From: Anastrepha obliqua
Lineage: Eukaryota > Arthropoda > Insecta > Diptera > Tephritidae
Assembly: GCF_027943255.1 (NCBI RefSeq)
Contig: NC_072895.1
Span: forward strand, 71,612,001 to 71,676,000
Reading direction: 5' to 3'
DNA length: 64,000 nucleotides
The notes under the pieces were generated by a model, which was not told where the DNA came from, made no database searches, and saw only the letters and a list, made by a program, of their open reading frames with translations. Below, piece after piece: positions 1 to 64,000 of the stretch; the first letter of the stretch is position 1, and the number at the start of each line of letters is the position of its first letter. The position numbers and the translations under genes were made by a program.

Positions 1-401
1 CGGGTGTTTCTGGCGGATTGCTTTGCGCAAATTGCACATAACTTGCAAGTAATATTCCTTATTGACTGTTTTACCCTGTGACAAGAATTCAGGATGCACT
101 ACGCCCCTGCAATCGAAGAAAACGGTAAGCAAAACTTTTACATTCGACCGAACTTTTTTCGGTCTTGGTTCGCGCGGCAACTTCCATTGAGATGATTGGG
201 CTTTGGTTTCCACGTCATAACCATAAACCACGATTCGTCTCCAGTTATGACCCTCTGGAGCAAATTTGGGTCGTCGCGGACAGAGTCCAAAATCTCATTA
301 GCAATGTTCATGCGATGGTGCTTTTGATCGAAATTGAGCAGTTTTGGTACGAATTTTGCGGCGACCCGTCTCATGCCAAAATCATTGAAAAAAATCAAAT
401 A

Positions 402-1602
402 CAGGGCGGCTGATGAATTTTGCTACATTAAGAAACTCAAATAACTTTTTTTTTAGTGTATGGAATTCATTTATTTTTTTCAAGTTGAAGGTCATTAACT
501 TTTATTAAACGTAGCTTAACTATTTAGTTTTAAAAATAATTGAATTTGAATGCCCCCCATGCTCGTTGACACAAGTGCGGCATCTTAGTAAAAAGTTGTT
601 CATTGCTGCTTTGAGAGTTGCGACAGGAATAGTCGCAATTGTTGCCCGAATGGATTGTTTTAGTTCATCCAAATTTGTTGGCTTTGTTTTATAAACTTCT
701 TGTTTACATAAACCCCACAAGAAAAAGTCAGGTGCAGTAAGGTCAGGCGACCTGGGGGGCCAACGAAATTCGGAGTTTCTTGAAATCAGTTTATTGGGAA
801 ATTTTCGTCACAACTCTGTCATAACAGTCTGGGCTATGTGAGACGTTGCCCCATCTTGTTGAAACCACACAGAGTTGAAAGGAATTCTCTTTCGGCGTAG
901 TTCTGGATAGAAAAATTCTTTCAGCATTTTAAAATAACGGTCTCCAGTAACCGTAACGGTGTGACCATTTTCTTCAAAAAAATAAGGCCCGACAATACAG
1001 CGTGAAGAAACCGCACACCACACTGTCACGCGAAGAGGATGCAATTCCGTCTCGTGGAGTATCTGTGGGTTAGAAGTACTCCATATTCGACAATTTTGTT
1101 TGTTCACATTGCCGTTTAAATCGAAATGGGCCTCATCAGACATGAAAAGGCAGTTTAACATGTTCTGGTCTTCTTCCACCATTTGCAAAGACTGTCGGCT
1201 GACACCAAGTTGAGCAGATAAGCTTCTTGTTGAAACCCTTGGATTGCTTTGTATAGCTGCAGCTACAGCAGCGATCGTTTCCTCCGTCCGAACTGATGGG
1301 TTTCGATGATAAGGCCTTCTTGCGACTGTGCCTTGCTCAGCAAAATTATTCACCAGTCTCATTATGGTCCATCTGCTCGGGGGATCGCCGCCAAACATCC
1401 GCCTGTACTCTGTACCAAAACTACGGACTCCAGTGCGTGATAGCGGCGGACTATCCAAATTCTTGTTTGCGTGTCCCAGTTATCCATTTTAATAAATTTT
1501 AAAGATCAATCTGCAAATTAAAACAAAAATGGAACAGATAACTTAAAAAGGAAAAAAAGTTATTCAATTTTTTTTTGGTAGCGGCTTTCATCAGCCACCC
1601 TG
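402..1602 (-). mobile_element. DD41D (rosa-like) mariner element inserted in the older mariner
   Basis: Terminal inverted repeats of 25 bp are visible: 402-426 begins CAGGGCGGCTGATGAA and the reverse complement of 1578-1602 begins CAGGGTGGCTGATGAA. Both ends are flanked by TA (400-401 and 1603-1604), the target duplication of the Tc1/mariner superfamily. The element is 1201 bp, close to the usual 1.2-1.3 kb, and sits inside the transposase coding region of another mariner, so it is the younger of the two. Confidence 0.92.
520..1458 (-). pseudogene. DD41D transposase pseudogene
   Basis: The minus-strand translation has a helix-turn-helix region (SRWTIMRLVNNFAEQGTVARR, RTEETIAAVAAAIQSNPRVSTRS), then the first catalytic Asp in MSDEAHFDLNG, the second in WFQQDGATSH, and the third in PPRSPDLTAPDFFLWG. 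Counting from the second to the third Asp gives 41 intervening residues, the DD41D signature. An in-frame TGA after VMTEL (about 808-812) splits the reading frame at 808-1458 from its tail at 520-805. About 35 residues usually present between the helix-turn-helix and the first Asp are missing (SLQMVEEDQNMLNCLFMSDE), so an internal deletion also occurred. Not functional. Confidence 0.88.
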
Positions 1603-4333
1603 TAGCACGAGCCAATCGATATGTCTAGGTCCTCAGCAACTTCTCTAACGGTGATTCGACGATTGGCCAATACCATTTTGTTCACTTCATCATTTTTTCG
1701 TCTGTTGTGGAAGGGCTCGGGCGTTCGGCACGCTTTTCGTCATTCAAATCTTCTCGGCCTTCTGAGAACATTTTGTACCACCGATAATCATATTTTTTGG
1801 TCCAAAGTAGCTTCTACGTATGAAACAGCCAGCATTTGGAATGCATCCGCACACTTAATTTCGTTTTTCGCACAAAATTTTGTACAGGTTCTTTGATCCA
1901 TCTTTTTGAATGGGTAAAGATCGAAGACGAGCCGAAACACGTGCAAGCAAAGCAACTGTCAACATTTAACTTAACATTCAAAATGACCGAACTTGTCGGC
2001 ATTAGTGAGAGGAGACACGAGTACCAACACATCGCCACAAAAGAAATTCGAATATACGCAACCTTCGAAAATTCAAAATTTGCGATACTTTTTGAACACA
2101 CCTCGTATGGGAAAAAGTTGTAGAGGCACGCATTAATAGTGGTTAGGCCTAGCACGTAACCTAGGCCATTGCTCAAATTCAGTCGCATCTTTGAAGCAGA
2201 AGCACCCATAATTGGACTCTTCAGACCAGCGCACCTATGAACAACCCTTGCGGGCATTTGAACGATGTGATATGCCCAATATAATGCCTGACATGGGCTC
2301 TTGAAATAACAAGAACATGACTTGTACTAATTCATTGCGATGCGTTCCTTTCAGTATATAAAAAACTAATAGCTCTGAAAACTTTTAAAGTTCAATAGAT
2401 GGTTGAATATACATATTTAAATACTATAATATACCTTATAATAAAAGAACACCATACCAACCGCTTCATTTTTGTTCACAAAGCTCAAAATATTAGGAAA
2501 AGTGTATCCACCCACATTAATAATAGTGGGAGTACACTTTTTATTTATATATCATTTACTGTTGATTTTAACAATGTATGGCTGTTTCGACTTGTCGACT
2601 GTCAAAGTATTGATATGCCAAAAAGCGCTAAATGTCTATGGTATAATATGAAAATAAACGTCTAAAGTATGCGAACAACTATAAAAGTCGACAACAATAT
2701 AGATCTCATAAGCAAAACGATGAAATCAAAAACGCTAACAATGTATGGAATCGGAAGAAATACCCAGGCGGTGGAAGAAAAACTGCTAACAATAAAATAC
2801 CTATTGAGGCAAAGGATAAAGAAAACAAGAAAGTTTGTAAGAAGCGACATGTACACATATGTATATAGGTAATTACATATATACTCACATTCGTTGAGAG
2901 TTAAATACACAATTGTATGTGCAAGAAGATGAGTGGCAGCAGATTAGTCGCAGAACTCTAAGAAGGGTAGTAGAAGAAAATATGCACATGTACATACATA
3001 TATGTCTTTACGGTGTATGTGATGACCTTTTCAGAATTACAATGCAAGTGACTGAAACAAAATCAGCCACAAGTAGATACTTTAAGACACCAACATATGA
3101 GGGTAGCAGACAATCATATATGTACGTGATTGGAATATGACAGTGAACTGAAGTGGCCTATACAAACAGTGACCAAGGATAACAACGACGAAGTGGGGTA
3201 GAGTTGATGGTAAAATACAAAGCGGAATTGGAGCAAGGCCCGTAAATATAGATTTAAGTGTTAAAAAACGATTTGATGCTAAACATCCCAAGAAATCGAA
3301 GTAGCCAGCAGTATTGCACTTTTAGCCAAGTTCAAACGGCAAATGAAATTCGCATTAGAATGGAAGTGACAAAAGTAATGGCAAATTTGAGCGCACAGAT
3401 AAAAGCAGGAAACCGAATGAAGGAAACAAAGGGTGAAGTGAATAGAAGCAGTGGAAGATAAAGCTTAGAGTAGAGAATATCGAGCGGGTAAGAAATTAAA
3501 GAAAGAGCATGTGAAGAGTGTGGGCAAGGACAAATAAAGGAAGGAAACTGATATAAGCACGTTCACTTTGTGCTCGCAAGAGTGAATTGCTAAAAAAGCA
3601 AATGATAAAAGTAGGAATTAAGCAAATAAGGAAATTTAAGTTTCAACTTTTAACTCTTATTACATAGTGCATATTCATAGGTATATATGTATCATTTCCT
3701 TGCATTCAGACAAAAGAATATTTGCTATAGCACAGGGACATAAAAATACGTGTTTTGAGAGAATAAAGTACTAATTGCACAATTAACTTTACAACTCTTG
3801 AATGAGGTTCTAATTGTTTAAATTAATGGGCGATCCAGAAATGAAACAGCCTTTTAAGATGGATTTCGGCCGATCCGTAGTCTTATAAATCCTGAACCCA
3901 TCAACAAAGATTTTGAAAATTAGGTTAATTCATAGTATGAGCAACTGAAAGGCTTGCGAAAAACCATTTGAGTGAGTTTCTCAATAGAGCCAAAATGATG
4001 GTGATTATTACTATCGCATCAAATATTGAAACGAGCAATTTTTAAGAATTTTTATTCATTTAAAATTCTATATTCTTGAAAATGAGCTGGATAGTGGCTA
4101 AACTATGACAGTTTTAATGTATCCACGTTATATTAGGTGTTCTTGGTTGATGACTCTTCTAACACAAAAAGCTAGATTTAAGCATAATAATACATCAGTC
4201 CACATCAGTTGCACTTCGGCCTTGAAAAGGTGCTCAAGATAAAATTATACCACATAGCACAAATGAGTGATCCAAGTATTTTTAGCATTCCCGTCAATGC
4301 TTCTCAAAATCAATTTATTTGTAGACTTTGAAT

Positions 4334-4584
4334 GGAATAAAAAGTAAACTGATAATATTTAAAAAAAAATGTATAATTTTGAGACTAATTCAATGTCGGA
4401 GATATTTCGGTTCTTTTTCACATTTTTAAACCATTTGTTTTTAGTTTTTTCCGATAAAACATGCTTAGTAAAAATGTTCGAGAGAAATATTTGCTCATTT
4501 TTGAAAAACACCCCCTCAAATTTTTTGTGAGTATAATAAAAAGCAAACTAAAAATATTTTGATAAAAGAGTGTATAATTTTGAG
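4334..4584 (+). repeat. Diverged direct repeat pair, about 200 bp apart
   Basis: The blocks 4334-4383 and 4534-4584 both read AATAAAAAG[T/C]AAACT followed by an A/T-rich stretch and then GTATAATTTTGAG. The spacing and order are the same in both copies. The sequence is A/T-rich, so some similarity is expected by chance, but the shared GC-containing anchors make a local duplication likely. Confidence 0.45.
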
Positions 4585-6727
4585 GTATTTTCAGTATTTC
4601 AAATTTTAATATAAAGATTTTTGAATTGAAAAGTACTAAACTTTGTAACATTTTAACAAATTTAGATGTTTGGATAAAATGTAGCAAAAACAACTTAAAA
4701 TTAATTTTTTTTTTTTAATTAAGAACTTGGCCATAGGGACATTTCGAGACAACAACAGAAGGAGCCTAACTGTAATGTTAAATTCGCTTGGTTGTTTTTT
4801 AGTTTTTTCGTTACGTATACGTCACGTGGCACGCAAATTTACTACCAATTCAGACAAAGAACAGTAGTTGCATATATAAGCAAGAAAACTACATTTTATG
4901 AGTATTTGGAGGCTACACCTTCGAGACTAAGAAGTAAATATAGAGTATTGAAGAAAAGGAAACTTTTTCAATACCGTGAAGCCGTTGAAGAAAAAATTGC
5001 AAATCAAAGCCGATGAGAGAAAGGCGAAAAATCGCTACGTAAGAGACCAATACTACGAAAAATGGCTTAAAAAGTGGGTGGGGAAGCAAGTGAGGAGGTG
5101 CAAAATTGTAGATATGTTGGAGCTCTGCCAAAATACTCCAGTTTTCACAAAGAGAAAATAATGAGTTCAGTAAGGCATACATATCGACAATAGCAAGAAC
5201 AATAAATAAAAAAAAACTATTACCAAACTATTGAAAACAAATAAAAAACGGTTTAACAAAGCAGCCATATCACTCCACAAGAACGTGCGCCACTGCAGCA
5301 GCAGCGCAAGTCAACAATGTAAACACTTTAGTGCCAAGTTGCAATGGAAATCCGGAAACATTTTGTGGAGTGTAAATTTCGACCAGCATTCGTTCAATGT
5401 TTCCGGCCACAATTGACGCAATAGCAATCGCACGACAGCAATAGCAACAACAACAGTTGCTGTAGTAATGGTAGCAACTGCAATCGAGTGTACTTGCAAT
5501 GCCTACAACGGGTCGATTCATTCATGGCGAATGCGATTCCATTAGCACTGCTGATAGTCAAGTCAGTAGCGATGGCATAGCAGGATTTTCTGAAGTGTGA
5601 ATTTACGGAAATCGTTTGCACGAGTTCCTTCTCTCGTTCCAGTCTACCTTAACATGAAACATGCTGCTATATATTTTTGTTTGGATGCGCATTTATTTTC
5701 GGGAATCTATTTGTTGTCCTTTTACACACATTTATTAGTATCTTGTACAGATACTTGTACTTACTTTACTTTTTCTTTTCCCGTTTTCCATTGTGCGATT
5801 TTTTGTTTTCGCTACAATACACTCACACTGACTCAGACACGCTCTTCTGCCTGCTGGCTTGCTTGCCGCCTTGTACATTCGGCTCTTTATAAACTCCATT
5901 GCCAGCAGTTCGGTTCTTGCATTTGTTATTTGAAATTACTTGCCCTCCGAATTTCCCAAAACTTTACAAGCATTTATCGATAACTCACGCCCTTCTTGTT
6001 CCCTTTTGTGTTTGCCTCTCTGCACTCTTGTCTGAACTGTATTGCAAATTTTCTGCGCTGCTGCTACTTTAGCTTTTTTATCTTTTCAATTTTTCACTAC
6101 ATATAAGAAATCTTACCGTTTTTCCCACCTTTCAGCATATACTCACGTTTGTTTTTTTGCTTACATTTCCTCTTTTAGAATTATATACCGTCAGAAAGGA
6201 TATGCGATCCCTTCTCGCTCGAGTGAAGCTGCTGGAAAGCTTCTGCCATACAAAGTTATAACCCTCCAACTTCGATTTAGTGATACATTCGGTGTATAAA
6301 AATAGGCAACATTTGTATTCAATTTTTTAGTAAAAACTAAAGTGGTTTCTATGGGCACCACATGTACATATACGTTTTTGCTTATTTGTAATTGCTGAAC
6401 AAAAAATTGTTTATTATCTAAATCAATGCTAAGATAAGCTTCATTTTTGACAGTCATCTGCGTTTATATTCATCAATAGTATGAGCTCGTCTATGATTTT
6501 ACAAACACGTATTTACTATACTTCCTTTATTTTTGGTGAGAGTTATTAATGAAAGAAACATAGAGATAAGGAGCTACACTAGTGGGAAAAATTAAGTGAT
6601 TAAAAATATTTTAAATTTTTTTGCCACAAGTTATTAATTCATGATATTGCATGATGTCCGTTGCTTTGAAAATGTTTCGATCAGAAATCCTCAAAACAAG
6701 ACACTTCAAGCTAATTTTTTTTAAATT

Positions 6728-6966
6728 GCACTTTATCTTTGATCATTGAAATATCAGCAACTAATAACCCCATATGTAAGTGAGCGATAGATTTCTGAAA
6801 AACCGTAAACCAGCGTTCTTTTATGTTCACTGCAAGCCAAAACAATTTTTTTCTCAAAAAATCAAATTAGGATCTTTTAGGAAATTTATTCTACTTTCCA
6901 AAATCATTGTCCAATTTATTGTGGGCTTATTAGTTGCTGAGATATCAACGATCAAAAATAAAATGG
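6728..6966. repeat. Fold-back (inverted repeat) element
   Basis: The left arm (6728-6773, including TTTGATCATTGAAATATCAG and CAACTAATAA) is the near reverse complement of the right arm (6921-6966, TTATTAGTTGCTGAGATATC and GATCAAAAAT). About 40 of 46 positions match, with a loop of about 147 bp. No coding capacity. It is likely the core of a non-autonomous fold-back transposon; outer limits and target duplication were not found. Confidence 0.6.
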
Positions 6967-8469
6967 TCTTTTTTGTAAAATGCGGATATCTCAGAGAGAA
7001 ATGATCGTAGCGAGAATTCAAATTGAAGCTAAATAATCAAGCTACCATAGCTAACTGAATGGCTAGTTTTAGTCGGAAAAATTTTGCCAAGCCCGTGCAA
7101 TCAACGAAAAAAATTTTGTGTCGCCCTTTAACTGACGATTACAAATAACCGTTAAATATAAAAAACATTTTGCTCAAAGATCTTAAAACTAGAAGTTTAA
7201 GGCTTCATTTCTTTTTCTCGGAACTCTGTGCGACCATTTTTCACCGAGATACAGCTTTTCAAAAATCACTAAGAAATTTAGCAAATTTTACTGTTCCCTT
7301 AAATTTGTGAGAAGAGTACCTATATTTTTTTTTAAGAAACACAGTTCGTTTTACAACAAACGCCATACTAATTCACGTACCAAACTTTTTAAAAAATCTT
7401 TGAAAATCTAAAATTCTTGATCGAAATTTCAAGCCTCTTAAAGAAACCTTAAAAAACGGAATTGGGTATGTAGTTTAATTTGCCATATAATTCTGATATA
7501 ACAAAGTGTCATTGTGAAGTGACTCAATATTCCAATTGAATTTGGTTTGAATGGTTTCTATTAACAGTGTTACGGATTTTCTCATATAAATAATGTCGTG
7601 CATTCGTTATATGAAGAAAATGCGCAACACCGCAAAAACAATTATCCAAATTCAACGGAAATGTTGAGTTATTTCTGCAGAATTAAATAGGTGCATACAC
7701 AAAAATTTTCTTAGAATTCTGTACCAAAATGGGAAATTTTTATGAAAACTTCAAATTTTACAAAAACCTTGAAGTGAAAATTTAGGAAAAAAAATAGTTT
7801 GAATTAATTTGAAAGAAACCAAAATTTTGTCACAACTTAAAACTATGAACCACTGAACCAATTCTAAAGTTTTTTTTTTTTGGAGTTGTTTGCGAATGTG
7901 AAGTGAAATTTTATCGGTTCGTTTTTTCGGGTAGGTGACGCTGGGGTCGAAATGTTTACATTATATTACAAGAATCGTGTCTGCAGTCCGATTATTCTCA
8001 TATTTAATATGTCTCATATATCTGCAGTAACAGGGAAATACTGATTCCACAGACTTTAACACAACGTCCTAATTATTTCTATTTTTTGTGCGGCTCTACA
8101 ATTATTATGTAATGGATCTTCGCCGGCTGCCTCTCGTTTTGACAAAATTACGTTAATTATTTCAATTGTTTCTTCTGAGGCATCGAGACATAGATCCATG
8201 ATGTAAAATACTGCTGTTGATCTTGAAATACTGTTTTTACGCTTTAAATACTTTAGGAACACTTCGTTAACAATATCATATTAAAACTAAGACTCAAACA
8301 TATTTGGTAATATTGACAAAAATAATGGTTTAGAAAGTCTGCTAATGGCTCCTCTAAAAGAAACAGTCTATACTTCCCAGATTTCGAGAAACGGCGGCTA
8401 ATCGCTTTCCTTCTCCGCGAAGTAATAACTGAAGGTAGTCTCACGACGAGAGTTGGTGGAAATTATAGT

Positions 8470-8617
8470 TGGTGATGGAAATAATGGATGGTTCCAGAGG
8501 GTCACTTGAAGGTAGCGCGCTACCACAACGTTAATAAAAATTAAAAAAATCCTGGTTTCGAAACCATGCACGTCCGAATGGTAGTCCCTCACTAACCCAT
8601 TCGATTTCACCGGCTGC
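8470..8617 (-). mobile_element. tRNA-derived SINE, second body type
   Basis: On the minus strand a degenerate tRNA-like head begins near 8617 with GAATGGGTTAGTGAGGGACT and CCATTCGGA, and continues to a B-box-like GGTTTCGAAACC near 8555. A T-rich spacer follows, then a body block GTTGTGGTAGCGCGCTACC (8511-8529). The head resembles the head of the SINE at 20331-20650, but the body is different. Ends are approximate. Confidence 0.6.
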
Positions 8618-9199
8618 AAATTATATTATTATATTTTGGCTCTTTTGGGAATATGAAACGTTTTCTACATACGTGCTACTTACATCTTTAATAATTCTCA
8701 ATAGGTTCAAGAGATATTTAATGCTACGACCTGAATAGATCTTTGAGCTTCACTTTAAAATAATATCATTCAAAGCGTTAGACTATAAGAGAAAAAAGCA
8801 TATTAGATATTAAAGATATTATAAATCAAAAAAAGTGCTTAAGCCTTGCCTGCTTGCCTTGACTTGCTCTAGACAAATTGAGATTATTCTCTTCTTCTTA
8901 ATAATCCTCTCTTGACTTCAGTTTACAGGAGTCTAAGGCTTTTGAAGCAGCCTAACTGTTTGACTTAATGAAAATTCTGGTTCCATTTGTCTACAACAAC
9001 ATTCCCTCACAGAGAACTTTGTTGCAAAAATCACCATTCTGTTATGATTTATCAATATACCAAGCTTAGTTCTAGCCTGGTCATAGTTTTTGTTAAAATT
9101 TCGGTAGCATAATAGGAGATGTTTAAAAAGTATCGTTGAGGATTTTTTTAGGATTGATTGTAAATGAGTGTCACGATATGAAATAAAATGTTGCTAGAG
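8618..9199. other. No gene recognised
   Basis: AT-rich sequence with no long open frame, no inverted termini and no domain similarity recognised by eye. Confidence 0.45.
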
Positions 9200-9590
9200 T
9201 CGAAATGAGTCCGATGAAGCGTCGCTTGGAGTGTTTGAGAGAAAGATTCTGCGTAAGATTTTTTGAGCCTTTGCACGTTGATGACGGCGAGATGGAACGA
9301 TGAGCTGTATGAGCTTTACGTCGGCATAGACATAGCGCAGCGAATAAAGATCCAGCAGTTATGTGGGCTATGTCATGTCATCCGAATGGATACAAGCGCT
9401 CCGGCTCGGAAAATATTCGATGCAATACCAGTTGGTGGTAGCAGAGGAAGAGGAAGGCCTCCTCTGCGTTGGAAAGATCAAGTGGAGAAGGACTTGGCTT
9501 CACTTGGTGTGTCCAATTGGCGCTGGTTAATACGAGAAAGAAACGACTGGGGCACTTAGTTAGCGTAAGCTGTTATCGCTCCAATTAAGA
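9200..9590 (+). mobile_element. LINE 3' end, ORF2 C-terminal remnant
   Basis: The plus-strand translation around 9230-9559 gives VFERKILRKIFEPL, then DELYELYVGIDIAQRIKIQQLCGLCHVIRMD, then GRGRPPLRWKDQVEKDL and WRWLIRERNDW. That is the typical end of a non-LTR retrotransposon ORF2 (the 'RWLGHVxRM...GRPxxRWxDQVxxDL' pattern). Frame changes and the absence of reverse transcriptase upstream mark a 5'-truncated dead copy. A diverged copy of the same end lies on the minus strand at 27345-27690. Confidence 0.75.
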
Positions 9591-10671
9591 AGAAGGGAAG
9601 AGTAAAAAATATTATTTTTTTCATTTGGATATTTTTCCTAAATCTTCAACACGCATTCATACACATATGCCTAAATAAAATAAATATAGTTATAAACATA
9701 TTTGGAACCAAGAACATAAACACTCCAACACATACAACGAACAAACATACAATTTTAGCGCAAGCATAAATGTCAACGCACTCGTTGTGTATGTGTGTAG
9801 GTATGGGTGGTTGTGTACTTGTATACAACTTTTTTGGCACTTACGTGTTACGAGTTACACACTTGCATAGTCACATGCGTACACGTTTATTGTACGAGTA
9901 TCAGCAACAATGTATACTTCATTCTTCATCAATATACCATCAGCACAAAACTTTGAGAATGCTACACATACCTACGAACATAAATTTGTAAATACAAGCA
10001 AAAAATATAAAAGTGTGCGGGAAAAGTTCTGAATGCGCACAGGAATGGCAGATACAAAGTTGCAGATTTTCGAAAATCCGTACAAATCCCTAAAAAGTAA
10101 AACAAGAAACCAAGCCAATAATAATAATAATCATCATAGTAATAAAACAGCGAGCTGTGCGAGCAGTGCAAAGTATAAGAAAGATTGTGAACAGTATTAC
10201 ATCAGACAGAAAAATATGAAAGCTACAATGCTGCGTTGAATATTTTTGGATGATCTGCATCCCAAAGGAATGTCAAGAGCTCTAATAGTTCAATACCCAT
10301 TTGAAGGGTTTGGGGCAGTGATGAAAGGGGAAGATTTCAATAGAAAAAGTATAACATATAAGAAAAAATGTGCAAAACTTCAAACACAACAACGACAAAC
10401 AGTAGTAAATGTCACGTATTTTATTTATGTAACACAAAGCCAATGCCAAAGCATGAGCTTAGAAATGGATATTTGTGCAAGTGTTCGTTGAAGAAAGTCG
10501 ACGCAGCAACTTGAAAAGATTTGTAATAATGCCAAAGCTTACAAGTATGTTGAAAATCGTGTGGGATGTGTTGCATAAAATACTACTTAAAATGTTAAAT
10601 GTGAGAAAAAGAAGGGAAGCTTTTAAATACTTTTATTTTATTTTTTATATCTTAAGTTGAACTTCTTATTT
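9591..10671. other. No gene recognised
   Basis: Low-complexity CA/TG-rich and A-rich sequence. Open frames here lack recognisable motifs. Confidence 0.45.
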
Positions 10672-10958
10672 ACTGTGTTTGGCCGAGCTCCTCCTCCTAT
10701 TTGTGGTGGGCGTCTTGATGTTGTTCCACAAATGGAGGGACCTACAGTTTCAAGCCGACTCCGAACGGCAGATATTTTTATGAGAAGCTTTTTCATGGCA
10801 GAAATACACTCGGAGGTTTGCCATTGCCTGCCGAGGGGCGACCGCTATTAGAAAAATGTTTTTTTTTATTTATTTTGGATTCACCGAGATTCGAACCAAC
10901 GTTCACTCTGTGAATTCCTCATGGTAATCACGCATCAACCCATTCGGCTACGGCGGCC
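10672..10958 (-). mobile_element. tRNA-derived SINE, near full length
   Basis: Reading the minus strand, the copy starts with a tRNA-like head (GGCCGCCGTAGCCGAATGGG near 10958 and B-box GGTTCGAATCTCGG near 10893). It continues with the body landmarks AGCGGTCGCCCCTCGGCAGG, GCCGTTCGGAGTCGGCTTGA, and GGAGGAGGAGCTCGGCCAAA near the 3' end. It matches the 20331-20650 copy over nearly all its length. It cannot be a functional tRNA because the acceptor and anticodon stems do not pair. Confidence 0.88.
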
Positions 10959-12349
10959 ACCTTTTCAATATACTTATAAAATATCGCTCCAGTGTTATAG
11001 CGATTTGTATTTATAAAATTGTTGAGTTAATTCTGTGAAAAATGCATATCTTTAAGAATTTATTTCGGCAGTACAGATAGCGTTAGTTTATTCAGTCAAT
11101 ATCCGTCATGGAACATTTATGAATTTTAACAATGGGCGAGAAATATTGAATCTCTGAAGGCGGCCCGAAAAAAATTGTTTTTTTTTCGTTTTGTCTGAAA
11201 AAAACAATTAAAATGCGTATGTTAAAAAAGAAGTTTCTCGAAGTATCCCTGAACAGATTACCCGGCGGATACACCAAATCTGACATTATAGTAGTAAAGT
11301 TTGATATTTTTAATGGTCTTGCAAAAAACGTTTTGTCGTACGAATGGTACTTGAGTTATTTACAAGTATTTAAAAAATTCTTCTTAGTCAAAAAAATTGT
11401 ATTAAATCGTACATGATTTCCGTACGATAATTTTTAAGATGCGTTCAAGCAAATTCAATCACCTTGCATTGAAAGGTGCTTATAAGATCCTGAGAAGTAG
11501 TAAAGCAAGTAGTAAGCAATAAACTATGCATATGGCCCTTCAAAGTGAGACTAATCCAATAAAAGTTCATCTTACACAAAGCACTTCGAAGCAAGTGATT
11601 GGTTTTCTTTTCAAAATAATTAGAGTTCTCACCGATTTGCCGTTAGAACTACATTGAGCGGTCAATATGTAAAATTTGTGTAGCAGTAGAACTTGGAACA
11701 ATAATGTAAATCAAACACTCAAGATGAATTATCCGCCACCACAGCAATGCAAAGCCCTCACACATCGGTTCAGATAAGAAAATGTTTGAGCATCGAATTG
11801 ATGGCTCGTCCAGCACATAATTTATTATGTAGAGAACTACATCTTGTTATCCCAATAGATCGAAAATTAAATGCGAACTCAAATCATGTCAGTACTCGAA
11901 AAATCGGTTTATGCGTTCAAATTACAGGTTTTTGAGTTGCCTAGAAAAGGCTTTGGACAATATTTTGAAAAACAGTAAAGACAATTTCAATTATAAATAC
12001 CATATATATTTTTGAGCGTGTCTATCCTACTTACGTAGCTACCCACGTACGCGAGTGGCGAAGTCAGTTTAAGTACCAACCAGTGCAAAATGACTTTTTC
12101 AAGTTTTTGAAAATTTTCCTAATTAATTAAAAGTATTTTTTTTTGTTAGTTTTGGCTTCTGAAGATGTATTTTCTATACTAATATAAAAAAATCAAGAAT
12201 CGGCACCACCGTTATTTAAACAATTACCTTTGCTTTCAACAAATTTCGTGTTTATGTTTATGTGAAGGTCTTCTGAAATGTCCTGCTATGGCGCTTACTC
12301 AGTTTCTGAGGCTCCGTTTTATTTCAGCTAGCCATCGTGGAGGGCATTT
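10959..12349. other. No gene recognised
   Basis: AT-rich sequence with no convincing open frame. A stretch at 11730-11800 translates to something faintly like the second catalytic Asp region of mariner transposases, but not well enough to call. Confidence 0.4.
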
Positions 12350-12614
12350 CGTCCCCTTAGTATAACAATAGCCTATGTGCTCATAGGCTATTATTTTTTT
12401 ATTGAGTTTTTGAATTCTCCATCGTCGATTTTAAATGTGGTCAAAATTTTGCCAAATTCTAGTTCCACAAAGTGGGTCAAAACGTCAGTCAAAAAATAAT
12501 AAATATTTACAGACATAACGAGATTTGAGTGAAAGCTACTTTCGACAAAAAGTTTAAAATTCATTTTCTCAAAACATTAAAAAATTGATAGGCTATTTTA
12601 ATACTAAGGGGACG
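12350..12614. mobile_element. 265 bp MITE with 28 bp inverted termini
   Basis: The left end (12350-12378) begins CGTCCCCTTAGTATAACAAT and the reverse complement of the right end (12586-12614) begins CGTCCCCTTAGTATTAAAAT; both continue into AGCCTAT. The same four bases, ATTT, flank both sides (12346-12349 and 12615-12618), a candidate target duplication. An inner hairpin, AATAGCCTATG...CATAGGCTATT, lies just inside the left end. No coding capacity. The superfamily was not identified. Confidence 0.75.
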
Positions 12615-12885
12615 ATTTATTATTTAATTTCTCAATGGATTTCGTATTTTTCAATTTTTTATTTTAATTTTTTTTATTTTTGATTTGGATAGAGTTGAAT
12701 GTTAATATCTTCTTTGTTAATTTTTTTTCTTTTTTGTTTTTTGCCTACAATATTGTATAAGTGCGCATTATTATATTTATAAAATTTTTGAATAATTCAT
12801 TTATCACTAAAGACTTACTTTCGTATATTAGGAGCTGTGTCTGCCTCGAAGAACACGCTACTCAATAGAGCTTCACAGTGGCGGA

Positions 12886-13010
12886 CTGAGGGGAGGGCGG
12901 AGGGGGCGGCACGCCCAGGGCCTCTGGTCTTGGGGGCCTACAAATGGATGCAAGTTCCCTTGATTAAATTGTAATTAAAGCGCTTTATATATTAACGTTT
13001 TTGGCGGAGT
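12886..13010 (+). mobile_element. Possible DNA-transposon end (hAT-like terminus)
   Basis: The sequence CAGTGGCGGACTGAGGGGAG followed by a G/C-rich stretch stands out from AT-rich surroundings and resembles CAGTGGCGGA-type transposon termini. No matching opposite end was found nearby, so this may be a fragment. Confidence 0.3.
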
Positions 13011-13529
13011 AGCAGGCCTCGGAGACAAATAAGTACAGACAGCCTGTAATATAGTTAACATTTTTAAAAATTTATATTACGTTTACTGCCTTATATTTCT
13101 TATGTCTAGATTCGTAGTTTATTACTTTCGACTGGAAAATACTAAGTACAGTACAGTCATTTTTAATTGTTTACAACAGTGCATTAATGCCTTGTTCTTA
13201 CCGACTGATTATACCTAATTCGATCACCTCGTGATGGTCATTTCATGTGAGCATACAATACTCATAATATATACTATTCAAACATGCACCGTAATTGCTC
13301 AATCAGGTCGTTTTTATATTTAGAATCGTAATTTAACGCAATTTTCCATAGAAGAACTCAGTTAACAAATTATGCAAACTTTTTTTTTTATTAACGATTC
13401 TTATTCATTTTGTGGAAGAGTTATACAATTGCCCATAAAATTGTATATAAAAGATTAGTATCCTTTTTGCAATTTTCATTTGATAATATAATATAACATG
13501 TTTTAAGAAGCACTTTACAATACAAGGGT

Positions 13530-14050
13530 AATCGTTGTTCGCTCTTCATAAGGTCTGCTACCGTTGTGCGTTTGAATTTATTTGGCAAGAGTTCAGTCAA
13601 AGTAAGCTGAATACTGCATTGTTGATTTTATTTTTTAGTCGCTATTTGTGAGATACTGCAAATTTCTTCGTTACTTCAGTCACAGTTGGTATGCCAAGAT
13701 CACGACGAAGGTCGCTATTCTTTATATATAAGTAGTATGGCTCGGTACTATACTCCACAGGTAGCTTCGGTCTTAGTGTCTGTTTTTAAATAAGCAATTT
13801 GTTGCAGATCGATCAGCTTGAGCGTCTACCAATGAGCTGGCAGTGTCATCCGCAAATGTTACAGTTACTTTCAGAGATGTCGATGGTTGGTCGTGGTATA
13901 CAGGAGATACCAGAGAATCCAAAATGCTTCTATGTGAAAAGCCTGAGTTTTTTCTTTCTTCATCTCCGTGCATAAGTGTGATTTGAACCGTAGTTTTGAA
14001 AGCAATATTTTCGAGAAAAGCTGCACCAAATTTAAAATAAAAGTATTTGA
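13530..14050 (-). mobile_element. LINE relic, reverse transcriptase C-terminal part (Jockey-like)
   Basis: The minus-strand translation of 13773-14054 contains HRSILDSLVSPVYHDQPSTS and then VTFADDTASSLVDAQADRSA, where FADD is the reverse transcriptase active site. Further along, in another frame, DLRRDLGIPTVTEV and NNAVFSLL (about 13600-13700) match the post-polymerase region of Jockey-clade LINEs. Stops and frame changes show it is inactive. The DD41D element at 14096-15414 lies just upstream in the LINE's reading direction; it could have inserted in the LINE, but no LINE sequence was recognised beyond 15416. Confidence 0.75.
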
Positions 14051-14095
14051 ACATTTTTTTCTACAGAATTTTTTGAGTATGTTATTTTGAAGATA

Positions 14096-15414
14096 CAAAG
14101 TGGCGCAAAAGTAACCTTGCGATGTTTTTTGGCTGTAATTTAAAAAAAAAAATGAAACACTTTGATTCTTCTTGTGGATTATTTTTATTTGGTCTTTTAG
14201 TTTTTTTTTACATCAAGTCGAGAATATGATGTCATGTAAATGGCCGCCGCCACAGTTGATTGCCATTTGAGCCCTTTTTATGGCATTTTCCATCACTTTG
14301 GCCAAAACTTCCGGCGATAGGTCCTCACATTCTTGACGGATATTGTCTTTAAGAGCTGCAAGAGTCTGAGGCTTGTTGACATAAGCCCGCGGCTTCAAAA
14401 AGCCCCACAAAAAGAAGTCTTGAGCGGTCAAATAAGGCGATCTTGGTGGCCAGTGCAAATCGCCAAAACGGGAGATTAGGCGCTCGGGAAATGCATCCTT
14501 CAGCATATCGGTGCTGGCACGTACAATGTGTGCCGTTGCACCGTCCTGTTGGAACCACATGTTTTCCAATCCCAATTCATCAAGTTGCGGCAAAAAGAAC
14601 TCGTTGATCGTTGCTCTGTAGCGCTCACCATTCACAGTAACCGTTTGGCCCCCGACGTCTTCGAAGAAAGAAGGTCCGATGACTCCTCCAGCGAAAACAG
14701 CACACCATACAGTGACTTTGAGCGGGTGTAATGGCTCTTCGTGGGTTACACGCGGATTTTCAGTGCCTCAGAAGCGTAAATTTTGCTTATTTACGTACCC
14801 GCTAAGATGGAAATGGGCCTCATCACTCATGATTGATGAAAAATCATCTTCTTCTTGGTGGTAATTAGGGATGGCTTGAGCGTATGTTAGACGCGATTCG
14901 CGGTTACCAGCTAACAGCTGATGCATCGTCTGGACTTTTTACGGAAACATCTTCAAATCTTGTACCAAAATTCGCTGTAAAGACCGTCGACTGATACCCA
15001 TTTGCGTGGCACGTCGTCTGGTCGATGTCGACGGCGCTTCCATGACATCCTCGGCTACAGCAGCAATATTCTCTGCAGAACGGCTACTCTGGGGTCTGCC
15101 ACACCTGGCAGCATCTCGTGTTGTGCCAGTCTCTTCGAGGCGAGCGGCTAAACGTCGCAGTGTTTCACCAGTAGGCGTTGGACGGCGAGGAAATCTGCGA
15201 CGAAATTCATGTTGTGCCAAAGTCACCGACCGATTATTGGTCAAATAAATAGTCAGCAATATTCCGCGTTCTGGAGCAGTGTAGCGTAACATTGTTTATT
15301 AACGTGTATTTCGCATGTGTTTACTACACAAATGTTAAAACAGAACTGACATTAGGGGCTAATCGCAAAATTTATAGCATTTTCTGTTAGGAGGATTACT
15401 TTAGCGCCACCTGT
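14096..15414 (-). mobile_element. DD41D mariner element, second copy
   Basis: The left terminus (14096-14118, CAAAGTGGCGCAAAAGTAAC) and the reverse complement of the right terminus (15392-15414, ACAGGTGGCGCTAAAGTAAT) are imperfect inverted repeats flanked by TA (14094-14095 and 15415-15416). The length is about 1.3 kb. The termini differ clearly from those of the copies at 402 and 27909, so it is another sub-lineage. The exact end base on the right could be off by a few positions. Confidence 0.85.
14213..15292 (-). pseudogene. DD41D transposase pseudogene
   Basis: The N-terminal part (14939-15292) starts MLRYTAPERGILLTIYLTNN and carries two helix-turn-helix blocks (TPTGETLRRLAARLEETGT, SRSAENIAAVAEDVMEAPST). 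The C-terminal part (14213-14635) has WFQQDGATAH and WPPRSPYLTAQDFFLWG, again 41 residues between the second and third Asp. The middle, read in frame, gives MSDEAHFHLSGYVNKQN with a stop where a Trp is expected nearby, followed by VTVWCAVFAGGVIGPSFFED. Stops near 14938 and 14770 and a deletion before the first Asp inactivate it. Confidence 0.87.
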
Positions 15415-15416
15415 TA

Positions 15417-17549
15417 TAAGGGATCTTTTAAGCAACAATAAATGACTTGACCCATTAAGAACTTTTGGCGATCTTTCTCTGCCAACTACAAAGTAGTTCC
15501 TAAAAAGTGGTTGGCTGAGAAAGTTCATCAGATATTTTTTATTAACTCCTTGGAATAATTACTTCGGCATCATATAAAATATGACTCAGTTAACAAATTT
15601 TTCAACTAAGCGAAATTAGCCATTTCATTTACAAGAAGTAGGCAATAATAACTTTTGTTGTTTATGAATTCATTCATTGTAATGTAACTGTTATTGAAAT
15701 TAATCCAAAAAATCTATGCCAACGGTTTCACATATATTTCCCCACCAACTACTTATATTAGAATTTCATAAAAGCCTTCATCTCACTTCTCACTTGCTTT
15801 AGAGCAAAATTTATTCAGGTTTTCGAACTATTCCGCTTGTTTTCAATCTCTTTGATTCACAAGCATTTCGTTATTTGACATATTTCCATTAGAATGAGGA
15901 ATGTTTGTTCGTTTTTTTGTTTTTTTGGTTTGAATGACTTTATTATCACAAACGCAGCGCCTTGGGATTGTGATAAATGGCACAGCAATATTCTCACATT
16001 TACAAAGCCAAGCGCAAAGCAAATATACCTGCCGAGCAAACTATAAACCTACATTTTCCAACACTCTGTGCATAAAACAAAAGTAATTTTCTTATACTCC
16101 TCAATGCGATCTGACATTTTATTCACCTATGTAAGCTAACTTATATTTTCTCCAGCACAGAATGCAAACAGTAATTTTAGTTTGGCTGAAAGAAAAAAGA
16201 TATTTGTGGGCACACATGTGCACGCGCTCGTACACATCCACACATACTGTCAATCAGTCATTTAGTCAATCACTTTGTTCAACCATCGCTCTGTTATACA
16301 TATGTATGTAGGTACGTTTTCCTTGCTGTTTGCTTCTTGTTCCTTCATTTGCATTGCTTGCGTCTCAAAGGCACTCCAAATACCTTACGCTCTCTGGCAC
16401 ATCAAATGTTTGACTTTCTTTTTGTAATCATTGTAATATGGCTCACATATTCATTTTATTTGTATGCTGCCTTGGTGCTAAGTATTTTTTCGACTCACTC
16501 TCTTTTGCATATTCACATTTAGATACGCATGTGCATGTATGCCGATCTCGTCTGTTTACAACTGTTTGATTTGTAATTTATTGCTTAAAGCTTTGGAATG
16601 TAATATCTACCTTTCCGAATAATTCAATTGTTACAAACACTCAGTTCCCATGCGGCTGATGGCCTGACCTACACATGCGGCTCCCCTCCTCTACATTCGC
16701 TCTTATCCCTGCAGTAAAATGTCCTTTATATTGCTTGAAGTGTCATTTCATTATTGTTAATACCTTTAACTACCTGTGGTTTTCTTCACCTTATAATATG
16801 ATAATATAACATTAGATATCTGATAAAGCTCCCTACGCCTGCAGTATGAATACTTACACACATCCCAAGTATTTTACTGCGAAACTATTTAAATATACAA
16901 GCCTTACGTAGTCTCCCAGCAACACTTGTCTGCGGCTGTCACACGTGTTCCGAGCAAAACAAGGGTTGTCAAGAGGTTTCACTTGTGCTTCCAATCCACC
17001 CTTCTACCCATACTACCTCAACAATTTATTCAATTATCCCATTTTAATCATTTCATTTATCCTTAATGCATTTCATGACATGAATACGCTTTTTATTCCT
17101 TCTATCGCTTAGATTTTTCCCTTCTCTTATTTTCTCTGTTTGTGTTTGCATTGATTGTGATATTACATCATTGTCCCTGACAAGAAGTCATTCGTTGGCA
17201 TTTGTAATTTTGTAAATCAAATGTCAAGTAGATAATTGTCACAGACACTTTTGCTTCAATGGTACATTGTTTCGATTTTATAATGGCTTTCACTTCTCTT
17301 TTGTCATTTGGTATGTTAATAACTTAAAGGTGCAAGTGACAGGTAGCATTAAGAAGAATTTGAAAGGATCGAAAATCAAGACTTCTATTAGTAATAAAAG
17401 TAACAGATTATAAATAAAAATAACTTAAGAGATATGTTCAACAACAAAATTGTATACTTGAAAGTTCTCATTTATAGCCGAAACTTCTTTTCGGCTTTAG
17501 AAATAGTCGAACGAGTAGCATAAGAAACAATTTTCCCCAAAGCAAATTA
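15417..17549. other. No gene recognised
   Basis: AT-rich sequence with no domain similarity. A small imperfect hairpin is present (15473-15489 pairs with 15511-15527, 15 of 17 positions). Confidence 0.45.
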
Positions 17550-17722
17550 GCCGCCGTAGTCGAATAGGTTGATGCATGACTAAGATTCGACCCAAATTGG
17601 GGGACATCAGAATTCGTTTAAGAGGTATGGTTCCTTCGGCAAAGTTTCTTATTTTGATCCCTAGAATACGTTTTCACAGAGCAATGAGCGATTTTTAAAT
17701 CGACCCGCCCTAATATATATAT
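17550..17722 (+). mobile_element. SINE head fragment fused to a single arm of a fold-back element
   Basis: Bases 17550-17586 read GCCGCCGTAGTCGAATAGGT and match the tRNA-like SINE head. From 17587 the sequence becomes CGACCCAAATTGGGGGACAT and follows the right arm of the fold-back at 52808-52943 to about 17722. The opposite arm is absent here. Confidence 0.75.
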
Positions 17723-19959
17723 ACCAATGGTATAAAATGCCCTTTGCGTTAAAAGTTCGCCCTGTTTTTAATAAAAGTAGAAATAGCGCAGATATTCTTT
17801 ATATGTTTGTGAACAGTTGGAATAAATCTACGAAAATATAAAAACTTCATATTTTACGACATTTTTATATAAAGGCAAGCACTGTTCCGCCGTTAAGGCA
17901 AAGTATACACGAAAGAGTAATGAGCAGGAAATCAGAGAGAATACATAAATTTGAAGTAGTAAGCATTTTCAAGTGCTAATATTTTAAGCTAATATTTTTG
18001 ATTAACTGAAGTTTGATTGGTTTTATGGATTTTTAACACATTTTGGCTTATAGACAACCCTCTTTTGCAAATAGCTCTATTTGCATAATGTCGGAAAACC
18101 CCTTCCAGTAAAAATTAGCTTCAAAATTCAAAAAATTCTCTGCGAACCGCAGCATTGTGTGTATAGTTATTAACATATATACTTATGTTGGGATCTTTAT
18201 TTTATGCAATATAGGGAAGTTATAGTTAATATTAAAATAAGTAAAAATAAGATAGGCCTTTTCGTATGTACGGGAAACCATAGATCTTATATAGTAATTC
18301 TGCATGCTCAATTTCTCATTTTCTCATCAGTACCCATAGGTACGCCATGATATTAATGTGAACATCAAACGAAGAAGATTTTTTAAAGCACCAAAGCGCA
18401 TACTTTATTTCATGGCAGGAATGTTGATGAAGCTGAAAAGTACACACATTTTTTGTTAGTTGGATGATGATGGATTTTTGTTTGATATTCGTATTAATAT
18501 AACATACCGAGTGTAGTATTTAAAACCATTTTTTGAAAATTTAGCACTTTGAACTTTAATAGAGTTTTAACTGAATCATATTTGGGGTTCAGTTTCAACA
18601 TCTTAAATTTCATTACAGAAAACTTTTTAAGGTATTTTACATCAATCACATAATTCGAAGACCTTCAAGCGAAACGAAAACATAGAATAAATACAGATCC
18701 CTTGACGCTCCTTACGAATTCAATTGTACGATTTGAACACCCTGCAAGCTGGCACTGAATATTTTAGTCTTTATTTACTTTTGTCAAATGTATTACAAGC
18801 AACATTGTCACGTTTCCCACAAATCCCAAAACTAGCCACAAATTTCGCCACACACAAAAGCTCAAAAAGTGACAAAGCTTACAGCGCATAACTTTGGTTG
18901 CTTACCATTAACTATTTAGTATCGATATGTTCATCCCCATGCAAGTATGAATATACAAGTATGTGTATGTAGATATACATTTTTGCGTGAGGTGCGCAGC
19001 GGGCATGTCTATGCTTAGGGAATATTAATAATGTGTTTTCAAAAACCCAGCAGTATTCATTGCGTAGAACTTTTATGGAGGACGGGTTGGGTTGTATAAC
19101 TCTGCTGTATGCATGTAAGTAGTACTTTAAAAATATTACTACATTTATTATATTCGCTAATGATCAAATAGAACTAGAATAGATATTAAACATTTTTTAC
19201 CTTTTTTAAATATCACGACAAATTCAAAAAGTCGGAATACATGGAACTAATCCTCGCTTGCCCGTTTTTCTCCAGTACGTCAAATTCTTTTTATAGCTTT
19301 GAACTTTCACAAGGCTTCATAAAGTTGTAAAATCATTGAAATCATATGAAATTTTCTCATATCAAACGAAAGAAGAAGGTCTTGGAAAATTAAAAAAAAA
19401 TTTACTTAATAATATTTTCAGGAGAAAAAAGACTGCAGAATCAAAATTAAAAATGTATCCTTGAATATTCTTGAAATGATTAGGAGTTAGTTTTCTTACA
19501 ACAATTTGTTAACAACTTCTTGTACACTTTCCCCCAAATATCCAAGTTAAAATTTTTGGAAATATTGGCGGCCTTAAAGCAAAATTATAACTAACATCCT
19601 TATAAAAAAATTCAAGTACGTTCATACGTTTCGTTTTTCATAAGGATTAAAACGGTCACAATCAAATGTACAATATTTAAGAAGTGCGCCGCAAGTTTTG
19701 ATTGTCAATGTTCATATTAAAACTCGATCTGGCCTATAGTAAATATTTTTTGGTTTATAGTCGTACAAAAGTGACATTTATGTGGTTGACTAGACTTTAT
19801 CTAACTGAGCTATATTCTGTAAAAATACCGTAGTCTTGTACTTAGATTATTTTTGGTGTGATTCTACTAAAATGTGGTCGATACGTTGTGCTGAGTGAAG
19901 CTTTCAATTTGGCACCCACTGCATGCAGTCAAAGTTACAGTAGGCCATTTTTGGTAAAG
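17723..19959. other. No gene recognised
   Basis: AT-rich intergenic sequence. No open frame with a recognisable motif and no clear inverted termini. Confidence 0.45.
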
Positions 19960-20700
19960 GTTGGTTGGTTGAAGTTGGTGATTCACACAGAATTCAATTA
20001 ATGCTTCGGCACTATTTTGTTGCCACATCGTCGCTACCAACAAGCTATACGGTGATTCCTTCACGATTATATCCAGTCTGCGCGACTGAGAAACTTTATA
20101 AGCGGGCTTACGTCTATACCAGTCAGCTCTTCTAGGTTTTCAAAAAGCGGTCTGCTAAGGGTTAACATTCTCGCCTTATATAGGGTAGGGCATTCACAGA
20201 AGAAATCGCAAATGGTTTCCTTTGTATCCGGTTGATTCCAACTATGGCAGTATATATTGTAAGGCATACTCAATTTGGCTGCCTGCTCCTACTGCATTTT
20301 ACAAACTGCTATTGAAAACTGACGTCCCACGGCGACCGCCGTAGCCGAATGGGTTGGTGCGTGATGACCATTCGGAATTCACAGAGAGGTCATTGGTTCG
20401 AATCTCGGTGAAAGCAAAATTAACAAAAACATTTTTCTAATAGCGGTCGCCCCTCGGCAGGCAATGGCAAACCTCCGAGTGTATTTCTGCCATGAAAAAG
20501 CTCCTCATAAAAATATCTGCCGTTCGGAGTCGGCTTGAAACTGTAGGTCCCTCCATTTGTGGAACAACATCAAGACGCACACCACAAATAGGAGGAGGAG
20601 CTCGGCCAAACACCTAACAGAAGTGTACGCGCCAATTATTTTTTTTTTTTATTGAAAACCGACGTCCCACACTAGTGACATGAAAGCCCAGCTGGCTCAT
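19860..20700 (-). mobile_element. LINE 3' end relic, interrupted by a SINE
   Basis: The minus strand of 20067-20273 encodes a Cys/His cluster typical of ORF2 C-termini (YCHSWNQPDTKETICDFFCECP, with PLIKFLSRADWI at the end). The following 3' segment (19960-20060) matches the 3' end of the LINE at 23340-23400 (GGTAGCGAGGATGTGGCAAC-like). The SINE at 20331-20650 lies inside this relic; the bases on each side are the same 20 bp word. The first Cys of the motif is replaced (YCHSW versus CHSCK in the other copy). Confidence 0.78.
20331..20650 (+). mobile_element. Full-length tRNA-derived SINE with 20 bp target duplication
   Basis: The head (about 20336-20415) contains an A-box-like TAGCCGAATGGGTTGG and a B-box GGTTCGAATCTCGG, internal RNA polymerase III promoter elements. 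The body carries AGCGGTCGCCCCTCGGCAGG and GCCGTTCGGAGTCGGCTTGA, and the copy ends in a T-run. Direct repeats flank it: ATTGAAAACTGACGTCCCAC (20311-20330) and ATTGAAAACCGACGTCCCAC (20651-20670), one mismatch in 20. This is the reference copy for the family in this window; at least six other pieces are listed. Confidence 0.93.
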
Positions 20701-22189
20701 ATATACATAATTATGACGCCTGATGGCAAACTTATTAAAGTAGTGTGGCCATCGAAGAATGCCGAACTTAATGCTTTCAAATTTTTTAGAAAAAAAAATT
20801 GCAGAAATTTGAAAGGGATAATTTCAACACTTCTGTTAGGTGTTTTAATGCCCGATTTTGTCAATAGACAACAATGAAAAAAAAAACGGTCAGGAGACCC
20901 GCTATTCCAAATTTTTTTCAATAACTAAAGGAAAAAACTGCGTGTTTACTTAAAAAAACTCGCTTGTTTTGCAGAATTTTATGAAATATACGTCACTGAT
21001 GGTCATTTACATGCGGATCAGAGTAGTGCTTACACATGATAGAAATGAGCTGCAAGTAACTGATGATCTAATTGTAAGATAAGCTTTTGCTCAAACAAAA
21101 AAAAAGTATTTGTTTTGTGCCTTAAGGCACCTAAATTTCAATCAAACTAAATAGAAGATATAAAAAAAACAATATTCTCGTGATTAAAAGCTTACTCTTC
21201 AACATTTCATGACGGCTAATCTAGAAAATATGGAGCTTTGATACTGATTCTAATTCTTATTCAAGGCGAGGACCATATCTGCGTAACTTTAGACACATTA
21301 CAATTGATGAGGGCATTAAAGGGTTAATTCTAATTAAAATAAAAATAATTTGGAACTAACATAAATAAATTAAATAAAAAATAAATAAATTCTCCTCTGG
21401 GTAGTGCTACACATTTCAAAGCCAAAATAAATAAAATATAGTAAGATGCACAATACACAAACACAGAAGATATTCATCGACATACTTCGCAATTTTTTTC
21501 TGCCAAACTACTTTTTACCACCGCGTAGGTGGCAGATACTTGCGGAGTATTTTTGACAGCGACCGATTTCAACTGTCATTTGGGTATTTTAAATGTGAGT
21601 CCCAGCGCCCATATTAACATATTGCTTTGCAGTTAATACCCAAATGACAAACCGAGTGATATAATGTACGAGTAGGCAGGCGAGACATACGAATATATTA
21701 CCACAAGAAAAGAAACCAAGAAAAGTAAGCAAACAACAGTTATGGTACGCAAATAATCACCTAATTCTATATAAAAAATATTTTCGTTTTCGCTCGAAAT
21801 TTCTAAAATTTTCTTCTTACTCTCTTTTTATATCTGTCAATCGTTAGACTATGAACTCAGGTCGGCACTTCCTCTCTTAATTCGCACAAACTTTGCCCGA
21901 CTTTTCATTTGCCCGTATGTAGGTATATAATATACATAAAAGTATGTACACATGTAAGCAAATGGAAAATAATAAGAAAGTACTTAAATGAAGATATACC
22001 ACTTTGCGATAAAAAAACAGGCATGTACAGTACGTGTCCTACAAATTATAAACGATGTAGGTATGTAAAAAAGATAACAAATCCAATAACCATAATTTGT
22101 ATAATTTGTTACCAACACCAAGGCTTCAAAGCGTCAATCATCACTAAATATTATATTCAATAAAGTAAATGTACAAAATGCAAGGGCCT
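20701..22189. other. No gene recognised
   Basis: AT-rich sequence. The only structure noted is a perfect 15 bp inverted repeat at 21574-21588 and 21635-21649. Confidence 0.45.
21574..21649. repeat. Perfect 15 bp inverted repeat
   Basis: TGTCATTTGGGTATT at 21574-21588 is the exact reverse complement of 21635-21649, with a 46 bp loop. It could be the termini of a very small MITE, a regulatory palindrome or chance. Confidence 0.5.
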
Positions 22190-23420
22190 TTAAAAATATT
22201 TCGCAGCAATCATATCATAACTGAAATTGCTCTGTATGCCTGCAAGCATATGCTTGGAAGAAGATGGAGTATTCAACTTAAGTTTTATTTTATCAAACGT
22301 ATGGGTAGTTTGGTGGAAAGCTCTTGGAACAGATTACAATATCAAACCACTCAAAGATCAATCTGTGTAATTACGGTCGGGGCATCTAGCTCATATCCTA
22401 GGGAGGCTTTTAATGCACTGACACACGTTATTCCGGTAGATCTCCATATCAAGAAGATGGTAACCATGAGTGCATTTAGATTAAATGAAGCGGATCGCTG
22501 TAAAGAAAACACGTATAGTCATTCCAGTCTATTATTGCGACAAACTCAGTCCACCTCAGGGAAGACTGACTACTTCGTCCCGACGATAACATTCAATAGG
22601 AATTTTTCGACTCACTTTGCATCTTGGAAGGAATGGAGTAAGGGACTTTTACTAAAATAGTTCGGCACTACAATCTACACAGATGGTCCAAAAATGGATC
22701 GTGGTGTTAGAGCTCAAAGACTTAGAATACTTGCAGTTTCTTCCAGGCGGAAGTACTGGCAATTTGGGAAGCTTGTAGAATAGACTTCCCTTTTAAGTGC
22801 AATATCGCTATTCTTTCGGATAGCTAAGCTGCAACCTAGGTACTGGATTCAGTTAAAACATCCAGGAGGGCGTCGGAACATTGAATGAAATGAAAAAGCG
22901 GACGAGCTGTGAAGTGGGGGATCTACCATAAGTAACATTCTTGCAGAATCGGTATTCACACCAATGAGGGCAATTAAGAATGCAGTTTCCTTAAGACAAC
23001 ATGCAAAGTTAGCAAAACGTTATGGCCCACCTACAACCACAAGAAACGTCAATACTGACAAATATTAAACGAAGGGATACCTGCAAACTCACAGCAGTGA
23101 GAACAAGCAGCCAAAATGGGCATACCTCCCACCACAAACTGTCACAGTTGTAAACAACCAGACAAAAAGGAAACTATTTTCCATTTCCTCTGCGAATGCC
23201 CTGCCCTATGGAAGGACAGAATGTTAACCCTGGATAAACCGCCGTTCGAGAGTTTCGAACAACTGTCTGGCTTCAGCCAACTAGTAAGGTTCTTAAACCG
23301 CACAGACTGGATATAGTAATGTTATAAATAACTATTGAACAAGTTGGTAGCGAGGATGTGGCAACAATATGGTATGAGGAATCACAACTTTAACCTAACA
23401 ACTATATCATTATTACGCTG
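22190..23420 (+). mobile_element. LINE relic: end of reverse transcriptase, RNase H and 3' end
   Basis: The plus-strand translation shows CKHMLGRRWSI, then (frame shifted) VWWKALGTDYNIKPLKDQS, then LTHVIPVDLHIKKMVTMSAF and TDYFVPTITFNRNFSTHF, and TIYTDGPKMDRGV, where YTDG is the RNase H start. A Cys/His cluster follows (CHSCKQPDKKETIFHFLCECP) with LVRFLNRTDWI at 23116-23316. This order fits LINEs that carry RNase H (I/R1/LOA/Jockey group). Multiple stops and frame changes show it is dead. It matches the minus-strand relic at 19860-20330. Confidence 0.82.
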
Positions 23421-26171
23421 AATAGTCAGTAGCCTTTAAACAACTAGGCTCCTAATAAATTTCTCGCAACAAATCTGTTAGTTTTAGCTTTCGAGCTGGC
23501 CTGCAAAGTTCTATATGAAAGAAACCCTCGCCGTTCGCATGTCATTGAACAGATACTGTAGTTGCTTGTAGACTAAGTGCCATATACGTTTGCGTTTATG
23601 TATATACGAAGGTCAGAATAGAAAGTATGCTAATCAAATGCCGCTTGAATGTGTCCTTTTTCCTCTTTTCTCTGCCAAACGGTTGTTTTTATTGGAAATT
23701 CTCAGATGCCGACCATTACGCCAACCCATTTTCATTTCCATATGAATAAAATAGACTAGACAATTGGAGTGCTGATCCTTAAGAGGAATATAATTGAATG
23801 CAGAGTATAAAAGGATGTAATGTACTTAAAATTTTTAAACTAGGTTTTACTTTCCTTTCAAAAAACAGAACAACACTTCTCTTTGCTTCCATTCAGGAAA
23901 AGGTATTTCTTATTTCATATTGAACAAATGTGTTCGATTTCCTGAAAAGCAAAACTTATTATATTATATTTCTTATTTAGGGAGTTGGCCAAATTATATG
24001 CCGACAACAGCTTGTCTTGATTATAACACCGTGCGACAATAAGCGTTCACGATACTTTTAATATGCCGCAAGTAAAAACAACTTCTTAATAGTTCAATAC
24101 ATATTTCCTTTTTCGTTTCGTGTCTCTATTAAGATCATAAAGTTAGCATATTTTTTGAAAGTTTTGCCCCTTGAAACTTTAAAGTCTTTTAAAAATTCAA
24201 ATTGATGAGAAAAGGAAGAACTAATTATGCCGTGCTACCTCGTAAATTTTGTGGTTTCTGAGAAACTTTTCTTGGATAGCAAAAATCTAGATTTTTGTCA
24301 CAATATTAGTCGTGAAATATTAGTTTTTTACATTTTTTACACCAACTCAACTTGAGTGAAAATTTGTTGTTTGCCCTCTTGTGGAAACCATGCATCTGTA
24401 CTGAAGGAGGGATGTTCTCTTATTATTGACAGAAGATAATCGTTCAGCCTGTGTCGAAAAGAAAGTAATCGCTTGCCCCCCACGATTTAAAAAAAAATAT
24501 TATTCAATTACTCCACTACTTGACAAGCGTTTACTTCGCTTAGGGTATCACGTAAATGTCGAATATTGTAACGTAAGCAAAATCTATGACGAGCAGGTGC
24601 ACTCGAATAACGAAGCTAGCGTGGTCCCCTCTCTGCGCATTTTCTGAGTGGTTAGGGAGAAACTTTAAATTGAAAACCTAATTTTGCCACTGGACACCGT
24701 GTATAACATAGAGACCTATAAAAATTATAAAATTTAAAAATAAGTTTTTGGTAGCGACCAAGATTTAAAAAGAAGCTTGCTACATATTTTGTAATGCGAA
24801 TTCGAGTCATTATTTGATTTTAAGCTTTAAAGCCTAAAACTCGCTTTTTTAGAACTCGTATAAGTTTTTTAAAATTTCATGTAATTTTTAGATATTTATA
24901 AATTTTTTTCTGATTTTTTCACTGTCACATAAGAAAATATTCCCATGTTTGAATCATTGCTGGAAGTATCTTTCTGTCAGCTCTTATAGAGCTGTTTAGA
25001 GAGAGTTTAATTTTCAGTTTAAAATTTCAGTTGAGAGTTTATATTTCAACACTTTGTATTTCTATAACTTAACAGCACTCGTGAATTCGTACTGATTTTG
25101 GAAATATGTTTTTTTTTATACCGAAATATTTTTAATGCCTCGTTCATTCAAAGCACCCCAACTGTACTCAAACAGACTCTCCAAAACCTCGCCCAGAGTA
25201 GACGCTTGCTTAAACGGTACAGGCAGCAGCAGAAGAAAAAAAGAACAAAAAAAACCAACTTGTGGAAAATCAATCGCAAAGCTTTAATAAAAAACGCAAG
25301 CATCGCGTGATTGCATAGTCTAACGCATGAACTAGCAAAAGTACACACATATGCATGTATGTATGTTCGTATGGATGTATGGATGTGGGTATGCAAAAAC
25401 ACACAAATGAGTAGAATCGACATTACCACCCATTCAATGCTGAAGTTGGGGTTGCAAAATTATGCTAATAAGGCTTTTACCAACACCACCAAATCCACTA
25501 GCGAAGCAACACCAGCATCACTACTTTAATTGCACACACCCACACTAACCCGCATTGCACACAAAGCTTCCTCTGCCTGCACTTAATTGCCTACAGTGAA
25601 TGCATTGCGAACGTTTCAAAAACAATTGGGAACAGCTGCGGCAACAAAAACAACAGTGAACGTATAAGTATATCGTTAGCGGTTTCAGAGAGCGCTAAGT
25701 GTCGAAATTGGGGGGAATTTGTTTTGAGTGTTGCAAATCGAAAGAGAAAAGTAGTGAATGGAGATAATGTGTCATTCCCCTGTTACGCTGTTCCTTCCAA
25801 GCTTCTAGACAATTCTTGCGGTTTTCTTAAATGTTGCCGTCAAAAGTTTTTAAGTTGTTGACAAGAGTGTTGGCAGAGGCAGTGCCGACTCTTTCGGTGG
25901 CTTAAAGCATCTTTCAACAAGAACAATTGGTTGTTTTTTTAGCCAAAATTCTACAATCACACCTGCAGTGTACAGCGGTGTAGTGTAAATATTTCTTCTG
26001 GGATTTATATTAGTATTTCTTCCTTTTGCGTAGTTCTTGTAAAACCAAATATTTAAAAACTCATTTAGTCCAAAGTTCAAAAAAAGCTTTATTTTCTCTC
26101 AGCTCAGGCCAAATAATTAAAATCTTATTAGAACTGTTGTTCTTATGTCGTTAGAAAATATCAAAATACTA
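23421..26171. other. No gene recognised
   Basis: AT-rich sequence. The stretch 25560-25760 is less AT-rich, with CAACAA/GGCAAC runs of the sort seen in fly untranslated leaders, but no initiation codon with a following coding frame was found. Confidence 0.4.
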
Positions 26172-27335
26172 CTGTGGGCAAAAAGTAAAGTGAATTTATT
26201 TGTCAAACTTCGCGGGATTAAAATTTCGCTCTAGTTATTTTTTTCATGAGTTGGCAGCACTATTAATAACATCTGGGCCAACTTTCATGTGAATGTTATT
26301 ATCAGTAATATATTTACGCTTGTGTTTACCAAACGACCAAGAGTGCATTTTTTGATTTTTACAATGTCTGATTTGATTGAGCAGAGAAGTGCCATCAAAT
26401 TTTGTTTGCGAAATGAAATTTCGGCTGCGGAAACGTTTAGCATGTTGCAGAAGGCATTTCCCGACTCGACCATGTCGCAGAAAGATGTTTAGAAGTGGTA
26501 CAAAGACTTCAAAGAGGGTCGAGAACGTGTTGATGACTTGGAGCGCTCCGGGCGACCATCGACGTCAACAGATGACCAACACGTCAATAAAGTAAAGGAG
26601 TTAGTGCTCAAAAATCGTCGGTTGACTGTTAAAGACCTTACTGATATGATCGGAATATCAGAAGGATCTGTGAAAACCATTTTGAAAAACCATTTGGGCC
26701 TACGAAAAGTCAAATCTCGTCTGGTACCGAAAACTCTCAATTTCTTGGAAAAAGTCGTCGCGTTGATGTGTGTGAAACAATGCTTTCAGACTATCAGTAC
26801 AAGCTCAAATGCATCATTACGGGAGATGAGACTTGGATTTATGCTTACGACCCTGAAACAACTGACCAATCAAGCGAATATCGTGCTAAGGCGAGGCCAG
26901 ACCGAAAAGAGCACGTGAAAGTCGTTCAAAAATAAAGGTCATGATTTTCGTGGTGTGGTGCATTAGGAATTCCTTCCACCTGGCCAAACTGTTAATAAGG
27001 AATTTTATTTGAGCGTTATGCGTCGTTTACGTGAAGCAATTCGTCTAAAAAGACCAGAATTATGGGCCAACAACTCTTGGTTTTCGCATCACGATAATGC
27101 ACCGTCTCACACTGCACTCGTTCTTCGTGACCATTTCGCCAAAAATGCCACGCATATCGTTCCGCAACCACCGTATTCGCCTGAGTTGGCTCCGTGTGAC
27201 TTCTGGCTATTCCCAAAACTCAAGAGACCACTCCGGGGAACGCGTTTCGAGTCAATACAGTATCCAAATATGAAAACATTAAAAAGCTTAATAATACCAA
27301 AATTTTAGAAGAGCGATTTTTAAAATGTTGAAAGA
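26172..27335 (+). mobile_element. DD34D mariner relic, 3' truncated
   Basis: The left end near 26172 reads CTGTGGGCAAAAAGTAAAGT, a plausible mariner terminus. The transposase reading begins at ATG 26364 (MSDLIEQRSAIKFCLRNEIS). The right end is lost: the protein stops matching after about 27320 and the sequence passes into an inverted LINE remnant. Confidence 0.8.
26364..27308 (+). pseudogene. DD34D mariner transposase pseudogene
   Basis: In order: an N-terminal helix-turn-helix region (MSDLIEQRSAIKFCLRNEIS, WYKDFKEGRERVDDLERSGR), a second one (KNRRLTVKDLTDMIGISEGS), then ITGDETWIY (first Asp, about 26835) and HHDNAPSHTA and PPYSPELAPCDFWLF (second and third Asp, 34 residues between). An in-frame TAG follows QKDV at 26488-26490. 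Frameshifts near 26750 and 26930 break the frame. The C-terminal end is missing. Confidence 0.87.
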
Positions 27336-27344
27336 GCATTTCTT

Positions 27345-27690
27345 CTTCATGATTGGCGCGATAGCCGCTTAAGCGATTTTTGCCGAGTTTGACAAAGGAC
27401 GCCAGTCGTTCCTTTCTCGTGCTAATCGACGCCAGTTGGAAACACAAAATAAAGCCAAGTTCTTCTCCACCCGACCTTCTCAACGCAGAGGAGGCCTTCC
27501 TCTCCTACCACCAGCTGGTACCACATCGAATACTTTCACAGCCGGAGCGTTTGTATCCATTCCGACGAAATGACTCAGCCAACGTAGCTGCTGGATCTTT
27601 ATTCACTTTATATGTCTACATCGTCGCAAAGCTCATACAGCTCATTATTCCAAAAATCTTCTTTAAAATCTTTCTCTCAAACACTTAAAG
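27345..27690 (-). mobile_element. LINE 3' end remnant, same family as 9200-9590
   Basis: The minus strand translates in pieces as LYELCDDVDI, GWIQTLRL, and GRRGLPLRW-like sequence equivalent to the DELYELY...RMD...GRPPLRWKDQVEKDL...RERNDW end of the 9.2 kb copy. Landmarks on the plus strand are CTCATACAGCTC near 27630 and GAGGAGGCCTTCCTCT near 27489. Many substitutions; inactive. It directly abuts the truncated mariner, marking a junction of two broken elements. Confidence 0.6.
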
Positions 27691-27908
27691 GGACGCGTTA
27701 TTGGATATTGTCATCTTTCAAGCTTCTGCGCCATACGATAGGACGGCGATGAAAGAGCACTTACTCAAAATATTTAAATACAAGTTTTGAAAAAACTATA
27801 AATACACATTTTTGAAACAATAGAGAATTTGAAAGCAGAATTAAAATAATAAGAAAAAAATTTTGAAATACTATAATAAAAATGATCGGAGGTGGCGAGT
27901 GGAAACTA
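27691..27908. other. AT-rich spacer, LINE scrap near its end
   Basis: No gene seen. The last 20 bases (GGAGGTGGCGAGTGGAAAC) may be the upstream part of the LINE fragment that resumes at 29200, with the DD41D element inserted between. Confidence 0.35.
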
Positions 27909-29197
27909 ACGGGTGATCAATCATGAGGTGCTTTTTTCAATAGTTAAAAAAAAACAAAAATGTAAATTATGTTCAAAACCTTTATTTATCATTTGAAAGG
28001 ACATTCTTTGACATTTACTTTTTGAATATGACTTCATTCAAATGTTGGCCGCAACTACGCTTGAGGTGGTCCATTCTGAAGGTCCAATTTTCAATCACTC
28101 GTTCGAGCATTTCGACTGGTATGTCGTGAATAACACGCGTAATGTTGGCTTCCAGAGCTTCAATCGTAGCTGGTTTATCAGCATAGACCTTGGACTTCAC
28201 GAATCCCCAAAGAAAAAAGTCCAAAGGTGTGATATCACAAGATCTTGGTGGCCAACTCACAGGTCCTAAACGTGAAATCAGCTGCTCTCCGAAATGACTT
28301 CTCAATAAAGTCATTGTTTCACGAGCTGTATGGCAAGTGGCTCCGTCTTGTTGAAACCAAATGTCGTAGAGATCATTAGATTCAATTTCAGGTAGCAAAA
28401 AGTCCGATATCATGGTACGGTAGCGAGCACCATTCACAGTTACGTTGCGGCCATCATCATTTTTGAAAAAATATGGACCGATGATTCCACCAGCCCATAA
28501 ACCACACCAGACCGTTGTTTTCTCTGGGTGTAAAGGTAGCTCTTGAACCTGTTCTGGTTGCTCTTCATCCCAAATACGGCAATTTTGCTTGAGCCAGAAA
28601 TGCGCCTCATCGCTGAACAAAATTTTGCTCGAAAACAGCGGATCTTCTTCAATCTTTTCAAGAGCCCAATCAGCAAAACGGTAACGTGCAGGAAGGTCAT
28701 TTGGCTTTAGTTCTTGTACGAGCTGTATTTTGTATGCTTTTAAATGAAAATCCTTCCGTAAAATTGACCAAGTTGTTCCATACGACAGTCCAAGTTGCTG
28801 AGAACGGTGCCGAATCGATTCATCGCGGTTTTCACGTACACTCTCTGCTACTGCCGCTATATTCTCAATGCTTCTTGCTGGACGTGGTCTATTCGGTCGA
28901 GAATTATCCACCAATGAATATTCGGATTCAAATTTGTTGATGGTATGTCGAATAGTGTTTAAGGCAGGCCGATTATGTTGACCATAATGCGGTCTAAGCG
29001 CACGAAAAACATTTGTCACAGAACGCTGATTTTCATAACACAGTTGAACAATTTGTAGACGTTGTTGCGGTGTGAGTCTTTCCATGATGAAATGCCAAAC
29101 GCTGTTCAACAAATCCATGATGACAGTTTGCCACAACTCGCGCGCGATCTGTAAAAAAAACGCAAATGAAAAAAACTCATCTTAATTGATCACCCGT
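27909..29197 (-). mobile_element. DD41D mariner with an open transposase frame
   Basis: The ends are inverted repeats beginning ACGGGTGATCAAT on each strand (27909 inward and the reverse complement from 29197), flanked by TA at 27907-27908 and 29198-29199. The length is 1289 bp, and the single long open frame occupies most of it. It is the best preserved of the DD41D copies in the window. Confidence 0.93.
28015..29085 (-). CDS. DD41D (rosa-like) mariner transposase, uninterrupted
   Basis: The frame encodes 356 residues from the Met of MERLTPQQRLQIVQLCYENQ at 29085; an upstream in-frame Met at 29136 exists, but this start aligns with the usual family N-terminus. The N-terminal half has two helix-turn-helix blocks that bind the termini (NRPALNTIRHTINKFESEY, ARSIENIAAVAESV). 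The catalytic part has FSDEAHFW (first Asp), IWFQQDGATCHTA (second) and WPPRSCDITPLDFFLWG (third), with 41 residues between the last two. These act in cut-and-paste transposition at TA sites in the nucleus. One oddity: the family motif normally reading WLNGYVNKQN is shortened to WLKQN, an in-frame loss of about five residues just after the first Asp. The frame is open, but activity is therefore uncertain. Confidence 0.92.
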   Translation of the reverse strand: MERLTPQQRLQIVQLCYENQRSVTNVFRALRPHYGQHNRPALNTIRHTINKFESEYSLVDNSRPNRPRPARSIENIAAVAESVRENRDESIRHRSQQLGLSYGTTWSILRKDFHLKAYKIQLVQELKPNDLPARYRFADWALEKIEEDPLFSSKILFSDEAHFWLKQNCRIWDEEQPEQVQELPLHPEKTTVWCGLWAGGIIGPYFFKNDDGRNVTVNGARYRTMISDFLLPEIESNDLYDIWFQQDGATCHTARETMTLLRSHFGEQLISRLGPVSWPPRSCDITPLDFFLWGFVKSKVYADKPATIEALEANITRVIHDIPVEMLERVIENWTFRMDHLKRSCGQHLNEVIFKK

Positions 29198-29199
29198 TA

Positions 29200-29690
29200 C
29201 TTGCGTTACGACCAGACAAATCTGGCCATCCTACAATCTGAAACAGACAAAAACCCTTATAAGTCTTTCGAAACACGAACTAAGGCATATAATATCTCTT
29301 ATCACCGGCCACTGCCTTTTGGGCACTCACGCACGTCGGCTCGGGGTTCCTCAAAACGACCTGTGCAGATACTGCGAGGACGAAGATGAGGAAGTATCGA
29401 GCAGACATTTGCTGTGCACTTGTCCCGGTCTAGCCAGAAGTTGACTCGCTCTTCCAGGCTCTCCAACAGTTGACAATCTTTCAGTACTCTCGAACCTGAA
29501 AATCGAATCTCTCATCAAATTCTCGAAACGAATTAATATCTTTGACCAAAATCTACAATAAAAATCTCAGTTAGGTGGGTAAATCATATAATATAACATA
29601 ATGAGCTCTAGGGCAACACAACGGACCCAACTTGCGGTCTATGTGGCACTCCGATGCGGAGTCACCCTTAAACCAACCAACCAACCATAA
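29200..29690 (+). mobile_element. LINE 3' end remnant with zinc-knuckle-like motif
   Basis: The plus strand translates to LITGHCLLGTHARRLGVPQN, then CRYCEDEDEEVSSRHLLCTCPGL and later SLIKFSKRINIF. The C-x2-C...H-x4-C cluster is the usual C-terminus of Jockey/R1-type ORF2. The 3' segment to about 29690 includes an 'ACCAACCAACCAACC' run. It is a 5'-truncated fragment, and its upstream part may continue on the other side of the DD41D element. Confidence 0.72.
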
Positions 29691-30019
29691 TAAAAATTAT
29701 AAAAATATTAAATAACCAATTGTCGAAACACCAAAATAAATAATTTTCATAATAATAAAATAAAAACTTCAAACTATTAAAAGACCAAATACGGAAAAAT
29801 TAAAATAGCAACTATTTCTAATAATTTAAAAAAAAACTAAAATAAAATATTGAAGTTTTAGAATAAAAAGGTCTTTAAACAAAACTTTAAAATGATGAAA
29901 AAAACATATTTTAGTGTATGGAAAATAACAAATTTTCAAAGTATTACAAGGAATTTTCTGATATTTTTAATGTTTTAAGTCACCTCTTCTTTTATGCCTC
30001 CTTCGAATGACAGATGGTT
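29691..30019. other. No gene recognised
   Basis: Very A-rich sequence with no coding signal. Confidence 0.5.
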
Positions 30020-30193
30020 TTTTATGAGGCGGTTTTTCATAGCAGATATATACTCGCCGGTTTGTCGTTGTCTGCCGAGTAGCGATAGCCATTAAAAAAA
30101 CTTGTCCATCAATTTGTATTTCGTGCTCGAGGTTTCGAACTTACGTACTTCTAGGTGGTAGTCTCACAGAGACATTCGGCTACGACGGCCGTC
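30020..30193 (-). mobile_element. Diverged, partly deleted SINE copy
   Basis: On the minus strand the copy starts with GACGGCCGTCGTAGCCGAAT near 30193, has a decayed B-box (GTTCGAAACCTCG) and the TGGCTATCGCTACTCGGCAG body landmark, and ends after CCGCCTCATAAAAAACC. The 3' third of the family consensus is missing. Confidence 0.72.
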
Positions 30194-30858
30194 TTAATCA
30201 TTTTATCATTTCTTTTAAGTTATTCATTCAAATCTGTGAATCCCTAGACTTTTAAGTTCAATTTGTTTGTTACTTTTTTGCTTATTTTTCATCATTATTT
30301 GATTCACACTCATTTACTACCGCACTTGATAAGCTGGAGCCTAGTCAGCGCAGATAAATTTTCAGGATATATGTATTGGCAAAGAAGGAGAGTGCATTGA
30401 CATGCAATTCAAAACAGAAAAGGAGGTGAGGTGGGGAAAACATAAGAAGCAGAAGTTGAGGTGTTTACTACAAATCAGTTTATTTATCATAAATACCTTA
30501 TTGTCAATCAAAAAGATTATCACTTCAAGAATAATAGCAGTAAGCCAATGAAGGCAGCAGAAATATTGAACCATCTTATCGGTGGTTCACTAGGCAACCA
30601 ATGTGGCGCGGTTGTTTAAGAGCCAAATCTTTTAAGACCCAAAATTGTATGCATAGGTTTTTTGTTGTGGGATTGGTGTTTATGACTTGCTAAGTGTTTT
30701 TAGCACTCCTTATGTTATCTTTTTTTCAGCTTATTTTTATTTCGCTTTTTGCCATACTAATTAATTTCAAAACTTTTTCTTCTCTTATTTATAGATTTTT
30801 CATTATTTTCTACGTGCTAAGTGGACCCAAATCAAATACAGCAACGAGGAGTTGACGT
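30194..30858. other. Upstream region of the serpin gene, no element recognised
   Basis: AT-rich, with no open frame of interest. It may hold the promoter-proximal regulatory DNA of the gene that starts translating at 31083. Confidence 0.4.
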
Positions 30859-30865
30859 TATAAAA
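30859..30865 (+). promoter_or_regulatory. Possible TATA box of the mucin-serpin gene
   Basis: TATAAAA lies 218 bp upstream of the start codon. Transcription beginning about 30 bp downstream would give a leader of about 190 bases. No clear initiator was recognised, and TATA-like words are common in this AT-rich DNA, so this is a weak call. An upstream non-coding exon is also possible. Confidence 0.3.
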
Positions 30866-31082
30866 CACAAAAGTTACACAAAATAATACATAAATTAATA
30901 TTTTAGTAGAAAGGCGAGAAATCTACCCCGAATTGTGGTGGTAGAATTTTAAAATCAGCTAACAACACAACCACAAACGGGAACACGCAAAGTCGCAACC
31001 CAACGGAAATTTTGTGTACGGTTCACACGAACTGAGTTAAAGGTTTTGTAAGCGAGGTCGACCACTCGCTACCGCAGCAACG

Positions 31083-31705
31083 ATGCGTTTGTACGTGTTG
31101 TGGCTGCTGACAGCTGCCGCGCTGCTAACGGTAACCACTCGAGCGGCGCACGTGCGAGAAGCGAGCAGTGGCAGCTTGGTTAGCAACTATGCAAATGATC
31201 CGCGACCTGATGCTGTGAACGAGGAAACAAGTGATATTTTGGGCACTGGTGGTGCCTACGAATTTCGTTTACCACAACCGCAGCTAAACAAACAGCAACA
31301 GCATCAACATCAACATAAAACAAAGCGGCCCAACACTACCGCCACTTATGTAACCACAACAAAAACGAGCAGCACCAGCAGCAGTAGCAGCACTAGTAGT
31401 ACTAGCAGCAGTAGCGGTGCCAGCGGTGCCGGCGGTATTGCCAATCACATTTCAACAAAAGGGACTACCACACGCCCGGCCAGCTCCACTACCGCCATAA
31501 GTGGCAACAAAGCTGCCAATGTCACTTCCTCTGTCACGAGGCCTGCATCAACCACTCAACAGTCGGTCTTTGCTTATAATGTATCGATGACACCACAGCA
31601 GCCGCCAATCCATACAGCAGCGCCAGATGTTGCTAATGACGAAACGGCAGTGACCTTCAGCTCTGAGAAGGATGGTGATTCATCAAAGAAAATTATCGGC
31701 TCCAG
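31083..31705 (+). other. Exon 1 coding part: signal peptide and Ser/Thr-rich start
   Basis: The ATG at 31083 has a purine at -3 (AACGATGC), as preferred in flies. The first 21 residues (MRLYVLWLLTAAALLTVTTR and one Ala) form a clear signal peptide. Then come a Gln/His-rich patch (about residues 74-82) and Ser/Thr/Gly runs encoded by AGC/AGT repeats (31360-31430). The exon ends in GGCTCCAG, followed by the donor GTGAGTG. Without splicing, the frame would stop at 31709. Confidence 0.9.
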
Positions 31706-34700
31706 GTGAGTGTGATTCGCGTAATGGAAAAACCCAAATTAATGAGACATTCTTTTCACATTTGCACATTGCTGCTTACCCATCCATTAAGATTTAAAAG
31801 GCTACTCACTCTATTTTCACGCCTACTTAACCGCTACTCGTTTGATGGATTTGTTTTGTATGAATTTTATGTCATACTCTTTACTTACACATCTCTTTTT
31901 TATTTTATTGAAGTGGCACACGTTTTGAGTGTTTTCGGGTCGCCAATATTGAGGTCTTGACCCTACACAATGTGTTTGCAAACGGGGCTTTCCAACCGGG
32001 TTTACTTCTTTAATCAATGCAGTGGAAATAAAACGAAAAATTGTTAGGAGGTAGCGCAGATACCCAAACAATGTCTGCCCAACTAGCCGGGCTGCCCTAA
32101 AGATTCTACAAAATGTTCGCACCATCTCAAAAATTATTTTGGAATGTAAGTTAAAGCTTACTTTCGGCGCAAGGGAAATAAGCTTAAGCTTATGTAGGTA
32201 CCAGGATACTGTGTTGTTCAGTAACGAACTGGCTGCTGAATTGGTGAACAGTTCCCTTCATGGTACCAGAAGCAGTTGTCAGTCTAGGTGTTGCAGGAAT
32301 CGGCTTTTGGATCCGGGACCTCATGTGCAATATAGACATCGATCGGTCGTGCGCTTTCATCACTTGAGTAACAAATAAATGCTTCTTAAAAAGCCGTACT
32401 TAATTCCTTACTCAGCTGAGAAGGACTGTGGTACGATTTATGGTTACATTTATATGAAATACAAGCAATTTGGTCAATTTGGCCACCATAGGATTCATAG
32501 TCAATTAAATGTGTATTTTCTGTGGTAGTGAGAATAACAATACTTTTGTTTGGAAACTCTTGTTTTTGTCCATCATTCGCTAGACTAACTAAGGAGGTGC
32601 GTATTTGAGTATCAAGAATGTGTGAGCTATATTCTTTATACCCCAAAAGATTTATAAGATTTATTTTGAAATCAGAAAAGTTTGAAAAGGTGTTGGCCTT
32701 ATAATATCCACCCTGCCTTAGGCCTTTTAGAATAAGTTCAATGGATATCTCTGCTTAAGTGCTTGAGCTTTTAGTTATATTCTCCGGCTAATTGCTTAAG
32801 ATTGAATTTGAAAATGATCTCTTCAATTTTCTTATATTACTTCAGTAATGAATATACCTTTTATGATTGAATATTCCCACCCGCGAACATTTGTGCTTCT
32901 TTTGGTACTTAACAAACCCTTCTCTTGACAATAGTCGTGCGTTTTTTCTTCCGAGCAGCAATAAAATTTTTTGTTTTTTAGTCAATTTTTTAGTCAAAGA
33001 GATTATCCTGCTTGAATTCTTCAGCCAAGGTAGTCGGCGGAAAAATTCCAATGCATATAAGCATTTAAATTGATTTTGATTGCGTAAAATATGAGTGGGA
33101 GTATAGCACTCAAGTAACAGGAGTTAATTGGTTTCAAAATTTGTTAAATTCCCTCAAACACGAGCCATGTTATTCTGAAGTATAAACGGTTCCGATGTTT
33201 TCCTTACTTAAACCGATGCGTTGTCTATTCACAACGAAACATTCAATGATGAATATATTGACTCGCACGGCCTGTCCCTGCTACCACAATAAAAATTGAA
33301 ATAAGCGATTTTAAAGTTGCCGCCAACGATTCGGTACTTCAGTAAAAATTTATAACAATTTCCTTAAGTTGCTAAACATAATAAAAACTCAAACCTTGAG
33401 TGAAATTTCTTCTTCAAAAACAGAAAATTAGAGCATGTTTGCATTTAAATAAAAAATGTTGTATGCTCCCATTTACAAATTTCCTAAACATCTAAATTCT
33501 TCTTAAACTCCACACAACTCACTTTACGGCACATTTCCACAAAGCTTCTTTAATACTAAATGTAGGCCTTCATGGTGTGCCGTGAAAAATGTTATTCGCT
33601 TGTACTCACAAAAGAGTTAGGCATAAGAAATTCTAAGCAACATGACTGTGCGCTTTTCCATAAAGTAATTAGCGCCTGCTTCGTTTCCCACACTTCCTAT
33701 TTGTTTTTGAATTTCTATTATCACAAAATTTTCCAATTCCTTTATTTTTTTCGCAACAATATTTTTCAGTTCCTTTCTTCAATTATTTTTAATGCCCTTC
33801 TTCTAAGTCAGCTTCTTGAGTACACAACTACATTTCTCACACCCACTTTATCGGTTTACTAAATACTTGGTTGTTGTGGCAACCTTTTGTAATGAATTTA
33901 TTACCTTTTTTGCCATTTGTTTTTGAGTAGCCAACAAAAAAATTTAGGTAGATGAAAAGTAATTGGCAAAAATTTAAGGAAGTTTTTAATAATACAACCT
34001 TATGAAGTTAACAAAATATTTATATTTTAATTAGGGACAAGAATTCTTACAATAGCGTGGGTAGATTAAATTAACTTTAATTTAATTTTACTGCCTTGTT
34101 TGTTGAAGAGAAATTTTATTCATTACTAAAGTCAAAGTGAGTTAGCAAACACCATTGTAAGAAAAATTTAAGTGTTTAGTTTTTATCAATATTAATGGGT
34201 TGTTCGGTTGTTTTTGTTCGTGTTTTTGTACAATCAGTTGAATGTCAAACAGAATAAATATAAATGCTAGCCTAGAAAATGTTAAATATATTTTATCAGT
34301 ATATGATATCACTTAAATCTTAAAGAACCTTGGCTACAGACTCAACTTAGCTTACGGGTAGTCATAAATAATCAGGAGCCTCGTATTCATGCAGACACTA
34401 GATAGAATTTAGAAGGAAGTGACGCTTGAAATAGTTGAATATTTAATTTAAAGATAGGCGTTTATAAGGACTTCGTCGACCTCGCTCTTTAGGGATATGA
34501 TCACAAACAACTAAGAAGATAAACACCTCCCCTGATACTTTAATCGCATTCATCTTTTAGTATTTTTTAAGTATTTCTTAAGATTTCTTTAAGCTTAAGA
34601 GAAGCTATTTATATTTCTATAAATATTAGTATTTTTTACAGACAGGTAAAATTTAAAAAGAGATGAAAAATAAAAAAAAATAGAAAAAATATATTACTTT

Positions 34701-37700
34701 TTTTTAGTAAAAAATGGAAATGACATAAATAACCCAAACAAACTTTCAATTAAAATTAAACATAAATGTATATGTGTATGTGTAGATAGTTGAAAACTAA
34801 AATTGAAAATTGAACAAACACTGATCGGCACTCAAAACACTCATATTTAATGCTGTGCTCATCTTGTACCAATCAAAGTTTGTGTGCATGTATGTGTATG
34901 TTCATTGCATACATAAGCCGCACAATGGCAGCACATTTCTAGCTCGCAGAGTCCAACTATGTGCATGCCTATGATTTAGCAATGGCAGTCCAGGGCACAC
35001 TAAATTCATGAATATGCAAAATGTTTGAGGAAATTACGCTTGTGGTGCCAGCGATCTAATAATAGCATGCACGCGTACACGTATTGGATTTCGCCAAAAG
35101 CGCAGGATTCAGATCAGCACACCAGCAACACAATACACATTTGTGAACAGCGTTGATTACAAACATTTATAGGTATAAACGAAAGTGTCACATGCCATGC
35201 AATAGTCCGTGACTGTGGTTGGACACAAATGGGTAAGGCTGCTATTGAAATTGGAATGATAGCAGGTGTATACAGAAAAGGAGTGGTGTTTGGTAAATTA
35301 AAATCAATGCATGCCAAAAAAGTGCACTTTGGGAAATACACTGACATCAGCTATTGCCGGAGATTAAAAAAGTTTCTGCATCGTCGCTTATGTAGCCAAT
35401 TAAATTGAAGGCACTTTCAGCTTTTCGAAGAATTAGAAGAAATTTTCATCAATGCCATAAATTACTGAGCCAAAAATAAGCCTTAATAAAAATGTATTGA
35501 ATGCATTTCAGACTTTAAGTTAACGATAGAAAAAAATTACACTATTGTTTTCGCGCCTTAAAACTCATTTTCACATCTAATGTATAAAGTTCGTTTTACT
35601 TATTTACTGTTAAATTATACCACACTTTAAATATTCAGCTGATAAGCTATTCCTAACATTGAAACACATTTTCACGTATTTCCTTTTCTGATCTCGCCCT
35701 TAACATTAACTTTAATATCTGAGTTGATAAACTATGACTATTAAGGCTAGTCATAGTACACTTGGACTCCTTTTAGCCAATAAAATGAGTTTTCATAAAC
35801 TTATGAGTTTTCATAACAATTGCTTATTTTAAAATACCCTTTAACCCTTTCATTTTCTGATCTCACTTATAAAATAAGTGAGTGGCTGAGTCTGAGACCA
35901 GTTCATACTTTAAAGTTAATTTTTTTCGTTTGCTCAACTGCGTACAAAAATAAGTTTTCTTGTCAAAATAACTAAAATCAATTTCTTTGTTCGATTGTTT
36001 TCATGTCTGGTAATGCCAAGAAGTAAAGCCTGCTGTTAATTGTCTAGTAATTTTCACTTTACTTCATTTAATAGGCTATAAATGTGCATATAGCCCCGTT
36101 GGCTTTTAAGACAGCGAAAGTGAGTTTATAGAAATATTGAGTTGACTCATAATGCTATTAATGTTTACTTGGTAAAACGGCTCTTAAAGTGATAAAATTA
36201 ACAAAATAAATTGCTTACGAAAATATTTCTAGAAAAATCTAACAAACTATAGCACATTTTTCTGTAGTGCCTTAATAAATATAGCGCAGGAATTAATTGA
36301 AAAGTGTTGACATTTTATATGTATCTTATTGATTTTAATACTTTTTTAATGAAAATATTAAAAAAAAGAAGTTATTAAAAATCCATCAAATTGACTTACT
36401 TCAAACTTGCCAAACGCACGTACCATATAGCCCATTGCATGAAACTCGAGATTTTGAGATTTTTAGCAACATTTGTTGATTTATGTTTTTATTTGCTCAA
36501 AGCTTGAAAATTGTATTTATATGTTTTTGGAAGAGAATTAACTGTAAAAATTCATTAAAAACAAAGAAATTATTAAAAATATGAAGCAAACAAATTGTCA
36601 GAACTCATGAATAAGCTCCTGTACTATATGAAGTACTGTACTTAACTCTCAAATTCTCGAAAAGGTGAATTAAAACATTTTAAGAAATTAAAAAAACTTG
36701 TTTAGACAAGTTTTATCATAAAATAGAATATAATTGCGTATAAATTTTACTTAAACGGGAAGACTATTTTTTAATAATAAAACAAAACAAAACACTCTTT
36801 TCATTGCAAAGAAATTTGAGAACCACCATTTTTGAATGAAATTTATCAGCTAAGATCAAATGCAGCTCCAATTCGAAAAGACCAACCAAAAAATGGGAAT
36901 TTTTTATTCTAAGCATTTGAGTGGTAACTGTTATGAAATTGCAATCAAATTCAATAACTTAAAAATCAGCCAACAGCTGTTAGTTTATGCTTAAATATTC
37001 CATGCTTCATAACTTGCAACCCTAACAATTTGTTATCTCAGTTCAGTTCATAAAAAAATATGCAGATAGCTCATAAATTGTATGTCCGCACATAGCCATT
37101 GCCAAATACTTGTATGCATTTCAGAGTACGAGTAATTGCAGCAACATAAAGTGCGTCAAACCTGTCAAATAATTCAATAAAAATCATTTTTTGTAACATT
37201 GATAGTAAAAGTATATAACATGATGTTTTCACTCATACATACAAGCAGTTACGTTTATGCCACGAAGTGAATGCTCCTGCATTTGTTTTCCTTCTGCTTT
37301 GCTTTTGCATTGGATGTTATCCAAACGAACATGGATGGGGATGCGTGCCTTACGAAGTCAATGTGATTGTGTGTGGTGATGCAGCAGTATTTACTATTTG
37401 TAGCTTTTAAATTGCCACTTATACGAAAATTGGTAGTGATGCAGTACGCTTAAAGTATGCAATGATATGCAATGTGAAATCACTTAAAACGGGATAACAG
37501 TTGAGCAATGAACAGGGTGAATCATTGGTACATATTGAAAACTGAATATATAGGGCCATTAGCATGTAAAATTTTCTTTTTGAATCGGCTATAAAAAAAA
37601 AAACTAATCAATATCTTTTGAAACTTTTTTTTCATCTTGAAGATTGAACATTGTCATTTATGAATAAAAAATAATATCGTTCAAAGGACTGCCACGACTG

Positions 37701-40700
37701 GCTTTACAGTAGGCCCTTCGATCAACCCAATTTTTAAGCACATTTTCGATTGTTTGGGCTCCAATTTCATGAATGGCAACTTCGATTTCGTGTTTTAAAG
37801 CATCGATCGTATCTGGATGGTTCGCATAGCATTTGCCCTTAACGGCTCCCCACAAAAAGTAGTCCAACGGGCTTAAATCACAGCTCCGAGGCGGCCAATT
37901 GATATCGGAATTCGAAAACGGTAGCCAAAAGTTGGAGTGTAACTTTGGCAGTGTGACAAGTTGCACCGTCCTGTTGAAACCAAATGTCGTCCATGTCATC
38001 CTCTTTAATTTTTGGAAACAAAAACTCGTTGAGCATGTCATGGTAACGCTCACCATTTACTGTAACCGCGGAAGAATAAGAAGACTCACCACTTTGAAAA
38101 TAGGTTTTCAATATTTCCCAATTTTATTCAAGCGTATAGCGTCCCATTTCGTAAATGTCAAACCTTTAAGCAAATTATGAATACATTTGACATGTCATTT
38201 GTGTTACCATTCTCAAAAAAATAGGTGGTTCAAAAAGCAAACGCTATATGGCCCACCCTGTATTTAGTAATACTAGAAGTCATGTGCACTGTTTAATTGA
38301 ATCTAAGTGCTAAATTATCGAAATGCTCCCAGCAGTTATTTTATCTGAATTTCCATAAAACTCTCAACGTTTACTGATGAATAAATTTCTTCCGAATGCA
38401 ATTAATAATAATAATTTTTGATAATATATTTATTTAATACGCTTACCTTTTCTTTTCGCTACCCTTACAGCGTGGTAACCTCCGTTTCGGTAATACTCAA
38501 TGGTGATGAGCCAGAATTCACTGATGCCCTTGGCCACAAAGTGCCGAAGCCGCAGCCATCTCTTCAAGTAGCCAGCCCCATCGATCTTCTCAACCCTGAT
38601 CGCTATGAATTCTACACATTCGATGAGAATGGTGAGCTGGTGAAACGCCTTATGACAATGGAAGAAATACAGAGTATTGTGGCAAACGGGGATGGTGAAA
38701 ACTCATCCATTATACAGCATGTGCCCATAGATGATCGTGAACCGGAAAAGAATGTCCAAGACATAGTTGATAGTGTGCAGAATGTTTTGAATAAGGAAGT
38801 GGAATCGAACAAGAATATATCTAAAGATGCACTGCCTATTTTGGATACACCCGATGTGTCCTCATCATGGTCAATGATTTTACCGGCGATTTTTGGTAAT
38901 GGCGGCGGCAGTGATATTTTCCCACAACAGAAACCCCAACAAATCGTCATGACACCAGACTCAGAATTGCTTGAGACCTCAACGAGTGTAGTGTCCAACA
39001 CGCATGCCACGAAACGTCCGAAGCCGAACAAACGTAAGCCAGGTCAAAAACGTAAGCCAACTACACCGGCGCCCACGACTACATCCACAGCAATCACACC
39101 ACAAGTTGTACAAGAGGAATTAGATCCTCATGAGTCTGTCTATACCGGAATGCAACAGTATCAAAATGTGGCTGCAAATATGCAACACTTTGACGGCTTC
39201 TCGCAGCTTCAAATGCAACCTATCTATCACAAGCTACCCGAATATACACAAATGGACACCACCACACGACGTGTTTTCGTCAACAACCAAGAAATAATAC
39301 AAAGTGTAGCTACAGTACGCCCCATAGTGGCAGAAGATAAGGTCGAATTGGAAGAAAGCTATGGCAAGAGGCCACCTGTGGTCGTGCACAAGCGTCCAGT
39401 GGCACCGCATCGTCATAAGACGCCGAACGGCGGTGGGGGTTCAAGTACGACCAAGAAGCCAGTAGGTGCGCACAATAAGCAGAAGATAAAGAAGAAGCCG
39501 TCTACAACGACAACAACAACAACACCGGTACCGACCACCACCTCAACTACGACAACAACCACTACACCTGAGCCGACCACCACAGCATCTACCACTACAA
39601 CAACTACAACTACCACAACAACTACAACTACACCAGCACCTACCACAACAACAACCACTACAACAACACCAGCGCCCACAACTACGACACCTGCACCCAC
39701 TACAACAACCACGACCACACAGAAGCCAACCGCACCTAAAAAGAAAAAGAAGAAGCCGACACGTCAGCCAGTACCAGGCACTGGCAAACCACATCCAGCT
39801 GGTGAGAAACGTAAACCAGCTACTGGCAAGCCACGCCCTACTAGTGTTACCCAGCACAACGCACACAAGCACCAACAAGCCGGCAATGGAGAGCATACTG
39901 GCGACAAGCATCATCCAGCCGCCGACGTGCCCGAGCCCGCACCCACGACCATCGAGCCAGCAATCAGTAAACACAATAACACGCTGAGCCACAAACCGAA
40001 TAGAACGCGCCCACGTCCACACAAAAAACCAATTCCCTCAACTACTACCACTACAACCACCACACCAGTACCAACAACAACCACAACTTCAACTACTACT
40101 ACAACAACAACGACTACTCCAGCGCCCACTACCACTACAACGACTACAACAACAAAAGCACCTACCACCACTACAAGTACAGAAAATACATTGGTCGTAG
40201 AACATTTCCCAGGTTATCATCCAATACACGTCAAACCTTCACATGCCAATAAGCGTCCTGGTGTATCCGTTTATCCAGTGCCCGACTACAAACCCGAAGC
40301 GCTTGAAGCGCAAGAGGCCGCTGTTGAGTCCGACACTGCTGATTATGGGCAATTCAAGCGTAAACCTTTACCATCACTTGCACAAATTCAGCAGCAGCAC
40401 CACAAACCGGCTGACAAACCAATATTATTAGAAGATCAAAACACACTGTCTTCATTCGATCAAATTATGGAGTCTCTTAAAGAGGAGCTGACGCACAAGA
40501 CGGAAACAGATATAAATGAGTCAAGCGCTTCCGAAACGCGACCTGTGACGGACACACCTTTGGAGGCACCAATAACTGAAGCACCATTATTCGCGTCCGT
40601 CGATAGTAGCTCAGTCGCACATTCAGGTGCAAACGTAGAGCAAGCAGAAAACATAGCAATACACCCGCAATTCGCCAATACTATGAGGCCACCAACCGTG

Positions 40701-43700
40701 GTGGCAACAGCTGAAGAGGCAACGAAGAAAACTACTACACAGGCTATATTAGATAATGATGCAAGTCAAGAGCAGATCGAGCAGGAGATATCGGATAGCA
40801 CAAATATTTCAGAGTATTCAATCGAGGAAAAAGAACCTATTGAAAGGGAACCAGGTACCGTGGACAATCTTGAAAACCAGGAAACTGATAAGAATGGTGG
40901 AGATTTGTCACATGTCGTTAAATTTGAACCACTTTACGCTGATGTTCAGGAACCAATTGTTACGGAAGTAACAACAGTTTCGTCCCTCGTTGAAGATGAC
41001 ACAACTGTAGTGGAAGTGATCGATGAAGTGGACGTGCAAACGGTACATTCTAGTACGCCATTAGCAGGAGGCAGTAGCACTGAATACCACGCACCACCAA
41101 TAATGCATTCGCCAGTTACACAGAAGGTTGCGGCTATGATTGCAGAAGATAGTTCATCTACAGAACCGCCGCCACAGGTAGCGGATCTAAAGCCACACTT
41201 GAACATGGATATACTTAAACCGATGGATCAAATAAACATGTCTGACTTCCAAACGCAGGCGGCCACAGTGGCTTCGACGCTGGTGGATGGCACAAACACA
41301 ATTGCTTCCGATCCACTCATGAATACCAACGAGACGCGCAGTGAAATTGATTTTCTGATGTCCGATGTTATACAACAAATAACTGGGCAAAAAATTGATT
41401 CAGATCGGCCTGATCCCATAGAAGATGGCAACCGATTAACGAACTTTGCGCAATTAAACTCATCCTTCTTGCTAAAACCATCTCAGTCAGCGATGGAACA
41501 AAGTAATGTAGACGACAGTTTACCGGCTTATGGAGGCATAACAATTACTAGTAGTGCAACAATTCCATCCCCTGCTAAAGTGTCTGCGGAAGTGGTTAGT
41601 GTAAAACCGATGTTGGTACCAACCCCAGAACCACTCAGCGAGGCAGAATATGAACAGACAACTGAGATCGACACTACAACAGAATATACTGAGACATATA
41701 CTCCACAAGAAGATGTTAAAATAGAGGCGGAGAAAACGGATGGCAAACTAGATAGTACAGAAAACCTCGAGAAGGAACACAAGGCTGAACTATCAATGGA
41801 AAACACAGAAAAAGAGGAGACTGAGCATGCGCCTGAAATACAACAAGAAATACTCGATAAGAATGAAGCGGAATATAGTGACCAAACACAACTCGATGCT
41901 TCCGAGAAATACGAAGTAGAACAAAACGTGCCAACACAAGCGAACAGTATCGAAAAGGAAGAAATGGAACATAACACGCAAAAACAAGACATAGTGGAAC
42001 ATAAAACTGAGCTTCAACCGGAGAGTTCCGAAAAATACAAAGTGGGAGATAAGCCTTTAATACAAATTGTTAGTCCAGAAGAAGACAAAGTTGTGGCGCC
42101 TATATCGGAAGAAGTTGCGCAAGAAACCACCACAGTGGAAGTTCTAATACCATCTTTGTCACATATTTATGAAACACAACAACAAGAATTCGGAGATAAA
42201 GAAGCCTTATATAGTGCAGAGAAGGGAAAAGAGCCTACCCAATCCGACGTAACTCAAACACAACAAAGTAATATGTCTTCGGAGCCACTTAATGAATCAG
42301 AGACAATTTTAATGGAAGAGCAGATGAGTGCCGAAGGAAGTAACGAAGAGAAGAAAGAAGAAATGACAAGTGCCGAAGTGATTATTACGGAAATAGAGAA
42401 GACGAATGAAACAGAAATGGAAAAGCCTAGCAAACAGAACGGTAGTGGGGAAAACCCTTCGCAAGCGGAATTTTCTGAAACTACGGAAGAATTTACTGCA
42501 CAAACTGAGACCAATTTAATGGATGAAGTAACAGAAAAATTTATGACTGAGAAGGAAAAACCCACTGAGGAACAGAGCTCGGCTGAGGCACTTGAAGAAA
42601 CTACTAGTGAAGTGGAGGTAGATAATAAACTCGAAATACAGGCAATGCAATCTACAGAGGTGCCCAATGAAACTAAAGAAACACAGACAAATCATTCAAA
42701 GGAAGAAGTAGAGGATCAAGCAAATCTTCAAAACGAAAGTATTGAAGAAGATGCCAGTGAGTCGAATAAAAGTGACACAGTAGAGGCTGTTAGTCTTGCA
42801 AGTGAAAATAATTTTAGCGAAAAAGATGCCAGTGAAAAAGGGCCGACCGAAAGTTTCACAAATGAAACCACTAAAACAGACTCAGAAGACACTAATGAAA
42901 AAGAAAGCAAAGAGAAAGAGTCCTTAGAAAAGGATCAAACCAGCGATCACATTGTCACAATCTCTGCGGATATTAACGATATTGTTGCTGAGGAAACCAA
43001 TTATTCTGTAACAAAACCAGATTCCACGGAATCATACGACAGTTCAACAGAAAAAGAAACTACTGCTATGGAAGAAGATAATGTGACGAATGATGCAAAT
43101 TTGCAACTTCAACACACCAAAGTACCAACAACAGAAAAGTACGTAACAACTGAAGAAGAAGAAGCAAGCAGTGAAGCAATTGAAATTGAAGTGACAACAA
43201 ACCAGTCAGTCGATCAAAGTATTACATCTGAAAAGGTTACGTCAGCAGATGAGAATGAAGATGCAGAACCAGAAGCTGCTACAGATGTTACCATTATGAT
43301 TTCAGATGAGATAGATAGTACGGAATCTGATGAAGATCCTTACATTAAACTTGGGGAGTCTACCACAAAATACCCTGTAAAGCCAATTAAGGAAGATGAT
43401 AATGGTATGGATGCAGAAGAAGACTCATCAAGTGCTGAAGAAACCGACATTGAGGTTACAGCGCCAACCTTACCACAGGTAATACAGTTAGCTGTGTCGG
43501 AACCGACGGTGCAGGATAGAGAGCAGGTCAACGAAGAGTCCGCAGAGGAGACAGAGCCGCCAAAATCTGCCGAAGTGGCACCACCAAAATTAGCTGACGG
43601 AGAGAGTGGAGTGACGATGGAAGTCATTACAACCAAACCAGAAATTGAAGAAAATACATCCCAGGAGGCGGAATTGCCTGAAACCACTGAACATATACCA

Positions 43701-45620
43701 ATCGAACAAACAAGCAAACCTATTCAAACATCTGTTACCCAACAACGCCCGCAAATATCACAACTCAACTACAACTACCGTCCTGATCCACAAAATCCGC
43801 TGGATGCAGGCGACCAAACCACTTATATCATACCGAAATTCCCCACAATTCCAGTTCTCGCTGCATTATCAACACCCATGGGCGGTGTGGCTTCTTCCAC
43901 ATCCACCAGTTCCACCACTTCGACTTCCACTACTACTACAACTACAACTTCTACCCCCAAACCCACACCCACAACCACAAAGCGCGTACACACGCTGAAA
44001 CCCGTCTCGTACTATAATAAACAATCTGGCATAAATGCGGCAAAACCAGCCGAACCCACTAAAATTATACCCTACGCAGCCAGTACTACCCAGCAGCGTC
44101 CTATGCAGCGACCAGCACAACTGAACAACTTGATGGCCACCTCCACACAGGCAACTCGGCCACCAGTTAAAATGGAACCCAGTCCTTCCAACTCGAAGGG
44201 ACTCGAAGCATCTATAACCAACTTAGACGAAGATCTGCAATCCTTTGTCAAACTCTGCAATGAATTGGCATTTAGTTATTGGAAGTCCATTACATCGGAA
44301 AAGATTAGTTCTGCACGCAGTTTGGTGGTATCACCATTTGCGCTAACCTCGATGCTTTCAATGGTTTTCCTGGGTGCACGTGGCAGCACATCTGGCGAAA
44401 TGAATGAAGTACTCAAATTGGATGACATGGTCACCTTCAATCCACATTTAGTTTTCAGAAATATTACCGATTCAGTGGAACATGCCACTGATAGCGACAT
44501 TGCGACAACAGCATTCGTGCGCGAGATATTCAGTGATCGCGCAAATGGCAAAATACTGCAATTCTTCAAGGAGAAGACCCAACAATTCTATTCGGGCCAT
44601 GTAGAGGAAGTGAATTTCCATGTGGTCAACGATGTAATACGTCGCCGTACAAATTTGCTCGTTAAACGCCATACAATGGGCAAAGTGTTGGAATATTTAC
44701 GCACAAATAGTCTTTGGGTTAACGGACCGCTGGCGACCATTTCTGCTAATCTTTTCCAAACAGACTGCAAACGCGGCTCTACACAATTGACAGATGGCGA
44801 AATGTTCTTCCAAGTGCATCCATCGGTGCGGCAACGTCGTCTAATACCTATTCCTGCTGTTTTGTACAAGAGCGGTTTCACCGCTGGCTATGAGCCCAAT
44901 TTGGATTCAACAATTGTAGCATTCGGCAGCATTCAAGATACCGTAAGCATAGTTTATGTTATGCCCGGCCATCAGAGCACACTTTCGCCAGCAGAGAGTT
45001 TGGAGCGACTTGAGCGTGAGCTTGTGGAACAGGCCTTTAGCAAGAATGCTTGGAGTAAAATACTCACCTCGTTGATGGACCGTCCAGGCATGGAGGTGCA
45101 ACTGCCACGTTTCTCGCATAGATCTTTCGTAAATGCTTCACTAGGCTTACAGAAAATGGGGCTGAAAGGACTTTTTAAGTCAGATTACGCCGATTTGCGT
45201 GGCCTTACTGGCTCTTCCAATCGTGACATTTATCTCTCCGATGTCATACAAATCAATACCTTCAGCACTTGTGGTGAGGAGAAGATTGCTGATCATCATC
45301 ACGTGGAAATGTATCCAGCACCACCGCTGCGTAAACGGAACAAAGACCTCGGAGCTAATGACGATGGTGCCTACGATTCATCCGAAGCTGTTATCGATTT
45401 CGGCTCGCTGGTACATGACTCTGCGCTGGGACGTGGATTCTATGACGATTTACTAGATCCCAAATATCTTGAGCTGCCACTATCGTTGCGACCACGACAA
45501 GCACGCGTACCCGATGCGCCACGACTACGTTTCGACAAACCATTCCTGTATTTTGTGCGCCACAACCCAACCGGTATTATACTCTTCATGGGACGATTCA
45601 ACCCACGACTACTGCCATGA
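31083..45620 (+). CDS. Giant secreted mucin-like protein with C-terminal serpin domain (two exons)
   Basis: The coding sequence joins 31083-31705 to 38471-45620, giving 2590 residues. The phase-2 junction makes a Ser codon (AG+C), and both splice sites fit (CCAG|GTGAGT and TTACAG|C). The order is: signal peptide (about 1-21, hydrophobic LWLLTAAALLTV, ending TRA/AHV); Ser/Thr-rich stretch (about 90-180); basic Thr/Pro tracts (about 552-626 and 731-779) typical of O-glycosylated mucins; an acidic Glu/Ser/Thr region (about 975-1950); a third Ser/Thr tract (about 2019-2046); and a serpin domain (about 2126-2590). The serpin has SLVVSPFALTSMLSMVFLGA, TNSLWVNG, VYVMPG and the C-terminal signature FDKPFLYFV. 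The hinge lacks the small-residue run needed for loop insertion, and the loop is expanded. A long non-inhibitory fly serpin such as Drosophila Spn100A might be the relative, but this was not verified. Role unknown; extracellular location inferred. Confidence 0.93.
37551..38260 (-). mobile_element. Internally deleted DD41D mariner relic in the intron
   Basis: The right end (reverse complement of 38234-38260) begins CAGGGTGGGCCATATAGCGT and is followed by TA. The left end near 37551 (TAGGGCCATTAGCATG) is a decayed version with a short deletion. Only the C-terminal half of the transposase remains, so the first catalytic region and the DNA-binding region are gone. Confidence 0.78.
37661..38100 (-). 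pseudogene. DD41D transposase C-terminal fragment
   Basis: Two overlapping minus-strand frames give VTVNGERYHDMLNEFLFPKI and IWFQQDGATCHTAKVTLQLL, then, after a frameshift near 37920, INWPPRSCDLSPLDYFLWG, KGKCYANHPDTIDALKHEIE and a C-terminus ending SPLNDIIFYS. The second and third catalytic Asp motifs are present but out of frame with each other. The N-terminal half is absent. Confidence 0.83.
39500..40185 (+). repeat. Coding ACN (Thr) repeat tracts
   Basis: Two stretches (39500-39726 and 40040-40185) consist mostly of ACA/ACT/ACC triplets with regular CCA-GCR-CC interruptions, giving PAPTTTT-type units. The mixed synonymous Thr codons mean the DNA is not a pure microsatellite. Antisense open frames across this stretch (poly-Val) are shadows. 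Confidence 0.88.
44222..45617 (+). other. Serpin domain (about residues 2126-2590)
   Basis: The domain begins LDEDLQSFVKLCNELAFSYW and ends GRFNPRLLP. Helix B/strand 6B (SPFALTSMLSMVFLGARGST), the breach/shutter-type SLWVNG, strand s3C-like PIPAVLYKSGFTAGY and the s4B/s5B signature (LRFDKPFLYFV, TGIILFMGRFNP) are all present. The domain is about 465 residues, against about 370-400 for a usual serpin; most of the extra length lies between strand 5A (QINTFSTCG) and the signature, the position of the reactive loop. That segment is rich in charged residues and holds a basic KRNK site. Confidence 0.9.
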
Positions 45621-46730
45621 AGGATTTATGCTGATAGCAGCCATTCGTCAAGCTGTAGGTGCATGCGCGAATTTTGACGACTCAGAAGACTAAAAGAACG
45701 TTAAAAGAAAAGAAACTAAATTGAAGATGCTATGCAATTAATTTTATTTTATGGCATTTCAATATGATTTGTATGAAAATTTTAATGCCCGCGTGTCTGG
45801 TAACGTCACATTCGCATTTTGTTTGCCTATATGCGAAGATAAGCCAAACTTACATTTTTGTTTAGCGAATATTTTCGTAAGTTGAACGAATTTTTAGTGA
45901 AATTTTTTTTTTTAATATTTCGAATATTTTATTTTATTTGAACGGTTTTATTTTGAACAGTTAGCATTTAGATTCAAATAAATTATATTTAATTTGAATG
46001 TAGTACCGCACGACGAAGGTACCGTTGGCGAGAATTGTTTTTGTTGTGCCTTAATCACGAATCACCCACACCCGCATCCGCTCCCGCAGCAGCATCCACA
46101 CTACTTGTACACGTGCACACATACACACACCCACACACGAGTGATGGTTTTTGTGCACGGGTCATTTGGATTCGAGATTGATGCGCTACATGCAACTTGA
46201 GATATTTGTACGCTATACTAAATATTACTTTTAGGTTACGAAATATAATAATTTTTCTATGCAACTTATTGTTAACATAAACTCTGTTTTTTTGTTTTTA
46301 TTTTTAATTCTGGATTTTATTATTTTTATAGTATTTGTATTATCGAAACACACACTAAACTAACTACTTTCATTTCATTAACTCAAACTTATTGCATGAA
46401 TTACAAAGCTGCGAACACATAAAAATATTTTATTATTTATAAAACGATGAAGTACGAAATAATGGTTTCTGTTTCGCTGATATACGTAGTAAAAGTTATA
46501 GCATATACATACATATATACACACGCATATGTATATACATACATTTAAGAGGCATATTTGAGAGTGTTTTGTCCATAAGTAATCATATATTTAAATACGA
46601 AATTAAATGTACGTCGTTAAAAGAAGTTACAAATAAACAACAAATATTATTTAAAATAGTTATGGTAGGTTTAATTATTTTTGTAAAGCGCTTTTTATTT
46701 TTTATTTATTTTTTTTTTTTTTTCATAGGC
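45621..46730. other. 3' untranslated and downstream region of the serpin gene
   Basis: AT-rich, with no further coding signal. It contains CA/TG dinucleotide-like runs near 46115-46135 and TATA/CATA runs near 46505-46550. Candidate polyadenylation signals are present. Confidence 0.6.
45977..45982 (+). terminator. Candidate polyadenylation signal (AATAAA)
   Basis: This is the first canonical AATAAA seen downstream of the serpin stop codon, about 357 bases after it. A second lies at 46632-46637. AATAAA occurs by chance in AT-rich DNA, so the used site is unknown. Confidence 0.4.
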
Positions 46731-46769
46731 GTTGTGGTAGCCCACTACCCTCAAGCGACCTTCTGAAAC
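46702..46769 (+). mobile_element. T-run plus SINE-body block shared with 8.5 kb
   Basis: A T-rich run (46702-46723) is followed by GTTGTGGTAGCCCACTACCC at 46731-46750, continuing to 46769. The 39 bases match the minus strand of 8491-8529 at 33 positions, in the same order after a T-rich spacer. It is probably a 5'-truncated SINE of the second body type, or alternatively the shared 3' region of a LINE. Confidence 0.5.
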
Positions 46770-46774
46770 TAGGC

Positions 46775-49700
46775 TGAGTCCGCGAAAAATGTGTGGTGAA
46801 CGGCCTCTAAAAAGTTTCCGTCGTAGTAGTCGCAATAGGGACTGTCGTCGCAGTTAAACCTATATAAATGTGCTTTGAATCATCCATGACCACTCAAAAA
46901 CAGGGTTAGGTAGAAATCCACTTCTCCATGTGGCCTCTCAGCCAAAGCTTTAGAATGCATTTGTGCGTCCAACGCCCTTTTGGAGAGTTATCCCCACCTT
47001 GTTTGCCACTCATCGATGCAATTCTCTCGTAACGCCGCACTAGTAGATGAGCTTATAGGCGTCTGTGTTCTCGCTATTTGGACAGCTTCTATTGCTAATA
47101 TGTCTAGCGGATGCATGCCAGATATTACTAAGGCTACATCTTCGGACACCGGTAGGTAGACTGTAGACCTCGAAAGTATGATACATGATTCGTTTTATTC
47201 ATCCAAATTGGTCCACCATACAAACTTTGGCTTTTCACGACATTAGCCAGAAATTGACGCCGATTTTGTTTTGATCCTCGTACATTTAACATCGTATTCG
47301 AATGTGCTTTGAAAGACAGCTTTTTATCTATCATTATTCCCAAGTATTTGATTGCGGGAACGGTCGATATGTTGAAGTCTCCGAATCTAAAAGAGGCTTC
47401 TGTTTTTTTTTCGACTAAATATAAGGACTGCTTCGGTCTTTTGTTACTCTAATTCTAGATTATTTTGTGCTAGCCACGATTGCACACTTAGAACCGCATG
47501 AATTGCGTTGTTGCGGATATCGCCAATATTTTTAGCCATTACAACAAGGGCAATGTCGTCGGCAAAGCCTATTATCTTAGTTCTCTCTTGAATCCTGACA
47601 CGTAGAATACCGTCGTACATTATATTCCACAGCAATGCCTCAAGAACCGAGCGCTATGGAACGCCACTTGTTATTTTACTTTTTTCGTGCTTTTGATGTA
47701 CTGTACAATAGAATTCGGCCATCAAAGTAACTGCGTAATATTCTCGTCAGGTGTATACAGAGTCCAATTCACTCTATTGCTTCTTAAATTTTCGCCAAGT
47801 AGAGTTAAATACATTAAATGCAATCAGGCAGTACTCTGTGGTACCATTTAGCCAACGGATACCGCTGATTGCATTCGTTGCAACCTGGATTGCTGAAGAG
47901 AGCGCATTTGGCGTTGACTTCGCCTTTCTAAATCCGAATCGATTTTCAGATAGGCTCCCCTTTGGTCTGACTTCCGCATCTAGTTGATCGTATAAGATTC
48001 GTTCGAGCACTTTACCGAGCACAGAGTCGATTAGACATACTGGTATGTATCAGGACGGCTCCTCCGCTGATTTACTTGGTTTTGGAAGCAAAATTAAATT
48101 TTGGCGTTTCCAAATTGTCGGAAAGGTTCCCTCCGAAGGGTAGTTATTAAACAAGTTGCTGAACACTTTGGTTCGTTGCATGATCGCCAGCTTCAAACAT
48201 TTACTTGGCACTCCGTCTCGACCAGGAGCTTTTGAGTATGTTAAACTGCTTTTAGCCCTTAATACTTTATCTTCTGTAATGAAATCGCATTCCCAGGTAT
48301 TAAAGTTCCCAGGAATAAGGAATTTATTCCTTCTCTCGGCGTCGATGACCATCTTCAAAACCAGCCTCCGTGTAGGGGTCAATCGGAGCGCTAGATGGTA
48401 TATAGGCACTATAGATATATAAGTAGGTCGTTTACTTTGGCGCAAATAAATCCCATTTCTCTAAACTCGTAAGTCTAGCGTTTTTCTGGCTTTTGCAGTA
48501 CCAGATAGCTGATTTTCCGCTAGTGTCTTGCAACCAGTATGATGTATTTGACTTTTAAGCTCGCGGAGTACCGCTACGTCGACTTTCAACTTCAACACGG
48601 TTTGATTTCGGTGGACTTGAGCAGCTTCGCAATGATTTAAGTTGAGCTGTAAAACTCTCATGGTTTTCTAAGGGCCACAGAAGTTGTTTGGGTGCCACCG
48701 TATGCTTTACGCAATGATCGAATGTTAGATGGGTCTAGGTTAACATTAGTTAGGAGGTCATTAAAGGCTAGACAGATTTGAGCTAAGCGAGACATCTGAG
48801 GCAAATACCTCAGAAGTTTAGAGGTATTTGCCCCAGATGTCTCGCTTAGTTGAAATAGCAAATCTCCATGAGCCATTTTCGGATTCTTTGTACCATCGAA
48901 CTTATGCCTTTTAGAGGCTCTACATTTTTCACAATTTTAATAATATCTGCATACGAAAGATCCCCCCTGATTGCTTAACAAGTATGGCGTGGGGTCATGT
49001 AGGCTTCCATTACGAACGCTTCTGCTTCACGACTTTTGTCCATTCTCCTGCCTGACTGGTCGCAAGGCCTTTAACTTATGCTGGATCAGCATTGCTCGGG
49101 AAAAAATTTGGAGAAGTTTTCTTATTGGTTCTGCGATCTTATTGGTAGCTCGATCGCTCTCAGTTAGCGGCATAGCTGTTTTCGCCTTATCATTCACAAC
49201 GGTCAATGCTTGTTTGCTTGTGTAGCTTTGGTCACCGTTATTTTGGTTCTGTTTGCTGTTGTGTCTTTACTCTCAACTACGTTGGAGAGCTCACATATGT
49301 CTGAGAGCATGCTCTTCATTTGCTGATTGACATGCCGTTGCCCGTCCATCATCTTTTTTAGTTATTCGAGTTTCTACACATTGTTTTGAGTGCTTAATTG
49401 TATCCCCGATAATAGATCCCTGCCGATTGGCTAGTATGAGTGGGTGTTGGGCTCAAAACTTCCACTTTGCTATAGCATGTGACTTCAGCATTGGTGTCGA
49501 TCTCATTGACAGTAGCCGGTTGACCGTTGCCAGGATTTGATTGGTCACGCACCGGAGATCGTAGGGTGAGTACACTTTTTCTAAAAGGGCACGCGGGAGC
49601 CAATGGGAATGAGGACAATTGGCGTTGTTCCTGTGAATGAATGGCAGACCGAAAGCCTGTTGTCTTATTATTCAACACATCGAGTGAGAGATCCGTAATC

Positions 49701-49870
49701 TCACTAAATGTAAGCAACAAAAAAGAAGAAAACTGCACTATTGTTATTGTCTGCCCTCAACACTGCTTCTCACTGATATTCCACTTCTCTCTCACTGTTC
49801 CACTCTTTGTGCAGTTTAAATGATTGCTATTTGCACAATAGTTAACTTGGGCGCTCTAAATAACCCAAGA
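46775..49870 (-). mobile_element. Decayed LINE (ORF1, endonuclease and reverse transcriptase pieces)
   Basis: From right to left on the minus strand: an ORF1-like region (49394-49738 and 48658-48876); an endonuclease start (48461-48661, MRVLQLNLNHCEAAQVHRNQ); an endonuclease middle and polymerase start (48050-48445, LIPGNFNTWE then YSKAPGRDGVPSKCLKLA); polymerase (47774-48022, LERILYDQLDAE and ENRFGFRKAKST); the active site GFADDIALVV (47444-47635); and the thumb region (47134-47343, YLGIMIDKKLSFKAHS-like). This order fits the R1/LOA/Jockey group. Parts of the endonuclease are deleted, and frames are broken at each boundary. Outer ends are approximate. Confidence 0.83.
48783..48849. repeat. 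Near-perfect 29 bp hairpin inside the LINE ORF1
   Basis: The left arm 48783-48811 (CTAAGCGAGACATCTGAGGC...) and right arm 48821-48849 (...CCCCAGATGTCTCGCTTAG) are reverse complements at 28 of 29 positions, with a 9 bp loop. It lies within the ORF1-like frame. No TA or TTAA duplication was seen at its edges. Confidence 0.9.
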
Positions 49871-50954
49871 AAATGCAAGAAAGTTTTACACTCGCGAGTG
49901 CCGAAAACGCTAGCGTTTATGGCGCCAGCACTCACCGACGTAAATACAGGCTCGTGTCAGCTGTTACGATAAAACTAATGAGAGCCCCATGTTAATGAAA
50001 AATTCCGTAGTATCGTAGATTTTAGCGTATGATTTTGGAAATTTCCATAGAATTGAGTCAGCTGATTGCTCTCTCACCACACAGTGTTACCAAACAGTAC
50101 ATTTCGAAATCATTTACAAAATAAACTTAGAAAAATTTGAATTTATATTAAAATTGGTTTCAAAAAATTGAAAAATTGTAACTGATAACGCAGATGTGTG
50201 TAAAAGTATGTAAGCCAAAAAATATCAATGGCAACATTGTGTCGATACAACCAAACACAAACACATACAAACCGATTTAATGTGTAAGTATGTAACTAAA
50301 AAAACTCAGTTGTTTTCTACGGGATAAGTTTTGCTCAATTTTGTATATCCTACGGACTGAGGTATGGCACTACGATACGTTGGTCAGTGTGCGCACCATT
50401 AATCTGTGATCGGCAGATGATACGTGCAGGGGTGTGATATCGCACTATTTATGATTATTTGCTGTGAAGGTTTCAATTCTGGTACGAATAAAACCGGATC
50501 AGCGTGCCCTCATATATTTGTGTGTAAGTACGCATGAGGACTAGATAGGGGGAAAACAATATTTGAAGTTATCACCCCCTTGGAAGCTTATGTGAAAAAG
50601 GATATGGGAAAAAGAAGTTATTCGAGGAGATTGTAATGTAACAGTAACTCTATAGTTTATAAAGTTCAGCAAATTCAAAAAAAAGCATAAAAATAAGTTG
50701 TACCTATTTTTGCTTTTCTGGAGTCCTCTTCGAGTATAATCAATCTAGAATTAAATATTTATGTTTGACGAATATAAGTCTGCAATCTGCTTGATATATC
50801 AAAATGAGCAGGTTCCATAATTTGTCTAATATCTCGGCCAATAAAGAATATTCCCGTAAAAAATTTTTGGTTCTTCATATATAGGTTGAATAAAACTTTT
50901 AAATATATTCTATATGCCTTCTTTTATTTTGGCATCAATAAGCCATGAAAATGA
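49871..50954. other. No gene recognised
   Basis: AT-rich sequence without a recognised coding frame. The part just above 49870 may include the 5' leader of the LINE. Confidence 0.45.
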
Positions 50955-51162
50955 ATGAATCTCCGTGCATGAAACACGAAAATAAAGAAAAAGTTTTTTC
51001 TTATAGTGGACGCCCCTCGGCAGCCAATGGCCAACCTTCGAGTGTATTCCTGCCATGAAAAACTTTCTAGGCCCGTCCGTTTGTGGAACAGCAACAAAAC
51101 GCACGCCACAAATTGGAGGAGGAGCAGGGCCAAACATCCAAGAAGGGTGTACGCGTTAATTA
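50955..51162 (+). mobile_element. SINE copy with decayed head
   Basis: Starts with a degenerate B-box (GAATCTCCGTGCATGAAACA), followed by GTGGACGCCCCTCGGCAGCC, GGAGGAGGAGCAGGGCCAAA and GTACGCGTTAATTATATA. About 50 bases of the central body (the GCCGTTCGGAGTCGGCTT region) are missing. The A-box part of the head is absent. Confidence 0.78.
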
Positions 51163-52462
51163 TATATATAAGTATATAAACCGTGGAAATATGGAGCTTA
51201 AAATCAAAGTCGTACTCTTCATAATTAGTATGGCAATGGACTTGCATAATATTCTTGCTTTATAGTTGTCTTCCTTTACATGAAGCTTATCCGCCTTTGT
51301 TTATGAAAATGCCATGTACATGGATGGGTCTATTAAAATACCAAACCATTAATGTCAATCTCATGTGAAACCACTTTAACTTCACTTCTTTGAACTCTTT
51401 TTCAATTTAAATTGTGGTTTCGAAAAAATTGTACACTGTAGGGTGGGTCCTATAAAAGAGATTTGCCTTTTGGTTTACAATTTTCCAGATTATAAATAGC
51501 AATCAGAAACAAACACAAAAACTGAACATCATAGCAAACGCTTACACGACCCATAAACATTCTCCCGGCCGTATGGCACGTGTTGCAACTTCACACGCCA
51601 TATGAGTGAATATTTATGTATTTGCATACATAAAAACAGCCGGGTAAAGTGGCAATAATAAAAATTGCTTCTTAAATGTTATTTGAGGCTCAACGAATGG
51701 TGAGTGATCCTTCTTTTTTTCTTCTTTGTTATTTGGCTTGCCCCAAATATCCATTTTGCTGCATACATTTTGTACACATTTGCCGCTGTAAGCGGTTTTA
51801 TTGGTGCAATCTGTTGCTGGCAGCTATGTACCCTGCATATTGTGGTTTTGCACTTGTTGGCCATGTATGCCCTACTTTTTGTGTTTTTTCATTTTTAACT
51901 AACCACAGACTCAACGCAAAGCTATAGAGATGTATAAGTACTGGGTTATTTTCGAGTGTTGCGGAAATTAGCATTTCAAATTAAATGCTAAAACATATTC
52001 TTAAGCGTAAAAACCTGTATCTAGCTCAACAAGCAACAAACACTGAAGCGAAAACAAAGAGTTTGTTTTGTAATGCGTATGTATGTGCGCGAATGAATGT
52101 GTAACGTTTTTTCATTTTTTCGGGTTTTTTTTTTGGGTTTAGTTTAGAGGTGGCACGACGCATTCTAAGCAGAAAATTGTGCGTTTTGCCTTTAAAATCA
52201 CCACACTAAAGTTTCACACGCTCGTTCCAAGAAAAAGGGGCAGCTGTTCTCCGCCGCTGATCTAACAAATGCATTTAAGATTACTAATCACCATCAGTCC
52301 TTCAGCTCAATAGATTGCGCTAAAAAACTAAATGCGCTCATGCATCCTGGTTCGGAAATAGCAGCAAAGCAATCAGTTTGCAGGACCAAACCAACAGCTT
52401 TAATCAAAAATGTTTTGGCTTCGCATCCAGTTGCAAACTTTGTAGCTATTTTAACATACATA
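51163..52462. other. No gene recognised
   Basis: AT-rich sequence with no domain similarity in its short open frames. Confidence 0.45.
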
Positions 52463-52943
52463 TATACTAGGACGGGTCGATTTGTGGGGAGACAAAAAAA
52501 TCGCTCATTGCTCTGTGACCATCACAATCATATTCTAGGGATCAAAATAAGAAACTTTGCCGAAGGAACCATACCTCTAAAACGAATTCTGATGTCCCCC
52601 AATTTGGGTCGAGCTTTTTAGTTTCTTTTCTCATGTAAAGGCCAAAAATGGTGATATTTTGAAATGATTGTATGGGAAACCCCCCAGGGGAGTTCCAGAG
52701 GGTGTGTCACTGGCATGGGTGGATCGGCCGTCCAAAGTTAGTGAGGGTCGGTCATACATTTGGACTCGATTGGAGCACTCTAAATGGGTCAAAGTGGGAT
52801 TTTTCGTTCGACCCAAATTGGGGGACATCAGAATTCGTTTTAGAGGTATGGTTCCTTCGGCAAAGTTTCTTATTTTGATCCCTCGAATACGATTTTCACA
52901 GAGCAATGAGCGATTTTTAAATCGACATGCCCTAATATATACC
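52463..52943. mobile_element. Long-arm fold-back DNA element
   Basis: The left arm (52463-52612) and right arm (52808-52943) are inverted copies of each other over about 140 bp, including ATCGCTCATTGCTCTGTG near the outer end and CCCCCAATTTGGGTCGA at the inner end. The outer ends read TATA(C/T)TAGG. The 195 bp centre is G/C-richer and has no open frame with known motifs. A lone right arm occurs at 17587-17722. The superfamily is unknown. Confidence 0.85.
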
Positions 52944-53039
52944 TACTGTGTATATTTCTTGAATGTTCAAAGTGTCCCGGTTTTGCCCCGGGGGGACCTG
53001 GCAGCCCAAGGTATGGGAATAAGTTTGCGTCCTTTCTTA

Positions 53040-54013
53040 GCCAAAGTTACGAATTATTCAATTAATAATACGTGATATTATGTGTCATTGAAGCTACAAC
53101 TTTACTCCATCTTTCAAGCAGCATACAGATTCCTCTGACGAAAAGTTCGAGTTCTTTTAACTTGATCCATCCATTGATCGGGACAGGTGGTAATCCGAAG
53201 GTGCAATGTCTGGGATAAGCTTTGAAGCACGAATATTTTTTTCGCTGTCGATGGACCTGGGTCACCTGGCAGGCTCAAACTTTTTCTACGCTTAGGCTTA
53301 TCATATCACATCAATTTTCCATCGCCGGTGACGATGCGATGCAGAAAACATTTTCTTTTGAGCCGTTCAAGAAACATCTCACACGTCACCAAATGTCTCT
53401 CGATACCCCTCTCCTTCAATTGACTACCAGCTCTCTGGAATATTCCCATCGCGTGTAAACGTTCATACAACTTTTTAGACATATCACCAAGGGTTCGACA
53501 TGCGTCTTCATTCAATAATTGTTGTATTTGAGTATCTTCGATTTTTTCGGTGATCCTTCGCGATTTTTATCACTCACGTCGAAATTGCCACTTTGGAAGC
53601 GCCGAAAACACTCTTCACAAGTTGTATTTGATGGAGCGTGATTACCGTAAATATTGATCAATATACGACACGTTTCAGCTACACTTTTCTTTAAAAGGTA
53701 ATAGTGCAGCATGACTTCCCGTAAATGCTGTTTTTTCGGGACGAAAGTAGACATTTTTGTCGTCAGATAAAAGGGGATATTTACACTTCAAACGAATGCC
53801 AACTGCTGCGATCGAGACCTCACATATGCATCTTCAAATCACCAGTATATTACTAGAGCGAACACAAAAATAGTATCATCAGCTACTTCTCTTTTACGAG
53901 GGCGGAAACTTAAAACACCAACTAATTTCATTTAAAGAAGAGCATAGCGCCATTCAACAGATGCAAAGCGATTATCAAAAAATATTAAAATTGTTTTACA
54001 ACAAATCACCCTG
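53040..54013 (-). mobile_element. Internally deleted mariner relic
   Basis: The right end, reverse-complemented, begins CAGGGTGATTTGTTGTAAAA and is followed by TA at 54014-54015. The transposase begins at 53754 (MSTFVPKKQHLREVMLHYYL) and has pieces of the DNA-binding region, FLHRIVTGD (first catalytic region, then GKLM) and, after a deletion of the second and third Asp region, the C-terminus LLERWSKVVAS. The left terminal repeat was not found. Confidence 0.75.
53062..53754 (-). pseudogene. Mariner transposase pseudogene
   Basis: Three minus-strand frames hold it: 53512-53754 (N-terminal helix-turn-helix, CEECFRRFQSGNFDVSDKNR), 53306-53515 (ERLHAMGIFQRAGSQLKERG, HRIVTGDGKL) and 53062-53265 (C-terminus). 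The Asp motifs HDNA and SPDLAPSD are missing. Clearly inactive. Confidence 0.78.
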
Positions 54014-54015
54014 TA

Positions 54016-54223
54016 CCAATAAAAAAACGTTCTACCACCCAATGCCCATACTAATTCCAAACTTTATGGCATTTCAAGTGATTTAACTGTGATACAACAA
54101 ATATGAAACTGAAATCGTTTACACCTTTTATTAAACTCAATGAAACCTGAAACTAAAGATTGAAGTACAGGCGAGGTTTGAACTATCCGGAAAGTTTGCG
54201 GCTCTTGCTCATCGTTAAGTTGC
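54016..54223. other. No gene recognised between two transposons
   Basis: Short AT-rich spacer with no recognised coding sequence. Confidence 0.4.
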
Positions 54224-54458
54224 TTAAGGGGGGAAGCTGGTCTAGAATTTTGAAAAAATCGAAAAAATTTTTTTTGTCTTAAAAGGTGCTTTAGGGTCTT
54301 AGAAATAATATACCAAATGAGGGATGCCAGCAAAAATGTCTAAATGCCCAAATTTTTCATTCGACGGCAGTGCCCCGCAGGTATGCCCCGAACGCTACTT
54401 ACAACTTTAAACGCGTTTTTCTCGAAATCACTTTTTTTAAACTGGCCGAAGACATATA

Positions 54459-55732
54459 GGACTATGAATAAGTTCGTGCGGTTTTTTTCGAAATTTGAAA
54501 CTTTATTGACGTAAAATGGTTACAAATTTAATATTCAAAGTATTGTCCATCGCTTACTACTACTTTTTCCCATCTTTCTGGCAATTCACGGATTCCCTTT
54601 GTGAAAAATTCGGTCGGTTTTGCCGGAATCCACGAATCGATCCATTTTTTGACTTCATCGTAATTACGGAAGTGCTGGTCAGCCAGGCCATGTTGCATCG
54701 ATCGGAAGAGATAGTAATCGGATGGCGCAAGGTCTGGACTATACGGCGGGTGGGGTAGGACATCCCATTTGAGCGTTTCTAAGTATGTTTTGACCACTTG
54801 TGCAACATGTGGCCGAGCATTGTCATGTTGCAAAATAACTTTGTCGTGTCTATCGGCGTATTGCGGCCGTTTTTCTCGCAGTGCTCGGCTCAAACGCATC
54901 AATTGTCGTCGGTAGACATCCCCCGTAATCGTTTCATTCGGTTTCAGTAGCTCATAATACACAACACCCAGCTGGTCCCACCAGATACACAGCATAACCT
55001 TCAGGCCATGAATATTCTGGGCCGACGTCGATGTTGAAGCATGGCCAGGGTATCCATACGTTGCCCGACGTTTTGGATTGTCGTAATGGACCCACTTTTC
55101 ATCGCCAGTCACAATTCGATGCAAAAAACCCTTTCTTTTGTGCCGTTGAAGCAGTTGTTCGCATGCCATAAAACGGCGTTCAACGTCTCTTGGCTTCAAT
55201 TCATACGGCACCCAATGGCCTACCTTTCGGATCATTCCCATGGCTTTTAAACGTTTGGAAATGGTTGATTGATCAACTCCCAAAGTTTTTGCAACCTCTT
55301 CTTGCGTTTGAGCCGGATCTTGATCGAGCAATTCCTCCAATTCGGTATCCATGAACTTTGGCGGCGCACCCTCGCGTTCTTCGTCTTCCAAGCCAAAATC
55401 ACCACTTTTAAAGCGTCCACTTCTGGCACGTTCGCTCAGCTAGAGCATGCTCACCATAAACTTCCACCAAGATACGATGACTTTCGGCTGCTTTTTTCTT
55501 CATATTAAAATAATGAAGAAGAATTCCCCGCAAAAACACATTATTTGGCACGAAATTCGACATTTTCAAGTGTGGTAAAAATATTGTTGTTTACGCTTCA
55601 AATAAAAAACTTATACTGACGTTTGTGCCTTACGACAGTAGCTCTCCAATGAATGTTTGGAAATGTGGATCGATGGAATAATAATCAAGTTACGCCATCT
55701 GTTGTAAAACCGCACGAACTTATTCATAGTCC
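54459..55732 (-). mobile_element. DD34D mariner, complete ends, nested in the TTAA element
   Basis: The termini are perfect inverted repeats starting GGACTATGAATAAGTTCGTG and continuing CGGTTTT, flanked by TA at 54457-54458 and 55733-55734. The length is 1274 bp. A near-identical copy lies in the opposite orientation at 59509-60653. Confidence 0.95.
54528..55563 (-). pseudogene. DD34D mariner transposase with a 5 bp frameshift deletion
   Basis: The reading starts at the ATG complementary to 55563 (MSNFVPNNVF, as in the copy at 59678). It is broken near 55418, where five bases (TTTGC, relative to the 59.8 kb copy) are missing between CAGAAGTGG and ACGCTTTAAA. From 55391 down the frame is open to 54528 and covers the rest of the protein: TGDEKWVHYDNPKRR, WWDQLGVVYYE, LQHDNARPHVA, PPYSPDLAPSDYYLF and the proper C-terminus LPERWEKVV...GQYFEY. 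The second to third Asp spacing is 34 residues. One small indel is the only evident lesion. Confidence 0.93.
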
Positions 55733-56240
55733 TATTAACTCGAACAAATCTTTACCGATTCTTACGAAATTTTGACAATACATTCGAAATACCTTTCTCC
55801 GGAGACGTACGTAGGATTTTTTATTTATATTACATAGTTTTTTTTTAATCAACAATTTTATGTCGTTCTTTATAGTGAAAATTGTAACTTTTTGTTCAAA
55901 CGTGCACCATTTCGCGAAAAAACAAAATATCGAAAAAATCCTACGTACGTCTCTTTCTGTTGTTATATAGAAACTAAAAAAATTTTATTTTTTGATCCAG
56001 GACAAAAATTAAGGAGTTTACGTCTTCGGCAATGGACCCACTAGAAAAAAAGGCGCCTTAGGAGAACTGCTGAACAGCGGCCATTTTGAAATTAATTCAG
56101 ACGAAAAATTTTGTATTTGTACCATGAAAGCTATATTATTAAACCTATTTCACAGATTTTCGATTGATTCCTTTGTTGAGTCAAAATAAATTCATAAAAT
56201 ATGCCCATTTTTTGCGCTCTAGACCAGCTTCCCCCCTTAA

Positions 56241-57078
56241 AAAGCGCGTTGATATAAACGTGGAGAAATAATATTAAAGAATGAAAAGTAATTATTCAAA
56301 TAATTTAAAAAATAGGCGAGCCACCTCCCCCTCTTATTTAGAAATGTATTTTTGAAGGAGGTTTTAGTTAGTATCAGGAATAGGAGCAGAGATGGGCGCC
56401 CCTGTTTATAACGAATTATAAGCAACATCAAGACGCACACCACAAATAGAAGGAGGAGCTTCGGCCAAACACACCAAAAAGGGGTACGCGCCAAATATAT
56501 ATAATATATTATATAAGCAATAAAAAAGTTTAAATTACTATTGTAAGCTATTTTTTATTCACATATTTTTCCATCCATTTCCATTTATTCTACCTTATAC
56601 AATTGCCTTACAAAATACGTTGATATCGCAATCCACCTGCGGGTTACCTCTCTTATTGAAATATTATATTATATTTTTTGTATAGTTAAAATATCATACT
56701 AGTTTTCAAAATAATTTGTAGAATAGTGTCTATACAAAATCTTTTTTTAATGACATGAAATATGACACAAACAAAAAAATTAAAATGATTTTCGAATATT
56801 TCGAAATATAAGTAATAAGTAATAATGTTTCGAAGTATCTAAGACGATTTTCTCTATAATCCTGTAGAAGAGCGAGAACGTTTATTCTTAAATCTTATCA
56901 TTTAAATACTACTACCGCTACCTTCCATTTTGTTTTACATCCGGTTTTAACTTAATATAATATATATATATATTAGTATGAAAGTTAACAAAATACACCC
57001 ACATCCTCTAGAAAATAAAATTTTGGTTTCCATACGTACGACTGTGCATGAGTTAAGGCGAATAATGATTGAGATGCC
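56241..57078. other. No gene recognised apart from a SINE scrap
   Basis: AT-rich. It contains the SINE 3' fragment listed at 56421-56500 and nothing else identified. Confidence 0.5.
56421..56500 (+). mobile_element. SINE 3' fragment
   Basis: AACATCAAGACGCACACCAC, GGAGGAGCTTCGGCCAAACA and GGGTACGCGCCAAATATATA match the last 80 bases of the SINE family. The head and most of the body are missing. Confidence 0.75.
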
Positions 57079-57082
57079 TTAA

Positions 57083-58028
57083 GGGGGGGAGGGGTTGGGG
57101 GGGGTAGGGTTAATTCCACTAAAAATATTCACTTATTTATGAATTTTTTTTGGAAAGATGATTCATGTAAATTTATTTATCCAATTAGTATACTGTAAAC
57201 TCATATTTCAAAAATATTTTCAAAAATTTTCACAAGAAAATATACAAAATTGAGCCGTTGACAGCAGATCTACGCAGACGTCTCGAAAAAAAGGCAATTT
57301 GCCGTGGACAGTTTTTCTCAGCATTGGATCATCTGAAATCAAAAAATCAAAGAGTTTTCATTAGGTAATCAATTGTCCAAGGTAACACTGTCGAGTTTTT
57401 ATTAAAAAAAATTTGTTTTGTTTCAAATTTGTTTTCAATTTTTTTTAGCATTTGAAGTAGAGTGCGATTTTTAGACGATAAATCGCATAATATTGTTTAT
57501 TGTAAAATAAATAAAAATTGAAAAAAAAAACCTCCCAGGGTTACCTCGGTAATTATGTAGAGAAAGTGTGTACAAAATTTCAGGAAGATCGGTCGAGCAG
57601 ATTCAGAGAAAAAGTGTCCACCGACTTGAAAAACGTCGTTTTCCAGAAAATCGATTTAAAGTTTTCTATAGGAAAAAATTATGAATTAAATTAAATTTGC
57701 GATATACTCACATTGAGTCATCAATGCCAGGTCCGTACTGTAACACACTTTCATTTAAAATGTCCAAAGCGTTCTTTTGCTCGAGTTTGCGACGAATTCG
57801 GTGTTTTTTGGTAGATGGGTGTGTATGTGTGCCGCGCGTCGATACACATGGTGTTCGACCATAGCAGGTAGCCGAGTCGGAGCGGCCAACGGTTATAATG
57901 CTCTAACTTTGTGAGTTTTGCACCGATTGACTTAAAATTTGGACACAACATTCTTGAGATTATGTACATTCATTTTCTCAAATAAACCAAAATCGATTTT
58001 TTTTACCCTAAAAACCCTACCTCCCCCC
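57083..58028. mobile_element. Second TTAA-flanked piggyBac-like non-autonomous element
   Basis: TTAA occurs at 57079-57082 and 58029-58032. Inside, both ends start with six or more G and reach GGTAGGGTT (left 57083-57111; right, reverse complement of 58005-58028, GGGGGGAGGTAGGGTTTTTA). The left end carries an extra G/T-rich insertion. The 946 bp interior is AT-rich, includes AAATTTCAGGAAGATCGGTC and has no transposase frame. The termini differ from those of the element at 54228-56236, so the family differs. Confidence 0.72.
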
Positions 58029-58032
58029 TTAA

Positions 58033-59508
58033 AGAAACTTGATACTTTGCCGGCTGTTTCTAAAGATTATTGTACGCGCGAAAACATCACATTTGATTAG
58101 TTAGATACTAATAAAGGCACATAATATATATAAAATTCCTGACCACTCGGATTCATATACTTCTATATATAATGCAAAAATATTTTTATATGACTTTTAG
58201 TTTTTATTTTTTTTATCACTCTGTTGTCATTACGAAAGAATAAAGAAAAAAGTTTTTCTAATAGCGGTTGCCCCTCGGCAGGCAATGGCAAACCTCCGAG
58301 TGTATTTCTGCTATGAAAAAGCTCCTCAAAAAAATTTATGCCGTTCGGAGTCGGCTTTAAACTGTAGGTCCCTCCATTTGTGGAGCAACATCAAGACGCA
58401 CATCACAAATAAGAGGAGGAGCTCGGCCAAACACCCAAAAAGGGAGTACGCGCCAATTATATATGTATGTAAGTTGTCATTTCGGCATTCTTTGTATTGA
58501 CCTTTTAGTATCCAAGCTTCACATTCCTCACTACCTGCTAAACCATTTCAGCCACCACTGATGCGGAAATTTATGTGATAGGCGAGAAGAAGAAGCACAG
58601 GAGTATTACTTCAACATGAGAGAATAAAAATAAGATCTTAATGAAGCATTGGTGTTCGAATATCTGCTCGACAGTTTGTAAAAGCAACAACCGAAAAAAA
58701 CAGACCAAAGTTAGGAAATCCGAAAACACAACAGAACGGAAAGAAGTAAAATAAATCGCAATGCAATGCTAAGATTAAAGTCAACCAAGAAATAAGTGAT
58801 TGAAGGAAATGTAAACTCAAATAGACAACCAACAAATCGATCACTGAAATCACTGAAATCACGGCCAAGATGAAAATGTTTCAATTGACATGACTTTTAT
58901 TTTGCCGTCGTCTTTATATGAATGTTTCTTGTTTTCCTTTTCATGAGATATTTTGTTGCTTTACTAAATTCGTTAGAAATCTTCATTTCTCATTTATGTC
59001 ACTTAAATGGGGAAATTGTAAGCGTTAGTCAAGTACAATGAGATTTTTAAATTTTTTAGCGCCGGTTTTTCTTCCTCTTTTGTTTTGACCACTACTGCTG
59101 CGGCAATGATGACGTAATACTTCAAATGATAGAAAATCTCTTCTTAACAGCAGAAAATCTCTTTCTTCCCAGAAATCACATTTACAGGACAGCTGTTAAA
59201 TCGTATAAACTTTTGAGTGAATATCCCCTAATATATATTCATATCCATATAAAACAACTGGAAAATAAATTTAAATAAAGCAAGTTGGGAAGGCATATGT
59301 TAGTAAAATTTAATTTGAGCTGACTTCTAACTTTTGGAATTAAACAAATATCAATTTTTGTTCGATTATCGTGCATTCGGACAGATAAACGGATGGACGA
59401 GCAGACTGGCTAAAACGACTCCACTCATAATTTTGACCATTTGGTATATATGCACACATATGTCTATCTAGATTCCAATTTGCTGTTATATATAACCGTT
59501 ATATAATA
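58033..59508. other. No gene recognised apart from a SINE copy
   Basis: AT-rich intergenic sequence. The SINE at 58244-58462 is the only element identified. Confidence 0.45.
58244..58462 (+). mobile_element. Headless SINE copy
   Basis: It carries the body landmarks AGCGGTTGCCCCTCGGCAGG, GCCGTTCGGAGTCGGCTTTA and AGGAGGAGCTCGGCCAAACA, ending CGCGCCAATTATATATG. The tRNA-like head is missing; the copy starts in the A-rich linker. This looks like 5' truncation, as expected from target-primed reverse transcription. Confidence 0.83.
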
Positions 59509-60653
59509 GGACTATGTTTAAGTTCGTGCGGTTTTACAACAGATGGCGTAACTTGATTATTATTCCATCGATCCACATTTCCAAACATTCATTGGAGAGC
59601 TACTGTCGTAAGGCACAAACGTCAGTATAAGTTTTTTATTTGAAGCGTAAACAACAATATTTTTACCACACTTGAAAATGTCGAATTTCGTGCCAAATAA
59701 TGTGTTTTTGCGGGGAATTCTTCTTCATTATTTTAATATGAAGAAAAAAGCAGCCGAAAGTCATCGTATCTTGGTGGAAGTTTATGGTGAGCATGCTCTA
59801 GCTGAGCGAACGTGCCAGAAGTGGTTTGCACGCTTTAAAAGTGGTGATTTTGGCTTGGAAGACGAAGAACGCGAGGGTGCGCCGCCAAAGTTCATGGATA
59901 CCGAATTGGAGGAATTGCTCGATCAAGATCCGGCTCAAACGCAAGAAGAGGTTGCAAAAACTTTGGGAGTTGATCAATCAACCATTTCCAAACGTTTAAA
60001 AGCCATGGGAATGATCCGAAAGGTAGGCCATTGGGTGCCGTATGAATTGAAGCCAAGAGACGTTGAACGCCGTTTTATGGCATGCGAACAACTGCTTCAA
60101 CGGCACAAAAGAAAGGGTTTTTTGCATCGAATTGTGACTGGCGATGAAAAGTGGGTCCATTACGACAATCCAAAACGTCGGGCAACGTATGGATACCCTG
60201 GCCATGCTTCAACATCGACGTCGGCGCAGAATATTCATGGCCTGAAGGTTATGCTGTGTATCTGGTGGGACCAGCTGGGTGTTGTGTATTATGAGCTACT
60301 GAAACCGAATGAAACGATTACGGGGGATGTCTACCGACGACAATTGATGCGTTTGAGCCGAGCACTGCGAGAAAAACGGCCGCAATACGCCGATAGACAC
60401 GACAAAGTTATTTTGCAACATGACAATGCTCGGCCACATGTTGCACAAGTGGTCAAAACATACTTAGAAACGCTCAAATGGGATGTCCTACCCCACCCGC
60501 CGTATAGTCCAGACCTTGCGCCATCCGATTACTATCTCTTCCGATCGATGCAACATGGCCTGGCTGACCAGCACTTCCGTAATTACGATGAAGTCAAAAA
60601 ATGGATCGATTCGTGGATTGCGGCAAAACCGACCGAATTTTTCACAAAGGGAA
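59509..60653 (+). mobile_element. DD34D mariner, intact left end, 3' truncated
   Basis: The left end reads GGACTATGTTTAAGTTCGTG after TA at 59507-59508. From there it follows the complete copy at 54459-55732 almost base for base. The match stops at about 60653, inside the transposase C-terminus, where SINE-related sequence begins, so the right terminus is lost. Confidence 0.92.
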
Positions 60654-60703
60654 AAAGTGCGCAGGTTTCAATCTCCGTGCAGGAAACATCAAACACCAAA
60701 TGA
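59678..60703 (+). pseudogene. DD34D mariner transposase with a foreign C-terminus
   Basis: The start is the ATG at 59678 (MSNFVPNNVFLRGILLHYFN), matching mariner N-termini. The frame is open across both helix-turn-helix regions (AERTCQKWFARFKSGDFGLE, VAKTLGVDQSTISKRLKAMG) and all three catalytic motifs (TGDEKWVHYDN, LQHDNARPHVA, SPDLAPSDYYLF; 34 residues between the last two). After FFTKG (about 60652) the last 17 residues (KSAQVSISVQETSNTK) come from SINE-derived DNA and replace the usual LPERWEKVV end. The protein could still be made, but the element cannot move itself with only one terminus. Where it overlaps the other copy, one residue difference was noticed (Ala for Pro in WIDSWI-A/P-AKP). 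Confidence 0.9.
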
Positions 60704-60870
60704 CAGAAAAAATTGTGTATAATAGCTGTCGCTTCCAGGCAGTTAATGGCAAAGCTCCGAGTGTTCGGCCAAAAACTGTAGGACCCTCCATCACCAATAC
60801 ACACAACACAAATAGAAAAAGAGGCTCGGCCAAACTACCCAAAAAGGTTGGAAACGGCAATTACAATTAT
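60654..60870 (+). mobile_element. Diverged SINE copy at the broken mariner end
   Basis: GGTTTCAATCTCCGTGCAGG (decayed B-box), AGCTGTCGCTTCCAGGCAGT, AACTGTAGGACCCTCCATC and GAGGCTCGGCCAAACTACCC follow the SINE order. The central GCCGTTCGGAG segment is partly lost. Confidence 0.75.
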
Positions 60871-61169
60871 ATATATAAATAAAATTATAGTGGTTTTGGG
60901 CACAAATGCGTGGGTATACGAGTAAGAGCATCGGTGCTATTATATGTATAAAAAATAGCATACATTTTAAATGGCTGTCTTCACTTCGCTGGTGGTGTTT
61001 CAAGCGGTTGGTCCTATTTCGGCGGCATTAGTCTACTATCTACTACCTCTCGAATGTTAACCTGAAACAGTGCTGGGTTGCCAACGTAGACTAAGGACTA
61101 GAGAAAATAATCGAGAGGTACCACATCACATTCACATCATAACGTGAATATTCGCTGCGACATGACCCA

Positions 61170-61500
61170 GCTGTAAAATTTTACCTTCGCCGCATCGAGT
61201 GCCATTTGTTGGAACCACAACTTGAAGGCATCGACATTGTTGAAGTCTGGCTACAGAAACTTAGTTGAAATATTTCTCTAAGTATACTGAGGATCATTGA
61301 TAATGACGGTATTAGCTTCTTAATCTCGAAAGAAATAGGGTCCGATGATGCCGTCATACCATACACAGTCGGCCTTTGTGGAACTATGGATATTTAACCA
61401 CACATTTGTGAATTATACTCATCCCGCCAATGGCAACTTCACTTTTTGGAATAGCCCCTAAGCCAAAAATGGGCCGCGCTCGAGAATATGATTTTTCAGC
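61170..61500 (-). pseudogene. Degraded DD41D-type transposase relic
   Basis: On the minus strand three pieces appear in the family's order: AHFWLRGYSKK (first Asp region, about 61455-61485), DGIIGPYFFRD (about 61320-61355) and LWFQQMALDAA (second Asp region, about 61195-61225, where QQDGATCH would stand). Stops and frame changes are many. No termini were identified. This is the oldest-looking DD41D copy in the window. Confidence 0.6.
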
Positions 61501-62324
61501 CAAAATCTGCATTTGAGTATTAACAATTGAGCCGGAATTTCGATAATATTTTTTAAATAATTTTCGGCTCAAAGGCGAAACGATGTTAAATGAAATGACA
61601 ATCCTTACTAAATATCTTTACTATTGAATGCGACTGTTAACATTAACTACTGGTAACACATAACAAATGGCAAAAGTATTATTGCCATCGGGTCACCCTA
61701 CAGTTATACTTATCCTTATGTCAATAGCTTCCAATAGTTTTCAAGATAAACTTCAAAGATAGAAATAGGAGCAAAAACTGGATGTTGTATTGAGAATATT
61801 GCGAGTCTAAATTTGTACATGTTTTATTTTAAAACAACATCTAAGAGCGTCTTTTGACGGGCCCCTTATTTGTATTTCCTATTACCTTATACAAAATGAA
61901 GAATGTAGTATTACACTTCCATGCGCAAAAAGTAAAACATGTATTTGAATTATCAAGCGCTAGTATAATTCGGTACAGGTAATAAATTTTATTTGTTCAT
62001 TCTGACTTCACACACATTTCGCTCTAACGCCATCACTCTACCTTTCAATTTCAATCTATTTCTTCATTTGGGCGAAAAATGCAAGAAAAATGTAACAAAG
62101 GAAATTACTACAGAAAAGGTTTTCTAACCAGCAACCCTATTTTAAACTCAGTTAACGTAGACATTTGTTTTTAAAAAATCCACCTTTCGGCTCTTAAAAA
62201 TAAAATATTACATATTTAGGGTGTGTAAATAATCCTTTACAATTGACTAGGTACTTCTGCCGTAATCCCAAGCAAAAACAAAAAACACAACCTCCTTCAA
62301 CTGTCTAACCTTCAAGTGAAGAAG

Positions 62325-62405
62325 ATGAATTCTTACTGCCGTATTTGTTCCTCCCACAATTGTGACCTTTTCAAGATTATTGCAATTATACAAAAGTGTG
62401 ACAAT
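62325..62405 (+). other. Candidate first exon of a ZAD-type zinc-finger protein
   Basis: From ATG 62325 the translation is MNSYCRICSSHNCDLFKIIA followed by IIQKCDN. The C-R-I-C start, the LFKI and the following KC resemble the opening of ZAD domains found at the N-terminus of many fly zinc-finger proteins. The bases AAT|GTATGT at 62403-62411 could be a splice donor. No matching second half of the domain was found in the remaining window, so this may be a pseudogene piece or chance. Confidence 0.25.
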
Positions 62406-62906
62406 GTATGTGGATGTCCTTGTTTATCTGTGTTTATGCGCCAAGCACAGCTGTGTTCTGCTATAGCAGTTGACCTCAAATGTCAGTTTTTGCTCTACTA
62501 CTTCTTCATCTTCTAATTTATTCATTGCTATCGCCCTTTGACCAGTCTCAGCCGGGGTTTGGATGCCACAATAAAAGATTACCGCTTCCTTGGTTAAATT
62601 ACAACAGTGTGCCTTTACGTGTGTACTAAATACATAGAATTGCTGTATTGTTTTTATTTCTTATTCTATTTTTCTCACAGGAGAGTTTTCTTGCTCCGTT
62701 TTTTGACTTGGCATTGTACACAGCTTTTTCATCTCAACGTAATTTTTTGCCTACTTTCAGTCGACTAAACTCATTAATTTTCTATTTTATTTCGTGCATG
62801 TCTTCCTATAGATACGTAATTAGGCATATCGTTATGTGTGTGTGCAATAGAATTTTTATTGTTACCTTTAGCACACAATTCCTTATTTCATGTGATCGCT
62901 CATACC

Positions 62907-62934
62907 ACATACATACATACATACATACATACAT
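62907..62934 (+). repeat. (ACAT)n microsatellite
   Basis: Seven tandem tetranucleotide units, no gene context. Confidence 0.9.
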
Positions 62935-64000
62935 AGTTAATATGAGAGTATGTTACACGTGTTACAATTGATGGTGCTTTTAAAAGGCATTCGACACTTT
63001 CTTGATAGGTCTTAAGAGAACTAATGCATACGTACGATGTATCTACTATCTCTTAGAATTTGAATATATCAGTTTGGAGAAAAAGAAATCCATTATTTTT
63101 GCGTAAAATTTTTGCGCAAATGGCTTGAGACTGTTTTATGGACGACCTTTAGTTTCTGTTCGATGCTACGACTACTAACATGCCGGTCAACTTCGATTAT
63201 TTCTGTGATTTAATCGACATAATTCACATTTTTTTAATATCAAAAATACCTGGTCGTAGTCAACGAAACTTAAATTAAACGTATAGTAATTGTATTATTT
63301 AATATTTCAGTAATCAGTATGCAGAAATAGCTCAAAGTTGGTACAAGAAATTGTTTTAAATCGAGTGTGTTGAAATCCAATAAGTCATAGAATATTATAA
63401 TAATGTCATGGCTTTTATAAACAACAGCATTTAGTTGTAATTTATACGGATTTCTGAAAGGCATTCAATCAATCGCCCATTTTAACCTAACACTTTTAAG
63501 GTTGTTGTTTAGTTACTCAATTGAAAAGAAATTTGTTTGTTTAAGTTATGTCTTCTAACTCTAAAGTAATGGTTAACGCAGCGATCCTCTTCTTCTCTCA
63601 CTTCTTACAAACGAAAACCAAATATCTTCCAATCAGCAAAATGTTTAAAGTTGATGAAGACGATGTTGAACTAATTTTGAAAATCCGTCTTATTGTTATG
63701 AATGCATTAACTTTTAAAAGGATCTTAAGCATTTTCTGCAATTGTATATGCGGAATCATCTAAATTTAAATCCTGAAAAATGAAGCGTGGCTTTATAAAA
63801 AAAGTCACTGCAACCATAAAAAGTTCAACATTTTTGCTCAATCGGTTACCCATATTTGCCAGAATAGGTCTGGTGGTTTACTCATAAGGTTGATATAAGG
63901 CGGATCTGCTTATTTCTAGACTAAAACAAGTGCTTCTTTAATAAATAAATAAACGCTGAAGTAATCCAGATCGATTTTAGAAATTAGTTCACAAATTAAT

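Follow-up and report, generated by a model that had tools for sequence, protein, structure and literature searches.

The window, by which the whole analysed stretch of 64,000 nt is meant, carries a two-exon gene for a mucin-like protein that ends in a serpin. Exon 1 (31083..31705, + strand) contains the start codon, a signal-like sequence and a Ser/Thr-rich stretch. Exon 2 (38471..45620, +) contains a conserved N-terminal block, mucin-like and acidic regions, the serpin and the stop codon. The intron between them (31706..38470, +) has GT..AG borders, with GTGAGT directly after exon 1 and TTACAG directly before exon 2. Joined in phase, the exons give a frame of 2590 residues whose only stop is the terminal one. 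Exon 2 holds, without interruption, both the mucin region after residue 208 and the serpin, so that only exon 1 relies on splicing. The annotated protein of Eurosta is likewise 2590 aa long, and its start of exon 1 and its junction match the window protein. Residues 1-100 are identical at 86 of 100 positions and residues 101-200 at 39 of 89 aligned positions, and the sequence KKIIG[ST]SVVTSVSV spans the exon junction in both proteins. The two-exon, 2590-residue mucin-serpin reported in the preliminary description is thus confirmed by the open in-phase frame, the splice sites and the Eurosta protein.

One Mos1-type mariner transposase is present twice, at 54528-55439 (-) and 59651-60703 (+). 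Pfam Transposase_1 was recognised in both and HTH_48 in 59651-60703, and the stretch shared by the copies is nearly identical by eye. A frame of 388 residues at 28015-29181 (-), 1.9 kb upstream of exon 1, has a DUF4817 helix-turn-helix match and, by eye, a transposase-like body, and it is possibly an intact element. Broken transposase-like frames were seen by eye at 808-1479, 14213-15295 and 37658-38056 (all -) and at 26493-27308 (+); when these four pieces were searched in Pfam, two gave only sub-cutoff helix-turn-helix matches and two gave no match. The piece 37658-38056, without Pfam match, looks by eye like a mariner-like transposase fragment and lies within the intron, just before exon 2. 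Fragments at 47134-48460 (-) resemble by eye the reverse transcriptase of a non-LTR retrotransposon, and the piece 48053-48460 has no Pfam match. No tRNA and no Rfam match were found in the window (1-64000), and no other host protein-coding gene was recognised among its ORFs, from which short exons could escape. Because of this, the mucin-serpin gene seems to be surrounded by transposons only.

The protein begins with a signal-like sequence of residues 1-21 (31083-31145, +), the hydrophobic start of exon 1. The signal peptide was judged by hydrophobicity only, as a hydrophobic 12-mer within the first 70 residues, which is a weak proxy, as it was found in only 74 of 117 relatives starting with Met. 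A conserved N-terminal block of about 140 residues (residues 208-351; 38471..38900, +) was identified in an alignment of 25 rows and starts right at the exon 2 boundary. Its consensus reads SVSV..PDRYEFYTF..VQNVL..DTPDVS..SWS.ILP, and also PDRYEFYTFxExGxLVKRLMT. Among the best 120 of 295 long relatives, the motif DTPDVS is present in 105 and SWS[LM]ILP in 107. No Pfam family matched this block at E ≤ 1 in the window protein or in three relatives; the block, whose sequence is conserved across insects, may be a domain that has no name yet.

Thr/Pro-rich mucin-like tracts with tandem repeats occupy residues 401-860 (39048..40427, +) and contain 25.9% T and 13.3% P. After them come a mixed region and a Glu-rich acidic region of residues 1321-2000 (41808..43847, +) with net charge of about -127; another Thr/Pro stretch then leads on to the serpin. 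Ser and Thr together make up 24.5% of the N part of the window protein; the relatives have a median of 26.1% and a range of 21.4-33.4% (best 120 of 295). With a long Ser/Thr/Pro-rich region behind a predicted signal peptide, the protein has the composition of a mucin-like glycoprotein. It is not of the gel-forming type, as no VWD domain was found in Pfam and the whole protein has three Cys only, every one within the serpin. Pfam at E ≤ 1 recognised only Serpin in exon 2, and exon 1 gave two sub-threshold matches, neither of them chitin-binding nor VWD; a chitin-binding domain is absent from both exons at this threshold. The protein terminates a few residues past the serpin, and beyond residue 40 its most hydrophobic stretch is one within the serpin itself. 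No membrane or matrix anchor was found among the Pfam domains, the C-terminal tail and the hydrophobic stretches of the window protein.

When the serpin end was used as the query region with a length range of about 1310-4170 aa, 295 proteins were obtained and the best 120 were examined. This range forces long proteins, and the N-terminal block is therefore the actual test of the fusion. DRYEFYTF (with at most two substitutions) and the serpin were present in one protein in 114 of these 120. The named long relatives belong to groups that we take to be flies, beetles, moths, a caddisfly, a lacewing, aphids, a planthopper, a whitefly, stick insects and a katydid; with shorter queries, relatives were also obtained from Hymenoptera, a termite and a mayfly. 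No non-insect relative occurred among the named matches of the length-filtered searches (best 120 of 295, best 120 of 142, and 27 of 27). Judged from sequence, the mucin-serpin fusion is old. Long mucin-like regions, for which the preliminary description had proposed to check the orthologues, are carried by flies and other insects, so the serpin is normally attached to a stalk. Identity of the window serpin is 95-97% to that of Ceratitis and 91-92% to that of Eurosta, which makes a tephritid fruit fly the probable source of the window. The C-terminus NPRLLP is kept in 108 of the best 120 of the 295 long relatives. The total of retrieved proteins was 257, fragments included; the reactive loop was complete in 237, and the other 20 were dropped from loop counts. 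Alignment A2 has 78 rows, namely the window protein and 77 of the 257, picked for spread. The relatives are non-independent sequences, and all counts over them overstate. The window protein has the features of the insect mucin-serpin family, which are C185 and C353 (numbered within the serpin domain), R-x-x-R in the loop and the N-terminal block.

The serpin domain with its extended reactive loop covers residues 2123-2590 (domain positions 1-468; 44214..45617, +). It was recognised by Pfam (5.9e-41), an AF2 model, Foldseek and VIA-align, and both its sequence profile and its predicted fold place it in the serpin superfamily. The AF2 model used was computed from alignment A2; most of the core has pLDDT >85, and loop 372-415 has pLDDT <50. 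An earlier AlphaFold model from alignment A1 (74 rows, many fragments) reached pLDDT 49.2 and was discarded. Foldseek and VIA-align ranks do not tell serpin subfamilies apart, and no function was read from them.

The inhibitory hinge consensus of Garrett et al. (2009) was found in none of the 257 proteins retrieved, of which some are fragments and 237 have a complete loop, and it is missing from the window protein too. A looser search, with ≤3 mismatches in the last 200 residues, gave matches in 17 of 257, none of them at the hinge position. Fourteen sit 23-24 residues before the C353 motif, two are in low-complexity loop inserts, and the remaining one, in P0148, is in Ser/Thr-rich sequence where no Cys anchor was found. 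Absence of the hinge consensus from all 257 argues strongly that the serpin is probably non-inhibitory.

Two cysteines of the domain are invariant over all 78 rows of A2. Cys185 (residue 2307; 44766..44768, +) is at the breach Trp position, and Cys353 (residue 2475; 45270..45272, +) is at the top of s5A. The third cysteine, C15, is kept in 71 of 78 rows. In SERPINB1 and PAI-2, the residue aligned with C185 is W. The breach Trp (Trp194) is near-invariant in inhibitory serpins, and it is Cys that occupies this column in every row of A2. According to the model, the last residue of s3A is 183 and s5A is formed by 341-351, so that each strand stops two residues short of C185 and C353, respectively. 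Strands s3A and s5A are parallel neighbours at the breach of native serpins. As their ends adjoin there, a C185-C353 disulfide is plausible; support for this predicted bond, which probably forms, is moderate.

The reactive loop is enlarged. From C353 to R431 there are 79 residues in the window protein (26-105 in A2, with a median of 74), and the equivalent span of ordinary serpins is about 19 residues. At the start of the loop is the motif HHxExYP (domain 362-368; 45297..45317, +), conserved in A2 with H362 in 74, H363 in 77, E365 in 78 and P368 in 77 of 78 rows. The motif RPRQAR (domain 426-431; 45489..45506, +) is situated near the canonical P1 according to cleaved PDB chains. Complete loops have RPRQAR in 231 of 237 cases and R-x-x-R in 235 of 237. 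RPRQAR is missing in P0134, P0140, P0141, P0171, P0241 and P0253. Four of these, three hymenopterans and the plant bug Nesidiocoris, keep R-x-x-R, as RFTR in Cotesia, RTER in Prorops, RATR in Habropoda (RATRRKRS) and RSGR in Nesidiocoris; the loops of P0171 (RPRQAH) and P0253 have no R-x-x-R. The P1 register was derived from cleaved PDB chains, which we take to start at P1', and P1 falls at domain position 432 (9pai_B, 1ezx_B), 434 (1hle_B) or 428 (8zcr_B). R431 is within this range, but it is P2 in the commonest register, that of PAI-1 and alpha-1-antitrypsin. V/I/L-Pro directly follows R431 and is a poor P1'-P2' for furin; RPRQAR could also be a binding motif that is never cut. A second basic motif, the RQRR loop (domain 206-209; 44829..44840, +), is conserved in A2 as well (R206 74/78, Q207 72/78, R208 77/78, R209 71/78), and block 201-210 around it has mean pLDDT of 64.

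The preferred reading, to which a probability of about 0.55 is given, is that a mucin stalk bears a locked serpin without inhibitory function, with a loop that binds a partner and that a protease may cut. The protein would be secreted and probably heavily O-glycosylated, and the N-terminal block of about 140 residues together with the long, fast-evolving mucin-like and acidic stalk would carry the C-terminal serpin. Without the hinge, insertion of the loop into sheet A would not be enabled, and the C185-C353 disulfide, at the ends of s3A and s5A, would staple the breach shut. The long loop, anchored by CGE..HHxExYP and LPLxLRPRQARxP, would be the likely partner-binding surface. Weak indications point to probable cleavage of the loop at R-x-x-R, by a proprotein convertase or a trypsin-like protease, which would yield a two-chain module. 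An apical or pericellular matrix would be the likely setting, as suggested solely by the signal-like start and the mucin composition. A natural serpin with its moving part apparently locked and its loop enlarged would part the fold from the inhibitory mechanism.

A more far-reaching version, tentative and rather doubtful, is that the protein represents a new class of serpin mechanism. The serpin would be disulfide-stapled on a mucin stalk, its loop would serve as a conserved proteolytic switch and the metastable insertion energy would stay unused. A convertase or trypsin-like cut at R-x-x-R would then expose or release a binding site in the insect extracellular matrix.

It is unlikely that the protein is a genuine inhibitor, tethered in the matrix and directed at a trypsin-like or furin-type protease, with RPRQAR serving as bait. 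Such an inhibitor would fit the intact serpin fold of the model and the strongly conserved Arg motif, which coincides with or adjoins the canonical P1, but the hinge consensus is lacking in all 257 proteins, the C353-R431 span of 79 residues in the window protein (26-105 in A2) compares with about 19 in ordinary serpins, and loop insertion would be blocked by the proposed disulfide. Of the tethered or matrix-embedded serpin that the preliminary description had suggested, the attachment to a stalk is upheld by the relatives; the inhibitor role is not supported, given the hinge count, and no anchor was found in the window protein. Similarly improbable is a carrier of a small molecule, a hormone or a metal (the last through HHxE), with cutting of the loop altering release. 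Hormone-binding globulins and the tree-frog biliverdin serpin are parallels for a carrier, but the match in fold is one that serpins share in general. A chaperone for matrix assembly, extracellular or in the ER and acting as Hsp47 does for collagen, has still less in its favour and is very unlikely: Hsp47 is among the top Foldseek rows and the core is highly conserved, but those ranks are generic to serpins, and the C-terminus, with its common NPRLLP end, has no ER retention signal. That two genes were wrongly joined in the gene model is scarcely credible, for although short models are known (485 aa in Ceratitis, 540 aa in D. sechellia), the D. sechellia model begins within the mucin region of its relatives, the N-terminal block and the serpin share one protein in nearly all of the long relatives examined, and the mucin region and the serpin share one uninterrupted exon in the window.

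D. teissieri and D. grimshawi agree at 90.6% of positions in the serpin core and at 56.1% in the remainder of the protein. Between the window protein and that of Musca, the values are 88.8% for the serpin and 44.2% for the remainder. In Table 2 of Garrett et al. (2009; PMC2770083), the cores of 16 fly serpins score 41-80% when D. melanogaster is compared with D. grimshawi. The window serpin appears to be among the most constrained fly serpins, the scores in that table being of a different measure and a different species pair. As the stalk of the protein is far less conserved than this core, and the 16 cores of Garrett et al. are seemingly less conserved too, insects probably depend on some role of this strongly conserved serpin.

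No description of the mucin-serpin family was recognised in the open-licence literature. The term undescribed, used in the first account of the locus, holds for these papers and does not hold for databases, where the protein is widely predicted. Its relatives are named there mucin-2, mucin-5AC, serine-rich adhesin or serpin domain-containing protein, so many entries misleadingly name the protein as a mucin. Hsp47, ovalbumin, OVAX and the biliverdin-binding serpin have the same fold as the window serpin and are non-inhibitory; to our knowledge, they have neither a mucin stalk nor a 60-residue loop insertion. A direct relative is serpin-8 of Nilaparvata lugens (P0127), with 55% identity over the serpin. 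An immune-gene catalogue (PMC3616906) has an entry for it, marked partial, and the passages on serpin-8 there discuss neither a mucin region nor a function.

Human C1-inhibitor (SERPING1) resembles the window protein in having a glycosylated N-terminal extension before the serpin, glycosylation of the window protein being predicted. Of the glycan sites of C1-inhibitor (10 N- and 24 O-linked), most lie in this extension of about 100 residues, and the protein is still active without its N-terminal 97 residues, as stated in the relevant passages of PMC11498661. Unlike the window protein, C1-inhibitor is an active inhibitor and has an extension about 20 times shorter; no orthology is claimed. Necrotic (Spn43Ac) of Drosophila is also a fly serpin with an N-terminal extension, which is unstructured and conserved in presence but not in sequence (PMC2770083). 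It differs from the window protein, as according to the same passages its extension has 69-145 residues, its core scores 41% between D. melanogaster and D. grimshawi, and it is counted as inhibitory and is active in vitro. The window protein does not have the inhibitory hinge with a short N-terminal extension by which a Necrotic orthologue would be recognised. The word mucin occurs 0 times in the main text of Garrett et al. (2009), and no mucin stalk is described in its passages on Spn85F, Spn31A and Spn43Ab. The cores of these three serpins score 67-77% between D. melanogaster and D. grimshawi, against 90.6% here between D. teissieri and D. grimshawi and by a different measure. They have no hinge and a very conserved loop, from which the authors infer a conserved binding partner (PMC2770083), and the window serpin is like them in its absent hinge, its conserved loop and its probably non-inhibitory nature.
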